A stretch of 64,000 bases of DNA from Mugil cephalus. Lineage: Eukaryota; Chordata; Actinopteri; Mugiliformes; Mugilidae. The stretch spans positions 1,334,575 through 1,398,574 of the forward strand of contig NC_061776.1 of assembly GCF_022458985.1 (NCBI RefSeq), written 5' to 3'. Both the position numbers and the translations under genes were made by a program. The notes beneath the pieces were generated by a model. It did no database searches. It was not told the DNA's origin and worked only from the letters and a program-made list of their open reading frames with translations. Of this stretch, positions 1 through 64,000 are shown piece by piece (positions within the stretch are counted from its first letter, which is position 1; every line of letters begins with the position of its first letter).

Positions 1-1387
1 CCCGAACCAGTCGATACCGGAACAACCGGGTACCCAAGGAAGCCGCCACGAACCCGTCGCCACGCAGCACCAGGAGACAAAGCCAGGCCAAGAGGACACC
101 AGAGAACCTAGGTAGATACCCCTACCAACGGCCGTGGGGCCACAGACCGCCAGCCCAAGATCCCCCTGCTAGCGGAGGACCAGGCCCCCCAAGCCCTGCC
201 AATGGATAATGAAAAGTGACAGTGTCCCTATTACTGTGCTTCCTCAGTCCCTGATGAGGAAGCAAGCCCCTACACCGTGACCCTGTGACCCTGGATGTGG
301 TGTGGTGCATTAAGACAGGGGGCAAACAGGAGGGTGGGGTGGGTCAGAGGACTGCAGCACACTACTGTCCTGCAGCCTGCCCTGACCCTGACCGATCCTG
401 GGTGGACCCCTAAGGTGAGGTGCATTAAAAACTTGGGATGGTGTGTGTGGTGTATCTAGCCTTGGTTGTAATGGGCGACATAGTGTATGGTGGAGTGTGA
501 GGTGAGTGCAATTTAGGAGGCAGGCAAGTGAGGGCCAAGTCCCCGGCAGCAGGGCCAAGGCGCAACAGCTGCCCATGGGACCCACAGACGGGGCGAGGGC
601 CCCCAGGACTCAGGAAGTCCCCCGACCAGACCCCACCCCCAGCCCAGAACAGCAACCAGGATGCGACAGACCCCCAGGAAACCCAGAAGAACCAACACCG
701 ACCAGCCGAGCAATGGCATCAGCTACCGGGGTGGTACGGGGTGCCCCCAAGGCGGACGGAGACCCCACCCCCCACAGCCCCCCCAGCCCCAGCGCGACGG
801 AGCGACCGGACATGCCCAGGGTGGTACTCAGGCAGCCCCCCACACCCTCAGGCTCCGACCCCAAGGCGCCGGGCGTGGCCCCGACCGACGGGGCCCCCCG
901 GACCCCAGGAAGGCCCCCCACGACCAGCGAGGGCCCAGCCACCAGCGGAAGGAAGGAGGGGCCGGAGGAGGAGCCGGGCGAAGGGAGGAGGGCGCTGCAG
1001 AGGGGAGGGAGAGGAGGGGACAGGGAGCCCGCCAGCCCAGACCGCCAAGGCCCACCAGGAGATCCAGGGAGAGTCGGCCATCGATACACCACGACCCCAG
1101 GAAAGTGAGCAAGCGCCGAAGCCACAGGGAACCCCAGGCAAGTCTCCAGCGCCACCCCACGTGGGGGAGAGGGAGGCCAGCCAGGTAAACCGCTCAGGGC
1201 CGGAAGTCAACCCAGGGGTGAGAAGGAGTAGGGCACCCCTAATACATGCTCAAGGTGTTGTGGTCCGGGGATCCTCCTTAGTGAACCTGGATGAAGAGGG
1301 CAATAAAATCTTTTCCATAACGACATTCATCACTGTAAGAGAAATATTATTATAGCATTACAGTAAGTGGAACAGAAGTGGCAAAAG
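1..1387 (-). mobile_element. GC-rich tail, probable 3' UTR of the adjacent L1/Tx1-type LINE
   Basis: This stretch is strikingly GC- and C/G-run-rich from about 1 to 1250, unlike the AT-rich DNA around it. It lies directly downstream (minus strand) of the LINE ORF2 that ends at 1388, which makes a 3' untranslated region of that element the simplest reading. Several overlapping open frames occur on both strands, for example 506-1108 plus, but they are proline/glycine/arginine-rich and look like composition artefacts. The left edge runs off the window. An alternative is an unrelated GC-rich repeat next to the LINE. Confidence 0.5.
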
Positions 1388-4300
1388 CTAGCAGGCAAAG
1401 TCTAGATGTAAATTAAGGTTGAGGGAGTCGCAGAATACAGACCATTTTTTGGCAAACAGAGTCAACTGATTTTTTCGGGTAGCAGATATTTTCTCCAATG
1501 ATATATAATCGGAAAGAAGGTTCAACCACTGGGAAATGTTTAGTGACTGTTTGTTCTTCCAGTTCATAAGGATTGTTTTCTTGGCGATGGTGAGAGCTAC
1601 AAGGACAGATTGTGATAGATGGTGAGGAAGACTGATTGTTTCCAGGTCACCAATGAGGCACAAGTTAGGGGTTAATGGGATTCTGCAGTCCAAAATTAAG
1701 GCGAGTTTCTGTGTTACAAGTGACCAGAAGTGCTGTACCGGAGAACAGAGCCAGAGAGTGTGGAAATAAGAATCTGAATAGTTTTGGGTGCATTGCGTAC
1801 ATTTGTCGGATTGGGAGAAGCCCATTCTATACATCTTGTATTGAGTTGTGTGTGATCTGTGGAGTACTTTAAACTGGATCAGCTGTAAATTCGAGTTTTT
1901 GGTCATTTTAAATATATTTTTGCAGATCTGAGTCCAGAAATCAAAGTCTGTAGACAGGGAAAGATCGGCTTCCCATTTTGATATTGGTACATGTATTAAA
2001 TGTGTGGTTGATAGCAGCTTATATATTAAAGAGAGGGTTTTCTTCTTTTTCGGTGTGAGTTTTTTAATGTTGGTGACGAATTGTGGTGGCTGTATGCAGT
2101 TCTGGAGCACTGGGATTTTCTTTCTGATTGTCTTGGTCACCTGTAGGTATTGGAGGAATCTCTGTGATTCATAAGTAAGTTCCCCTGGAAGAGGTGATGG
2201 AGGTGGGTTATTCCTTTATGCTTCCAAGTGCTGAGGTGAAGAGGGACTTTGTTATTCACAAAGTCAGGGTTGTGCCAAATTGGGGAGAACCCACAGGGTT
2301 CCAGCAGGGATCCTGTGGTCTCTAGACTCTTCCCCCAAGCCGACAGGGTGGCGGCAATAATGGGGTTTTGGAAGCAATTATGACGCTTAAGGGTGATTGT
2401 AATGAAGGGCAGGTCCGAAATGCATATGTTGAGGCAGTCGGCCTGTTCTATTTCTAACCACGAATTGTAATCTGCCTCTGGGTTTATCCATTTGGTGATG
2501 TATTGTAGCTGATTTGCCAGGTAGTAGATTGTAAAGTTCGGTGCATCAAGTCCTCCTTCTGATTTATTTTTTTGAAGGGTGGTGAGGCTAATTTTTGTCT
2601 GTTTGTTTTTGGAGTAAAATTTGGTGACTGCAGAATCTAGGTTCTGGAACCATTTTGCTGTGGGTTTGAATGGGATCATGGAGAATAAGTAATTAATTTG
2701 TGGCAAAATTTTCATTTTAACTGTTGCTATGCGTCCCATCAGAGAGATAGGAAGATTGGTCCAGCGCTTCAGGTCATCACAGATTTTATCCAGAAGTGGA
2801 TCAAAGTTCAGTTGCACTAACTCTGACAATTTAGGTGAGATGTTTATGTCCAAGTATTTGATATTTCCTATGGAAAAGGGTAGTTGGGGTTTATGGTCTG
2901 CAGGATCCCATGCTTTGTCCGTTATTGGTAGTATTGTTGATTTGGACCAGTTGATTGAGTAGTCAGAGAGGGCTGAAAATTTTGAAATACAATTATAAGC
3001 TTCCTGTAATGATCTCTGAGGTTGTTGCAAGTAAAGTAAAACATCGTCAGCATATAGATTGATCTTGTGTTCAGAGATGGATGAGTGGATACCCTGGATA
3101 CTGGAGTTCTGACGTATTGCTGATGCGAGCGGTTCAATAAATAAAGCAAACAGTAGGGGAGACAGGGGGCATCCTTGTCTGGTTCCCCTCTGTAAGGTGA
3201 AGCTTTGTGATGTGAAACCATTAGTGGTGACTGTGGCCTTAGGTGAATTATACAGTGCAGCAACCCAGTGGATAAATGACTCTCCAAAGCCGAAATTTTG
3301 AAGGGTGGCAAAGAGGAAAGCCCAGTTAACTTTATCAAAGGCTTTCTCAGCGTCCAGTGATAAAACAATGGCTTCTGTGTTTCTACGCTGGGACATGCTG
3401 ATCAGGTTAAGGAGCCTTCTAACTTATTTGTAGATTGTCGGCCTTTGATGAAACCTGTTTGGTCATTGAGAATTATTGATGAAATTACTTTCTCTAGTCT
3501 AGATGCTAGTGCTTTGGAAATAATTTTGATGTCTGTATTAATCAATCACAGAGGGCGATAGCTGGAAGGGAGTGTTGGGTCTTTATCAGGTTTTAAAAGT
3601 AATTTAATTGCAGCAGTATTCATTTGGGATCTTATGCAACCTGTGTTTTTAATTTCTGTAACAGTCCTTAGGAACAAGGGGGCCAGATCTGACCAGAACT
3701 GTTTCATAAATTCGGCAGGGAAACCATCTGGCCCAGGAGCTTTGCCCATAGGCATGTTTTCTAAAGCTGTTAATAGTTCTTCCATGGTCAGTGGTGAATC
3801 CAATATGTTTCTTTGTTCTGCCGTCAGTTGGAGTAGATTGAGTTTTTTGAGGAAGGCCTGAATGTCGTCAGGATTCGGGTTGGTAGTTGTTGAATATAAT
3901 TTTTCATAGAAGCTGTAAAAGATTTGATTAATTTCCTGTGGTGACTGAGTGTGTTTGCCACTTGAGTCCTGAATTGCATTTATAAGAGATTTTTCTCTGT
4001 TGCGTTGGAGTTGATTCGCAAGAAATTTTCCTGATTTATTGCTATGCTCAAAATTTTGGTATCTAAGTTGTTGAAGTACGAATTCTGTTTTTTTGGTCAA
4101 GATATTTTCTAATTGTAGTTTCGCATTTTGTAGTTGGGTCCATAATTGTTCATTTGGGTTTGCGGTGTATTGTTCTGTTATTTCTTTAATCTTATCCTCA
4201 ATGTTTTTTTCTGCTTGTTGGTCCCGTTTTTTCTTGTAAGAGGAGTAAGATATAATTTTGCCTCTGATTACGGCTTTCCCAGTTTCCCAAATCAGAGTTG

Positions 4301-4420
4301 GGGATAAATTTGGAGAGTCATTTATTTCCAAAAACCCCTTCCATTCCCTCCTTATTAATGAGTCAAATTCAGGGTCTCTCAGTAATGAGGTGTTAAGGCG
4401 CCATGTGGGTGATGGTTGAT
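1388..4420 (-). mobile_element. 5'-truncated, inactivated L1/Tx1-clade LINE (ORF2 reverse transcriptase)
   Basis: Three minus-strand open segments (4331-3546, 3396-2137, 2140-1388) read as consecutive parts of one ORF2. The first has the RT entry block with GKAPGPDGFPAEF. The second has EKAFDKV, the RQGCPLSPLLF block and the catalytic YADD (YADDVLLYL). The third has a C-terminal Cys/His knuckle (CTQC followed by a His and a Cys). The endonuclease part is missing, so the copy is truncated near 4420. An in-frame stop near 3546 and frame changes near 3400 and 2140 show it is dead. The clade is inferred from overall motif style. Confidence 0.85.
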
Positions 4421-4439
4421 GGCTGTGAAATTAACAAAG

Positions 4440-4700
4440 GCAATGAACAAGGTTAGTGATTGGTTATAAAACTCATGCCTCACGTTAAATGTGGAAAAAA
4501 CGGTAACCATGTTCTTTACAAATAGGTGGAAACTTAAAAGTTATCCTGACATTGTAGTAAATGGGCAAAAAATAAAACATGTAGAGCAATTTAAATACCC
4601 GTAGGTAACATTAGATCCAACACCTTCTGGTGTACATCCTGGTCTCAGGCATGTAAAACAGTTACAAAACCACTAGAGTCACTGTACAAAAGCAGATCTA
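4440..4700 (+). mobile_element. Fragment of a second LINE (RT thumb region)
   Basis: The plus strand encodes a short stretch resembling the part of non-LTR reverse transcriptases just after the catalytic site: a LTLNVEKTVTMFF-like block, then VNGQKIKHVEQFKYP followed by a stop. It lies right at the truncated end of the L1-type copy and on the opposite strand, so it is an independent insertion. It is far too short and broken to be active. Confidence 0.55.
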
Positions 4701-5439
4701 TGCCAAAAAACCACGGCATTACCATCATTCTCATGTACTCGCCAAATATGGTATTTTGAGCTTTGAAAACTTGAGTATACACTCAAATATTTATTTACTT
4801 CACAAAATTATCCATAATGCTTATGCCCCCCCCCCCCGAAAACGTTTGTGACGCTCTGAACACACAGCACGACTAACTCGATCTGTTGTGAGAGGTGAGT
4901 GTAACATTCCTCAACGTAGAACTCAGTGTGGCAGCTTTTATTTTTCATGTGTGGCCATGAGTCAGTGGAATATCCATCCCACGTATTCTCAGGCTTGTCA
5001 AAGCGCTGGTTACTGAGTAAGCAAGTTTGCACACGTTGTTGAGTATGTATACTTGTCTGGTTATTAATACGTGTATGAGTGTGGTTATTAGAGGAGGATG
5101 GGGAAAGCTGGACTGTTACCTGTGTATGTGCTTGTGTTTGAATGTGTGATGAGAGTAAGAGAGAGTATGTGCTATTGATCCCATATGCACTTCATGATTT
5201 AGCAATCTTGTTCCCTGCTCTTACTAGTGTATTCTATCTGTTTTTAAAATATTATGGTCATCATGTCACTTATCTGTCATATTTCAATCATTTTAATACT
5301 GTATTTGCTTTCAAGTTACCTGCCCAGGGACTACAGGCAGAAATGAGCAATTGTTGCTGTAACCTGGCTCAAAGCATCTCTTTTTGTTTTACAAGATTAA
5401 TGTTTTTTTGTGCATTGTCCCTGTTTTTAAATAAATAAA
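4701..5439. other. Non-genic stretch
   Basis: I see no convincing coding signal here. It contains an 11-base C run near 4829 and AT-rich DNA. The short open frames (4808-5032 minus, 5142-5438 plus) lack recognisable motifs. Confidence 0.6.
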
Positions 5440-5720
5440 TTCAACAACAAATCCCTCCATGAAACATGGGGGCGCTAATGTCCTGGTTTGGGCCTGTTCT
5501 GCTGCATCTGCTCATCATTGATGAACCAATGAACTATGAATTCTACCAGTGAACTCTAAAAGAAAATGTCAGGACATGAGTCCATGAGCTGAATGTGAAG
5601 AGAAACTGGGTCATGGAGGAAGACAAGGAGCCCAAGAACACCAGTGGTTCTCCAGAGGAACCAGATGGGCACATGGACTCGACAACATGATCAACACTGG
5701 ACCATTTTCCCGAATAAACA
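5440..5720 (+). mobile_element. Decayed Tc1/mariner transposase fragment
   Basis: The DNA matches the pattern of the middle of a Tc1-like transposase gene: a segment for 'GGANVLVWACS'-like residues, then the region where the second catalytic Asp block is followed by 'NWVM(E)EDKEPK' in place of the usual QQDNDPKH. There is no open frame across it. Confidence 0.5.
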
Positions 5721-5889
5721 AATACACTAGTATTTGTGTTCCATGTTTCCATGTTGTCATTCTGATGCAGAAATGTGGACATTTCTTAAGGACACTAAAC
5801 CTTTTAATTCTAACATTTGAAAGACCTGTTGTGTCGTCTCCATCCTTGCGCTGTGTTGGTATTGTTTGCTCCAGTCTTTATGTTTCTTA

Positions 5890-6340
5890 AATCGAGTTGC
5901 AGACTCAGCAAGGAGTTTGTAGGTCAGTGAACAAACACAATGTCCCCCTCCAACTGGATCTGGTTCTGCTCCTCATCAACCTGCAAAAGTTTAACTTTTC
6001 CAACATCAGCGGTTGCTTGGAGGTCAAAGCAGGACAGAGGAGGAAGTGCAGGAGCCTCTAGGTCTGACAGTCACATCTCCGTTCTTACCTGCAGACAAAG
6101 ACCTGGGTGTCGGGTTCCTGCATCACTCAGTCGTCTTTGTAGAAGTGTGAAAGCAGCTCTGATTCTGATCTCTGGAAAGAGAGAAGGAAGCAACCTGGCT
6201 TCCAATGTACCATCAGCAGTCCAGACAAGAACATATGAAAAAACTCTCACCATGTCATCAAACACAGGCCTCAGGCACAGACGTGAACATTAAAGTCACA
6301 TCTATAAGATTAAACTAAAGACAACATTCTGTGGCAGAAA
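5890..6340. other. Unassigned region with one exon-like segment
   Basis: On the minus strand, 6171-6089 (83 bases) is framed by a good polypyrimidine/CAG acceptor and a CAG|GTAAGA donor. I cannot identify the peptide, and one of the three frames stays open. It lies downstream of inhba on the same strand. It could be a fragment of a non-coding transcript or chance. Confidence 0.25.
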
Positions 6341-6378
6341 TGAAACCAGATTTAATCTGATGCTACATCCAGATGATC

Positions 6379-7062
6379 TTTATTTTAGTATTTAATCCTA
6401 TAAACCATAAAAACACTGGTCATTAAATGTAAAGGGTTCACCTTCCAGACAGCAGGAAAAAGACATAAAAAAGAAAGAGACTAAATATCCAGACATTGAC
6501 TGACACTTTGTTTAATGATGATTAAAAAATAGATGCAAATAAATTATAGCTATAAAGTTTTATCTTTACAGTGAAGCAATGACCAAACCAACCACATAAA
6601 TAATTTAACATCATGTTTGTCTCAAGAAAATGAAGCGTTGTCTTTGGCTTTGTTCAGAACCTTCAAATATCTACATTCAGCTTATTGAATAAGAAGAATC
6701 ACGTTTGGCTCTAGAAGCTCAATGGACACGTTTCTTTCAAGTATTGTAACAACACAGATTTTCACACCATATTCAAAAAAGATGAAACATATTCATAAGT
6801 CACTCATGCTTACTAGAAGAACATTAAACAATAAAAACAACTGAGAAATCACACTTGGAGACGGATGAAGTCCGACTTAGGATCTGTTGCATAGTTTTCT
6901 CAGCTCGTTCCAATATGGAAAATTGTCTCCTCCAGGAAGAAACACAACGCTTCATCACTACGCAGAATATGTCGTCTTTACTGGGAAAGGCAGATCTAAT
7001 TGTTTTCCTGCAGGATGCAGGTTTATAAAGTGTTGAAACATTGTTTAAGAAGTCACGCTTCC
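6379..7062 (-). other. inhba: Likely inhba 3' untranslated region with poly(A) signal
   Basis: AT-rich, non-coding DNA follows the inhba stop codon. A minus-strand AATAAA at 6384-6379 is a reasonable end of the transcript, about 680 bases after the stop. Several ATTTA-type stretches are present. The end point is inferred. Confidence 0.5.
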
Positions 7063-10000
7063 CTATGAGCAGCCACACTCATCTACAACCATGTTCTGGA
7101 CGTCCTTCTTGATGATCTTCTGCTCCTCGTTGTAGTAGAGCATTGACATGGCTCGCAGCCTTGTCGGCACGCAGCAAGACTTTGTGTTTTGAAATGGACT
7201 GTAGCCCCTCATGCGATAATGATTGATAACTGCCGAGTGGAAGGAGAGGGATGAGCTTCCGAGGCTGGCCATGTGGTTTGGACACTCGCCCTCGCAGTAG
7301 TTGGCATGGTAACCGGATGGAGCGATAATCCAGTCGCTCCAACCAATGTCTTTAAAGTTCACATAAAACTGCCGTTTGCAGCAAATGTGGATTTTCCCGT
7401 CACACTCCAGGCCTCGTTTTACTCGCCTGAGAGTCTCTTCTCGAACTCGTACAGCCACCATGAGGAAGGGTCGGTGAGACTGGTCTCGTCCGGTCCCTCG
7501 TTCGCCATCGGCAGGCGTCAAGACAGGCGAGACTCCAGCGTCGGCACACAGAGGACAGGAAACCCTCAGGCTGAGTGAGCGGCCGCCGCCATCCAGCAAA
7601 CTCTGAATGCTGCGAGGAATGGCCAGAGTGTGCCAGCCGCTCCGATGGGTGTCCAGCATTTTCTCTGAAACACACTCCTCCTTCTCATTACTGTCCTCAT
7701 CAGGGTGAAGCCACAGTAGTCGCAGCATCACTTTGCCTTTCAGACGGTTTCCCTTCGAGGCCTTCACGAAGATCCAAACGTTGGCCTGGTCCACCAGGGG
7801 TGAGACGCCATCTTCCTTGGAGATGTCAAAGGTGACTGTGTTTGGAGAGAGCCCTGCAGGACAAAACATTGTAAAAGAAAACTGTGAGTGAGAGGAAAGA
7901 CTGACTGATTAAAATGTGTTCAGTCTCAATCTACTTTAAGAGAAGAGGATGCTGCTGTCACATGTTTACTGGCCTATAAGTCTGATCTCTAACTCTGAAA
8001 ATGTGTTTTTATTGATTAAAAAATGGTGAGAAATTTTGAAATAAAAACAACAGCGTAAGGACCTTGTTCCTTTTCTCTGAAGTAGGCAATACAACCCCCT
8101 GGCCCCCAGTTTTGTCTTCTTGTCATTTGAATGAATGAACAAAGAAAGAGTCTGAAAGGATAAATGGAGCCCGTGCCTCTAAATATATTCAGAATGACCC
8201 ACGACACTAAAAAAAGATCAGGCCTGATTTCAGGGAATGTTGTTAACAAGGCTGTTAGTATGGACCCCCCCCCCCCCTCGCCTGAATCTTCCCTCTTTGT
8301 CTCCAGAATAATTACCGAGGCCCACATTTCTCTGAATGAAGAGATTATTTACGGCCTGAGACCACACGGTATTCGGCCCCTCCCCGCCCCTCGTTACTGT
8401 CCACTAATTTTGGTGAGTCTTAGGCTTTTAAGTGATAGGTTGGAAGAGATTACTATTTATATCACAAAGGCATCATAGACCTAAGCAAACAAGTAATGGA
8501 CCAATGAGGTTGATCACAAGTAACACTCAGGACTCAACGCCCACAAAAACTGTCCAACAGGTGACTTGAATCAGTTATTAACCCTGAGATTCAGCCTGGA
8601 GAACCTCTCTGATACGACTCTAGAAAAAAAAGACATAAATGTCTTTCTGCCGCTGGTTTCCAATCAGACTATAATGTCCTAAATCAGCAACTGAGGTTTA
8701 TGTTATTATAATGTTATAAAAGCAAAAAGGATGAATCTATGTTTAAATATCTTCCGTAAACATCTTCTATGTCCAGAGAACTGTTCAGTCTTTAGACTGA
8801 ACAGATGTAGGTCTGTTCATGCTTATTATCGAACTAAAGCAGTGAGGGAAGCATCGACTCATCAGCTTCGTTCCAACTGTTATTTGCCATTGGATTTACA
8901 GTTTGGAGGAAAACTAGAAGTAAAAACTCAGACTCAGTGTAATCAATAGACTCTGAACATGTTGCTGAAATCTGTAAACAAACTTTGAACTTTTTGGATT
9001 TTTCTGAATGAACAGATAAGAAAACACACACAGGCAGTAAACCTCAGCCTAACCCACCCACTTTAATGACGTCAGATTTAATCTAATGTGTCCAAATACA
9101 GAGACATGTTTGTTCTGTCTGCATTTAAAAGCAAAGTTTTATTTTTGTAGTTCTAGTCTCTCAAACTATCAAACAAATTGATGCTGAAATGTGGATTCAT
9201 ATTTACCTGTGTCAGAGCCAAATAATTGTGAACCAGGACCAATAAAGGTGACCCTAACCACAGGAGTCCCTGTCCCAGGACTATCAGCCCTAACCACAGG
9301 AGTCCCTGACCCAGGACTATTAACCCTGACCCAGGACTATGAACCCCGACCCAGGACTATCAGCCTTGACCCAGGACTATGAACCCCGACCCAGGACTAT
9401 CAGCCTTGACCCAGGACTATGAACCCCGACCCAGGACTATCAGCCTTGACCCAGGACTATGAACCCCGACTCAGGACTATCAGCCTTGACCATGGGAGTC
9501 CCTGACCCAGGAATATCAGTCCTAAGCACAGGAGTCTCTAACCCAGGACGACCAACCCTGATCCAGGACGGCCAACCCTGATCCAGGACTATCAGCCCTA
9601 AGCACAGGAGTCTCAAACCCAGGACGGCCAACCCTGACCCAGGACTATCAGCCTTGACCTAGGACTATTAGTCTTGATCCAGGACTATCAGCCCTCCTCC
9701 AGAACTATCAGCCCTCCCCCAGAACTATCAGCCTTGACCCAGGACTATTAACCCTGACCCAGGACTATCAGCCTTGACCCAGCACTATTAATCTTGATCC
9801 AGGACTATCAGCCTTGACCATGGGAGTCCCTGACCCAGGAATATCAGCCCTAACCACAGGAGTCCCCAACCCAGGACGACCAACCCTGATCCAGTACGAC
9901 CAACCCTGACCCAGGAATATCAGCCCTAACCACAGGAGTCTCTAACCCAGGACTATCAACCCTGACCCAGGACTATCAGCCTTGTCCCAGGACTATCAAC

Positions 10001-10503
10001 CCTGACCCAGGACTATCATCAAGACAGGATGATACTAGACACAAAAACGATGTCTCTCATTGATAGTTGGACTAGTTGGACTAACCTGGTTCTCCAAAGG
10101 TGATTATTTCAGAAGGTGGTTCCACAGCCGTTGAGTCCCCAGGTCCCTGGTTCTCGTCCTGGATTTCCACGCTACCATCCTCGGCCACTCGCCCAACGTG
10201 CAGCTTCTTGATGGCGTTGAGCAGTGCGGCGCGAGGGACCGGCTGGGTCAGGTTGGGCCGAGCGCTCAGGTGAAGCATGTTGAGAATGTGACGTTTCACA
10301 GCCTCCACCATTTCACTCTGACCTCCTGATGAAGACAAATTCCTCTTCATCTGAGACAGAGAACAAGATGGACAGTCTGAGGAGGGGCCCTCTTCCTGGA
10401 GATGCAATGCCACGTTCACTTCTGGAGACGGAGAAACTGTCGGAGAGGCGTCGACAAGAAGACAGAGGGCCACCAGGAGGAACCCAGCAAACACAGAGTA
10501 CAT
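7063..10503 (-). CDS. inhba: Inhibin/activin beta A subunit (TGF-beta family ligand), two exons
   Basis: Encodes a secreted precursor that dimerises to give activin A or, with the alpha subunit, inhibin, acting through type I/II serine kinase receptors and SMAD2/3. Coding exon 1 is 10503-10086 and exon 2 is 7853-7063; they join in phase (418 + 791 bases, 402 codons plus stop). I chose the start at 10503 because it begins a clean hydrophobic signal peptide ([21 protein letters not shown]); an in-frame ATG 13 codons upstream would put polar residues first. The prodomain ends at a furin-type site (RRVKR), and the mature ligand (7413-7066) is 116 residues, the usual beta A length, with the nine-cysteine pattern and ending [21 protein letters not shown] and the loop NHYRMRG identify beta A rather than beta B. 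It could be either teleost co-orthologue (inhbaa or inhbab). The gene is divergent from amph. Confidence 0.95.
9250..10018. repeat. Minisatellite in the inhba intron
   Basis: Roughly 20-base units built on 'gacccaggactatcagcctt' are repeated across about 770 bases, with interspersed variants (accacaggagtccct). It ends about 65 bases before the exon 1 splice donor at 10085, within the single inhba intron (7854-10085). Confidence 0.9.
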
Positions 10504-10859
10504 GATGGGAAAGTTGGGAACGTTGGTACAGACACTATTCACGGTAGTGTCACTGGAAGACTAGCAGAGACTAGTAGAGACAGTAGAGGCAGTAGAAGAC
10601 TAGTAGATATTAGTACAGACTAGTGGAGTCTAGTAGAGGACTAGTAGAGACAGTAGAGACAGTAGAACCACTGTCTGCAGTAGAATCCGGAGGTAACGTC
10701 AACTGTAGCTGGTTCAGTCTGATCTCTGAGGTGAATGAAGAGACACAGTTCAACAACCTGCAGTGAACTCCTGTCCTGACGTAGCTCTCTGGTCCTCAGT
10801 GTGAAGGTTCTGGTCCTGTTGGGTCCTGAACGTCTGAGCTGAACCAACAGTGAGCAGGG

Positions 10860-11073
10860 TCACTCTCTTCTCCCTCTGTCCTCTGTAATTATACCTCTCT
10901 GTCTGTTTAATCCCTCCCTCCATTCACAGAGGTATTTCCCTGTGAGTCACTCACTGACACTCAGTCAGAATCTCTCAGGACTCTTCGTGGTGTTTCCTCG
11001 TGAATGAACGTCACGACATCAGAGGAGGAGGAAGGAGGGAAGAGGAGGAAGAGTCCCTGATTCATTCAACCCC

Positions 11074-11104
<31 letters not shown>

Positions 11105-11120
11105 ACATGAATGAGTCAGC
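10860..11120 (-). promoter_or_regulatory. inhba: Probable inhba promoter with TATA-like, AP-1 and CRE-half sites
   Basis: On the minus strand a TATAATTA element lies at 10893-10886, about 390 bases before the chosen start codon. Upstream are two perfect AP-1/TRE heptamers TGAGTCA (10943-10949 and 11112-11118; the latter reads TGAGTCAGC) and a CRE half-site CGTCA (11009-11013). AP-1/CRE control of the mammalian beta A promoter is established; that these sites act here is inference. Confidence 0.5.
11070..11107. repeat. Poly-C run followed by (CA)n
   Basis: About twenty C residues pass directly into an (AC)n tract. It is a simple-sequence tract in the inhba upstream region, between the two AP-1 sites. 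Confidence 0.9.
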
Positions 11121-11559
11121 CATCGTCATCGTCTCCTCACGTGGACAAGAAACTCTGTGAAATCATTTTTAGATTAGAGACACACTTTGTTGTTCCTGTT
11201 CACAGATGGAGGAACTCACTTCATCACCAGCCCTCTGCTGGTGGAGTCGGGAGTTACAGCCTCCGAGACCAGGTCCAGACCGAGTCCAGACACTATGGTC
11301 TACCCAAGACCAGATCCAGAAACTATGATTTTATTTATTTATTTCTGTTACTATTATTAAGTGAATATATAATTAATACCTGAGATCTAAGATATAGAAT
11401 ACAATAGGAAACTTCTTGGAATGTATGAATAAAGCAGAGTAGAAATAAAGACATCAAGACACCATCAGTTCTTCTAGGTCCACTTGCACACAGTTTTTGA
11501 AGACAATTATTATTGTAGCGTCTAGAGACACAACCAAGAGGCTGTGATAATGTAGAGGA

Positions 11560-12140
11560 ACATCTGTACCCAGTGTGGAATAGAACCACCCAAGTCCCAA
11601 TGGGCCACACCACAGAAAGTGGTGCAGAACAACAGGACCAAGGTTCTGTGGGACTTCAGCTTCCAGACTGACAACCAGGTCCTGACTAACCAACCGGACA
11701 CAGTGGAGGAGGACAAAGAACAGAAGAAGGTGGTGGTGATAGATGTGGAGATCCCAGCTGATGCCAACATCAGAGAGAAGTAACACGAAAAGGTTGAGAA
11801 GCACCAAGGGTTGAAAGAGCAGCTGGAACAGATGTGGAAGGTTAAGGTAGCGTGGTCCCCGTTGTAAACTTAGACTCAACTTTATTGATCCCTTATCAAT
11901 AAAATTATATCATATATTTATCTTATATTATCTGGTAGTAGGAGAGTGACCCCGGAACGGGTCCCAGAAACAACACCTGTAGCCTCTGTCCAGAGGAACC
12001 ATGGCAGTACCAAGAACAGCTAAGATTCTGAACCCACAGAACCCTGAAACTCCCAGGCCTCTGGTAAAGGACCCGAGCTTGAGGATGACACAGATAGCAC
12101 CCCATGTGGGTGAGAGGGACTTTTTTCATATGTAGTGTGA
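11560..12140 (+). mobile_element. 3' end of a LINE with a restriction-like endonuclease domain
   Basis: The plus strand encodes a stretch with 'PD...D...VVIDVEIP' followed by a Lys/Glu-rich helix (HEKVEKHQGLKEQLEQMW). This matches the C-terminal PD-(D/E)xK-type endonuclease region of the R4/NeSL-like non-LTR elements common in fish. The frame is broken by a stop after IREK. An AT-rich insertion of about 60 bases sits at 11870-11935, after which the conserved C-terminal part resumes in decayed form. Confidence 0.6.
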
Positions 12141-13570
12141 CAGTGATAGTGTATGATAATATTGAACTTGGACTGTATGCAGAAAATACACAAACATATC
12201 AAGTAAATGAAATATTGTACTTGGTTGAATGAATGCACAATGAATACACAATACCGAGAACAGTGATGATGTTCTGAGCTGTTTTGATCACATGCTGCAG
12301 CGCTGTCTTGTCCCCAGCTATGCAGTTTGCAAACCACACCATGATGCAGTATGACAAGATGCAACTGTGCACAGTTTGTTATTACATCTTTAAACTACTT
12401 TGACACTAATGTTGTTATGTGCATGATAGAAAACATTCAAAGTTGCAGTGAACTTTCATGTCAAGTGTGAGTCTTTGCTGACCCCTGGTGGACATTTAGA
12501 GACACTGATTTAATTTTTTTTAAACTATCTACATTTACACACCAAACAGAGTCCGGCTGAAAAAGAAAGAAAGAAAAAAAAATAAATAAATAATTGAAAA
12601 ACAGTTATTATTTGAATCTGTTTATTTTACCCTCATCAGAAAGTTCAACTTGCTGGGTGTTCATTTCTGTCCACTCCAAAGAAGACAGTCTCTAGATGAA
12701 GACTGATCATTCATTTTCATTTCATTGTATTTACACTGAACATCACTCGGCTTAATAGTAAATTAGCCAGTGTTGGGCAGCTGGATAGTTTTCAACTGTG
12801 GTCCTTAAAAACGAGGTAATTACCTCAAAGCTAAAACAAATACAACCACAGACAACTCTAGAGGAGCAGCAACCAGAGCAATAGATAACAACATGCAACT
12901 ACTGAGAGGTTATTATTTGGACAAAATTATGCCAAAAAGAAAAAATGACTATCCCTGCCTTTAATCTCTAGTTGCTTATTAGGATCATTATTGGGTTTCT
13001 TGTTAATTTCTGAGGGCAATTCCAGATTTATTTATGATTTTATTTATGATCCTATTAGCATCATTCATATGTTTTATGAAAAGGTCAGATTTAGCTGCTC
13101 TGATATTCTTAGTTACCTTATTTCTTAAAAAAGTAAATATGTGTTTTTCAGTTGATGATTTGGACTTTGGGCACCGTCACTCTGCTTCATTCATTCCCTA
13201 AAGACACTGTCTCATATTTCTGAGTCTGAAGTTAATTCTGAGTAGTCAGACGGTCTAACTTTATTATTTGTCTTCAGACATCTTCATGTCAGTGCTTCGA
13301 GGCTGAGGAGAAACATGATCCTGATCAGACATTTATCTGACCAGGTCATCTGAAACCTGAGAGCTTGGTTATTTTACCTGTCCTCTGGTCCACCTGTCCT
13401 CTTTACGTCCACTGTTGGACCACATTGTCTCGTCCTATAATCAGAGACTCCTCCATCCTGTAACTGAAGGTTTGACACATTCATCAACTCAACCTGAAGC
13501 TGCACCTAAAACACGGTAAACAACAGTCTGACTGCAACTGTCCAATCAGCTGAGAGGCTTTAGGCCCCGC
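12141..13570. other. Intergenic stretch without recognised genes
   Basis: AT-rich DNA between the LINE tail and amph. I see no coding signal or clear transposon structure. It should contain the distal amph regulatory DNA. Confidence 0.6.
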
Positions 13571-13576
13571 CCCCTC

Positions 13577-13578
13577 CT

Positions 13579-13631
<53 letters not shown>
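13577..13631. repeat. (CA)n microsatellite upstream of amph
   Basis: About 27 AC dinucleotides, ending 50 bases before the amph start codon, so probably within or just before the 5' UTR. Confidence 0.95.
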
Positions 13632-13632
<1 letters not shown>

Positions 13633-13679
13633 CCCCCTGCTGACTCTGGTAATCCTCTCTCTCCGTGTCTGCAGTCATC

Positions 13680-16600
13680 ATGGCGGAAATCAAGACGGGA
13701 ATCTTCGCTAAAAACGTCCAGAAGCGTCTGAACCGAGCGCAGGAGAAGGTGAGAAGGCAGATGGAGGGTGGAGGGATGGAGGGTGGAGGATAGACGGAAC
13801 TAGGATGGAGGGTCGACGGGGGAGGACAGGCGGAGGCTGGAGGACGGATGGACGCTGTGGATGCAGTTCGGAGGCTGTGGGCCTCTGGATCAGTTGATCA
13901 AAGTCAAACGAGTCGTTTCCGTTTTTTTGAAGCGACAGCGGCTGTACAGAGGTGGTGACGTCATGATCCCGTTAAAATCAGCTGATAAAAACAACGTATA
14001 ATGATTAAAGTAATGCGGAGCCTCTGATTGGCTGCAGCAGGTGGATTAACATCAAGGCGTCACAAACATGTCGTTTAAATGAAGTCCACTGGCGCAAGGT
14101 CGAAGGCGCGGGGGGGGGCTACGCAATGACGCCAGGTCTGACGACAGTCCAACAACATGGCGTCATTCATGGGTTGTCTAGGTGTTAAATTTAGTTTAAA
14201 TCGATGTGATTGGTCTGATCAGAGTCACATGACTCATTCATTATTAAAGCAGTTTATTCACAGAAAGTCTGAAGCTGTCAAAAAATCTGACTCTAGAGGA
14301 CAGACTCTAGAGAACGGACTCTAGAGGACAGACTCTAGAAGACAGACTCCAGAAGACAGATTCTAGAGGACTCACTCTAGAGGACGGACTTTAGAAGACA
14401 GATTCTGGAGGACAGATTTTAGAGGACGGACTGTATACGACGGACTCTAGAAGACAGACTCCAGAGGACGGACTCTAGGAGACAGATTCTAGAGGACGGA
14501 CTCTAGAGGACGGACTCTAGAAGATAGACTCTAGAAGACAGATTCTAGAGGACGGACTGTATACTGAACTCTAGAGGACAAACTCCAGAGGACAGACGCT
14601 GGAGGACAAATTCTAGAGGACAGACTCTGGAGACCCGAGGACAGAGATGGAAGACATGTGACCCAAACACTGAATCATCTTTTCTGTGTTTTCTCAGGTT
14701 TTGCAGAAACTTGGAAAAGCAGACGAGACCAAAGATGAACAGTTTGAACAAGTCGTCATCAACTTCAGAAGACAAGAGGTGAGAGACATGTCCTCCTCTT
14801 CCCCCTCCTCTGCGAGACCAGGGAGAGGTCAATGGTTTCCATGTGGCCCAGTTAGAGGGTTCAGGGCTAGTGACCCTGTCCAGACCTGGTCTTGGGGTTA
14901 ATGACTCATATGATGACAACGTAACCATGTACTGGTATTGGCATGAGGTGGTCATAATCTTTTGGCAGGTGGCCTGACACAGCATCCTGTTGGTAGAGAG
15001 AACAGAACTGCAGCTGGAGCGTAGGACCTGAAGGCTTGTTGACCTGTCTCAGGGGGTGGAGGGGGCCCCGTCTGGTCTAGATAGGGGCTACGTCCACACC
15101 CATGAATGCCAGGTCCAAACCTTTCCCAGCACAACATTGAACTGTCACAAGATGGTCTATGAAAATTTCTTCTCCTGTCAGTGGTCATAATGTTGTGGCT
15201 GATGGGTACGGATATAGAGTTCATAGAGCTGCACTGAGCTCTGTGTCAACCTTCATTTTCATTTATTACCAGACGTTTCCTCTAAATGATCTATGTCTGG
15301 AACTTGTCGGTTTAGTTGGTTCTTCTCATCAGTTCCTGGAACTAGTCCCCGTTGTAACCCGTGTTCTGTGTTCAGTCTGAAGGTTCTCGGCTGCAGAGAG
15401 AGATGAAGGCCTACATGTCTGCGATCAAAGGTGACAAACATTATCTCTATCAAACCACATCCATCCCTGTACTAGACTCCTTCCTCTGGAGTACGATGAC
15501 CATCAGTGAGGGTCTGGTTGTTTGTGTGTTTGTGCAGCGATGCAGCAGGCCTCCATCAACCTGACCCAGTCTCTGCATGAGGTCTACGAACCGGACTGGC
15601 ATGGAAAGGATGATGTCATGGTCATCGGGAAGGTGAGAGTCATGGAAACACCTACACAACACCTACACACCTGAACACATCGCAGATATGATGGAAACCA
15701 CATTAACAAATATTCACTACATTTATTTGTACTGTAACCTTTGTTGAGCCATAGATTGTTTATTGCATAGAGGTCTGAGGAAACATTGTATAAAACTATT
15801 ACAAAACCAATTTTACAACAGAGAGCAATAAGGATAACCACCAGGGCTGATTATCAAGACCCAACAAACTAATTATTTATAAACTCACAGACCTTAAATT
15901 CAATGATCTTCTGAACTATAAAACTGCTCAAATTATGTATAACGTAAATAAAAACCTGCTTCCAGAGGATGTTTCAGACAGAGATATGTGTGTATAGGGA
16001 TGCAAAGGTATGAACAAATGTTAAAAAAAAAAAAAAAAAAAAATGTGGATCAATTAAAGGAGTCAATATATGGAATAATCTAGATTTAGAAATGAACACA
16101 TGTAACAAGCTTAATAGTTATAAAGACTTACTGAGATACAATATCATCAATACATAGAAAAGTGAATTATAAGCACACTGCTCATAAACTGTTCACTGGA
16201 CATAATGTACACGTTTTGTTCTGAATGAATCTTAAAATGAGCAGATGGAAAAATGGTGATTTAAAAAGTCTAGACAAAATAAGATGAAACCTTTTCACTC
16301 AAGGTACATTTGTTTAGTTTTCGTAAATTATATTTTAACAGAAAAAGAAAGAAGTGAATTACTATTTTTTCTTGTGTACAAAAAGTTTGTACCTGACTGA
16401 AGTAAACTGAATAAATAAAAACAAACAAAAAAAGAGGTAGATGACACCAAAACACGTCACAAAGGTAGACACGGTGTTACGTGAACACATCACACGGGGA
16501 GACACATAGGCCAATCAACAGCTGAACGGCTAACCCCCCGAACCCTAACCCTAACCCCTCTAACCCCTAACCCCCCTAACCCCCCTAACCCTAACCCTAA

Positions 16601-19181
16601 CCCCCTCTAACCCTTAACCCCTCTAACCCCCCTAACCCTAACCCTAACCCACTCTAACCCTTAACCCCCCTAACCCTCTAACCCTCTAACCTCTAACTCC
16701 CTACCACCCGAAACCTAACCCCCTAACCCCCCTAACCCTGTAACCCTCTAACCCCTAACCCCCTAACCCTAACCCTAACCCACTCTAACCCCTAACCCTT
16801 ACCCTCCAATTCCTTACCCTCTAACTCCTAACCCTGTTAAGTCCTAACCCTAAACACTAATGCTAACTTCCCTAGTGTTGATTGTAAAACAGTTTATCTC
16901 CATGTTTGTTTCCTGCAGGACTGTGATGCACTGTGGGAAGACTTCCATAACAAACTTGTTGACTCAACGCTGTTGAACCTGGACGCATACCTGCAGCAGT
17001 TCCCAGACCTAAAAGTCAGCAGCAGTTTGTTGTTTGGTTAAAGTTTTTCATATTGAAAACAGATTCACCGCATGAATTTATCTGTTGTTTCAGACTCGTG
17101 TGGCCAAAAGAAGTCGGAAACTCATTGACTACGACAGCGCACGTCATCACGTAGAGACTCTGCAGACGTCTGGGATGAAGAACGACCGCAAGATGATGAA
17201 GGTGAGAGCAGAACATGATGGAGGTTGGGATATTCAGCTGTTCAGTGGCAGCCTGGCATCACCTGAATAAATTCAGTTCCTCTCAGAATCCGGTAGCTGT
17301 CCATCTGGAGATAGTCCTCTAATCAATCCGACTCATTTAGTGTGGAAACTAATCAAATGATGTGAGACTTCCGTCACTCTTATGGCCATCACCATGTTAA
17401 GCCCCGCCCCTATGATCTGATTGGCCTAGCATATCTTTCCTGGAGAAGAATCAGTTCCTGACAAAAGACTCCAGAACAACAGTCCTCCGCTACACATTTA
17501 GTGGTGGAGTAGTTGCCTCTCGTCATCAGTCTGTGCAGGATTCCACCACAGTGTGCTGCCTTCTTTTCTGCCGTTTTGAGCCAGATGTTTCTGATCTGGT
17601 GTTGAATTTAATATTTCTGTCATGTGTTTGAAGTGATTTAGTGAAACAGTGTTTGTGTGCAGGCAGAGGAAGAGTTGAAAAAGGCCCAGAGAGTGTTTGA
17701 TGAGCTGAACGTTGGTCTGCAGGACGAACTGCCAACTCTCTGGGACCGGTGAGTCTCATCTCAAACTTCCTAAACACAAACTAATCTAAATAATTTTGTG
17801 TTTCTATGGAAACTGGTCTGTTGGTCAGTACTGTGCAAAAGTTTTAGGCAGGTGTGGGGAAAATGCTGTAAACTAAGAATGCTTTCAGGCATATAAACTT
17901 TATTTTTTTTATCAATTTGCAAAATGCAAAGTGAGTGAACAAAAATCCCATTAATATTTGGTGCTACTACCCTTTGCCTTTAAATCAGCAGCAGTTCTTG
18001 CAAAAAAGTTAGGGACTGCAGTTATGTGTATGATCAACACATTCTACTGAACAGGTGCTAACATTCATCACTGTCACGTGTAGAATGAAACCTAGTCGTT
18101 AACTGAAAGAGAAACAGCTGTGTATGAGGCTTCAAACTGGATGAAGAAAAGCCAGACTGTGCCACTAAGGTGAGGTGTGGAAGACAGGTTCATGTCACAG
18201 ATGAATACAGTACACTATGGCGAGATTGAGCACAGCAACAAGACACAAGGTAGTTCTACTGCATCAGCAAGGTCTCTCCCAGACAAATATTTCAAAGCAG
18301 ACTGGTGTTTCAAGATGAGCTGCTCAAGCTCTTTTGAAAAAGCACAAAGAAACAGCAACGCTGAGGATCGTAGACTCAGTGGTTGGCCAGGAAGCAGCAG
18401 ATGAAAAACAATCAAGATTATTTCCACTTTTAAATGTGAAGAACTCCACAGGTCAGATATTCAGCCTCCAGACCAGAGACCCTCACAAGAAGATGGAGGG
18501 AGAGAGGGAGACACAGTGGTTAGTAAATTATAAGAGATAGAAAATAAAATGATAAGATATTAGAGGACAGGAGCCAGAGAAGAAAGAGGAGAGGACATGT
18601 CCTCAGTGCATCGTCCCCCTGCAGCCTAGGCCTATAGCAGCATAACTAAGGGTTGGTTAAGTCCAGCTCTAACTATAAGCTTTGTCTAAAAGGAAAGTCT
18701 TAAGCCTGACCTTAAACGTAGAGAATATAGAATGTAGAATGTAGAATAACTGTTCAGTAAATACAGTTTACGTGTTTAAAATCTTCATATTAATGCAGTG
18801 TGAACAGTAGTGTTTTAATGTAGACACAAAGAATCATCTTACTGACATGAATATATGCATCAAAGCGTTAATTGAAGGCTAAGGTAAAATATCGAGATAT
18901 ATATTGTGTATTTGTGACATGTCCTAAAAACAATTAGTTAGGTTTAATTAGGTTTACATATTATATATTGCAATTATGTATGGCCACCTTGCACATGACA
19001 CATTTGTATATATTTTTGTATATTATTATTATTATTATTATTACTATTATTATTATTATTATTTACTTACTATTTACCTTTACTACCTCAGTAGTTTATA
19101 TTTTATTGTACCCAAATACCGGACTGCTGTGACAACCTAATTTCCCTTTGGGGATCGATCAATCAATCAATCAATCAATCA

Positions 19182-19260
<79 letters not shown>

Positions 19261-22200
19261 CATCCATCCATCCATCCATCCATCCATCCATCCATCCATC
19301 CATCCAGTAAAAGGCTATATCGCTCAGCCCAAGTCTGAAGTCTTCCAGGACTCTGAAGCTGCAGCTCAGATTGTGGCTGATCCCCGTCAGCCTGGACTCA
19401 AACTATTTAATAGACCCCCCTCTGGCAGGAGGCTGATTTTTCCAGGTTTCTGAGCCATAGAATAGAGTGGTCTTTACGTTTGAGTTGAAGATTTGTAGCT
19501 TAGTCTTGAGTGACAGGTTTTTTGCCTTCCAGATATTGCTTAGCATGTTGAATGTTGTCCTTGCCTTTCCACAGAAATGATGGTCCTGAAGTATGTGAAT
19601 CTGTTTACATCTTCTAGTGAGTTTTGGTCCATGATTATGAATGTTTTGTTCTTTAATAATCCTAAGGGTGGTAATTTGGTCTCCACAGGAACTGTTGTTC
19701 CTGAAGCCAGCCTGGTTTTCCCTCAGTTTCTCATTGACATTCTGGAGCCTTTCCAGCAGGATGTAGCTGAGCACCTGAACTCTCAGGTGTTGAAAGGGGC
19801 ATTATTCCTCTGTAGTTTTTATAGTCCCTGAGGTCTCCTTTCTCAGGGACTTTCACGATGTGGCCATCTTTTCAGTCAGATGGGTGGAGCATGTTGGTGG
19901 AGCTTTCAATGTCGGCCTTGAAAGCTTCTGCTGGAATCCTGTCTGGTCCCTCCGCTTCACGTCATCTTAGGACATAATGGCTTTTCTTATTTCCAACTTG
20001 TTGGGGAGGTTGCAGATTGTCTCCAACTGCCCTGGGGCTGGTGGGATATCTGCTTTCAGCTGAGGAGGCTGCCTGTCGAGCAGATCTCTGAAGTGTTCGG
20101 TCCAGCTCATCACCTGTTCTTCCTTGGTAGATGTCACCCATCCAGATCAAGATGTCCTTTCCTTTCCTGGTATGGAGGATGGTGTATAGTTGGTTGTAGA
20201 ATTGCTCCTTGGTTTTCTCGTCAGCATCGTTGGTAGGAGTGTAGCATTGTACAAGTTGGAAGTTTATTTTCTTATGCGTGCTTTAGAATTTGGCTGTGAT
20301 TATCCGTGAGTTGATGGGTTCCCAGCTGATAAGGGTCATCTGTGCTTCTTTGGACAGCATGAAGGCTACTGTGTGTGGTGCAGAGTCATCTGGATGTCCT
20401 GAGTATGGTCTCTCCTCTCGCTAATTTGACTTAGGGTTAGGGAGACTGACTGGAGCCACCTGGTTTCTCCTAGACCAAGGAGAGTTGTCCCATACCTCCT
20501 CATCTCCTCAACAATCACTGCTGCCTTTCCTCCTGCATACATCCTCACGTTCCATGTCACCATGGGGATGAGTCACCTCAAGGTCAGAAGCTTCAAATGT
20601 ACAGTATGCTTGTGGTTTTCCATGCACGTCGTCATAGTCTATTTAGCTTGGGGCGCTGAAGAGGCTTCCTTTCCAAGACCTGAGGGTTTTTGAGTATCTT
20701 TCTGTAGCTATAGGCTTTTACAGGATGAGGTTGCTAGTCCCGAGCCCAACCCCCACCTGTGGAGGAGTTTTGGAGTTGTTTTGTTAGTCCTCTTCCCTGT
20801 TGAAGGCCGGGTTTCCCAGATGTTTGGTCTGGTCAATCAGAGCTTTTGAGGGCAGCTTCATGAAGGCAAAGGGTGGTCACACCAAATATTGTCTGAAAAT
20901 ACAGTCTGAATTAAATTTTTATTTGCTTCAGAGTGAGCTCAGCCATAGAGAAACTGGAAAGAAGACTGTGAGACTGTAGAGCTGCATTCTGGTCTCAACC
21001 GTGTGTTTTTTGCCAGTAACATTGAATGGATTCCTCTCTGACCTGATTTTCAGCAGGTTATTAGTTTGGTAAAACGATCAGTCCTTGTGAGGCTCTAACA
21101 AAATCCCAAAAGAACCAAAAAGGAAAGTGTGAACCTTAAGACTGAGACTCACCTGATTGTTGAAGACCATTGATATGAATAGCATTAGTATGAAACGATT
21201 GTTTATACCGGCTCACATCATCAGTTTGTCTTCATGTCTATTGTCAAGTTAATGAAGTCAGCATTCACTGAGCTGCTCTGGTTCATATAAGAGTCAGTTT
21301 TTTTTAAAGCCAAGTGCCTCCTGAAAAAAAAGAAGAGGCTGAATGATGTGACATGTCAGTCTGAACACGGCTGATTCAAGCTTTTATATATTTATAGATG
21401 AGACAAAAGGAATCCTGATCATCATTTCACTGCTTTAATACTCTAATACTTTAATACCTGCAGCCGGGTCGGTTTCTACATTGGCACATTTAAGAGTGTG
21501 ACGAGTCTGGAGGCAAAGTTTCACCGTGAGATCTCACTGGTGAGATTTTCTTTTGTCTTTGATTGACTACTTCTTTAAATAAAGCTACAGTATATTAACT
21601 CAGACCAACAGTGTCTGGGCCTGAATTATCATTGGACTTGTAAATAATGATATTTCCTGTAACCCTGCAGGTGTGCAGACAGCTATATGAAGTGATGACC
21701 CAACTGGCAGAGCAGCACTCTGATAAAATGTTCACCATTCAAGGAGCTCCCAGGTCAGTGCCAGTGCCCACTCTCTAACCTTTCACTTCACAGATACATT
21801 GTTTTTGTGTAATTTTGTATAAGAGTTTCTGAGTTACACATATCTGGCAGATTAAAAAAAAGAAAGTGAGCACAATGACAGATTACTGGTGGAGTAAATT
21901 TTATTTACCAAAAAGCTGAAAAAATGCTGCATCTAGTCTTTAGGGGACATTCATGTTTCCCAGGGGCTGGTATAAATGGGCTAACATGGCTAAGACCTCC
22001 CAAGCTAACACAAAAACGATGAGAAAATAGTTTTTTAAATAACTTACAATGGATTCTTTTACGTTTTGATGAAACCACAGGCAGCAGCACCACCAAAAAG
22101 TCTATGAAAACATAGACTATCTCTAAATGGGCTGATTTATTACACACCCAACGCCCCCAGTCTATTCTATTCATTAAATTCTTGTAAGTGATTGAAGTGT

Positions 22201-25200
22201 TATCCACTGATCATTTGGGCTAAATCCAGTCAGCTCTCAGGCTGCTCATTGGTCTAAAGTGCTGCTGGTGTCAGAGTGGCAGGAGCCAGAAGAAGTTCAG
22301 CTATGGCGGAGTTAGCATGAACCAGGTGGATAACTGGTATTCTAATCTTTTTCCTTAATGACTTTGGAGAAAAATTGGAAGTTAAGAGACAAATGGTTTT
22401 CAAATAACTCGAAGGGACAAATTACAAATTCGTAAGTTTTGTGTTTCTGGTTTGAAAGAAATTACTGGCTAATGGGAAGTGTAGCCAAAAATTCACTTTT
22501 CTGTTTTCCATGCCTGTTTTTTTTTTTTTTTTTTTTGGAGGAGATACGGCAAGAACCCAACAAGGTTCCTGTCAAGCTGAAATGTTTTGGTTTCAACATC
22601 TCACACTGGCCAGCCAATCAGAACACGGTTTTCTGTCTTATCCCTCAGTGATTCAGGACCATTGCGTCTCGCAAGGACACCTTCACCACCCGAAGATGAA
22701 AGTCCACCAGAGAGTCCGGATGCCAGCTCCAACCACATGCTGCGCCCTGTCTCACCTGGACCACCACGGCCCAAATCCCCCACACAGGTAGAACCTTACC
22801 TTAACTAAACCATCATCTCATCTCATCTCATCCTCAGGTCATATAATTAGGTTATTGTGATTTGACTGATTGATAATATTTGTGATATTTGTAATTTATA
22901 GGCTATAGATACCAATGATTAGTACATATTATTGTCTGTGAGGTCATGGTTTATCTAAAAACAAAGCTCAAACAAAGACTACTGGATTTTAGTCTGAGCT
23001 GAAGCAGAACTCTAAGTATGTCCTGTTAGCTTACAGTGATTGCTAACAGAACTAACTCATAATGATGTTGATAGACAGTCATGGTGCAGAACAAAGTCTC
23101 TTTCTTGTCTGAACTTGATCGTAACTTTCTGTGACTGTTTTTTCTTTGCTGCTACTTTTGTGTGTTGATTGGTGAGTGAACCAAATGCTAGTTTGTTGTC
23201 ATGTGTCTGTTCCAACCTGTATTTAGAGATGATAAGACCCCAGTGTTGTTGTGTACAGTCGAAACTTAAAGTAGAATACCTCTATGATTCTACTGACAGT
23301 TCAGATATCGCTGTCTTTCCTTCCATAGTATTTTAAAGAGGTGTGTGTGTGTGTGGATATGTGCATAGATGTGTGTGTGATATGCAAACGCTTCTAGAAC
23401 ACTGGTTCAGTTGGTTCTGGTGCTGTAAGACTAAATTAGATAGTTTATTTATCCCAAGGTGTTTGTGATGATGAGTTGATGGCTGAAACACATGGTCACA
23501 GTTGTGAGAAGGTTCTGCAGCTTCTCAAAAACATCACCTTGAGGTTAACAATGAACAACGCTTCTTTCTCTGTCAGTCCAATCAGAACATTCACCACCCG
23601 AACACCTTTACAGACTACGGTCTAGTCCCTTTGTACGCCGATTAGTTCTGATGGATCCTAGTTTGAAGAAGTATCTGTTGTCTGTAAGTCTGTACTTTTA
23701 CTTTCAGACATTTAGGGTTGTTTAAACTGAACAAATGAATAGCTTTCTACTCCAGTCTTCATAATGAAACATTTCAAGAAGTTTTGATGAACTTTCTTCA
23801 AATATTCAGATTGTCTGACCTCAACAAGCCTCCATTTGTCCTGAACCCTGCCCTCACATTAACTAAACAAAAACACATTACCAACGGAAGTGATGTGATT
23901 TTAATTTTATACATTCATAAAAGGACAACCTCACTGTAACATCATGAAGAAACATGACATACCGTAAATGAATCGTATCAGTTGACTGGTTGGTGGAGGC
24001 GTACAAATGCGTATATATCCCACATACTTTTGTTTGTACTCCATGTTGGAACCAGTGTTTTAGAACCTCTCATCCTCATCTTAACAGTACAATATTTAAT
24101 TCATGTTGTACTTGTCTGTTGGAGGTTTCATTAAAACAAATACTTGTTACTCACTCCTCAGAGTATGATTTATTAATGTCAGCAAACATTTTTAATGGAA
24201 CAATTTTTTTTACCATCCTACACTGTGACACAGAGAGCCTTTGAGGTGGAGCACTTAAATCGCCTTAAAACGTCGTCTTCTTTTTTGTCTTTTCATCCCC
24301 AAATCTAACCATTTTCAGCTCCACAGCTGTAAAATTAAAATAATTGAAATAAAATCCATTCAAATCTCTCATCAGGCCATGTAACATTTAAATGTCTTTT
24401 GTACAAATTATAAAATAAAGAGTAAATAACAAAGAGTATGTGACATTGATGTTAGATTCTGAGGCTCTTCTAATCAGCCTGAAATAGAGGCAGCCAGTCT
24501 AAGTTGTATCTGTTCAGTCCTTTAGTCTCTGTGTCTTCAGACCAGTCCTCTAAATGCTTCATCTCCATGATCATGCTTCCACCACTAAAGCTGCTTCATG
24601 TTTCTGTGACTGTGGGTTCTAGTATTTCGCTGTGTTTCTCTTTGACTGATGGCTCGATGGTGTTGGTGACTCTGCTGTGTGACTGAAATGAAATATATGT
24701 TCATTCACTACAGGGATGTTAAATGTTTTTGCTTGTGAGGGAACTGTGAACATTAGGGAGCACTCTCGTTTACACCTGTAGTTTGTCTTGGAAACATTTA
24801 CTGCTTCAGATCTAATTTGTGTCTTTGATTTCAAAGACAAACTGATGACTGAAGGCTTTTTCATTTTTCTGTTCAACAATTAATAATAGATCACTTCTTG
24901 TCTTTAGCAGACACAGCCGAACCCTAACCCCAACCCTAACCCTGACCAAGCTAACCCTAATCAAGCTAACCCCAACCCCAACCCCTAACCCTAATCAAGC
25001 TAACCCTAATCAAGCTAACCCCAACCCCAAACCCTAACCCTAATCAAGCTAACCCTAACCAAGCTAACCCTAACCAAGCTAACCCCAACCCCAACCCCTA
25101 ACCCTAATCAAGCTAACCCTAATCAAGCTAACCCCAACCCCAACCCCTAACCCTAATCAAACTAACCCTAATCAAGCTAACCCTAACCAAGCTAACCCCA

Positions 25201-28200
25201 ACCCCAACCCCTAACCCTAATCAAGCTAACCCTAATCAAGCTAACCCCAACCCCAACCCCTAACCCTAATCAAACTAACCCTAATCAAGCTAACCCTAAC
25301 CAAGCTAACCCTAACCCTAGCACCCTGTTGTCCTGCTCTTGTGATCAGATGTGTTTTGGTTGTTGCTGCCTTGCTGTTCCGATTTATTAACATAGCTTTG
25401 TTTCATTTTTGTGAAGCTTAAAAAGGGTCCACCAGTGCCTCCACCACCGAAGGTCACACCCACCAAGGAGGTGGCAGAGGAGCAGATTATCGATCTGTTT
25501 GGTGGAGAATTCTTACCAGCGCCTTCACCCTCACAGGTCTGAGTCCACTTCAGTACGGACAAACCAGTACATGCACTGTGTTATGAGTATGTTCTTACCT
25601 GTTTTCCCTTTGTTGTCATCTACAGCCCAATGAAAGACCTGGAGAGTCGCTTCTTGATCTAGACTTTGATGCTTTCCAGCCAGATGAAAGTGTTTCGCCA
25701 ATACCACAGGTTTCATTCATCAACTGAACATGTTTCAGGACAAAACAGCATCAGCACCATCACAGTATACATGTTTACATGCACGTGAAAAAACAAATTA
25801 GTGCCTTAATCCGACTTTAACTGTCTTTATCTGCACTGTAACTAGCATGCACACAATGTGTGAGATTAAAAAGCTGAACTATTCTCCATCTGGTTGTTGT
25901 TTGAAATGCTGGTCTGCCACATGAACGATTCTTGTTTATTATATGATGTAACAGGTCAACCAGAAGGGGGGCCCCTATTAACATGGTATTAACCATGTGT
26001 GAAGGAGGAGGGCGTGTTCCTGTCAGTTAGGGTTAGGGTTTCTCCATTGCATGTAAACCAATGGAGGACTGTATTCAGAAAGTCAAATTTAGAGCACAGC
26101 TCTGTTAAGCTGCACATGTATGTGTGTCTACGTGCAGGTGGTCATAAATCAGATCTTTTAGTTTGTGTTTGGTCAGATTTGATATATACTCTCTCCTTGT
26201 AGCAAACTACAAAAAGTAAGTTACAAAATAAAGAAGTAATCCTATAAAGTGGCTTAGGGTTAGTACACTTGGTCTAAATACAGGTTCATCCTTCCCACTC
26301 TGTATTGGTTCAAGCTATAAGAATTGCTTGTTGATTCTAGTGTATATAAGATGTGTGTTATTTTATTATCATTAGTCACACTAAACAACATTAACTCTTC
26401 TCTTTCAGACAGCTGTACCTTGGGATATGTGGTCGGTGAGTATGATTTGCTAAATTATACAAATTTACATTTACTTCTAATACAACTTCACATCGGTCAA
26501 TCAACAGAGAGTTACCCTGTTCAGTCAGGAACCATTTTCCTTTTCTTTTTTTCAAGGCCAATGCCCAAGCAGCTCAGCCTGTAAGTACCTCCAGTTACAT
26601 GTGTTCATTTAAACTAATCAACAAGAGTCTTTTCCCGTTTCCATATTAAGTTTGAATGCATTTGTTTTCATTGTCACTTTTTTCAAGATTTGTTACAACG
26701 ACTTTGACAGAGTTTCATTTTTTCTGCTAAAATATTGATGTGTAGTATCAGGCAAACACTTACATTCTTGGTCAGGGGCGTTTGTTACGTGTCATGTTCT
26801 CTTTGTCCAATAAAGTAATGGAATAAGGAAGAAAAGTGTAAATGGTAACTACTGGGCAATGCTCCAGAGTGGTGCTGGTGGCCCTTTCATCTTAAGTCAG
26901 TTCTACTGAAGGAAGAACCCGGTGGACTCAATTAATTCTAACATCATTTGTGTCAAGTCTACTTTGTTTACATCCTCTGTGTCATGCCGGCCTTCCAGTC
27001 ACAGGATGGGGCCAAAGTTTAACCCTTCATTCCCTGCCTTTCCAAGCAGGCTACAGATTCTGGTTTCGTCCCTGACTGGTCAGCTGACTTTGGTTCTGTG
27101 TCAGCAAACGGAGATGCTGGTTCTGGAGCTGAGGCCCCAGATGCTCCAGGGGCCACCGCTGTAGGGCCAGAAGGGGTGCAGGGCGAGACTCAGAGCTGGC
27201 CCCAGGCAGAAGGCTTGCAACCAGGTGCAGATCCAGCTACACCCACCCAGGACTGTAATGCCAAGGCAGCTGAAGATGAGGTTAGCAGCTGGGACTCTCA
27301 AACTAACCCTCTTCCTCAGCCCTGTGGTAGTGATGAAGACGAGGCAGGGCAGTCAGATTCAGAAGGAGATCTGATAGGGCAACAAGACCACAGGAAGTCC
27401 ACCCCAGGACTTATATTCACCAATGAGTATGGTGAACAGGTTGAGGAGATTGCAGAGGATCGAGGAGACAAGTGCTCCAGGTCTCCGGACGGATCTGGGT
27501 CTGAATATGAGACTGCTGAAGAGTGGGGGGATGGGGGTCAGGGAGGAGGCTGGGTGAGTGCTGATGACGAACTTTCCTGTGGACATCGCTCTCCAGTGAA
27601 GACGTCAGGGGCTGAGAGTGTAGCAACAGCACAAGTTTCACCAGAGGGCGCTGTAGCTGATGACTCAGGAAAACTAAGTGATGAGACTGAAACACAGGGA
27701 GGGGGGGGTGCGTTTGATTCGGATCCTTTTCCTGAAACACAGGGAGGGGGGGGTGCGTTTGATTCGGATCCTTTTGCTGAAACACAGGGAGGAGGGGGTG
27801 CGTTTGATTCAGATCCTTTTGCTGAAACACAGGGAGGAGGGGGTGCGTTTGATTCGGATCCTTTTGCTGAAACACAGGGAGGAGGGGGTGCGTTTGATTC
27901 GGATCCTTTTGCTGAAACACAGGGAGGAGGGGGTGCGTTTGATTCGGATCCTTTTGCTGAAACACAGGGAGGAAGGGGTGCGTTCGATTCGGATCCTTTA
28001 GCTGAAACACAGGGAGGGGGGAGTGCGTTCGATTCGGATCCTTTTGCTGAAACACAGGGAGGGGGGGGTACATTTGATTCGGATCCTTTAGCTGAAACAC
28101 AGGGAGGGGGGAGTGCGTTCGATTCGGATCCTTTTGCTGAAACAAAGGGAGGAGGGGGTGCATTTGATTCGGATCCTTTTGCTGAAACACAGGGAGGAGG

Positions 28201-29499
28201 GGGTGCGTTTGATTCGGATCCTTTTGCTGAAACACAGGGAGGGGGGGGTGCGTTTGATTCGGATCCTTTTGCTGAAACACAGGGAGGGGGGGGTGCGTTT
28301 GATTTGGATCCTTTTGCTGAAACACAAAGAGGGGGGGGTGCGTTTGATTCGGATCCTTTTGCTGAAACACAAGGCAGTGCTGTTAGTGAACCGGGTGGGA
28401 ACAGAAGGGAGGATTTTACTCAGGCCTCAGGTGAAGGTGGGGTGGATTTAGAGTCTTTCGCCAACAGTTTCCCAGCATCCTCTTCAGGAACTGAGGGTCC
28501 TACCTCCGACAGCACTTCCTGGCAGGACGCTGGCTCCACGTCTTCTGTCACTAAGCAAAGTTCAGCGTCCATCTGTGGAACAGCAGCACAAGGAAATAAT
28601 GAAGTAAACTGTCCCAGAATTCACAAAGAACCAGAAAATTCAGACATGTCCGAAGATGAGGCCGCAAACCGGAGATTTGGAAAGTTATACCAAGAGCTAG
28701 ATAAAGAAAAGGAAGAGGTACTTACCTTCCTTCCGTCTTGGTGTGGTAGATAGCTTAGAGTAGACTAGAGATCAGTGAGAACCCCCCTTTCCTCTCTCCC
28801 CTCCCCCAGACTGAGAGAACATAAAGTCCAGTTGTTGCTCTGAAGTCTGGATCCCAGCCTGAGCTCCTCCTGCCTCCACTCTTGCTTGCTCCCATCTCTG
28901 AACGTCCTCTGCTTGTTCATCGTTTCACCCTGAATCTGCCTTTTTATTTTAGACTCATCTCACTTTAAAAACTAATTTGTGTCTCTGCAATTTAATTTAG
29001 GTGGCCAATTCATTTAATGGATTTTCACAGGTAACGTTGAAACTGAACTTGAAGTATATTTCACCTACTCAATGACTCAAATGTGCAGAGATGAGACGGA
29101 TTTAGATCCTTTGATTCAGTATAAAGCTGTCCAACATTCAATGTTAAGTTGTTTTGGATTGTTTCTAATGTTCACTTTTTTTTGTCAATTTTTTTTATCC
29201 AAATCTTGCCACCAGAATTGTGTCTAAAACTATTCTGTTTTATTGTTGAGCAGTAAAATATGAACAGGAGAGAGGTCACTGATTTAAAGTAGCAGCATGC
29301 TTACAGCACCATACCCTTAGAAACCTTTATTCATCCCAGTAATGCCTCTTAAGTCTTTGACCAGTTTCTGTTGTGGGTGTTAAAATGTCCTGATGTCTCA
29401 TCTCATAATGCTCATTAAATTTCTCTATTTCACATGCTGTCTGAAGGATGCAGCTGCTCCGGCATTTTTTGCTGATTTTGACAAGATGGTGAGTTGTAA

Positions 29500-29575
<76 letters not shown>

Positions 29576-29588
29576 GTCTATCTGTCTA

Positions 29589-29632
<44 letters not shown>

Positions 29633-32020
29633 ACCCTTTGCTGTTGGGAAGCTGTTGATGTGGTTTGTCATGTTCTTCTCGTTCAACTTAGTCGTCTTTT
29701 CCTCTTTCACTGTTTCACGGATTCTCTCCTTCTCTCCTTCTGGGAGTTCACCACGTTAGAGTGATCCAGATTTACTCCTTCTCCGCCTCCTTCTTCTTAT
29801 GGATTTATCTCTTGTTGTGTTGCCTTTATTTCCCCATCCTCTCCACCAGCTTTCCATTTACAGACCTAGGACTAGGACTAGGACTGCTGCTCTGAATTTA
29901 ATGAACTGTGGAATCTTTTCTAGTCGGTTCTAATCAGATATGACAGGAAGTGAAGATGACTTTAGACCAGAATTACATCCAACACATTACCACTGTTTCT
30001 TTTTGCAAAAGAACCAAGTTAACAGTGAACCAACGGAGTCTCCTGAAGCCTCAAAGACACCAGCTGCTAGTCCAGCAGAAGAACAACCTCCAATTCCCTC
30101 ACCGGGAGGAGAACAGGATCAGCAGGCACCTCCATCTGAAGAAGAACAGGTGAAGGAACATGTAGCGCCTCCTGCTAGTGAGGTGGAGGAACATGTAGTG
30201 CCTCCTGCTGGTGAGGTGGAGGAACATGTAGCGCCTCCTGCTGGTGAGGTGGAGGAACAAGAAGCACCTCCTGCTGGTGATCAAGAAAAGATAGAAAAAG
30301 CTTCAGACAGCCCAAAGGAGGAGAAGCCAGCTGTAAGTGGATATTTTGATGATGTGATAACAGCAACAGTGGCATTTGAGATCATCATCATTATCCTTAT
30401 TGTCCTTATCACCATCTTCATCAAGTTCATCATCATCGCCATTATTACCTTCATCTCCATCATTTCCATCTTCATCTCCATCTCCTTGTGGCTGTGGTGG
30501 AGCAGGTTGTCCACTAACCAGAGGGTTAGGGGTTTGATCCCTGGAACGTGCCACATTCTGAAGTGTCTGTGAACAAGACCCTGAACCCCCTGGTGTTCCC
30601 AGTTTGTAACCCTATTCACCACCATCTTCATCCATATCACCATAATCTTCATCATCATCATCTTCATTGTTTAAATGAAATCAGACTGAAACTTAAGTGT
30701 CAGAGTGAAATGTTTTGAAGTTGAGGTTGAATTAAATCTGATTTTCTCTCTGAAGTCAACAGTTGGCTCTCCAGGCTCTGGCAAAGCAGATCTTGGTGAA
30801 GTATGTTACTCCACTCTTGTTTTTATTGGCTCTTTATCTTCCACTAATTATAAGTGAAAACTAAAATGTCTGTGAAGTGATGGAAATAGTATTTCCTGAG
30901 CCATTCAATGAAACTTCTTATGGTATGCTTGTCAAACTATTGGATGATGTTTTATCAGACTGAATTTATAACCTGGTAACTGACTCTTTTAATTTTCAGG
31001 TCTTTTCTGGAGTACCCACAAACATTTTATTTAATCAATCACCTCATGTAGAATGATGTATGGCCAGGTTCTCTGATGACAACACTTGCTGTTCTGTTTG
31101 TTTGACGTATTTTCTGTCTGCAAACAGATTCTTCTTGCTGAAGAGACTAAAGCATCTCCAGGTGAAGCAGCAGCAGCTCTATCGGTAAATATGAAATATC
31201 ACTCATCCAGGAGTCATCCGTAGAATCACTCGCATACAGCTAGCGTCACCTACAGGCAATTGGAAGTCAGGGAAATCATTTACAATAGGATGTTTTTTGT
31301 TAACAAAGCAGAACAGCCTCATGGTCCTCGTTTTGGTTTGTTTGCACTGTGTGTAAAGTGAAGGATATTTAAAGATGTATATGCAGTGAAACCTGGTTAT
31401 TATAATATCGACTGTCCTCTGCAGGAAAATATGCCAATCCCCTCTGTTGTGATTGAACCTGCCTCGAGTAATGAAGGTGATGATGACCGTGATGCTGACA
31501 TCATCTCCCCAATTGCAATCAGTGACAATGGTGTGACCAGTGAAAACCAGACCATCAAACATATGAGTGCTGCCGGTGGAGTGTCAGGACTTCCTGATGA
31601 CTTTCTTTACAAGGTGACGATTCTTCCAGATGCTAATGACAATCCTGTAATAGTTGATATGCTGAGTGTGTCAGAAGTATTGATTGTGTATTTGGACTTG
31701 CAGGTGGAGACCATGCATGATTTTGAGGCTGCAAATTCAGATGAGCTTGAGCTAAAGAGAGGTGATGTGGTTTTGGTGGTTCCCACTGCTTCAGTAGAGG
31801 ATCAGGTGAGAGCAGCTAATCACACATAGAAACCTTTCCATTAAAATTCAACATTGTACCTGAAACAATCAGTTCCAACAATCTGAAAAGGCTGATTGTG
31901 TTGGTTTTGTGTTTATAGGATGCTGGTTGGCTGACTGGGATCAAAGAAAATGACTGGTTAACGCTTGGAAGGAGCGCCCATAAAGGACTTTTCCCAGAAA
32001 ACTTTACCCAGCGTGTTTGA
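13680..32020 (+). CDS. amph: Amphiphysin, 23 coding exons
   Basis: BAR-domain adaptor that bends membrane and recruits dynamin, clathrin and AP2 in endocytosis, mainly at synapses. Exons: 13680-13748, 14698-14778, 15376-15430, 15538-15632, 16919-17014, 17094-17201, 17663-17748, 21464-21539, 21671-21753, 22649-22787, 25417-25536, 25626-25709, 26409-26435, 26557-26580, 27050-28717, 29001-29030, 29447-29488, 30012-30332, 30756-30800, 31128-31184, 31425-31613, 31704-31805, 31919-32020. All have AG/GT borders and phases agree (1232 residues; 676 without the 1668-base exon, close to the 695 of human AMPH). The N-terminal BAR domain (about 1-240) begins [20 protein letters not shown]. Next come a proline-rich dynamin/endophilin-type segment (exon 10), clathrin box LLDLD with FDAF (exon 12), PWDMW (exon 13), and a C-terminal SH3 (about 1159-1232) with [11 protein letters not shown] and [15 protein letters not shown] and this SH3 favour amph over bin1. 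Confidence 0.95.
14282..14640. repeat. Minisatellite in amph intron 1
   Basis: About 25 units of 14 bases of the type 'gactctagaggaca', with A/G changes, ending just before exon 2. Confidence 0.9.
15740..16170 (+). mobile_element. LINE C-terminal fragment in amph intron 4
   Basis: The plus strand carries a broken frame with '[10 protein letters not shown]', 'DPTN' and '[19 protein letters not shown]', typical of the region after the RT domain in Jockey/CR1-type elements, interrupted by an A-run near 16021. It appears to be the same kind of element as the minus-strand fragment at 37280-37870. Confidence 0.6.
16533..16850. repeat. Degenerate telomere-like (CCCTAA)n tract in amph intron 4
   Basis: Runs of ccctaaccctaacc alternate with ctctaacccc, cccctaacccc and similar variants over about 320 bases. 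The tract is 70 bases upstream of exon 5. It is an interstitial telomere-like tract, not a chromosome end. Confidence 0.85.
17826..18425 (+). mobile_element. Tc1/mariner-type remnant in amph intron 7
   Basis: It starts with a sequence (cagtactgtgcaaaagtttt) that I recognise as a Tc1-type terminal inverted repeat in fish. Downstream, 18060-18420 retains decayed transposase-like DNA. I could not place the second terminal repeat, and the copy is cut by the L2 fragment that follows. Confidence 0.5.
18430..18725 (-). mobile_element. L2-type LINE 3' region, reverse orientation
   Basis: This is the reverse complement of the region 36530-36770 in the longer L2-type copy. Shared blocks include the AGAGGACAGG..GGACATGTCCTCAGTGCAT stretch and TAGTTAGAGCTGGACTTAACC read on the minus strand. 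It is a short 3' piece ending about 50 bases past the old RT stop codon position. Confidence 0.8.
19020..19307. repeat. Compound microsatellite in amph intron 7
   Basis: (TTA)n at 19023-19065, then after a short unique stretch ending 'ccctttggggatcgatc' come (AATC)n, (TATC)n and (CATC)n tracts in series, at 19158-19307. The preceding motif is typical of the 3' end of fish retroposons whose tails end in such tetramers. Confidence 0.9.
19400..20640 (-). mobile_element. Internally deleted LINE with AP-endonuclease start and RT/C-terminal pieces
   Basis: On the minus strand 20563-20366 begins an apurinic-type endonuclease ([21 protein letters not shown]) and continues in broken frames through '[10 protein letters not shown]' and 'MGD'. 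After the RT entry region and '[18 protein letters not shown]' (19700), the sequence jumps to the C-terminal '[23 protein letters not shown]' (about 19500). The catalytic palm with the YADD block is gone. The type resembles the RTE/Nimb-like elements of fish; the clade is uncertain. Confidence 0.7.
24905..25320. repeat. Telomere-like/minisatellite tract in amph intron 10
   Basis: Units such as ccctaatcaagctaa and ccccaaccccaacccctaa alternate in a higher-order pattern over about 415 bases and end about 100 bases before exon 11. It combines (CCCTAA)-like cores with a 'tcaagct' insert. Confidence 0.85.
25765..26135. mobile_element. Short non-autonomous element (MITE-like), copy 1, in amph intron 12
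   Basis: About 370 bases with no coding capacity, closely matched to 46450-46800. Shared blocks include tggttgttgtttgaaatgct and cttgtttattatatga. Both copies have sequence resembling gcatgtaaac near the ends, in opposite sense, which suggests inverted termini. This copy carries an extra ggttagggtt stretch. Confidence 0.65.
27050..28717 (+). CDS. amph: Giant symmetric cassette exon of amph with a 15-unit DPF repeat array
   Basis: This 1668-base exon encodes 556 residues (382-937 of the long product) and starts and ends in phase 0, so it can be skipped without a frame change. It opens with acidic, tryptophan-containing sequence ([16 protein letters not shown]), continues acidic, carries 15 tandem 15-residue repeats with DPF motifs at 27689-28363, and ends in a charged helix ([16 protein letters not shown]). 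DPF motifs bind the AP2 alpha ear. The acceptor is tttccaagCAG|GCT and the donor GAAGAG|GTACTT. From memory, retina-enriched amphiphysin I variants with long inserts at this place are known in mammals; the repeat array itself I do not recall. The minus-strand open frame across the repeats is a mirror artefact. Confidence 0.85.
27689..28363 (+). repeat. amph: 15 tandem copies of a 45-base coding unit ([15 protein letters not shown])
   Basis: Exactly 15 units of 45 bases with no length variation. Thirteen encode DPF and two (units 7 and 9) DPL. Variation is mostly in the G-run (ggaggggggggt or ggaggagggggt) and single residue changes (unit 14 FDLDPF; unit 11 ETK; unit 15 ETQR). Fourteen of the fifteen carry GGATCC; unit 3 has cagatcc instead. 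The high identity between units indicates recent expansion or homogenisation. Confidence 0.97.
29500..29632. repeat. (TATC)n/(TGTC)n microsatellite in amph intron 17
   Basis: About 130 bases of tatc and then tgtc tetramers, starting about 12 bases after the exon 17 donor. Confidence 0.95.
30012..30332 (+). CDS. amph: amph exon 18, acidic/proline-rich linker with four 11-residue repeats
   Basis: A 321-base exon (107 residues, phase 0-0) of the disordered linker between the clathrin/AP2 region and SH3. It contains four imperfect tandem 11-residue units of the type [11 protein letters not shown] (33-base units, about 30151-30282), rich in Glu and Pro. The acceptor is tttttgcaaaAG|AAC and the donor GCT|GTAAGT. 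It is a second repeat-expanded exon in the same gene and is not related in sequence to the DPF array. Confidence 0.8.
30490..30600 (+). mobile_element. tRNA-derived SINE fragment in amph intron 18
   Basis: The segment has a tRNA-like pol III promoter pattern: an A-box-like 'tggtggagcaggttgtcc' and a B-box 'ggtttgatccc' (consensus GGTTCGANNCC), followed by 'agtgtctgtgaacaagaccctgaa', which is common in fish SINEs. It is flanked by ATC-rich simple repeats (30380-30480 and 30620-30665). Confidence 0.6.
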
Positions 32021-32373
32021 GTAAAAGTCTGTGGAGTGGTGAACATTTTGCAGAAATCTAATATATCTGTGTCTGAGTCCTTTTCTTCAGCATGTATCTA
32101 CATATCTGTCATGAAAAAAAACAAAAAACAACAAAAAACATATAACCTGCTGCAATGGTCTCCTGGACAACTTAAGGGTTTGTCTTGAAGATTAAAATCT
32201 GCTATAGTTTATGGTAATAAACACTAGTATTATTCCCAGAATTATGTTTTCTATGCATGAGATGATAGTATGTCGTACCATCCTCTGGAAATGAGATGTT
32301 TTTGTTAAAAAAAAAAAAAAAATGTGATGTGGCTTATTGAGAACATAGAAATCTGTCTATTCACACCAATAAA
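32021..32373 (+). other. amph: amph 3' untranslated region with two poly(A) signals
   Basis: After the stop codon, AATAAA hexamers occur at 32216-32221 and 32368-32373, with a 15-base A-run between them. The actual cleavage site is unknown. Confidence 0.6.
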
Positions 32374-32399
32374 GTGTGCGAATTGTTATAAATACAGCA

Positions 32400-33065
32400 A
32401 CCTTGTAACAAAAGACAAAGAGAAATATAAACTACTTGGCACCAAGTGTGTTGTATTAATATTGTTCTGCTGTGGATTCTGCCAGACATTGTAGTGGTGT
32501 GATTTATTTAAATGATCCTGCGTGTAAAATGAAACTCGTGAGATAGTTGTATTTTCCGGACATGCTGTTACTGTTAATCTCGATTCACTTGTTTCTGTGT
32601 TATCATTCTGGAGTGTGTGTGCGTGGTCTTTTCTTTGGTTTATGTGGTGAAGAATCATGTCAGCGATGAGTGTTGCTGTTTTCTGCCAAGAAAATACAGA
32701 TTTAATGCCTGAGCATTAGCAAACACAGTAGTTCACAACCAGCATGAGATTCAGTAATTCAGAAAGAAGTATTCAATCCCAGATGAAAAATAAAGAATAA
32801 CTCTACGGATATATGCGTGGTTGTATGTACAGGTACAGCTGTGAAAATTAGAATATCGCATTTTATTCATCTATTTTTTGTTAATCACTTCAGAAATTGA
32901 AAGTCATATATTACCTAGATTTATTACATGGAGTGAAATATTTCAAGCCTTTATTTCTTGTAATTTTGATGATTATGGCTGTACAGCTAATGAAAATCCA
33001 AAACTCAGAATATTACATAAGAAAAATAATTAACAGACATTTTAGACACATATCTGTTGTTTAAC
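32400..33065. other. Intergenic stretch without recognised genes
   Basis: AT-rich sequence with no coding signal. The block around 32820-33010 ('acaggtacagctgtgaaaattagaat...') looks like a decayed Tc1-type terminal region, but I cannot define its ends. Confidence 0.5.
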
Positions 33066-33067
33066 AG

Positions 33068-33265
33068 ATTTGGGGAGGACAGTCTCTCACCTCCACCCCC
33101 ACCTTCACCCCATCTACTGTGATCATCACTGCCGATGATGTTAGAAGACAGCTGGGGAAACTTCACTCTGGCAAGGCTTCGGGCCCTGAGGGGGTCAGCC
33201 CCAGGGTTCCCAAAACCTGTGCCCCCCAGCTCTGTGGAGTCCTTCAGCATGTCCCTAATCAACCC
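33068..33265 (+). mobile_element. LINE reverse transcriptase entry fragment
   Basis: The plus strand encodes 'ITADDVRRQLGKLHSGKASGPEGVSPRV' (in part) and 'CAPQLCGVLQHV', the classic RT entry region of CR1/Rex-type fish LINEs. It is about 200 bases long with unrelated DNA on both sides. The fragment at 55090-55285 (minus) comes from a later part of a similar element. Confidence 0.7.
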
Positions 33266-33589
33266 TAATCATGACCGTATTTGGACGTCAACATGCAGTT
33301 GAACATTTCAACGTGGGGCTATGTCACTTTTTTGACAGATTCAGGGAATTGACATGATGTATTATTATCATTATTATTATTATTATTAATATTAGTAGTA
33401 GTATAGGCTATGTATGTGTAAAATAAATGTAAAATGCCAGTATTGTTCTTACCAACATTATTTGTGATTAAACATTATTTTAGAATAAAAGTAATCTTTT
33501 GTTTGTTTTCATTTTCTGATTTTTCTTTGCTAAAATAATATTAATACAACAAAATGAATAAAGGTGTATTTGGGGGAAAAACAGTACAT

Positions 33590-33775
33590 GCCACTCTGAT
33601 TGGCTGCGGCATTGCTTCATTACAAGTACATCCACTCCGATTGGCCCAGGTGTTTCTCTAAGTGGCTGCTCGGCTCTGCGCAATACTCTGCACCATTAAC
33701 TCTACAAGTTGAAGACTACAACAATCTACAGCTGTCTGAAATCAACGTTCACTGAATTGCAAGTAAGTTCGGTCA
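33590..33775 (+). promoter_or_regulatory. Candidate CCAAT-type promoter with a short first exon
   Basis: Two inverted CCAAT boxes (gattggc at 33597 and 33639) in a locally GC-richer stretch are followed, 70-130 bases on, by sequence ending GCAAG|TAAGT-like or CAA|GTAAGT near 33770. No coding frame follows, so a non-coding transcript or an old transposon promoter are equally possible. Confidence 0.3.
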
Positions 33776-34319
33776 GCCCATAGACTGCCTAGTTAATTTT
33801 TCTGTTCATTTACAGAGTTCATTTAGCTTTGTTGTAATAATCATTGTATTTTACCACCTTGTTTTGTTTTTTCAAACTTAAATGAGGGTTATGCTGGCTG
33901 CTGTTTGTTGAATTTGTGGCCTAGTATTTCTCAACTGAAATCAACATGACATGTTTGCAATAAAGATGGGAAAAAAACAGGATTGGATTGTGATTTATTG
34001 TTAACCTGGCTAAGTCTTGTGCCCAGAAGATATGAACCTGTTTCCTGTACCACTTAATTTTACTGTAGCTTTTACTGTAGATATTGTCAGGTTAAACTTG
34101 AGTTTAAACTTCTAGGCCATAATAACTTCGTTCTTTATTGATAAACCAAGCGCCGTCCAGCAGATCGAGACACTTGAGGAAGTTTACAGAGTGATGCTAA
34201 GTAACGGTAGATTAAGAACCCCAAAGAGTAGATATTGAGCAAGATAGTTATCGCTTCATTCAGTGGAGGAAACACTGGTACAGTATAAAAGCAATGTCTA
34301 AAATGAGTTCGAATTTAAC

Positions 34320-34520
34320 GTAGAAAAGATGTCCACAAAGACCACATTTGGACCACAAGTAGCCCCAATAAGGACGTACTGTAGATGTCATGAATGGACG
34401 TTCAGTAGACGTCAAAAAAAGACGTTGTCTGGAGTGACATTCTCCCTTAACAGTCTGACCCGAATTAGACGTGTAAAAATGACTTGGAAAAGACGTCGTT
34501 CATCAAAATCATGTGTCTAG
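34320..34520. repeat. Unclassified repeat with recurrent 'gacgt' motifs
   Basis: The hexamer agacgt or gacgtc and close variants recur about seven times within 200 bases at irregular spacing; similar motifs are seen at 33280-33310. This looks like part of a non-autonomous DNA element, but no ends were found. Confidence 0.4.
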
Positions 34521-34899
34521 TGTGGAAATTGTGGCTGGGAGGAGCGTGGAAAAAGAAAAGTTTCAGGCAATTTCAGACACCTTCTTCCAGTCTGGCTGAT
34601 GATGTCACCAAATCTGGCGCGACCATTCCATTCAATACACACCCATTATAACCAGGATGCAAATTAGTGCAATTTGTCATTCCACTAATTCTGAAGAAGC
34701 TCACATAGCCTGGAAAGAAAGTTTAACAACTTATATTAATAATTAATTATTTTAATTTTGTTTTACATATATAATTTTTCAATTATATAATTATAAAAAT
34801 ATATTATTCTTCATTAATAGAAGAAAGGCTGACAAAGAGTCACAGCTCTGTTGAGCATCTATTCCTTCAGACCTCAGCAGTAATGACTTCATGAGCTTC

Positions 34900-37270
34900 T
34901 TCTCTGATAAAATTGTTGCATTAGAGATAAAATTCATAGCATCCTTCCATCTGTCAAAGATGTGAGTACAGTGGCATTAGAAACCTCTGTAGGACCGAGT
35001 CAGTATTTGGATTCTTTCTCCCTAATTGATCTTCCTGAGCTCACTTCAGTTATTGCAGCATCTAAACCATCAACTTGTCTTCTAGACTCCATCCCAACTA
35101 AGTTGCTCCAGGAGCTTTTTCCATTAATTAATACCTCCATATTAAATCAGATAAACTTATCTTTATTAACAGGATATGTGCCCCAGTCTTTTAAAACTGC
35201 TGTAATTAAACCATTACTTAAAAAACCCACTCTTGACCCAGATGTTTTAGCAACTATAGGCCAAGTTCCAACCTTCCTTTTATCTCTAAAGTTTTGGAAA
35301 GGGTTGTTGTCAATCAGTTGGTTGATCATTTAAACAGGAATGGTTTGTTTGAAGAGTTTCAGTCAGGTTTTAGAGCTCATCATAGCACAGAAACAGCTCT
35401 GGTTAAAGTTACCAATGATCTCCTCATGGCTTCAGACGATGGACTTGTCTCTATACTTGTCCTGCTAGATCTCAGTGCTGCATTTGACACGATTGATCAC
35501 AGTATTCTACTACAGAGACTTGAAAGTGTGATCAAGATTACAGGAACTGCACTAGACTGGTTTGAATCATGTCTGTCCATGTAAACAACAACTCTTCTAT
35601 ATATACCAAAGTAAACTATGGAGTTTCTCAGGGTTCTGTGCTAGGACCAATATTATTCACATGCTTCCCTTAGGCAATATTATTAGAAAGCACGGCATAA
35701 ACTTCCATTGCTACGCAGATGATACCCAGCTATATTTATCCATGAAACCAGATGAAACTAATCCGCTGGTTAAACTCCAAGCGCCTTAAAGACATAAAGG
35801 TCTGGATGACCTGTAATTTTCTACTTTTAAACTCAGACAAAACTGAAGTCATTGTATTTGGCTCTAAACATGTCAGAGATTCATGATCTAATCACCTGCT
35901 TTTGTTGGATGGTGTTACATTGGCCTCCAGTACTACTGTGAAAAACCTTGGTGTTATATTTGACCAGGATATGTCCTTTAATTCTCACATAAAGCAGGTG
36001 ACCAGGACTGCTTTCTTTCACCTTCGTAATATCATCAACATTAGGAACATCCTTTCTCAGAGTGATGCGGAAAAACTAGTTCATGCACTTGTGTCTTCCA
36101 GGCTGGATTATTGTAACTCGTTACTGTCTGGCTCCAAATACTCTTTAAAAAGCCTCCAACTGACTCAAAACGCTGCAGCAAGAGCACTGACAGGAATTAG
36201 CAAGAGAGATCATATTACTCCAGTATTAGCTTCTCTTCATTGGCTCCCTTTAAAATCTAGAATTGAATTTAAAATCCTCCTCCTTACATACAAGGCCCTG
36301 AAAGGCCGAGCTCCATCATATCTGAAAGACCTCATAGAACCATACTGTCCCAACAGATCACTACCATCTCTAAGTGCAGGTCTGCTTGTGGTTCCTAGAG
36401 GTTCTAAAAGTAGAATGGGAGGTAGAGCCTTCAGCTATCAGGCTCCTCTCCTGTGGAACCAGCTCCCAGTTCGGGTTCTGGAGGAAGACACAGTCTCTAC
36501 GTTTAAGGTCAGGACTAAGACTTTCCTTTTAGACAAAGCTTATAGTTAGAGCTGGACTTAACCATCCCTTAGTTGTGCTGCTATAGGCCTAGGCTGCAGG
36601 GGGACGATGCACTGAGGACATGTCCTCTCCTCTTTGTCCTCTAATATCTTATCATTTTATTTTCTATCTCTTATAATTTACTAACCACTGTGTCTCCCTC
36701 TCTCCCCTCCATCTTCTTCTGAGGGTCTCTGGTCTGGAGGCTGAATATCTGACCTGTGGAGTTCTAAGCTACATCTGCTGCCGTGGCCTCATCAACCAGC
36801 CCAGTCTTCATGGTCTGGAGTCTGTGTATCAGACCTGTGGAGCTCCATAAACTACATCTGTCCCAGTCTTCATGTCCTCCTCCAGGTGTCCACTCCTACC
36901 TAGATGAACTATTCACCAACCTGCCCATGATTCCTGTTATACTCACAAACTGTCACAGATCATCAGCTATGTGTTATATTACTAGATCCTACATGTTTCC
37001 TTCAGCTGGATGTTTGTGTCTATGACAGAAGTTAGTTTATCTTGTTTCTCCTGTTCTTCTTCTCTCTATCTTCTCTGGTTCTTCCCGGCTGGTCTTCAGC
37101 AGATGGTTCCTCCATATGAGCTGGTTCTGCTCCAGGTTTCTTCCTGTTAAAGGGAGTTTTTCCCTCAGGCTGCTCTGGAGGTTTCAGGCTGGTTTTTGTG
37201 AAGCGTCTTGAGACGATTTGTATTGTTATTGGCACTATATAAATAAAACTGAATTGAATTGAATTGAACT
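34900..37270 (+). mobile_element. L2-type LINE, 5'-truncated and decayed, with intact-looking 3' end
   Basis: Broken plus-strand frames cover the RT: 'DSIPTKLLQELFPLINTSIL' and '[15 protein letters not shown]' (34962-35250), '[21 protein letters not shown]' and '[15 protein letters not shown]' (35294-35520), the catalytic 'YADDTQLYL' (35710), and the C-terminal domain at 35902-36549 ('LDYCNSLLSG', 'LHWLPLKSRIEFKILLLTYKAL'). Frameshifts occur near 35300 and 35580-35900. The 3' UTR ends in 'gcactatataaataaaa' followed by gaatt repeats at 37270, typical of L2-group elements. Short minus-strand 3' pieces of the same family lie at 18430-18725 and 61630-61900. Confidence 0.9.
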
Positions 37271-37279
37271 GTTGGTTCC

Positions 37280-37870
37280 ATAAGTCCCATTCAGTTCTGT
37301 TTTTTATGAAGCTATATTGTATGTCTACCAACAATTTGTTCTTTTCAATAAATTTGTCCAGTCTGCCCAGTCAAACAGTTTCTGTAATATTTTTGAAAAC
37401 TGTGGTAGTATGGCCTATAGTTGGTGAAACACTGTTTATCTCCAGATTTATAGTGGAATGACTTCAGCTGTTTTCATATTGGACGGAAAGGAACCAGTTT
37501 GGAATGATAAGGTGAAGATAAGTTAGTGGGTTTACTATTCCTTTATTTATTTATTTATTTATTTGCTAAAGTCAAGTCAACTCCATTACAACCCATCGAC
37601 ATTTTATGTTTACATTTGCCTACGACATCAAGAATTTCTCTCTCTTCTAAAGACAGAGTTTGGATTCCTGCCTATATACTCATTTATTGTTCCCTCTTTA
37701 TCTATAGATGGAACATTGATTTCTGGTGCCACATTTGGTCTTACAGTACATTAACAAAGAAGTTGTTAAACCCACTAACTATATCAATCATGTTATCTAT
37801 AGTTTTATCTTTATCAATAAAGAGCTTGGGGTAGCTTATATTATTTATTTTTAATATTGTTGAGTATATT
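37280..37870 (-). mobile_element. LINE fragment (RT entry and fingers), minus strand
   Basis: The minus strand retains 'FNNFFVNVL' (37760), an 'EILDVVGKCKHKM...GVDLT' block (about 37600) and 'LGRLDKFIEKNKLLVDIQYSF' (about 37310), in the order expected for a Jockey/CR1-type RT. The frames are broken. The C-terminal fragment at 15740 may be the same family. Confidence 0.55.
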
Positions 37871-38400
37871 CCATATACATTCCATGCAATCTTAGTAAAT
37901 GACTCGCTACTCAGAGGAGTGTGTTCACAAATGTGCACAAGACCAGTACAAAATCACTGCATTAAAATATTTTATCATAATTGATGGCATAAAATGGATG
38001 GAATGATGATGATGAGAAGGGTATGAAATGAAAAGATGAGGTTGAAGGAGAAGTGATAAAAGATGTAGAGCATATTATGCAATAATATACAGCATAATTT
38101 AAAGTGAAAATGTACTAGGTAGATGGAGTGGTCTGTAAACTAGGACTCAGTGAATAGAGTAAGGTATTTGACTGAGAAGTCTGCATAGTTTATTTTTGAC
38201 CCATCACTCCCTGAAATATTAAAACTTAAAATGCTTTCAGAAAATGCCACTGTGGTGATGCCTTCGTCACATTTTCAAATTGCAAATTTCAGAAACAATA
38301 GGTTTATTTTTGGGGAGAAAATCTCAAAATGTAGCACACATTAGTCATTAATGAATGTTTGTTGCTGGTACAACAAAATACAGTTTAACACAATATCACA
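37871..38400. other. Non-genic stretch
   Basis: AT-rich DNA in which I see no gene, repeat boundary or RNA feature. Confidence 0.6.
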
Positions 38401-38419
38401 CAATGACTTCTCCCAACCA

Positions 38420-39000
38420 TCCTGTCACACCGTGGTGAGGGTGTCTTGTCTTGGGGTTTTTGTCCTGTCATTTCCTGTTTTATTTTGAAAAGTAACTCTC
38501 CTCTTGTTTCAGGTCACTTGCCCTTCCTCATGTGTCACCAGTCTGATTGTCTTCCCTGATTCCTGATTGTGTCCACCTGTCCCCTATTTCCCTCCATGTG
38601 TTTAAGTAGTCTGTGTTCCCCTTGTCTCGTGCCAGAGTGTTATCGTCATCAACCTGTTCTCGTGCTTTGCTTCATGTCTTCAACCAAAGAAGTTTCAAGT
38701 AAGCCTGTGAATCCTCTCGAAGAGAGAGTTTTTGTTTGTTTAGTCTTTTCTTAGTTAAATCCTTAGTCCTGAGGTTTTCCTCCATTCGGAGTGTTTTGTG
38801 TTATTTTTTGATTTGTTACTTTGATTGGAGTTTCCTCCTTCTGGAGAGTTTTTTGTTTTCACTGGTCAGATTAGCGTCTAGGTTTATTTTGTGGCCATTT
38901 GTTTGTCCCTCTGTGAGGGATCTCTGAGGAATCCAAATAAAGCCTTTTTGTCATCTCTGCATCCTGAGTCCTGAGTCCTGCTTTGAGTCTCGGCCCGACA
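38420..39000. mobile_element. Unclassified interspersed repeat
   Basis: The T/C-rich sequence with 'catttcctgttttattttg' and 'gtccacctgtcccctatttcc' resembles a repeat often seen in teleost introns. Part of it (cctgttttattttg) is shared with 53770-53890. I could not define termini or coding capacity, so its class is unknown. Confidence 0.4.
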
Positions 39001-39267
39001 CATCCTACCCGAATATACTCTGAATAATTTCCTGATGTTTTTCTTCCTTCTAGAAAACCTTGGTCGTGGTTTTATGAGATTGTTACTTTGATACATACAA
39101 GCACCGGGAATTGTTTGCAGATAGAGGGCATCTCCATGGCAACATGCAACATCCATGGCTATTTTTTGCAACCTGGTACCATGCGTTTCCTGAAAAATTA
39201 AGGCACATACACCTGGTAATTCACATGATGTAAGAGAAAACAACATTCCTCAGACAACAAATATTGC

Positions 39268-39273
39268 TTTATT
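39268..39273 (-). terminator. Candidate poly(A) signal for the deaminase-like gene
   Basis: A minus-strand AATAAA about 690 bases downstream of the in-frame stop at 39963-39961. It also lies beyond the out-of-protein repeat remnant at 39576-39921. Confidence 0.4.
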
Positions 39274-39575
39274 GGTTTAGCTTAATATGTTCTATGAATT
39301 TGCACAACATTGTAGACAGATAACCACAATTCCCAGACGCTGTGACAGTAAAATGTCTTAACAAATATCAGATGTCAAAATTCTGACATCCCTGCCAGCC
39401 TCAGCTGTGCTTCTTTAAACTCTGCAAGATGATCATGGTATGATAACATTACAGCATTGTCAAAGCGGGTATATTATAATGCTGATGGCATTTACTCATT
39501 GAGCTGCAAGCATAGCTGGATTCTATGCAGAAGGAGTCATGTGATGGATTTGAGGAGTTGTTTGTTTTTTTTTTC

Positions 39576-41510
39576 AGACTACCTCCTTTTTCCCTCTACC
39601 TCTTCTTCTTCCTCCTCTGAATATACCTGATCTGTTTCTACCTCCTCTATGGTAGAACATTCCTCTTCCTCTTCTTCTACCTCCTCTATGGTAGAACATT
39701 CCTCTTCTTCTACCTCCTCTATGGTAGAACATTCCTCTTCCTCTTCTTCTACCTCCTCTACGGTTTAACATTCCTCTTCTTCTACCTCTGCTATGGTAAG
39801 ACATTCCTCTACCTCTTCTTCTACCTCCTCTACGGTTGAACATTCCTCTACCTCTTCTTCCTCTCCTTCTTCCTCTCCTGACTTTACCTCGTCTGTTCCT
39901 ACCTCCTCTACGGTTTAACATTTACCTTTTTACCTCCTTCTTCATACCTCCTCTACGTGTTTACATTACTTTCACTCCTCTACCTCCTCTACCTCTTCTT
40001 CCTCTCCTTCTTCCTCCTCTGACTTTACCTCGTCTGTTCCTACCTCTTCTACGGTTTAACATTCCTCTTCTTCTACCTCTGCTATGGTAAGACATTCCTC
40101 TACCTCTTCTTCTACCTCCTCTACGGTTGAACATTCCTCTACCTCTTCTTCCTCTCCTTCCTCCTCCCCTGACTTTACCTCGTCTGTTCCTACCTCCTCT
40201 ACGGTTTAACATTCCTCTACCTCTTCTTCTACCTCCTCTACGGTTTAACATTCCTCTACCTCTTCTTCCTCTCCTTCTTCCTCCTCTGACTTTACCTCGT
40301 CTGTTCCTACCTCTTCTACGGTTTAACATTCCTCTACCTCTTCTTCCTCTCCTTCTTCCTCCCCTAACTTTACCTCGTCTGTTCCTACCTCCTCTACGGT
40401 TTAACATTCCTCTACCTCTTCTTCCTCTCCTTCTTCCTCCCCTAACTTTACCTCGTCTGTTCCTACCTCCTCTACGGTTTAACATTCCTCTACCTCTTCT
40501 TCCTCTCCTTCTTCCTCCCCTAACTTTACTTCGTCTGTTCCTACCTCCTCTACGGTTTAACATTCCTCTACCTCTTCTTCCTCTCCTTCTTCCTCCCCTG
40601 ACTTTACATTGTCTGTTCCTACCTCCTCTACAGTTTAACATTCCTCTACCTCTTCTTCCTCTCCTTCTTCCTCCCCTGACTTTACATCGTCTGTTCCTAC
40701 CTCCTCTACAGTTCAACATTCCTCTTCCTCTTCTTCTACCTCCTTTACGGTTTAACATTCTTCTTCCTCCTCTGCCTTTTACTGCTCTGTTTTTACCTAA
40801 CCCTAACCCTTGTCCATTTTCACCTAACCCCAATCCTCCGTTTTCTTCTCCTCCATTTTCATCTCCTCTGTTTTCACCTAATCCTCCCCCGTTTTCTTTT
40901 CCTCCATTTTCTTTTTCTCCGTTTTCACCTAATCTTCCCCCGTTTTCTTTTCCTCCATTTTCTTTTTCTCCGTTTTCACCTAACCCTCCTCCGTTTTCTT
41001 TTCCTCTATTTTCATCTCCTCTGTTGTCACCTAACCCTCCTCCATTTTCTTCTCCTCTGTTTTCATCTCCTCTGTTTTCACCTAATCCTCCCCCGTTTTC
41101 TTTTCCTCCATTTTCTTTTTCTCCGTTTTCACCTAATCCTCCCCCTTTTTCTTTTCCTCCGTTTTCTTGTTCTCCATTTTCACCTAACCCTCCTCCGTTT
41201 TCTTCTCTATTTTCATCTCCTCTGTTTTCACCTAATCCTCCCCCGTTTTCTTTTCCTCCATTTTCTTTTTCTCCGTTTTCACCTAATCCTCCCCCGTTTT
41301 CTTTTTCTCCGTTTTCTTTTCCTCCGTTTTCTTCTCCATTTTCATCTCCTCTGTTTTCACCTAATCCTCCCCCGTTTTCTTTTCCCCCGTTTTCTTTTTC
41401 TCTGTTTTCTTTTCCTCTGTTTTCTTCTCCATTTTCATCTCCTCTGTTTTCACCTAACCCTCCTCCGTTTTCTTTTCCTCTGTTTTCATCTCCTCCATTT
41501 TCATCAGTAT
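39576..41510 (-). repeat. Two-part tandem repeat: hexapeptide E/N/G units then 78-base R/G units
   Basis: About 41510-40830 is built of 18-base-type units coding mixes of GENGEK, ENGGKE and GGGLGE. About 40800-39965 contains roughly nine longer units (about 78 bases) coding MLN(R/C)RGGRNRRGKVRGG-like sequence. Related R/G and YHRGGRRRG units continue past the stop codon at 39961 in the same frame down to 39576, after a second stop near 39925. On the plus strand the array reads as a misleading 472-codon Pro/Leu/Phe-rich open frame. Confidence 0.9.
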
Positions 41511-43187
41511 CTGAAACACAATACTGTGCAACCTGGTTATTATGAGAGCAACTTCTGCACTGCATGTGATCTTTTAATTTCACACAATGGAAAATATTCT
41601 GAAGGCCGAGAGTATTCCCAAGTTTCTCAAGGGCTTCTCTGAGCTGGTCCTCATTAACAGAAAGTTTTGGATTCTTTGAGTTGGGTGTGTAACTAAATAC
41701 AAAAGCATAATGTTTCCACCGCTTAATGAGTTTTAAATACTTGATAATGTTTTTGGGATCATTTTCATTGGTACATTTGTGGTAGCATGGGGATCCAAGA
41801 ACAAAGAAAAGCAAAAGATCATGTTCAGTGTCATATTTTCTGTTGAGTAAGGCGTCACAATTCGTCAGAACACGGTACTTTGCATGAACATACTCTCTTT
41901 TTATTTTCTTAACTCTAGCTGCTTTTATTGTGCCTTCATTAAAAACTTTGCCTTCTTTTAATGCCTTCTTTATTGTGGCATCATCCACACCACTGAAGCA
42001 TTGGTTTATGTCATAAATCTGGTCCATGTTCTCCTTCTTTGGGATGCTTACTGCCACACTGAACATCTTGTTCTCTTTGTACCTGCAAAGACAGCAGATA
42101 AAAACTATTACTAGTATTACCTTATACTTAGTGGACCACAATTCATAATTCAAGAGAAAATATTCTGTTTACTTTGAAAAGAGTTTGCACTGGCATCCTT
42201 TTATTGAGTATGTGCTCTTAATTTCTCTAACGATATTTCCAAGCAAAACATCACTATTTTTATTCTGAAGTCTATTTATGTTGAATAGTTTTCACAAGTT
42301 TCATAAGTATTGTGTTCGTTTGTTGTACCATTGAGCAAAACGACCAGATTCAAATTCCTTGTATGTGTTCACATACCTGACTAATGAAGCTGATTCTGAC
42401 TTAGGCCACAGATTGGTGGAGGTAGCTATTCAGACTTCTGGTCAAAATTGTGTCCGTGCTTGTAGTGGCAGCAAAGGGTTACAACTAAATATTGACTAAA
42501 ACTCAGTCTAAAGACTATGTTCTTGTGCATGCTTTGTAAGAACAGTTTCATATTATCACTAAGCTCAGCTATCCACTAGCCCATACTCCGTTAGCTTCTA
42601 ATACAATAAATGTTACTTAAATATGTTTCGTCCAATGGCTGAAATGTGTCAGTGTCCAAACATGTATGTAACTGGAGCCATACCTCCTTTCATCTGTAGA
42701 CTGCCAATTTTGAAAGTGTTCTCTCTCCTTGTCGACATTCACTTCTAATTTCAGTGTGAGTTTTCTAACCACCTGAAAACCCTTAAGGTTAGAGGTCTGT
42801 CTTTTCATTACACTTCTCACACTCTTTATTCTTGTGAGTTCAATGGAGGAAGAACGTTTAGCTGACCATAGCGGTTTCATTATAAAAGCAATTCGGAGGA
42901 AAGATAAAGGCCTTTTAGTATGAATTGCCATTAAATAAGTGGACATTAGTGAACAGATCATACAAAGCAAGTCTAATACAAACAGTGGATGTCAGCTTAT
43001 GTTTATATATCAAAGATTTTTATTTTAACCTCTTTGTATATTGTTAATTGCAGGAGAAGAAACTGACATACCTTTTCCAGATCTCATCCACAAGGTTTGC
43101 AAGTTGGCTCTGGTCCACAGCAGAAAAAGCCTTTCCAGTGAACAGGATCAAGGCTATCGTCACAGACATCCAGCAGAATCTTGTCAT
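39961..43187 (-). CDS. Secreted AID/APOBEC-like (SNAD-type) deaminase-like protein with a giant charged repeat tail
   Basis: Exon 1 (43187-43072) encodes a signal peptide (MTRFCWMSVTIALILFTGKAFS) and ends AAAAG|GTATGT. Exon 2 starts at 42082 after tttgCAG; the join gives IWKRYKENKMF in frame and 745 residues. Residues 40-230 match my memory of a fish secreted family: an HAx motif (105-107), LLLFFVLGSPCYHKC (zinc-type PC..C, C138 and C142), YAFVFS, LEKLGNTLGLQNIF and a CxxC (C214, C217). The expected catalytic HAE reads HAK here (codon 41880-41878), so deaminase activity is doubtful. From about 229 the protein is repeats: an E/N/G-rich block (GGGLGENGEKENGGKENGG-like), then an extremely Arg/Gly-rich block with units of about 26 residues beginning MLNRRGGRNRR. 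Family membership is inferred; the tail could be a decayed or alternatively spliced region. Confidence 0.65.
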
Positions 43188-43496
43188 CTGAACACAAGTG
43201 ACGTATGTATGTTTATAGGTGCCTTCACATCAAATCTGATCTAGATCATATTATGATCATATTATCGTGTAATATTGTGCCTTGTAACATTCTGATTTAC
43301 CCAGTGTGAACTAGGGGCTGCACAAATTCAAATCTGTTCTGTGATAAAAGTCAAGTTGACTCCGCTCTCTAATCCGTCTCTAATAAAAACCCGGCAGATA
43401 ATAATGAATCTATATTGTTGACCTGAGAACAGACAGCTCATGTGCTCCATACTATGAACAGCAGATATGTGTAGCCTGTATAAAACCATGTTGGAA

Positions 43497-43572
43497 TAAC
43501 ATATAACATAACACAACATAACATAACATAACATAACATGACATAACATAACATAACATAACATAACATAAC
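43497..43572. repeat. (AACAT)n microsatellite
   Basis: About 14 near-perfect pentamers of ataac, with one 'acaac' and one 'catga' variant. Confidence 0.95.
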
Positions 43573-44580
43573 ACCATCAGTAGCATTTACACTGTAAAAA
43601 GGGGGACTGGAGATAAGTAATATTTATCAAATAATTATTCTACATAATCAAAGTGACCTGGTGCAGTTTGAAATCAAAAAGACCTGAATTCCACAAATTT
43701 GCATGCATTATTAATTAAAAAAATAAAAAATAAAAAAATGCTTCATTTTACTCATTTGGTATTTAGTTTTAATCACTTAACACTTCGGGCAAGTGCATTT
43801 TTATGCAGTTATCTTCACTTGGAGGAGCTGCTGTCACCATTTTGCGACAGGCAAGATCGATTTAAAATATTACTATTGAACAAAATACTTCTGAACAAGT
43901 TGCTGTAGTAGTTGACTATTGTTTTGCTTTGCAACAATATTTCAAATATATCAACTTTACTTTACTTTAACTTTACTGTGCTGTAAATCTGAATGAAACT
44001 ATGTGGTGATTGTGCTGCTTCCCCTAAAGGAAAGCTTTCACATCACTCTGTCTTTACATATTACCTACCTACATATACCTTTTGTCTTTAGCGCTTAGCT
44101 TTTCATAATTTATTGTTCATCACTCTAACAAGACAGATTTTATTGGGACTTTAAATTTCTGCATTGTTTCTTTTAACGGGTCTTATTTTCATCTACAGTT
44201 TGTTGTGTTTGTTAGTGGTATTTTAACTTCACCAAGGTTTTCTGTCCATGGCAGTTAACACGGTCAAACTAGCCTCTGACATATTTTGCTATGCCAGTCA
44301 TTATTGTAAAAGCACGTGTAGCAACTCATAATGTAATAATGGCCCAGTATATAATAACTTAAATGTAATAAAATCATGAGAGCATCTGTCTGTCAGGCTG
44401 AGATACCCAAGCAAAAATATAAGTCCAAATACACTTAACTAAGCAATATGCATAAATAATACATGACAAAATAAATTATAGCTGTCATCAAAAATCAAGT
44501 CCATGGAGCACCATTTATCAATGACTGTGTCAGTGTTGTCAGATCAAGGGTTAGGGTTAGGGGATAGGGTTAGAAGCATT
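43573..44580. other. Non-genic stretch
   Basis: AT-rich DNA with no coding signal I can support. A short gggttagggttagggg motif occurs near 44548. Confidence 0.6.
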
Positions 44581-44584
44581 TTGT

Positions 44585-45545
44585 TTTTACTTCTCCGGGT
44601 ACTCTAGTTTCCTCCATCCTTCCAAAGACATGCTTGCTAGTTTGAGTTGGGATTCTAAATTATTTGTCTCTGTGTAGCTCTTGGAACATGGAACCTCACT
44701 TCTCGGTGGGAAGGAGCTGGAGCTTGTGGTATCACTTTTTGTCCAGAGAATTAATAGTTGTATCATCTGACCTGCAACTGTATGTCCCGGACATTCAAGT
44801 GAAGAGAGGATCATATGTCAGACCTGGTAGGTGGCGGTGAGGGTCTTCTGGGAACGCCTGGTGGAAGAACTTCAACTCCCACCTCTGACAGAGCTTCAAC
44901 CTCGTCCCAGGGGCAGTGGTTGGCATTGAGTCTGAATGGGCCATGTTCCACTCCGCCATAGTTGAGGCAGATGTTGCAAGTTGCGGCTGCAAGGTTGCTG
45001 GTGTTGATCAAGGCAATAAACCCCAAACTCGATGGTGGACATCAGAGGTGAGGCGAGCTGTCAGGCTGAAGAAGGAGGCCCACAGGGCATGGGTGGTCTG
45101 TGGGTCTCTGGAAGCACCTGACGGGTACTGGATGGCTAAACGACCCGCAGCCAGGGCAGCCACCAAGGCTTAAACCCATATGTGGGAGAAGTTTGGTAAG
45201 GCTATGGAATAAGACTGTCGTCGTTCTGAAAAGATTCTGGCAAACCGTCCGGAGCCTCAGGGGTGGTAGGCAGCAACTCAGGAGGGGTTCCCCCAACCTG
45301 TCCACATGTGTTTTGTGAATTTATAGAAGGCTTACAACCGTGTCCCCAGAGGCATCCTGTGGGAGTGCTCCAGGAATATGGACCGGATGGCCCCTTGCTA
45401 AGTGCCGTACAGTCCCTGTACGGAAGGAGCAGGAGTTTGGTCTGTGTAGCCAGCTGTAAGTTGGACCTCTTCACAGTGAGAGTTGGACTCTACCAGGCCT
45501 GCCCTTTGTCACCGGTTCTGTTGATAAGTTTTATTCCAAGGTGAG
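44585..45545 (+). mobile_element. Decayed LINE fragments (linker and RT palm)
   Basis: 44585-44680 resembles a common fish retroposon 3' motif ('tctccgggtactctagtttcctcc'). From 44880 the plus strand encodes, with frameshifts, the pre-RT region ('WTSEVRRAVRLKKEAHRAW', 45040) and the RT block 'PHVFCEFIEGLQPCPQRH' to 'QACPLSPVLL' (45300-45530), in which the usual EKAYDRVPR and RQGCPLSPVLF motifs are still visible. It stops before the YADD block. It may be an I/Nimb- or RTE-type element. Confidence 0.65.
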
Positions 45546-46320
45546 CAAATGAATATTGTATCCAATGTAAAGTGAGTGTCTTTGATAAAGCGCTATATAA
45601 AAGCAATGAATTATGATAATGCAGCAGTTTTCTCACAATATGAGCTTTTTCTATGTTGTGAGCTTTATTTTATTATTGAGTTATTACATTATTACATCAT
45701 GCGCTCATGATTTTATTACACTATGAGCAATTATTACATTATGAGATGCTACAGTGTGTAACAAAAGTGTGTTAATTTTGAAATTCAAGTAGAATGTCTT
45801 GTTAAGTGTGGTACACTCATTTGAAGTGGAAATAATCTGTGGAATCAGCAAGTTTCCTTTTTGTTACTATCTGAATCACAACAAACATAGAAAAATTTCC
45901 ATTTGGAATGCTTTCATTTTGAATCAGTAGTTAAAGGCTTTTACAGCAATGGCTGGTATACAGACGTACAGATGAGAAAAGATAGACCGTGTTTTAAGAA
46001 GTGGAGGTGGGTTTGACTGCAATGGTTTACTGTCTCCGTTCACAGTGCAATGAAGCAGGATGTTCAAGTGCAGCTTGTTGCATAATATTTCAGTGTTTAT
46101 TGAGTAGGAATGTGCAATAACTTATTGTACATGATTTACCACCAAAAACAATCCCCATCCACACGATGAGAATCTGTAATTTGCGATAAATGTGATAAAG
46201 GATCACATTTAGGATCAAAGATTATTTGTTTACATTGGTATTCTGTTCACAAATCTACCACTTTAATAATGTGGTAGATTGTTTTTATCTCTTTTATCTA
46301 GCTGAAAATTTCCCCGTATT
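45546..46320. other. Non-genic, AT-rich stretch
   Basis: It contains 'attatgagc/attacattatgag' style low-complexity sequence near 45600-45750. No gene is supported. Confidence 0.5.
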
Positions 46321-46329
46321 TTGTTTCAA

Positions 46330-46925
46330 GAATTCTGGTCACCCTTGCTGGATACTGTGGTTTCCTCCCACCTCCAAAGACATGCTCGTTAGGCTGCCTG
46401 GTGACTCTAAATTGACTGTAGGTGTGAGTGTGGATGGTTGTTTGTCACTCATTGCCTTAATCCGACTATAACTGGAGAACTTAAGTGCATGTAAACACAT
46501 TACTCCGACTAAGGAGATTAAAAGAGCTGGACTATTCTCCGTCTGGTTGTTGTTTGAAATGCTGGTCTACCACATGAATGACTCTTGTTTATTATATGAC
46601 TTAATAGGTCAACTGAAAATCAGACCATATTAACATGGTATGATCCCGCTGAAAAGACACATAGTGCCACCTAGTGTGGAGGAGAAGAACATGATCCTGT
46701 CAGTTATTGGATTTTCTTCGCTGCATGTAAACTTTCTGACTGTAGTCAGAAAGTTGAATTTTGAGCATAGCTTGATTAAGCTCAGCATGTAAATGCACTG
46801 TCTGTGTTAGTCCTGCAATAGACTGGAGACCTGTCCAAGGTGGACCCCGCCTCTCGCCTGATGACAGCTGGGATAGGCTCCAGCAACCCCCGAGACCCTA
46901 GTGATGATTAAGTGATATGGAAGAG
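46330..46925 (+). mobile_element. Retroposon 3' module split by a MITE-like insertion (nested)
   Basis: 46330-46446 ('gtttcctcccacctccaaag...gactctaaattg') and 46805-46925 ('agactggagacctgtccaag...gacagctgggataggctcc') are the two halves of one well-known fish retroposon 3' module that normally run into each other. They are separated by about 355 bases (46447-46801) that match the MITE-like element in amph intron 12 (25765-26135). Confidence 0.7.
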
Positions 46926-47149
46926 ATTATAATATGATATTATTATTATAATATACTGTATAATAATAGAATATTATTTTGTCTTTCAGCTCCAGGATGA
47001 GTTTCATAGAGTCACAATGGTGTACCTCGAATCAAAATTCATGTCAATGTTTTTAACATTCCCAGACTTCTGGCGCTCTTTCGTTTCAAGGGTGGAACTA
47101 CAAGCTTGAGGTTGCAGGAATTTTTTTCTTTCTCATTCATAAAATGCTA

Positions 47150-47960
47150 AAATTGGGGACATATTGGGGGACAGGTCATGAAGCAAGAAGCAAAGAATTC
47201 TCTCAGACCTTCACAACCTTATTGTTGTAAAACATTCTGATGCCGTTGGTTCCAGAAAGACTTTTCTTAACTTCTCAACGTTCCAGTGAGAACTGTTGGG
47301 GCCAGAATCAGGAAGTGGAAACAACATCATTCAACCACAAACAGAGGAGTGAAAAGAATTATCAGAAGAGTGTCCAAGAGCCAAGGACCGCTAGTGGAGA
47401 GTTTCACAAAGACCTGGAATTAGCAGGTACAATAGTTTCAGAGAAAACAATAAGCAATGAACTCAGCAGCCACGGCCTGTACGCACACTCACCTCCACGA
47501 CTCCATCTATGAAGACAAACCAGGCTGTTTGCTGCACAACGTTTGGACAAGCCTGTAAAATACTGGGAGAACACAGTGGAACTCTTTGGATGCTATAACA
47601 CACACCACATCTGGAGGACACAATGCACATCAGCCCAGAAACACCATACGACAGTGAAGTCTGGAGGTGGAACATCACGGTGTGGGGATGTTTTTCTGCT
47701 TATGCTACTGGCAAACTTCATATAACTGAAGGGAGGATGAATGGGAAAATGTACCAACACATTCTTGATAAAAATCTGCTGCCGTCGACCAGAATGAAGA
47801 AGATGAAATGAGGACAGACATTCAGAAAGACACTGATCCCAAACACAGAACCAAGGAAACTCTCACTGGCTTCAGAGGAAGAGAATAAAGCTGCTAGAAT
47901 GGCCCAGACAATCACCTGACTGGAATCCACCTGGACATCAGAGTTAATGGAAGAGGCCCA
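47150..47960 (+). mobile_element. Decayed Tc1-like transposon
   Basis: A series of broken frames retains the feel of a Tc1 transposase gene: 'GASLSSHGLYAH'-like sequence, the '[28 protein letters not shown]' region, and DNA coding 'KD...PKH' and 'W..Q....TGLESTW'. No intact frame is present. The 3' end passes directly into the 45-base tandem repeat. Confidence 0.6.
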
Positions 47961-48285
47961 CAGAACCTTCAAGATCTAAAGACTGTTTGTCTGGAAGAAC
48001 CTGGACAGAACCTTCAAGATCTAAAGACTGTTTGTCTGGAAGAATGAGAACCATGACTAAAAACACCTTCAAGATCTAAAGACTGTTTGTCTGGAAGAAC
48101 CTGAGCAGAACCTTCAAGATCTAAAGACTGTTTGTCTGGAAGAACCTGGACAGAACCTTCAAGATCCAAAGACTGTTTGTCTGGAAGAACCTGGACAGAA
48201 CCTTCAAGATCTAAAGACTGTTTGTCTGGAAGAACCTGGACAGAACCTTCAAGATCTAAAGACTGTTTGTGAGGAATAACCTGAG
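47961..48285. repeat. 45-base tandem repeat at the end of the Tc1-like remnant
   Basis: About seven copies of a 45-base unit containing 'aagatctaaagactgtttgt' and 'ctggaagaacctggacag', with one copy variant ('aatgagaaccatgac', 48041-48060). The unit appears to derive from the transposase gene's own 3' sequence by local duplication. Confidence 0.85.
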
Positions 48286-48500
48286 CAGCATGAGACTAGT
48301 TTCTCCAACAGGAGGCGTCTGGAAGCTTAATCACCAACAAAGGCTTTTCTACAAAGTATTAAATATCAGTGCATGTGTTCAATACTTTTTCCCTCTGTTA
48401 TTTCACATTATTACACATAACTTCATTTCCAAAATTCCAAAATTTGTTTTGGTTTTTCTATGTATGAATTATTTGGGTTGTCACCAGTGTTGGGCATGTT

Positions 48501-49000
48501 NNNNNNNNNNNNNNNNNNNNNNNNNNNNNNNNNNNNNNNNNNNNNNNNNNNNNNNNNNNNNNNNNNNNNNNNNNNNNNNNNNNNNNNNNNNNNNNNNNNN
48601 NNNNNNNNNNNNNNNNNNNNNNNNNNNNNNNNNNNNNNNNNNNNNNNNNNNNNNNNNNNNNNNNNNNNNNNNNNNNNNNNNNNNNNNNNNNNNNNNNNNN
48701 NNNNNNNNNNNNNNNNNNNNNNNNNNNNNNNNNNNNNNNNNNNNNNNNNNNNNNNNNNNNNNNNNNNNNNNNNNNNNNNNNNNNNNNNNNNNNNNNNNNN
48801 NNNNNNNNNNNNNNNNNNNNNNNNNNNNNNNNNNNNNNNNNNNNNNNNNNNNNNNNNNNNNNNNNNNNNNNNNNNNNNNNNNNNNNNNNNNNNNNNNNNN
48901 NNNNNNNNNNNNNNNNNNNNNNNNNNNNNNNNNNNNNNNNNNNNNNNNNNNNNNNNNNNNNNNNNNNNNNNNNNNNNNNNNNNNNNNNNNNNNNNNNNNN
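48501..49000. other. Assembly gap (500 N)
   Basis: Exactly 500 undetermined bases. It removes the 3' part of the stonustoxin-like gene; open frames reported across it have no meaning. Confidence 1.
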
Positions 49001-50398
49001 TGAAAGGAACCATTGTTCCTTCTCTATATCATAAATGTGTGGTTGGTTTGATCCCATTAAGTAGTTTGATAAAGCTGAGAGGTACGGTTCAGGACTTCCC
49101 AGGGAGGTGAAGACAAAACACACAGCATGTTCTGCACTAAGAACTTCCTCCTGTAGAACATTATTGGAAGAAACGATCTTGGTGTTTTTCATCTTGTTGG
49201 TGAAAGATTTTAAGATGCTGATTTCTCTTTCTTTACAGTCCATCCACTCATTCAGGGCTTCAATGTTGAAAGGTGAAGCAAGTTTCTTCTTCAGCACGTC
49301 TGCCAGCTCAGACTCCTCTTCTCCTCCTCCTCGGATCGATGGAAGCTTCTTGGCCAAAGTTTGTTGGAATTCCAGCTTGAACTCACAGCACATTTCTTTA
49401 AATGTTTTAATCTTTTTACAGACTTGTGGGAACTGCTGTGCAGTGGTGGTACTCAGTGCATCATTGCACCTGATTTCCAGCTCCATGAAGTCCTCCAGGA
49501 GTTTCCATGCCTGTTGAACTAATCCGATACTTATCTGACGGACCAGTTTAGCTGCAGTAGAATCTAAAGTTGTCAGTGGTAACAGCCAGACCTTCACTGG
49601 TACAGCATTTTCTCCATCAGTTCCCAGTAGTTTTGGCAGGCTTTGGTAGACCTCAACAGCATCCAAATAGGACACTGGATTTTTTGTTAGAGAAAAGTCT
49701 CCAAGAAATTTGCACGAGAATTTCTCAACATTAGCTTTGTCCTTATCTTCCATTTTCAGGGAACCTTGAACCTCTATAGAAATGGTGGGTATCTTGTTGA
49801 TCATCACTTTCAAGTTGCCCTGAACGTCTTGATGATTTTCATTTTCAGAAACCTCACGGTCAAACACAAAGAAGGCTTGTGCCCCATAAAGAATACCTGT
49901 GACTATATGAGTCGCTAAACCTTGTTCAAAAACGTATGGATGTTTCACATTTCCTCTTCCAAGATGATTCATTGACAATTCCTGGAACTTTGTGGTAGTT
50001 TTGTACTTCAGTGTCACTCTGGCCTGTTTTTTAGAGGTCTTCTGATTATTCAGGTATTTGGCTGATCCTCCAACCTCTACCAAACCACTACAGAAACTTG
50101 CTTTCAGAGATGCTTTAACATTTAATGTTGATAATTTACCCTCAAAAGACTCAGATGCAACTATCTCAAAGTCACTGTTAGGGCTGGGTCTTTCCCTTGT
50201 GTCTTTCTCCAGGTCATTCTGGTCCCACAGAGTCATTCCTGTCAAATCACATGAAGGTCAAATGAATGTTATTGCCACTAAGTCCTCCATAATTTTCAGA
50301 CATACAGAGGTGAGATTACCAGGGATGAGTGAGTCTCTGCGGCAGTCATAAAGCATCCCGAGGCCGAATGGTCGGCCCAGTGCCACCATCTCCATCAT
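49001..50398 (-). CDS. Stonustoxin/neoverrucotoxin-family-like protein, 3' end lost in assembly gap
   Basis: Two coding exons are visible: 50398-50320 (26 codons plus one base, short conserved N-terminus with a YDCRRDSLIPG motif) and 50238 down into the gap at 49001. They join in phase across an 81-base intron (CCTG|GTAATC and gacAG|GAATG). The product resembles the SNTX family: an N-terminal MACPF/CDC-like region, a helical middle (about residues 230-360) and the start of the thioredoxin-like domain (HAVCFVFTSLGSPEPYL). In scorpaenids members are pore-forming venom toxins; most teleosts have many non-venom paralogues thought to serve in immunity, so no toxicity is implied. The expected FN3/PRY-SPRY C-terminus would lie in the gap. 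A duplicated noncoding exon lies upstream at about 53400. Confidence 0.8.
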
Positions 50399-50429
50399 TC
50401 TGTTGGCTTCAGGGTCCATCAGTTGGTCT

Positions 50430-53150
50430 GGTGAATGCAGATGATATCAGGTCTGTGACTCTACTGATATTCAACATCCATTCATTTGTCTGTAGAAGTA
50501 ATGCAGAAGGGACAGTTAGTATAGAGAGCCCCATAACAATAACAAGAGAAAAACAAGTTGCTTTCTGGTGTTGGTTTAATCATGATTTGAAGACTTGAAT
50601 ACTATTTATCTCAGTCTCATTACATTAATCATTCATATCTTAACCATAGCGTTATACACATGTGTAGTGTAGCATTGTTGAAGCATCACAGAAACAAAGA
50701 AAATGTTGAATAAGAAGGTGTGTGCAAACTTCTGGCAGATGTTGTACATGGAAATGACACTTAGAGCCCAAAGACTAATCTCTCCACTGGGGTCTTTGAG
50801 GTAGTTGCTGATGTCAGAATGCTAACAAAAATTACTGCATGTTAACATGTTGATAAAGTCACACTGTGGCATGTTCAGAAATCCCGCTCAAAAGGTGCAA
50901 CTGTTGCTCTTCTATGTGTTGGTATTTAGTCATAAATGTACTGGACGGATCCTTCCTGATGGAGGCATGAGGGTGTAGTTAGATCCACATCACATGTTAG
51001 AGCAACGTTCTTATAAATCAGTTTCAGACCAACTCAAAACTTTTCACAATGTAAAAATAATAATGATCATATCCTGGCAAAACTTTCCAGCAATAAATGC
51101 AATACATCGTTTATTTCAGTGTGGATATGGAAGGATATGGAGGAGGAAATAAAAATGTGCAAAAACAACACACATTTAAAAAACAAATATAGATTCCATC
51201 TAATACGTATTCAGAGCTAGATCATTTTAAAACAATTTTAGACTCTTTTGTCTAAATTATCTTAATTATATTTAATGTTTATAATGTTCGAAATGTATGA
51301 TTTTGTTTTTGTGTGTAATAGTGTGACATAGAAAAGACAGAACAAGAAAAGCTTCATCCTGTCCCTTCTTGAACCACATTTTTGTTGTTTTGTTTTGTCT
51401 TTACTGGACTGTTACACACGGTCTCAGTCAAAACTGTTGAATTTGTATTTAGTGATATATCAGTGAAACTAAATTCGTTTTTCAGACTGGTACTGGAGAA
51501 AGGTTAAATAACACATATGGGGCCAAAATGTGACAAAAAGGCACAATTTGTGATTCCGCCTGCACATAAATGGACTAAATCATCTTTGATTAATTAAACC
51601 TATTGTTCAGATTCACCTTTTTTTCAACTTTTGCTCAGTTACTCATCCTATTTTACATTACTAATTCATATTTGAACTGGGCTACTAACCCACATATCAG
51701 AGCTGGTTTTTACTCTAAGGCCGCATTCGCACCAGGTTTGTTTAGTCCTTTCCTGGTGTGAATACGCCTGAAATGATGCGTGAACAGAAATTTATATTTT
51801 TTACTTTGTTCCAGGTCAATTTTCTCTGACACAGTAACATTCATCTGTATCCTGACACTTTTGGTGTTTGTGTCACGGGTGACCAGAGTTATTCATACAG
51901 CCCTTAGAGTTGTGAAGATATAACTCATTTATTATTATATGTCATTGTCGCAGAGGAGGCAGAAAAATAGTCCTAGGGACAAAGAGTTATTAGAGTGAGT
52001 GGTTCTGGGCCAGGGTAAGAGTTAACACTGACGTTGGGCCCAGCACCGACAGGACACTCTCAGTGGGCCCAGGTCCATTCTCTGATGAGTCAAACTGAGT
52101 CAAAACACTTTGAAAGTCACCCTGAGCTCTGTGCTTGGTGGGTCTCTGACAGTTTCTTCATTGCAGGTTTTAAAGAAGTTAGCTGTGATGTTCCTGAAAC
52201 CAGCAAGTTGAAGTGAGTTCAGTACTCAGACTACATGTGGAGACTGAAACCCTGATCCACAAAAATATGTTGAAGATGAAACCTGACCCTCTCTCAGGAA
52301 GCCTTGAATTCTAGAAAGTAGCCTGGGTCTGTCATGTCTTCAATAAACTGATAGATTTGTCGCACATACAAGCAGTGTGATACTCTGAATCTTCGGTTAA
52401 TTCCCAGTGAAACCACAACATAAGAGATGATCAGCTACAAAAGAAATGAAGGTCCAACATCTGTTATGTGCCTTTTGTCTTTTCATGAACTAAAATTTCA
52501 GGGCAACTGTAATACGGGAAACTCTTAAGGACGAGAGTTACAACAACAGACACACTGTTCAAATATTTCCCCCCAGTCATCAATCAATAACATAAATTCA
52601 TTCCCACAGATAAAGACCTCAACTGTCCCAACAGTTAATGTCCAATGCCCCACAGGACAAACAAATCAGTTCCCCAGTCCATCAGTCCAAATTCCCTCCA
52701 ATGTTCAGGTGAAATCAAATTAAATATCCAAGTCCAAACAAAACCCAGTCCCCAAAGTTTGATGTAGTTTCTTTTTATCTAATAATGTAAGTGAAGACTT
52801 CAGTGTCCACATGCAGAAGATTTTACCGTTGCTGCGCTAGGATTTCAGTGTCCCTGTGGCTGACTGAATTCACCCACTTTGGCTCCATATGAGTTTCTTT
52901 CTCCATCCTTGGCAGATATATCTCCTTTTTTTTAAGTATTTCCCCTCCTGCTTCCCATTGTCTCCTGTTTTCCCCCCTCACCCACCTCACAGGTGTCAAC
53001 AATCACCATCTCCTCTCCTACACCACACCCACTCTCTCTCTCCACACTACTGTGCAGCAGGAATCATCTGTCTGCTACATCAGGTCTTTGTTGGAGGCAC
53101 AAACAAGAATCAACCTCATTTCAGAAAAGACTTTACTTTCACCACACATC
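50430..53150. other. Long first intron or upstream region of the SNTX-like gene, no gene seen
   Basis: No coding signal. 51880-52100 and 52480-53030 look like unclassified interspersed repeats, but I could not define boundaries. If the exon ending at 53395 is spliced to the SNTX exon at 50398, this is its intron. Confidence 0.4.
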
Positions 53151-53289
53151 ACAAGGTCATGAATCATTTTAGCGAATACATGCTAAAACCACATGGTTTT
53201 CTGAGTATTTAGGAACTGTTCACAACATGCTCAGTGTAAATGATCTACTGGAGAAACGAGAAACCTGCAGTTTCATGACTTTTCTCTTT

Positions 53290-53750
53290 TAACAGGAAAA
53301 TAAAGACGATGAAACGATGAGCAAGAGAAGAGGCCTCTCCAGCCAACAAGACATTAGCTGAGTTATGAAAAATAGTAAAAACTTAATCACTTACTTCATA
53401 CGTCTTCTGCAGATGGACACGTTACTGTGGGAGTGAAGGGTTCAGTGTGACGTCCACTGATGTCTTCTGTGTTAACAAGAAGTTTGACTCTGATCATGAA
53501 GGAGGAGAGAGGAGGTCTGGTTCACTTCCTCTGTGTAGCTTCCATTTATGTACACACACACACACACACACACACACCATTTCCTCAAACCGTCCGCCAA
53601 AAACCTGAAAGTGAAAGTAAAGTCATTTCTGAGAAATTGCAGAGGTTTGTGGAAGCTTTGAGGAAGTCTGAAACTTACTCTGACAATGAACATATTCATA
53701 ATGTAAGAACACACTGTTTTGTCCTGATGTATGCACCACATAGTTTTGTG
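53290..53750 (-). promoter_or_regulatory. Noncoding first exon and promoter of the SNTX-like gene, with an ISRE
   Basis: The minus strand has a splice donor ATGAA|GTAAGTGA (exon end 53395), preceded by about 75 bases that are strongly conserved at 60869-60950 upstream of the GTPase gene. Further upstream, an element GAAAGTGAAAGT at 53607-53618 fits the interferon-response pattern GAAANNGAAA. A (CA)n tract lies at 53551-53577. Use as promoter and first exon is inferred from the duplication and donor. Confidence 0.55.
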
Positions 53751-53759
53751 TCCTTATCC

Positions 53760-54290
53760 TGTATTTGTGTTGTGTTTCCTGTTTTATTTTGTCAAGTTTC
53801 TTAGTTTCTGTCTGTCGTGCTTCCTTGTGTTTTTGTCATGTCTGTCCAGGTCATTTATTGTGTTTCCTGTTTTATTTTGTTAAGTTTCTGGATTTCCTGT
53901 CTTGGTGCTCCATGTCTGTTGATTATCAATTGCCTTCCCTTTGTTCCTTGTCTCGCTGTTGATGTTACCTGATGTTCTATCCATGTGTTGCTTTCCTTGA
54001 TGTTTATCTCCATACCACGTTCCTTGTCTCTATGCCATGTCATGATTCTTTTGATTTTTGTATTTTGGTATATCCTGCCTTGCCTGCAGCACTTTCTGTT
54101 TGATTTTTATTGTTAAAATAGCCCTTAACCCTGGATTCCATGCCTCATCCTTATTGTCCTGTACCTGGGTCCTCACTTCTACATCTCTACAAACCCTGAC
54201 ACTACTTCCTTTTTGTGTCTTTGTTGTGTAAAAACTGTTAAAAATGTTTCATGATGTATGAATGAAGATAAATAAAATCTTTAAAAAAAA
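53760..54290. mobile_element. Unclassified interspersed repeat, related in part to 38420-39000
   Basis: T-rich sequence with repeated 'tttcctgttttattttgt' and, later, 'cttgcctgcagcactttctg' and 'ctctacaaaccctgacac'. I recognise the style from teleost introns but not the class. Confidence 0.4.
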
Positions 54291-55008
54291 TCTTTATTTA
54301 GGAAAAGTTTCTATTCTTAAAGAGCATTTGACTGGATTGAGTGGAGTTTGTACGTAGGAGTAAATCAAAGCTGCACTGAGCAACATTCATGTTAATAACA
54401 TTATGAGGCAGAGTTCTCTGAGCTGATAAAGACTGAAATGTTGAAACACACATGTTGGTCTAAGTTGATGCTGATTAACAAGATCCTTCACCCTCATGTG
54501 ATGAGTTCATATCTACAGTCTCATGTTTTATTCATAATTAATTATACTAACTGATCATTCAACAGTTAAAGTTTTATAACTGTGTTCATGACCAAACGTC
54601 TCTACATATAACACTGTCTGTTGTACTTTCTGTTGGTGAATGACTAATGTGCTATGCTGGAGCAGCTGGCCTTATGTGAGGAAGGGGCCTGGGGCTGGAG
54701 GGTCACCGCTGTTCACTACCATGGGTGTAGAAAGTAAAAAGAACAATGGGTTTGGAATCAAAGCAATGAGTCCCTTTTAGTTTTTCATCCTGACTGAAGA
54801 TAAGGCTATGAAATAACACACACACACTTATGTAGCAAACACAAATGTTGCTTTGCTTTTAATGTGTGGCTGGTATAGAGTCAAAGGACTGATATTATCT
54901 GTATTCATCAGAACCATCAGAAGCCCATTGTGTCAGTAATGTTAACAGTTCTCCCATGATCCTTTGATGCTGGGGATTACTCTGTCCCTTTACTCTACAC
55001 ACACATGT
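54291..55008. other. Non-genic stretch
   Basis: No coding signal or repeat with clear ends. Confidence 0.5.
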
Positions 55009-55009
55009 A

Positions 55010-55023
55010 CAACTACACACACA

Positions 55024-55092
<69 letters not shown>
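55010..55092. repeat. (CA)n microsatellite
   Basis: About 40 AC dinucleotides with one ACAT interruption. Confidence 0.95.
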
Positions 55093-55094
<2 letters not shown>

Positions 55095-55285
55095 CCTCTC
55101 TGTAGTCTGCCTCGTCTCCCTTTGAGATGAGTCCGACCAGTCGTAGGTGTAGAGGCTGTGGAAAGGTGGACACCAAGTCTCACAGTCTGGAGTCTGTTGG
55201 ATGGAAAGTCTTTAATCCAGGAACATGTGAGAGGGGGGAAGCCCAGAGAGGCCCTGAGATAATGGATCAACATGTCTCTGATCAA
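55093..55285 (-). mobile_element. LINE reverse transcriptase fragment
   Basis: The minus strand encodes 'LTCSWIKDFPSNRLQTVRLGVHLST' and 'TTGRTHLKG', matching the segment just before the PQGCVLSP block of CR1/Rex-type RTs. The (CA)n tract cuts it. Same type as 33068-33265. Confidence 0.65.
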
Positions 55286-55636
55286 AAATGATTAATAATG
55301 ATGATCATTTTATGCATATTGAGTGTATCATAGCACAAAGTACAAAAATAAATGTAACATTTAGGTTAATAAGAAGGTGAAAGAAAAAGTAATATATATA
55401 TATATGTCATGCTTTTATAAGCATTCAAAACAGACTGGGAGGACAGAATGTGACAAAAGGTGACAGTAAACATGAAGAAAACACGTATGCACCCACCAGG
55501 GGTTTACCCTCTGTCCTCGCTCGCTTTAGGCATGTCTACACGAACCGTTTAGATATGTGCACTGATGAGCAGTTAAGCTGTTGTACATCTTCCATCTCTT
55601 CATCTTTCTCTTCTTCTCTATTCTCTCCTCCCTCAG

Positions 55637-55771
55637 GTCGTTTACTTGGTGCCAGCTGAGCAGAAGTTGCTGCATGTCGCCGCCCTGCAGGAGGGAGCGG
55701 TGTACTGCGTCAGAGCCAAGACTGTCCTGGACCTTGACCCACAGCTCCACAGCAGCAGCACCAACATAATG
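55637..55771 (+). pseudogene. Orphan exon resembling a class II cytokine receptor FN3 exon
   Basis: The plus-strand segment has a strong acceptor (ctctcctccctcAG|GTC), 135 bases open in one frame, and a donor ATG|GTGAAG. The 45 residues contain 'LQEGAVYCVRAKTVLD', reminiscent of the YCV(R/K)A(Q/K)T strand that ends the second FN3 module in fish CRFB cytokine receptors. I see no flanking receptor exons, so it is either an orphan exon of a broken copy or an exon of a gene I cannot assemble. Confidence 0.35.
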
Positions 55772-56181
55772 GTGAAGGCTTGAGGCTGTCAGAGGCTACA
55801 GGAGCGACAACGATGAGGGTTCGAGGCCAGAGGAGAGGCAGTGATGGATGAAGTAAAGCCAACAAGTCACCACTACCAGTTAGTTTCAGACCTTGGTGGA
55901 ATACTGTAAGAATCAAACAAGCTGTCCAGAATATCTCTGAAATGAGGAGGATAAATGAAAGGGATGAGGCAGTGAATTCACCACACGTGATAATGAATGG
56001 ATTGTGGATGTGATACTGTCTCTGTCTCAGGCTCTTTTCTCGTTTAAGTGTCTCCTAAAAATAGGTTTGACTCATTGATTCATGTTTTCCACAGAATTCA
56101 TTCTTCTTCTTTACTATCAAACTCTATGATCATTCTATCCCTAATCTGTTCATATGTCATGCATCAACATATTTTTGTAAG

Positions 56182-56250
56182 GAGACAGACAGTAGAGAGG
56201 CTGGAGGAGATGGAGGAGGAGAAGCTGAAAGAAAGGCTGGCAATTCACAG
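56182..56250 (+). other. Exon-like segment coding a charged helix
   Basis: 69 bases between tttgtaAG and CACAG|GTGAGG encode 'RQTVERLEEMEEEKLKERLA', a likely coiled coil. The phase does not fit a direct join to the exon ending at 55771. I do not recognise the gene. Confidence 0.25.
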
Positions 56251-57092
56251 GTGAGGTTATGCACGATGCTCCGTTTGCCTGCTCAGTGCCTTACAGTCAA
56301 TGCATGGGGAAGACTCCTGGGATTCACCTGGAACTTTCTCACAACACAGTTTTAGTGAATCCAGATGTTTTTCGCAGTTCTTTGTTTTCTTTGAAATAAG
56401 AAATTGATCAGTTTCCTTTCATTTAGTTATTTGTTGTTGTTGTAGTTGCTCTCACTTCTCTGTCTGTTCTCCTTCATGCTGCTTTGGTTGATTGAGAGAC
56501 TTTTATTTTCCTCAAATGTGACCAGTTCATCTCCTCTCTCCCCCGTTGATTTCCTGTTTCAGTGATAGAGGACTGTGTTTTTTTTTTCTGTAGTCCAATG
56601 TCTCCACTACGCATTTATTATTTCAAGCAAGAAACAAAAATCCAGGTACATTGATGTTAGGTCAGTGCCCTCTAGTGGTGGAATGACTGACTTATTTCTG
56701 TGTTTTGTAGCTTTATGGCCTGAATTAAAGACCAGAGATCAACAGTTTGGATTCATTAAACATGAGACACCTGAGTGTTGATTCATTCATGATGATCAGT
56801 TTATTGATTACTTCACATTCACAGACTTCACACACTGAAACACATTCAACAGCTTCAGTTACTATGATATATTAATGATACTTTTCTTTGCTTCTCTCCA
56901 GAATATTTCCACTCTTTGTTTCTCTTTGTCCATTCAGCATCATTGTCTCTCATATTCTACAGCAACATGTTCTCTTAACACCTACATGACAGGCTTAACT
57001 AGAGGATTTACAAAGAAACTTCACAATTTCAATCTTCACAATCCCTTTAAAAATAAAAGACAAGAGATAAAATAAAAGACAGAATTAAAACC

Positions 57093-57098
57093 TTTATT
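57093..57098 (-). terminator. Candidate poly(A) signal of the GTPase gene
   Basis: A minus-strand AATAAA lies about 660 bases after the stop codon at 57760, at the end of an AT-rich non-coding stretch. Confidence 0.4.
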
Positions 57099-57759
57099 CT
57101 TCAGAGTTCAGTTGAAGCCAGTTTATTAAACACAGGTTTATCTCATTTGATTTAATTCACACCAGTAGAATTTCTGTCATCAGTCATGATTTACTCTCTT
57201 CCTGTTGTTCAGATAGAAACAACTTTAACACAATCACAAAAACAAACTGTGATATCTCTGTATTAAAGACACTTAGTAATTGAGATCATAAAACATCTGT
57301 TTATCAGAGGGAAAACTGTCAATCACAAAGAAAATAATACATAATAATCAATATATGGTCTCTGTATCTCCAACACACAGTCATGATTAAACTAAAACAA
57401 CATCAACATCAAAAAGTGTTTCAAGAAACTTAAAGCTGTCATTCTGTTTCAGAACTGTTCTTGACTTGATGTTTTTATTTTTTTATTATTCTTATTACTG
57501 AGGTTGGAAAATGTGTTTTAAAAGCCACAGGACATCATGTAATCGACTACTTGAATAAAACTCCAGTCACATCTTGAACTAAATCAGAACTGAGCTCAGT
57601 CTCTGAATCAGTCTGTTCCTTGTCTTGGTCTCTGTTGATCTTTTCCTCTTGGTTTCTATCAGTCTCTGACTGGTCTTGGTTTTTAATGTCACTGCAGTTA
57701 TCGTCCTTGTCTTGGTCTTTGTTGGTTTTAGTCTCAGTGTCATGTTTGTCCTGTTGACC

Positions 57760-59439
57760 TTAATAACTCCACTGAAAACCGAGTGGATTCTCTCCTTTCT
57801 CTACTTTAGCCATTAACTCTGATTTTTTCTGATTTTTCATCTTCATCTGAGACTGAATTTGTTTCTTCCAGCCTGGTTTGGCCTCAGCTTTCTCTCCTTC
57901 AATCAACATGTCAATGTACTCTGGAGTGGACAGAGGGTTTGGTTTCAGTTCTATCTCTTTCAGTCTGTTCAGACATCTACCAGATTCCTTTATCAGATTC
58001 ATCACCTCATCCTGGATACAATCATATACAGTCTTCAGTTTTACAATCAATGTCTGAACAGGTTTCTTAGCGTCTGTGGCTTTAAGATATTTTTCCTTCA
58101 GCTCTTTCACAGTTCGTTTTTCTTTAACTTCTTTATACTCCCATCTGAACTTCTGATTAAAATGTACATTCCAGTAACATTTGCCTGGACACTGAGTACA
58201 GTATCCATCTGGTCCTATTGCTACACAGCCTGATTTATCACTATCATCTGGTATAGGACAAGGGTAGTGACAGGTGAAATGACATGTCTGACAGTTGGTG
58301 ATGAAGTTTCCAGAACCAGAAATGTCCTGTTTAAAAGGCTTTGTGACAGTCAATTCTAACTCAAAGTTCTCATTTCTGTTGATCTCTGCCTCAATCTCTT
58401 TCAGTTTTTCTTTTGTCTCTTTCATTTCCTCCTTCTTGGCGAAACCAACTTTAACCTTCACCTGCAGATTTTCAACTGAAATCTGGAGCTGTTGTCTTTC
58501 TCCGAGGACCTCCTTTGTCAGTGTCAAACTTTTAGTTTCTGCTTGATTCAAAGCACCAAAAAACTTCATGCTTTTTGTCCCCATGACCCAAAACATCTGA
58601 TCAAATCCTCCATCATCATCATCATCATCATCACCTCCACTCACGCTGTGAGCTGCAGATTTGTTGTCTGCAAACAAAGCTGAATTACTGAATTTGAAGT
58701 GAAGTGGCAGCCCGTTCTCAGTTTTAGGACATGGAACACCTGCAGCACTGATCGCCTCTAGAACTGGAGGCTGTTTGCCGTCTGTAAATGTGACCAGAAC
58801 TCTGATGTTTTCTGCCACATCTTTGCCAAAGATTGAGAGCACTGAGTCAAACACATATTTCTTTGTTGGTGTGAGTCGTGCTAAAGCAGCCTGAGTTACA
58901 ACACACACTACATCAATTTCAGTGACACCATGTTCAGAAGAGAATAGATTACGTATCTGCTCTGTGATCTCTCTGTCTCTTTCTATTCCTCTGGTGTCTC
59001 CAAACCCTGGAGTGTCCACAATGGTCAGAGAATAGGGGATGTTAAACCCCTCCTGGTGGTTGATTCTGTACACAGTGACTTCAGGGGTCTGACTGTGAAC
59101 CTGAGATTGTGACTGATCCTCATGAACTAACTTAAACCTAAATGAGTCCTCCCATTTAACACCTAGAATGTAATTGATCATCCCATTGATGAGAGTTGAC
59201 TTCCCAGCACCGGTTGCTCCAACAACCATTATGGTACGACTTTGTTTTGGGACATCTTCCCCAAAACTGAACCATCTGCAACCATCTACACTGGTTCGTT
59301 GTTCTTTCAGGGGAATCTTATAAACAGAGAGAGGTCCTTCCTCAGATTTCAACAGAATGCTTTTTACTTTAACAACATCTGCAAGTCTTTTACATTTCTT
59401 ATCTGATAAGCTTAGATATTGTAAAACTGCAGAAGTCAT
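57760..59439 (-). CDS. Teleost P-loop GTPase with a cysteine-rich module (immune-cluster type)
   Basis: One exon encodes 559 residues. The Walker A motif GATGAGKST is at 74-82 and the G3 motif DTPG at 142-145; TFTD (217-220) is the probable G4 equivalent. An acidic run of seven Asp (270-276) is coded by a TCA/ATC simple repeat. A coiled coil spans about 300-360, followed by eight cysteines in 383-421 (CxxC...C...C..CxxC...C), a likely zinc-binding module, and a basic C-terminus. I know this protein type from teleost genomes, where such genes form arrays with SNTX-like genes; it is related to AIG1/septin-like GTPases but its function is not established. The start is the first ATG after an acceptor at 59575 (tttctttacacAG). 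A noncoding first exon at about 60869 is duplicated at the SNTX-like gene. Confidence 0.85.
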   Translation of the reverse strand: MTSAVLQYLSLSDKKCKRLADVVKVKSILLKSEEGPLSVYKIPLKEQRTSVDGCRWFSFGEDVPKQSRTIMVVGATGAGKSTLINGMINYILGVKWEDSFRFKLVHEDQSQSQVHSQTPEVTVYRINHQEGFNIPYSLTIVDTPGFGDTRGIERDREITEQIRNLFSSEHGVTEIDVVCVVTQAALARLTPTKKYVFDSVLSIFGKDVAENIRVLVTFTDGKQPPVLEAISAAGVPCPKTENGLPLHFKFSNSALFADNKSAAHSVSGGDDDDDDDGGFDQMFWVMGTKSMKFFGALNQAETKSLTLTKEVLGERQQLQISVENLQVKVKVGFAKKEEMKETKEKLKEIEAEINRNENFELELTVTKPFKQDISGSGNFITNCQTCHFTCHYPCPIPDDSDKSGCVAIGPDGYCTQCPGKCYWNVHFNQKFRWEYKEVKEKRTVKELKEKYLKATDAKKPVQTLIVKLKTVYDCIQDEVMNLIKESGRCLNRLKEIELKPNPLSTPEYIDMLIEGEKAEAKPGWKKQIQSQMKMKNQKKSELMAKVEKGENPLGFQWSY

Positions 59440-60062
59440 TGTGATACAATTAAGAATTCCACCAACACTATGGAGAGTTATTTGTAATGAGACAACAAAC
59501 TCTTCATGGTCAGAGAAGATCGTCCATCCTCATGATGAGCGTTGACTCTATGACTGTGAACTTCTTTTCTGAATCTGTGTAAAGAAAAATCAGAAAACAA
59601 GAGATCATAACCACAGCTCCAGTCACCATGACACTACACAGCTGTTACTAGTCAGTGGTTTGTCCACAAATAAGAAACAAGAAACACACCAAGCAGAATG
59701 ATTCCCCATTCATTTTATAATATTAACTGCTGGTAGTTGATTTCTCTGATGATATAATCATGTTTTGTTTGTGTCACACCAAGCATTACAAGAATAAATG
59801 TGTTCCTGATGTCCGAATATGTATACAGTCTCATAAAACAATTTAAGTGATTCAGAAAACAACACAAATTATGACAGTCTTTATTCTATCCAGCTGTATG
59901 ACAGTCCATCTTTTTATAAGAAAGAATTATGACCAATTAATTTCCCTGATGGATCATCAAAGTCTGTCTACGTCTACAGCTACGTGTTTCATTTGTTAAC
60001 TGCTATCAAGAAGTACAACTCTCCTTTGTAATATACCTGAGAGAAGATGAAAGATTCGTGAA

Positions 60063-60260
60063 CTTCTAGTCAAGTCAAGTCAATGTCAATTCTGACATGC
60101 GCAACACAATACAGGATTGAAATTACCATCCTCAAAGGCTACGATGCAGAAACTAAACAAAAAATGTAAACAAGAAATGTGCAAACGTTGAGAATATATA
60201 TAAATATATATAAAATATATCCTGCATATCGACACACTGATAATGTAGTGGGTTGGCCTG
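60063..60260. repeat. Short interspersed repeat-like sequence
   Basis: 'agtcaagtcaagtcaatgtca' and 'gtaaacaagaaatgtgcaaac' resemble the A-rich 3' flank of fish LINEs. It lies within the presumed first intron of the GTPase gene. Class uncertain. Confidence 0.35.
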
Positions 60261-60799
60261 GAAAGAAAATGCTGAATTTTTGTCCAAGTCCACCTCTGCT
60301 CTACATATTACTTACATGGAAGATTCACACGGATTAAGATCACAGATGACCTCCGTGATTATTACAAATTACCGGAGCTCCCCTGATAAAACTAGTCCAC
60401 TCCTTGATCAGAATTAGAATAAGAATGTCCTGGAATCAGTCCTGAGATAAGCCTCCTTGCTGAGGAATTTTAGGCCAAGGTAGGAGCTAAGTGAGAGCAT
60501 ACTCAGAATATTTAGTAATATGGACCGTCTCTCTAAGACCTTCTCACTTCTTTCTTTTAACTTCACTCGTGTGAACAGAAATACACTTTGTCAGGAAGCA
60601 GGAAGCTAAAGCGTTCTGAGAGGTAACAACGGTTAACAGTTGTGATACATCCTGAAACACTGATGAAGAGATGATGTAGAACAGACTAATGGAACTGGAT
60701 CAGAAGTGTCTCAGAGACAGACATGACGTCAACAGCATGAGGACGTGACCATGACTAGATGTAATCATTAAAATACAGACATGATGATAAAGAAGAGAA

Positions 60800-61640
60800 G
60801 AGGCCCCTCCAGCCACCGAGACATTAGCTGAGTTATGAAAAGTAGTAAAAACATAATCTGTCACTTACTTCATATGTCTTCCGCAGATGGACACATTACT
60901 GTGGGAGTGAAGAGTCCAGTGTGACGTCCACTGATGTCTTCTGTGTTAACAACAAAAACCAGGAATCATATTGACAGTAGAATTTAGACGGTGTCACAGT
61001 TCAGTCACTTCTCTCCACCACTCCTCATCCATCCAGACCAACGTATACTCTTTAAATCACACTCACTCTTCCAGATTTATGTTTTTTCCTGAGATTTTCC
61101 AGTATTCGTCTGCCTGACTGGTTCACTTCCCTCTCTTCCTCACTTCACACTCACTCACTCCTCCTTTCTTTATCTACAGTTCATAGGTCTTTGAACAGTG
61201 TAATATGATCCAACAGCCAGTTGATTAATCATCTCAGGGTCGGTAATAACTGCAGGTGTATACAGCCACATCAGGCACCACATACATGGTTAAACCACAT
61301 AGTTATCTTAATGATTAGTTAAATGAACTGCTCAGAACCTGCTCAGTATAAATGATCTACTTGAGAAACAGAAACTGAAGACACAGACTTTTATGTTTTT
61401 ACGTATGGCAAATCAGATTTAATGTCTTTACAGTTATTGAGGCCATTTCCCCGAAACCTTCCCCTGTTAACCTGAAAGTTTCATCTCTTCTTCCCTCTGA
61501 CCAACAATAAATACCTGGAGGTGTGTCTATCTCAGGGAGGATATAACATCTGAAACAACAGCACTCGCCCAGAGGATCACACATATTTATAATGTAAGTG
61601 CACACAGTTTTTGTTCCAGCTGTATACACCAGTTCTTTTC
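60800..61640 (-). promoter_or_regulatory. Noncoding first exon and promoter of the GTPase gene (second copy of the duplicated module)
   Basis: 60800-60960 is about 90% identical by eye to 53300-53470, including the donor ATGAA|GTAAGTGA (exon end 60869). Upstream, 61440-61490 and 61590-61635 match 53578-53620 and 53690-53735. The interferon-type element is changed to GAAAGTTTCA (61474-61483), with only half-sites remaining. A block at 61293-61394 matches 53189-53287, which lies on the other side of the exon in the first copy, so there has been a rearrangement. Confidence 0.6.
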
Positions 61641-61900
61641 AATTCAATTCAATTCAGTTACACAAAAACGATGAAACCTCCAGAGCAGCCTGAGGACGAC
61701 TCCCTTTAACAGGAAGAAACCTTGAACAGAACCAGCTCATATGGAGGAACCATCTGCTGAAGACCAGCCGGGTAGAAACAGAGAGGGGGGACACAGCGGT
61801 TAGTAGTGAAAAGTTAATTATAAGACATTAGAGGACAGAAGCTTGGTGCCAGAGAAGAGAGAGTAGAGGACATGTCCTCAGTGCGTTGTCCCCCAGCAGC
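61630..61900 (-). mobile_element. L2-type LINE 3' end, reverse orientation
   Basis: It begins with aattc pentamers and contains the reverse complement of 36580-37260 in condensed form (the CCAGAGCAGCCTGAGG block, the GGAGGAACCATCTGCTGAAG block, GGACATGTCCTCAGTGC). It is 5'-truncated right where the SNTX-like exon remnant starts. Confidence 0.85.
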
Positions 61901-61934
61901 CTTTATGATTGCTGCAGAGACTCACTCGTCCCTG
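61900..61934 (+). pseudogene. Remnant of an SNTX-like exon 1 on the plus strand
   Basis: 35 bases match the end of the SNTX-like exon 1 (minus 50354-50320) with about four differences, including the splice donor CCTG|GTAAGA. The L2 3' fragment replaces everything upstream. The following 170 bases stay open (to 62110) but have no family match. The orientation is opposite to the intact SNTX-like gene. Confidence 0.65.
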
Positions 61935-63360
61935 GTAAGAGCTCACATGTGAACTTTGCTTCTTTGTGGATTAAACCAGAAGAAAACATAAATATTGACA
62001 CTGTAAACCTGTGGGATTCTGGTCTATTCATGTCTGTCTATGAAATATTAGACCCAGACTGTGACACTGACGAAGAACAAATGTTCTCCATTTGTTTTGA
62101 TCATCAAAAATAATTCAAATCAAAACTTATATCAATCTACCCATCACTTAGAGTTCCTCCAATGGCAAAACAGCAGCAGTTAAGAGCTGGAAAAGCGTCA
62201 TGAAGCAGGAAACCCATTCTTTGTTGATGTCCATGTTTTCTGGACACAGAGAGTCATGATCTCCAAATGACCCTGGACAAAGTATTAGATATTTAATAAT
62301 GTAATAATACTAATAACAGCATTTTATTCAAGATTAGGTTCATTTGTCCAGTTAGATCTCAGCCTGTGAAAATAAGGCATTGTATGTAAAATGGTTTCAA
62401 TTCTGAAACCCTTTCACCAAATTAACCCTTACATACTTACACATATTTTGTACCTTCATAGTATGGTGCGGTGTTGTATCAAATAGGAAACCTTTTTCAA
62501 AGAAAGCCCCTGGCAGTTGTTCAATTCAGCCTGGTGGAGTCTTCTCTTTGGTGTCTCGAAGAAATCGGAGTCAGGAGTCGGTATTCAGAGCTTCAGAGTG
62601 ATCTTTATTATAAGGAGAGCAACATTACCGTGCACACAAAGTACACCACAATCCTGCTCTGAGGTGTAAAGGTCTTTGTTTTCATCTTTTATACTACATT
62701 TAGGGCACACCTTTATACCAGCCCCTCATTAACCAGTTACACCATTAGAAACTGTCATCGTCACTGTTGGGGGGCTCGTGACCTTGGCTGGTGATCTCAT
62801 TTGGTGATCTCATCTTTTGTGCCACCTGCCAAGGCTATGTGGCTTTGGGAGCCTAGTGCTCATTCTTCTGCACCAACAGGATTTACTACTACCTACTACT
62901 ACCTTTTATTTATTTTCTTAAGGTCCATCCTAACTCACATTACACCAATAGCTTCAGAATTCCCATAGGCTACCAGTTTTGCAAACTCATCGTTTTACAC
63001 CCTTATTTTCTAATTCACTTCTTTTTTTTTTTTTTTAAATAATAAAGTTTATTACAAACAAACTGTGAATTTTACCAAGTGCAGTAAGTGCAAATATCTT
63101 TACATATTATGTGCCCTTACACACATGACCTTGTGAGGAATACAGTAGATTTACTTTTGGTTCCAGTGTTCTCCCTCTGTGTTCTAGTAGCATATACTTG
63201 GTGAAGGCTCATCATATCAAACATCATATTATAATCAAACTAATGACATTATAATCGAACATATCATTGTAATCAATGCAACATTGTAATCAAACATGAC
63301 GTCATTATCATTCTGCTTGCATTTTTCATTTATCTTCTTAGCACATCACAGATTTTAAAA
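61935..63360. other. Repeat-rich stretch without a supported gene
   Basis: 62500-62900 looks like a terminal repeat of some element ('tctttattata' followed by 'gagcaacattacc'), but no partner is seen. 63022-63055 has a T-run and AT-rich sequence. The segment 63190-63310 holds repeated 'cattataatcaaac'-like units. Confidence 0.4.
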
Positions 63361-63364
63361 TTAT

Positions 63365-63880
63365 ACTACACTGGGTCAAAATTGACCCAGACCAAGAATT
63401 TCCCTGTAGCAAGTATTTCCACAAAATGTTCAACTACAAACCTATTCAGGATGTTTAAATATTTTATTCCACTTTAAAAAATGAAGCAGTCTCAGGATCT
63501 GTACACTCCAGCCAGTATTAGAAGCCCCATGTAGGCGTGTAGGTCAATTACATCCATGGTCTCTCATTCCTGGCCATAACAATTAACCCCCTCCAGGTTT
63601 GTCATTTCAATGTTGATTTTTTCAATGGCTGGAGGAGCTGCTAAGTGGGAGATTGCCAGTCCTGTGGGCCCTGGAGTCATTTTCTGCTGCCATCCTGCCT
63701 GAACAGAATGTGGAAGTGACGACCAACAGATAACACTGTTTTTTGATATAAATGTCTGCACCTCTTCATCAGTCATCTTCATTGTTTTCCTGCTCTGACA
63801 CGTCCTCTAAATCAGAATCACACTCATCTTTGAAGAGCAGATCCAGGGCCTGTTGAACATTCAGCCCATACCTCCCTTTA
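63365..63880 (-). mobile_element. piggyBac-like transposase N-terminal fragment
   Basis: The minus strand, in broken frames, has 'QQALDLLFKDECDSDLEDV' (63860-63790), a 'SVQAGWQQKMTPGPTGLA' segment and 'IEMTNLEG' (about 63600), in the order seen at the N-terminus of piggyBac-type transposases. At 63371-63390 an imperfect palindrome (ctgggtcaaaattgacccag) resembles inverted repeats associated with such elements. Both ends are undefined. Confidence 0.4.
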
Positions 63881-64000
63881 TAATGTTGTGACCCCCACCA
63901 CCTCCCTCCCAACCCAAGATTCCCAGATTCTAATTTGTTACTTTCTACATTATTTTATTACATCACAGGTGCAGGTGCAGGTGCACATCTTGTGTCTGTG

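Follow-up and report, generated by a model that had tools for sequence, protein, structure and literature searches.

The amph gene of Mugil cephalus contains a large exon with a tandem array of DPF motifs, which raises the question of whether the array makes the long form of amphiphysin a high-valency AP2 scaffold or is a minisatellite that grew in frame and adds mainly length. The original prediction, made from the letters of the locus, proposed the scaffold and regarded its combination with a BAR and an SH3 domain as unreported. The gene was analyzed within a 64-kb stretch of DNA, which is referred to as the window and supplies all coordinates below.

Gene model and domain organization

The exons of amph were placed by splice signals under the guidance of the human protein, and GT-AG borders are present at 19 of 19 introns in the resulting model (Table 1). 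The exon 12 donor has the lowest score of the 19 with a splice-site matrix but was retained, since its position is consistent with the human protein. As judged by sequence comparison, the gene product is amphiphysin and not BIN1 or BIN2; the best PDB sequence match is the amphiphysin BAR domain (4atm) with 394.7 bits, compared with 300.0 for BIN1 and 240.9 for BIN2. Residues 526–628 of the short form, which cover the SH3 region, match the PDB chains of the BIN1 and amphiphysin 2 SH3 domains. Clathrin-box-type motifs and a C-terminal SH3 domain are thus present at the level of sequence motifs, as for amphiphysin I; we take LLDLD to be of the clathrin-box type and PWDMW to be of the clathrin W-box type.

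Exon 15 is bordered by AG and GT, has phase 0 at both ends and holds 556 open codons. Its removal keeps the frame and leaves a product of 628 residues, so that a long and a short isoform are both possible, as had been proposed. Three tiny exons flank this large cassette (26409–26435, 27 nt; 26557–26580, 24 nt; 29001–29030, 30 nt). A second in-frame coding repeat lies in exon 17 (30148–30280, 33 bp × 4.0), and a CTAACCC-like, telomere-like repeat occupies 24920–25317 in an amph intron.

Table 1. Features of amph and their positions in the window.
Feature	Position	Strand	Description or basis
amph gene	13680..32020	+	20 coding exons including stop; long product of 1184 aa, short product of 628 aa when exon 15 is skipped
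Exons 1–9, N-BAR domain (residues ~1–241)	13680..21753	+	Pfam BAR 14–232, E 1.5e-46
Exon 12: LLDLD and LDFDAF	25626..25709	+	translation, motif scan
Exon 13 (27 nt): PWDMW	26409..26435	+	gene model translation
Exon 15, 1668 nt, phase 0/0	27050..28717	+	skippable in frame; counterpart of human retinal AMPH insert
DPF array	27689..28363	+	15 × 45 bp, 13 DPF and 2 DPL, residues 595–819
Five UAG triplets	28747..28768	+	positions 30–51 of the intron after exon 15
Exons 19–20: SH3 domain and stop	31704..32020	+	Pfam SH3_9, E 2.3e-8

Beyond amph, the window contains several minus-strand ORFs. These include an ORF with a TGF-beta family domain (7066–7908), an ORF overlapping several tandem arrays of periods 51 and 78 and containing a SNAD1 AID/APOBEC-like deaminase domain (39964–42168), an ORF that encodes stonustoxin-type helical and thioredoxin-like domains (48461–50257) and belongs to a family widespread in fish genomes, and an ORF with an AIG1/septin-like GTPase domain (57763–59529). 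Reverse-transcriptase ORFs are found at 1391–3423, with RVT_1 above the cut-off and zf-RVT below it.

The DPF array

TRF calls a single array at 27687–28371 (period 45, 15.2 copies, 94% matches, 0% indels), which has the highest score among the ten minisatellites of the window that pass the cut-offs given below (1202; the next is 925). Fifteen units of 45 bases, or 15 residues each, fill 27689–28363 exactly (675 bases); both the TRF call and a unit-by-unit count confirm the 15 in-frame units originally described. The recount also returned the same 13 DPF and 2 DPL motifs at a fixed spacing of 15 residues, and the gene model, with its 1184 residues, reproduces the earlier placement of the array at residues of about 595–819. 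The two DPLs are located in units 7 and 9, and the other 13 units contain DPF. Each unit differs from the array consensus at 0–4 bases, with a total of 24 differences in the 675 bases. Neighboring DPFs are separated by 12 residues in 10 of the 12 gaps and by 27 residues in the remaining two, where a DPL intervenes. The encoded chain is Gly-rich, repeats FDSDPF with a period of 15 residues and has a net charge of −42 across 225 residues. When the DNA of exon 15 was compared with its own genome (634,849,253 bases in 24 contigs, with simple repeats and very common words skipped), only the self-match was found.

The open frame was considered as proof of coding and dropped; ORFs of 321 and 293 aa on the minus strand also cross the array. 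Because other frames are long too, the openness of the array is little proof, and the case for coding is instead based on the frame that the array has in common with its flanks, on the splice sites and on the match to human retinal peptides described below.

All three parts of exon 15 fall on the disordered side of the charge-hydropathy plot by their composition. An AF2 prediction of the array with short flanks, made without an alignment, has a mean pLDDT of 54.4 and no residue at or above 70. The short strands drawn in this model were not accepted as a fold. By composition, the array is predicted to be disordered. Pfam contains no family that matches exon 15, PDB sequences gave no match to it at E values up to 10, and the search of viral contigs for a relative gave four pattern matches, none of which was confirmed. 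Rfam showed no match anywhere in the 64-kb window.

Homology of exon 15 to the retinal insert

A retina-specific splice variant of amphiphysin 1 is described in a review (PMC11536687), and its original report is cited in PMC6952364; these two sources point to Terada 2002 and Hosoya 2004 for the variant, amphiphysin Ir. In human retina, AMPH transcripts carry insertions of 102, 406 and 415 aa, and the peptides DQDINNSDLSEDEIANQR and DEIANQRYGLLYQEIEA were detected by mass spectrometry within the AMPH insertion (PMC11450717, Table 2). The end of exon 15 matches these peptides: of the 22 residues encoded by 28637..28702 (+), 15 are identical to those of the merged DQDINNSDLSEDEIANQR and DEIANQRYGLLYQEIEA. 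The alignment score is 85, and none of 2000 shuffled peptides was as good (shuffle maximum 45); the next best site for this query in the six-frame window scores 39. For three of four human peptide queries, no alignment to exon 15 beat the shuffles. On account of the match at the exon end, it is well supported by sequence comparison that exon 15 corresponds to the known retinal insert of amphiphysin, with homology at least at the 3´ end. The anatomy of the array and the homology of the exon are both well supported.

This homology bears on the claim of novelty. Since exon 15 is the counterpart of a known insert, the existence of a long isoform is in itself no novelty; a form with BAR, SH3 and a large disordered insert was already known, and that part of the claim falls. 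What appears to be new is the DPF array inside a retinal-type insert. No DPF array in amphiphysin is named in the titles and abstract openings of the literature that combines 'amphiphysin' with 'DPF motif'; a broader DPF search was swamped by work on zebrafish, where dpf usually stands for days post fertilisation. DPF occurs in none of the five printed human retinal insert peptides, which are peptides and not the whole human insert. In the parts of the human retina atlas that deal with AMPH, the insert is termed an exon elongation, and once an intron retention, not a separate cassette, and no protein domain was identifiable in it (PMC11450717).

A further explanation is that the array works chiefly at the level of RNA or DNA, for instance as a splicing element, or that the exon is rarely used. 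The exon 15 donor is the fourth lowest of 19 with the same matrix, in line with rare use. However, peptides of the human counterpart have been found in retina (PMC11450717), and exon 15 combines 556 open codons with splice signals in phase, so that we consider this explanation very improbable.

Splicing signals around exon 15

Downstream of exons that are raised in photoreceptors, clusters of at least three UAGs show an enrichment of up to 8-fold, and Musashi acts directly on such exons (PMC4991804); rod exons are activated by MSI1 with low PTBP1 (PMC6952364). The first 60 nt past the exon 15 donor contain five UAGs, compared with 0–2 at the other 18 amph donors. Over a range of 200 nt the exon 10 donor likewise has five, which limits the contrast to the tight proximal cluster. 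In first-order random sequence, five UAGs arose by chance in 29 of 20000 trials under a same-intron model and in 14 of 20000 under a gene model. In the window itself, 0.34% of 60-nt stretches reach five UAGs on the plus strand, the cluster included, and 1.55% on the minus strand. The chance that at least one of the 19 donors shows such a cluster is therefore roughly 1 to 6% under the two random models and the plus-strand rate, and about a quarter under the minus-strand rate. The UAGs after exon 15 follow one another at 4–5 nt, start to start, and the spacing in the published clusters is wider (10–15 nt; PMC4991804).

CU motifs upstream of exon 15 are not outstanding, with 3 in 150 nt versus 0–7 at other exons. 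A C- and CU-rich tract lies downstream of the UAG cluster (28782–28808); such tracts are of the kind bound by PCBP or PTBP proteins. The UAG cluster resembles those of Musashi-driven photoreceptor exons, which supports but does not prove use of exon 15 in photoreceptors. Exon 15 is predicted to be included in the retina of this animal.

Motif readers and AP2 docking

DPF motifs are typical of AP2 alpha-appendage ligands, and 13 copies are present in the array. A motif scan of the 1184-aa model found no DPF, DPW or FxDxF outside it; the looser D-x-F/W matches outside the array are DLF 322, DAF 351, DMW 370 and DDF 1112. In mammalian amphiphysin I, we take the AP2 motifs to be FEDNFVP and FDPF (LDFDPF). 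LFGGEFLP and FDAF are found here where the mammalian protein reads FEDNFVP and FDPF. Given these altered counterparts and the lack of any other DPF, DPW or FxDxF in the model, most of the docking between amphiphysin and AP2 in this animal may depend on the long exon.

Two published rules for reading DPF motifs bear on the array. Eps15 binds AP-2 through single DPFs with a KD of about 200 µM each; binding increases linearly with DPF number, and avidity over several alpha appendages does not need strict intervals (PMC4921775). The mu-homology domains of FCHo need tandem DPFs with gaps of 2–3 residues (PMC4921775), and in SGIP1 ligands the linkers are 2–3 residues for the high-affinity site and 5 for the low-affinity site (PMC4731787). 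Two or three DPFs joined by linkers of 2–5 residues do not occur in the array, in which the linkers are 12 or 27 residues; the array therefore agrees with the rule for the appendage but not with that for mu-homology domains. FCHo/SGIP1 was rejected as the main partner on the same grounds.

Another reader of DPF or Phe, either a mu-homology domain of FCHo/SGIP1 or an EH domain of the REPS type, could nevertheless be the partner, or the array could associate with itself as an evenly spaced sticker-spacer chain. The DPF strings of Eps15 are read by SGIP1/FCHo domains (PMC4731787, PMC4921775), the EH domain of POB1 is reported to bind DPF (PMC2238750), and a Gly-rich chain in which FDSDPF returns with a 15-residue period is consistent with self-association. 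The linker lengths given above speak against the mu-homology domains, and this group of explanations is unlikely as a whole. A high-valency AP2 scaffold is plausible by analogy and fits the published DPF-binding rules.

Origin of the array

The 13 distinct variants among the units comprise 8 nonsynonymous and 5 synonymous changes, and 8.9 and 3.8 are expected without selection (transition weight 4). No sign of selection on DPF was detected in the variation within the array. Units 7–8 and 9–10 look as if one pair had been copied from the other, which makes a single event the probable source of both DPLs. The presence of degenerate older units in the exon flanks was not supported: at the protein level, 774 of 1000 shuffles were as good on the left and 26 of 1000 on the right, where the alignment includes the partial unit ETQG, and at the DNA level 23 and 52 of 300 shuffles were as good. 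Ten minisatellites, coding or not, were found in the 64-kb window with non-overlapping calls of period at least 12, at least 4 copies and a score of at least 150; amph contains two in exons (periods 45 and 33) and three in introns (14, 47 and 49). By its sequence, the array appears to be a young in-frame minisatellite, in which the frame is kept and the motif is without measurable constraint. Thirteen copies in a young duplicated array are therefore not thirteen independent signs of selection.

These data bring in the main rival to an AP2 tether, neutral expansion, in which a chance DPF in a tolerant disordered insert was multiplied by slippage or unequal exchange and the copies add mainly length. 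The units are nearly identical, their variants occur in neutral proportions, 2 of 15 motifs are already DPL, and both the window and the exons and introns of amph have other minisatellites, all of which fits neutral growth. However, the motif that was repeated is an exact endocytic docking motif, and it lies in an endocytic protein otherwise without DPF, DPW or FxDxF. We regard neutral expansion as a real possibility, though not the one we adopt.

Proposed role of the array

The explanation that we prefer is that the array acts in the retina as a high-valency AP2 tether, carried by an N-BAR/SH3 protein at ribbon terminals; we judge it to have an even chance of being right. Confidence in function is moderate because the motif is without measurable constraint, which is the strongest counter-argument. 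According to this proposal, a 45-bp minisatellite would have grown in frame and turned one FDSDPF into 13 intact DPFs, and exon 15 would be included in photoreceptors, probably via Musashi. The resulting N-BAR/SH3 protein with a disordered middle would offer 13 weak sites for the AP2 alpha appendage on each chain, or 26 per BAR dimer, which would stand beside two clathrin-box motifs. Together the weak sites might bind several AP2 complexes by avidity, and AP2 would be gathered or stored, in the ribbon-synapse terminal, at those sites of the membrane that amphiphysin curves and to which it brings dynamin. AP2 binding, avidity and the synaptic role are what we infer for the array.

The published physiology cuts both ways for an AP2 role of retinal amphiphysin. 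In bipolar cells, fast endocytosis uses the retinal amphiphysin variant, and slow clathrin/AP2 endocytosis is described as independent of amphiphysin (PMC11536687). As reported in PMC6031744, the slow component is affected by dialyzing the clathrin- and AP2-interacting domains of amphiphysin, neither component is affected by dominant-negative amphiphysin, and prolonged stimulation yields no clathrin-coated vesicles.

A bolder proposal, to which we give only tentative credence, is that photoreceptor amphiphysin in this lineage has come to join its curvature and dynamin module to an Eps15-like AP2 concentrator that can be tuned by copy number. If so, ribbon terminals would gather AP2 and the fission machinery in one protein, and endocytic capacity may be tuned by a DPF copy number that differs among individuals or species. 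With a natural array of a single, evenly spaced motif in a skippable exon, the effect of AP2 valency at ribbon synapses could be told apart from those of curvature and dynamin binding; such an array would also illustrate the evolution of docking valency by minisatellite growth.

Comparison with known systems

Brain amphiphysin I has the BAR domain, clathrin-box motifs and SH3 domain that are likewise present here. Amphiphysin Ir shares with the long form the gene, an insert downstream of BAR and a homologous stretch near the insert end; the insert here differs in that it consists of 556 aa, is a separate cassette and contains the array of 13 DPFs. Eps15 has, to our knowledge, neither a BAR nor an SH3 domain. 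The DPF region of Eps15/Eps15R is similar in DPF number (15 in human and 13 in mouse Eps15) and likewise belongs to an endocytic protein that is oligomeric; its chain is unstructured (PMC4921775), as is predicted for the array. In Eps15, some motifs are 2–3 residues apart, in contrast to the regular 15-residue period of the array here, which arose by recent tandem duplication.
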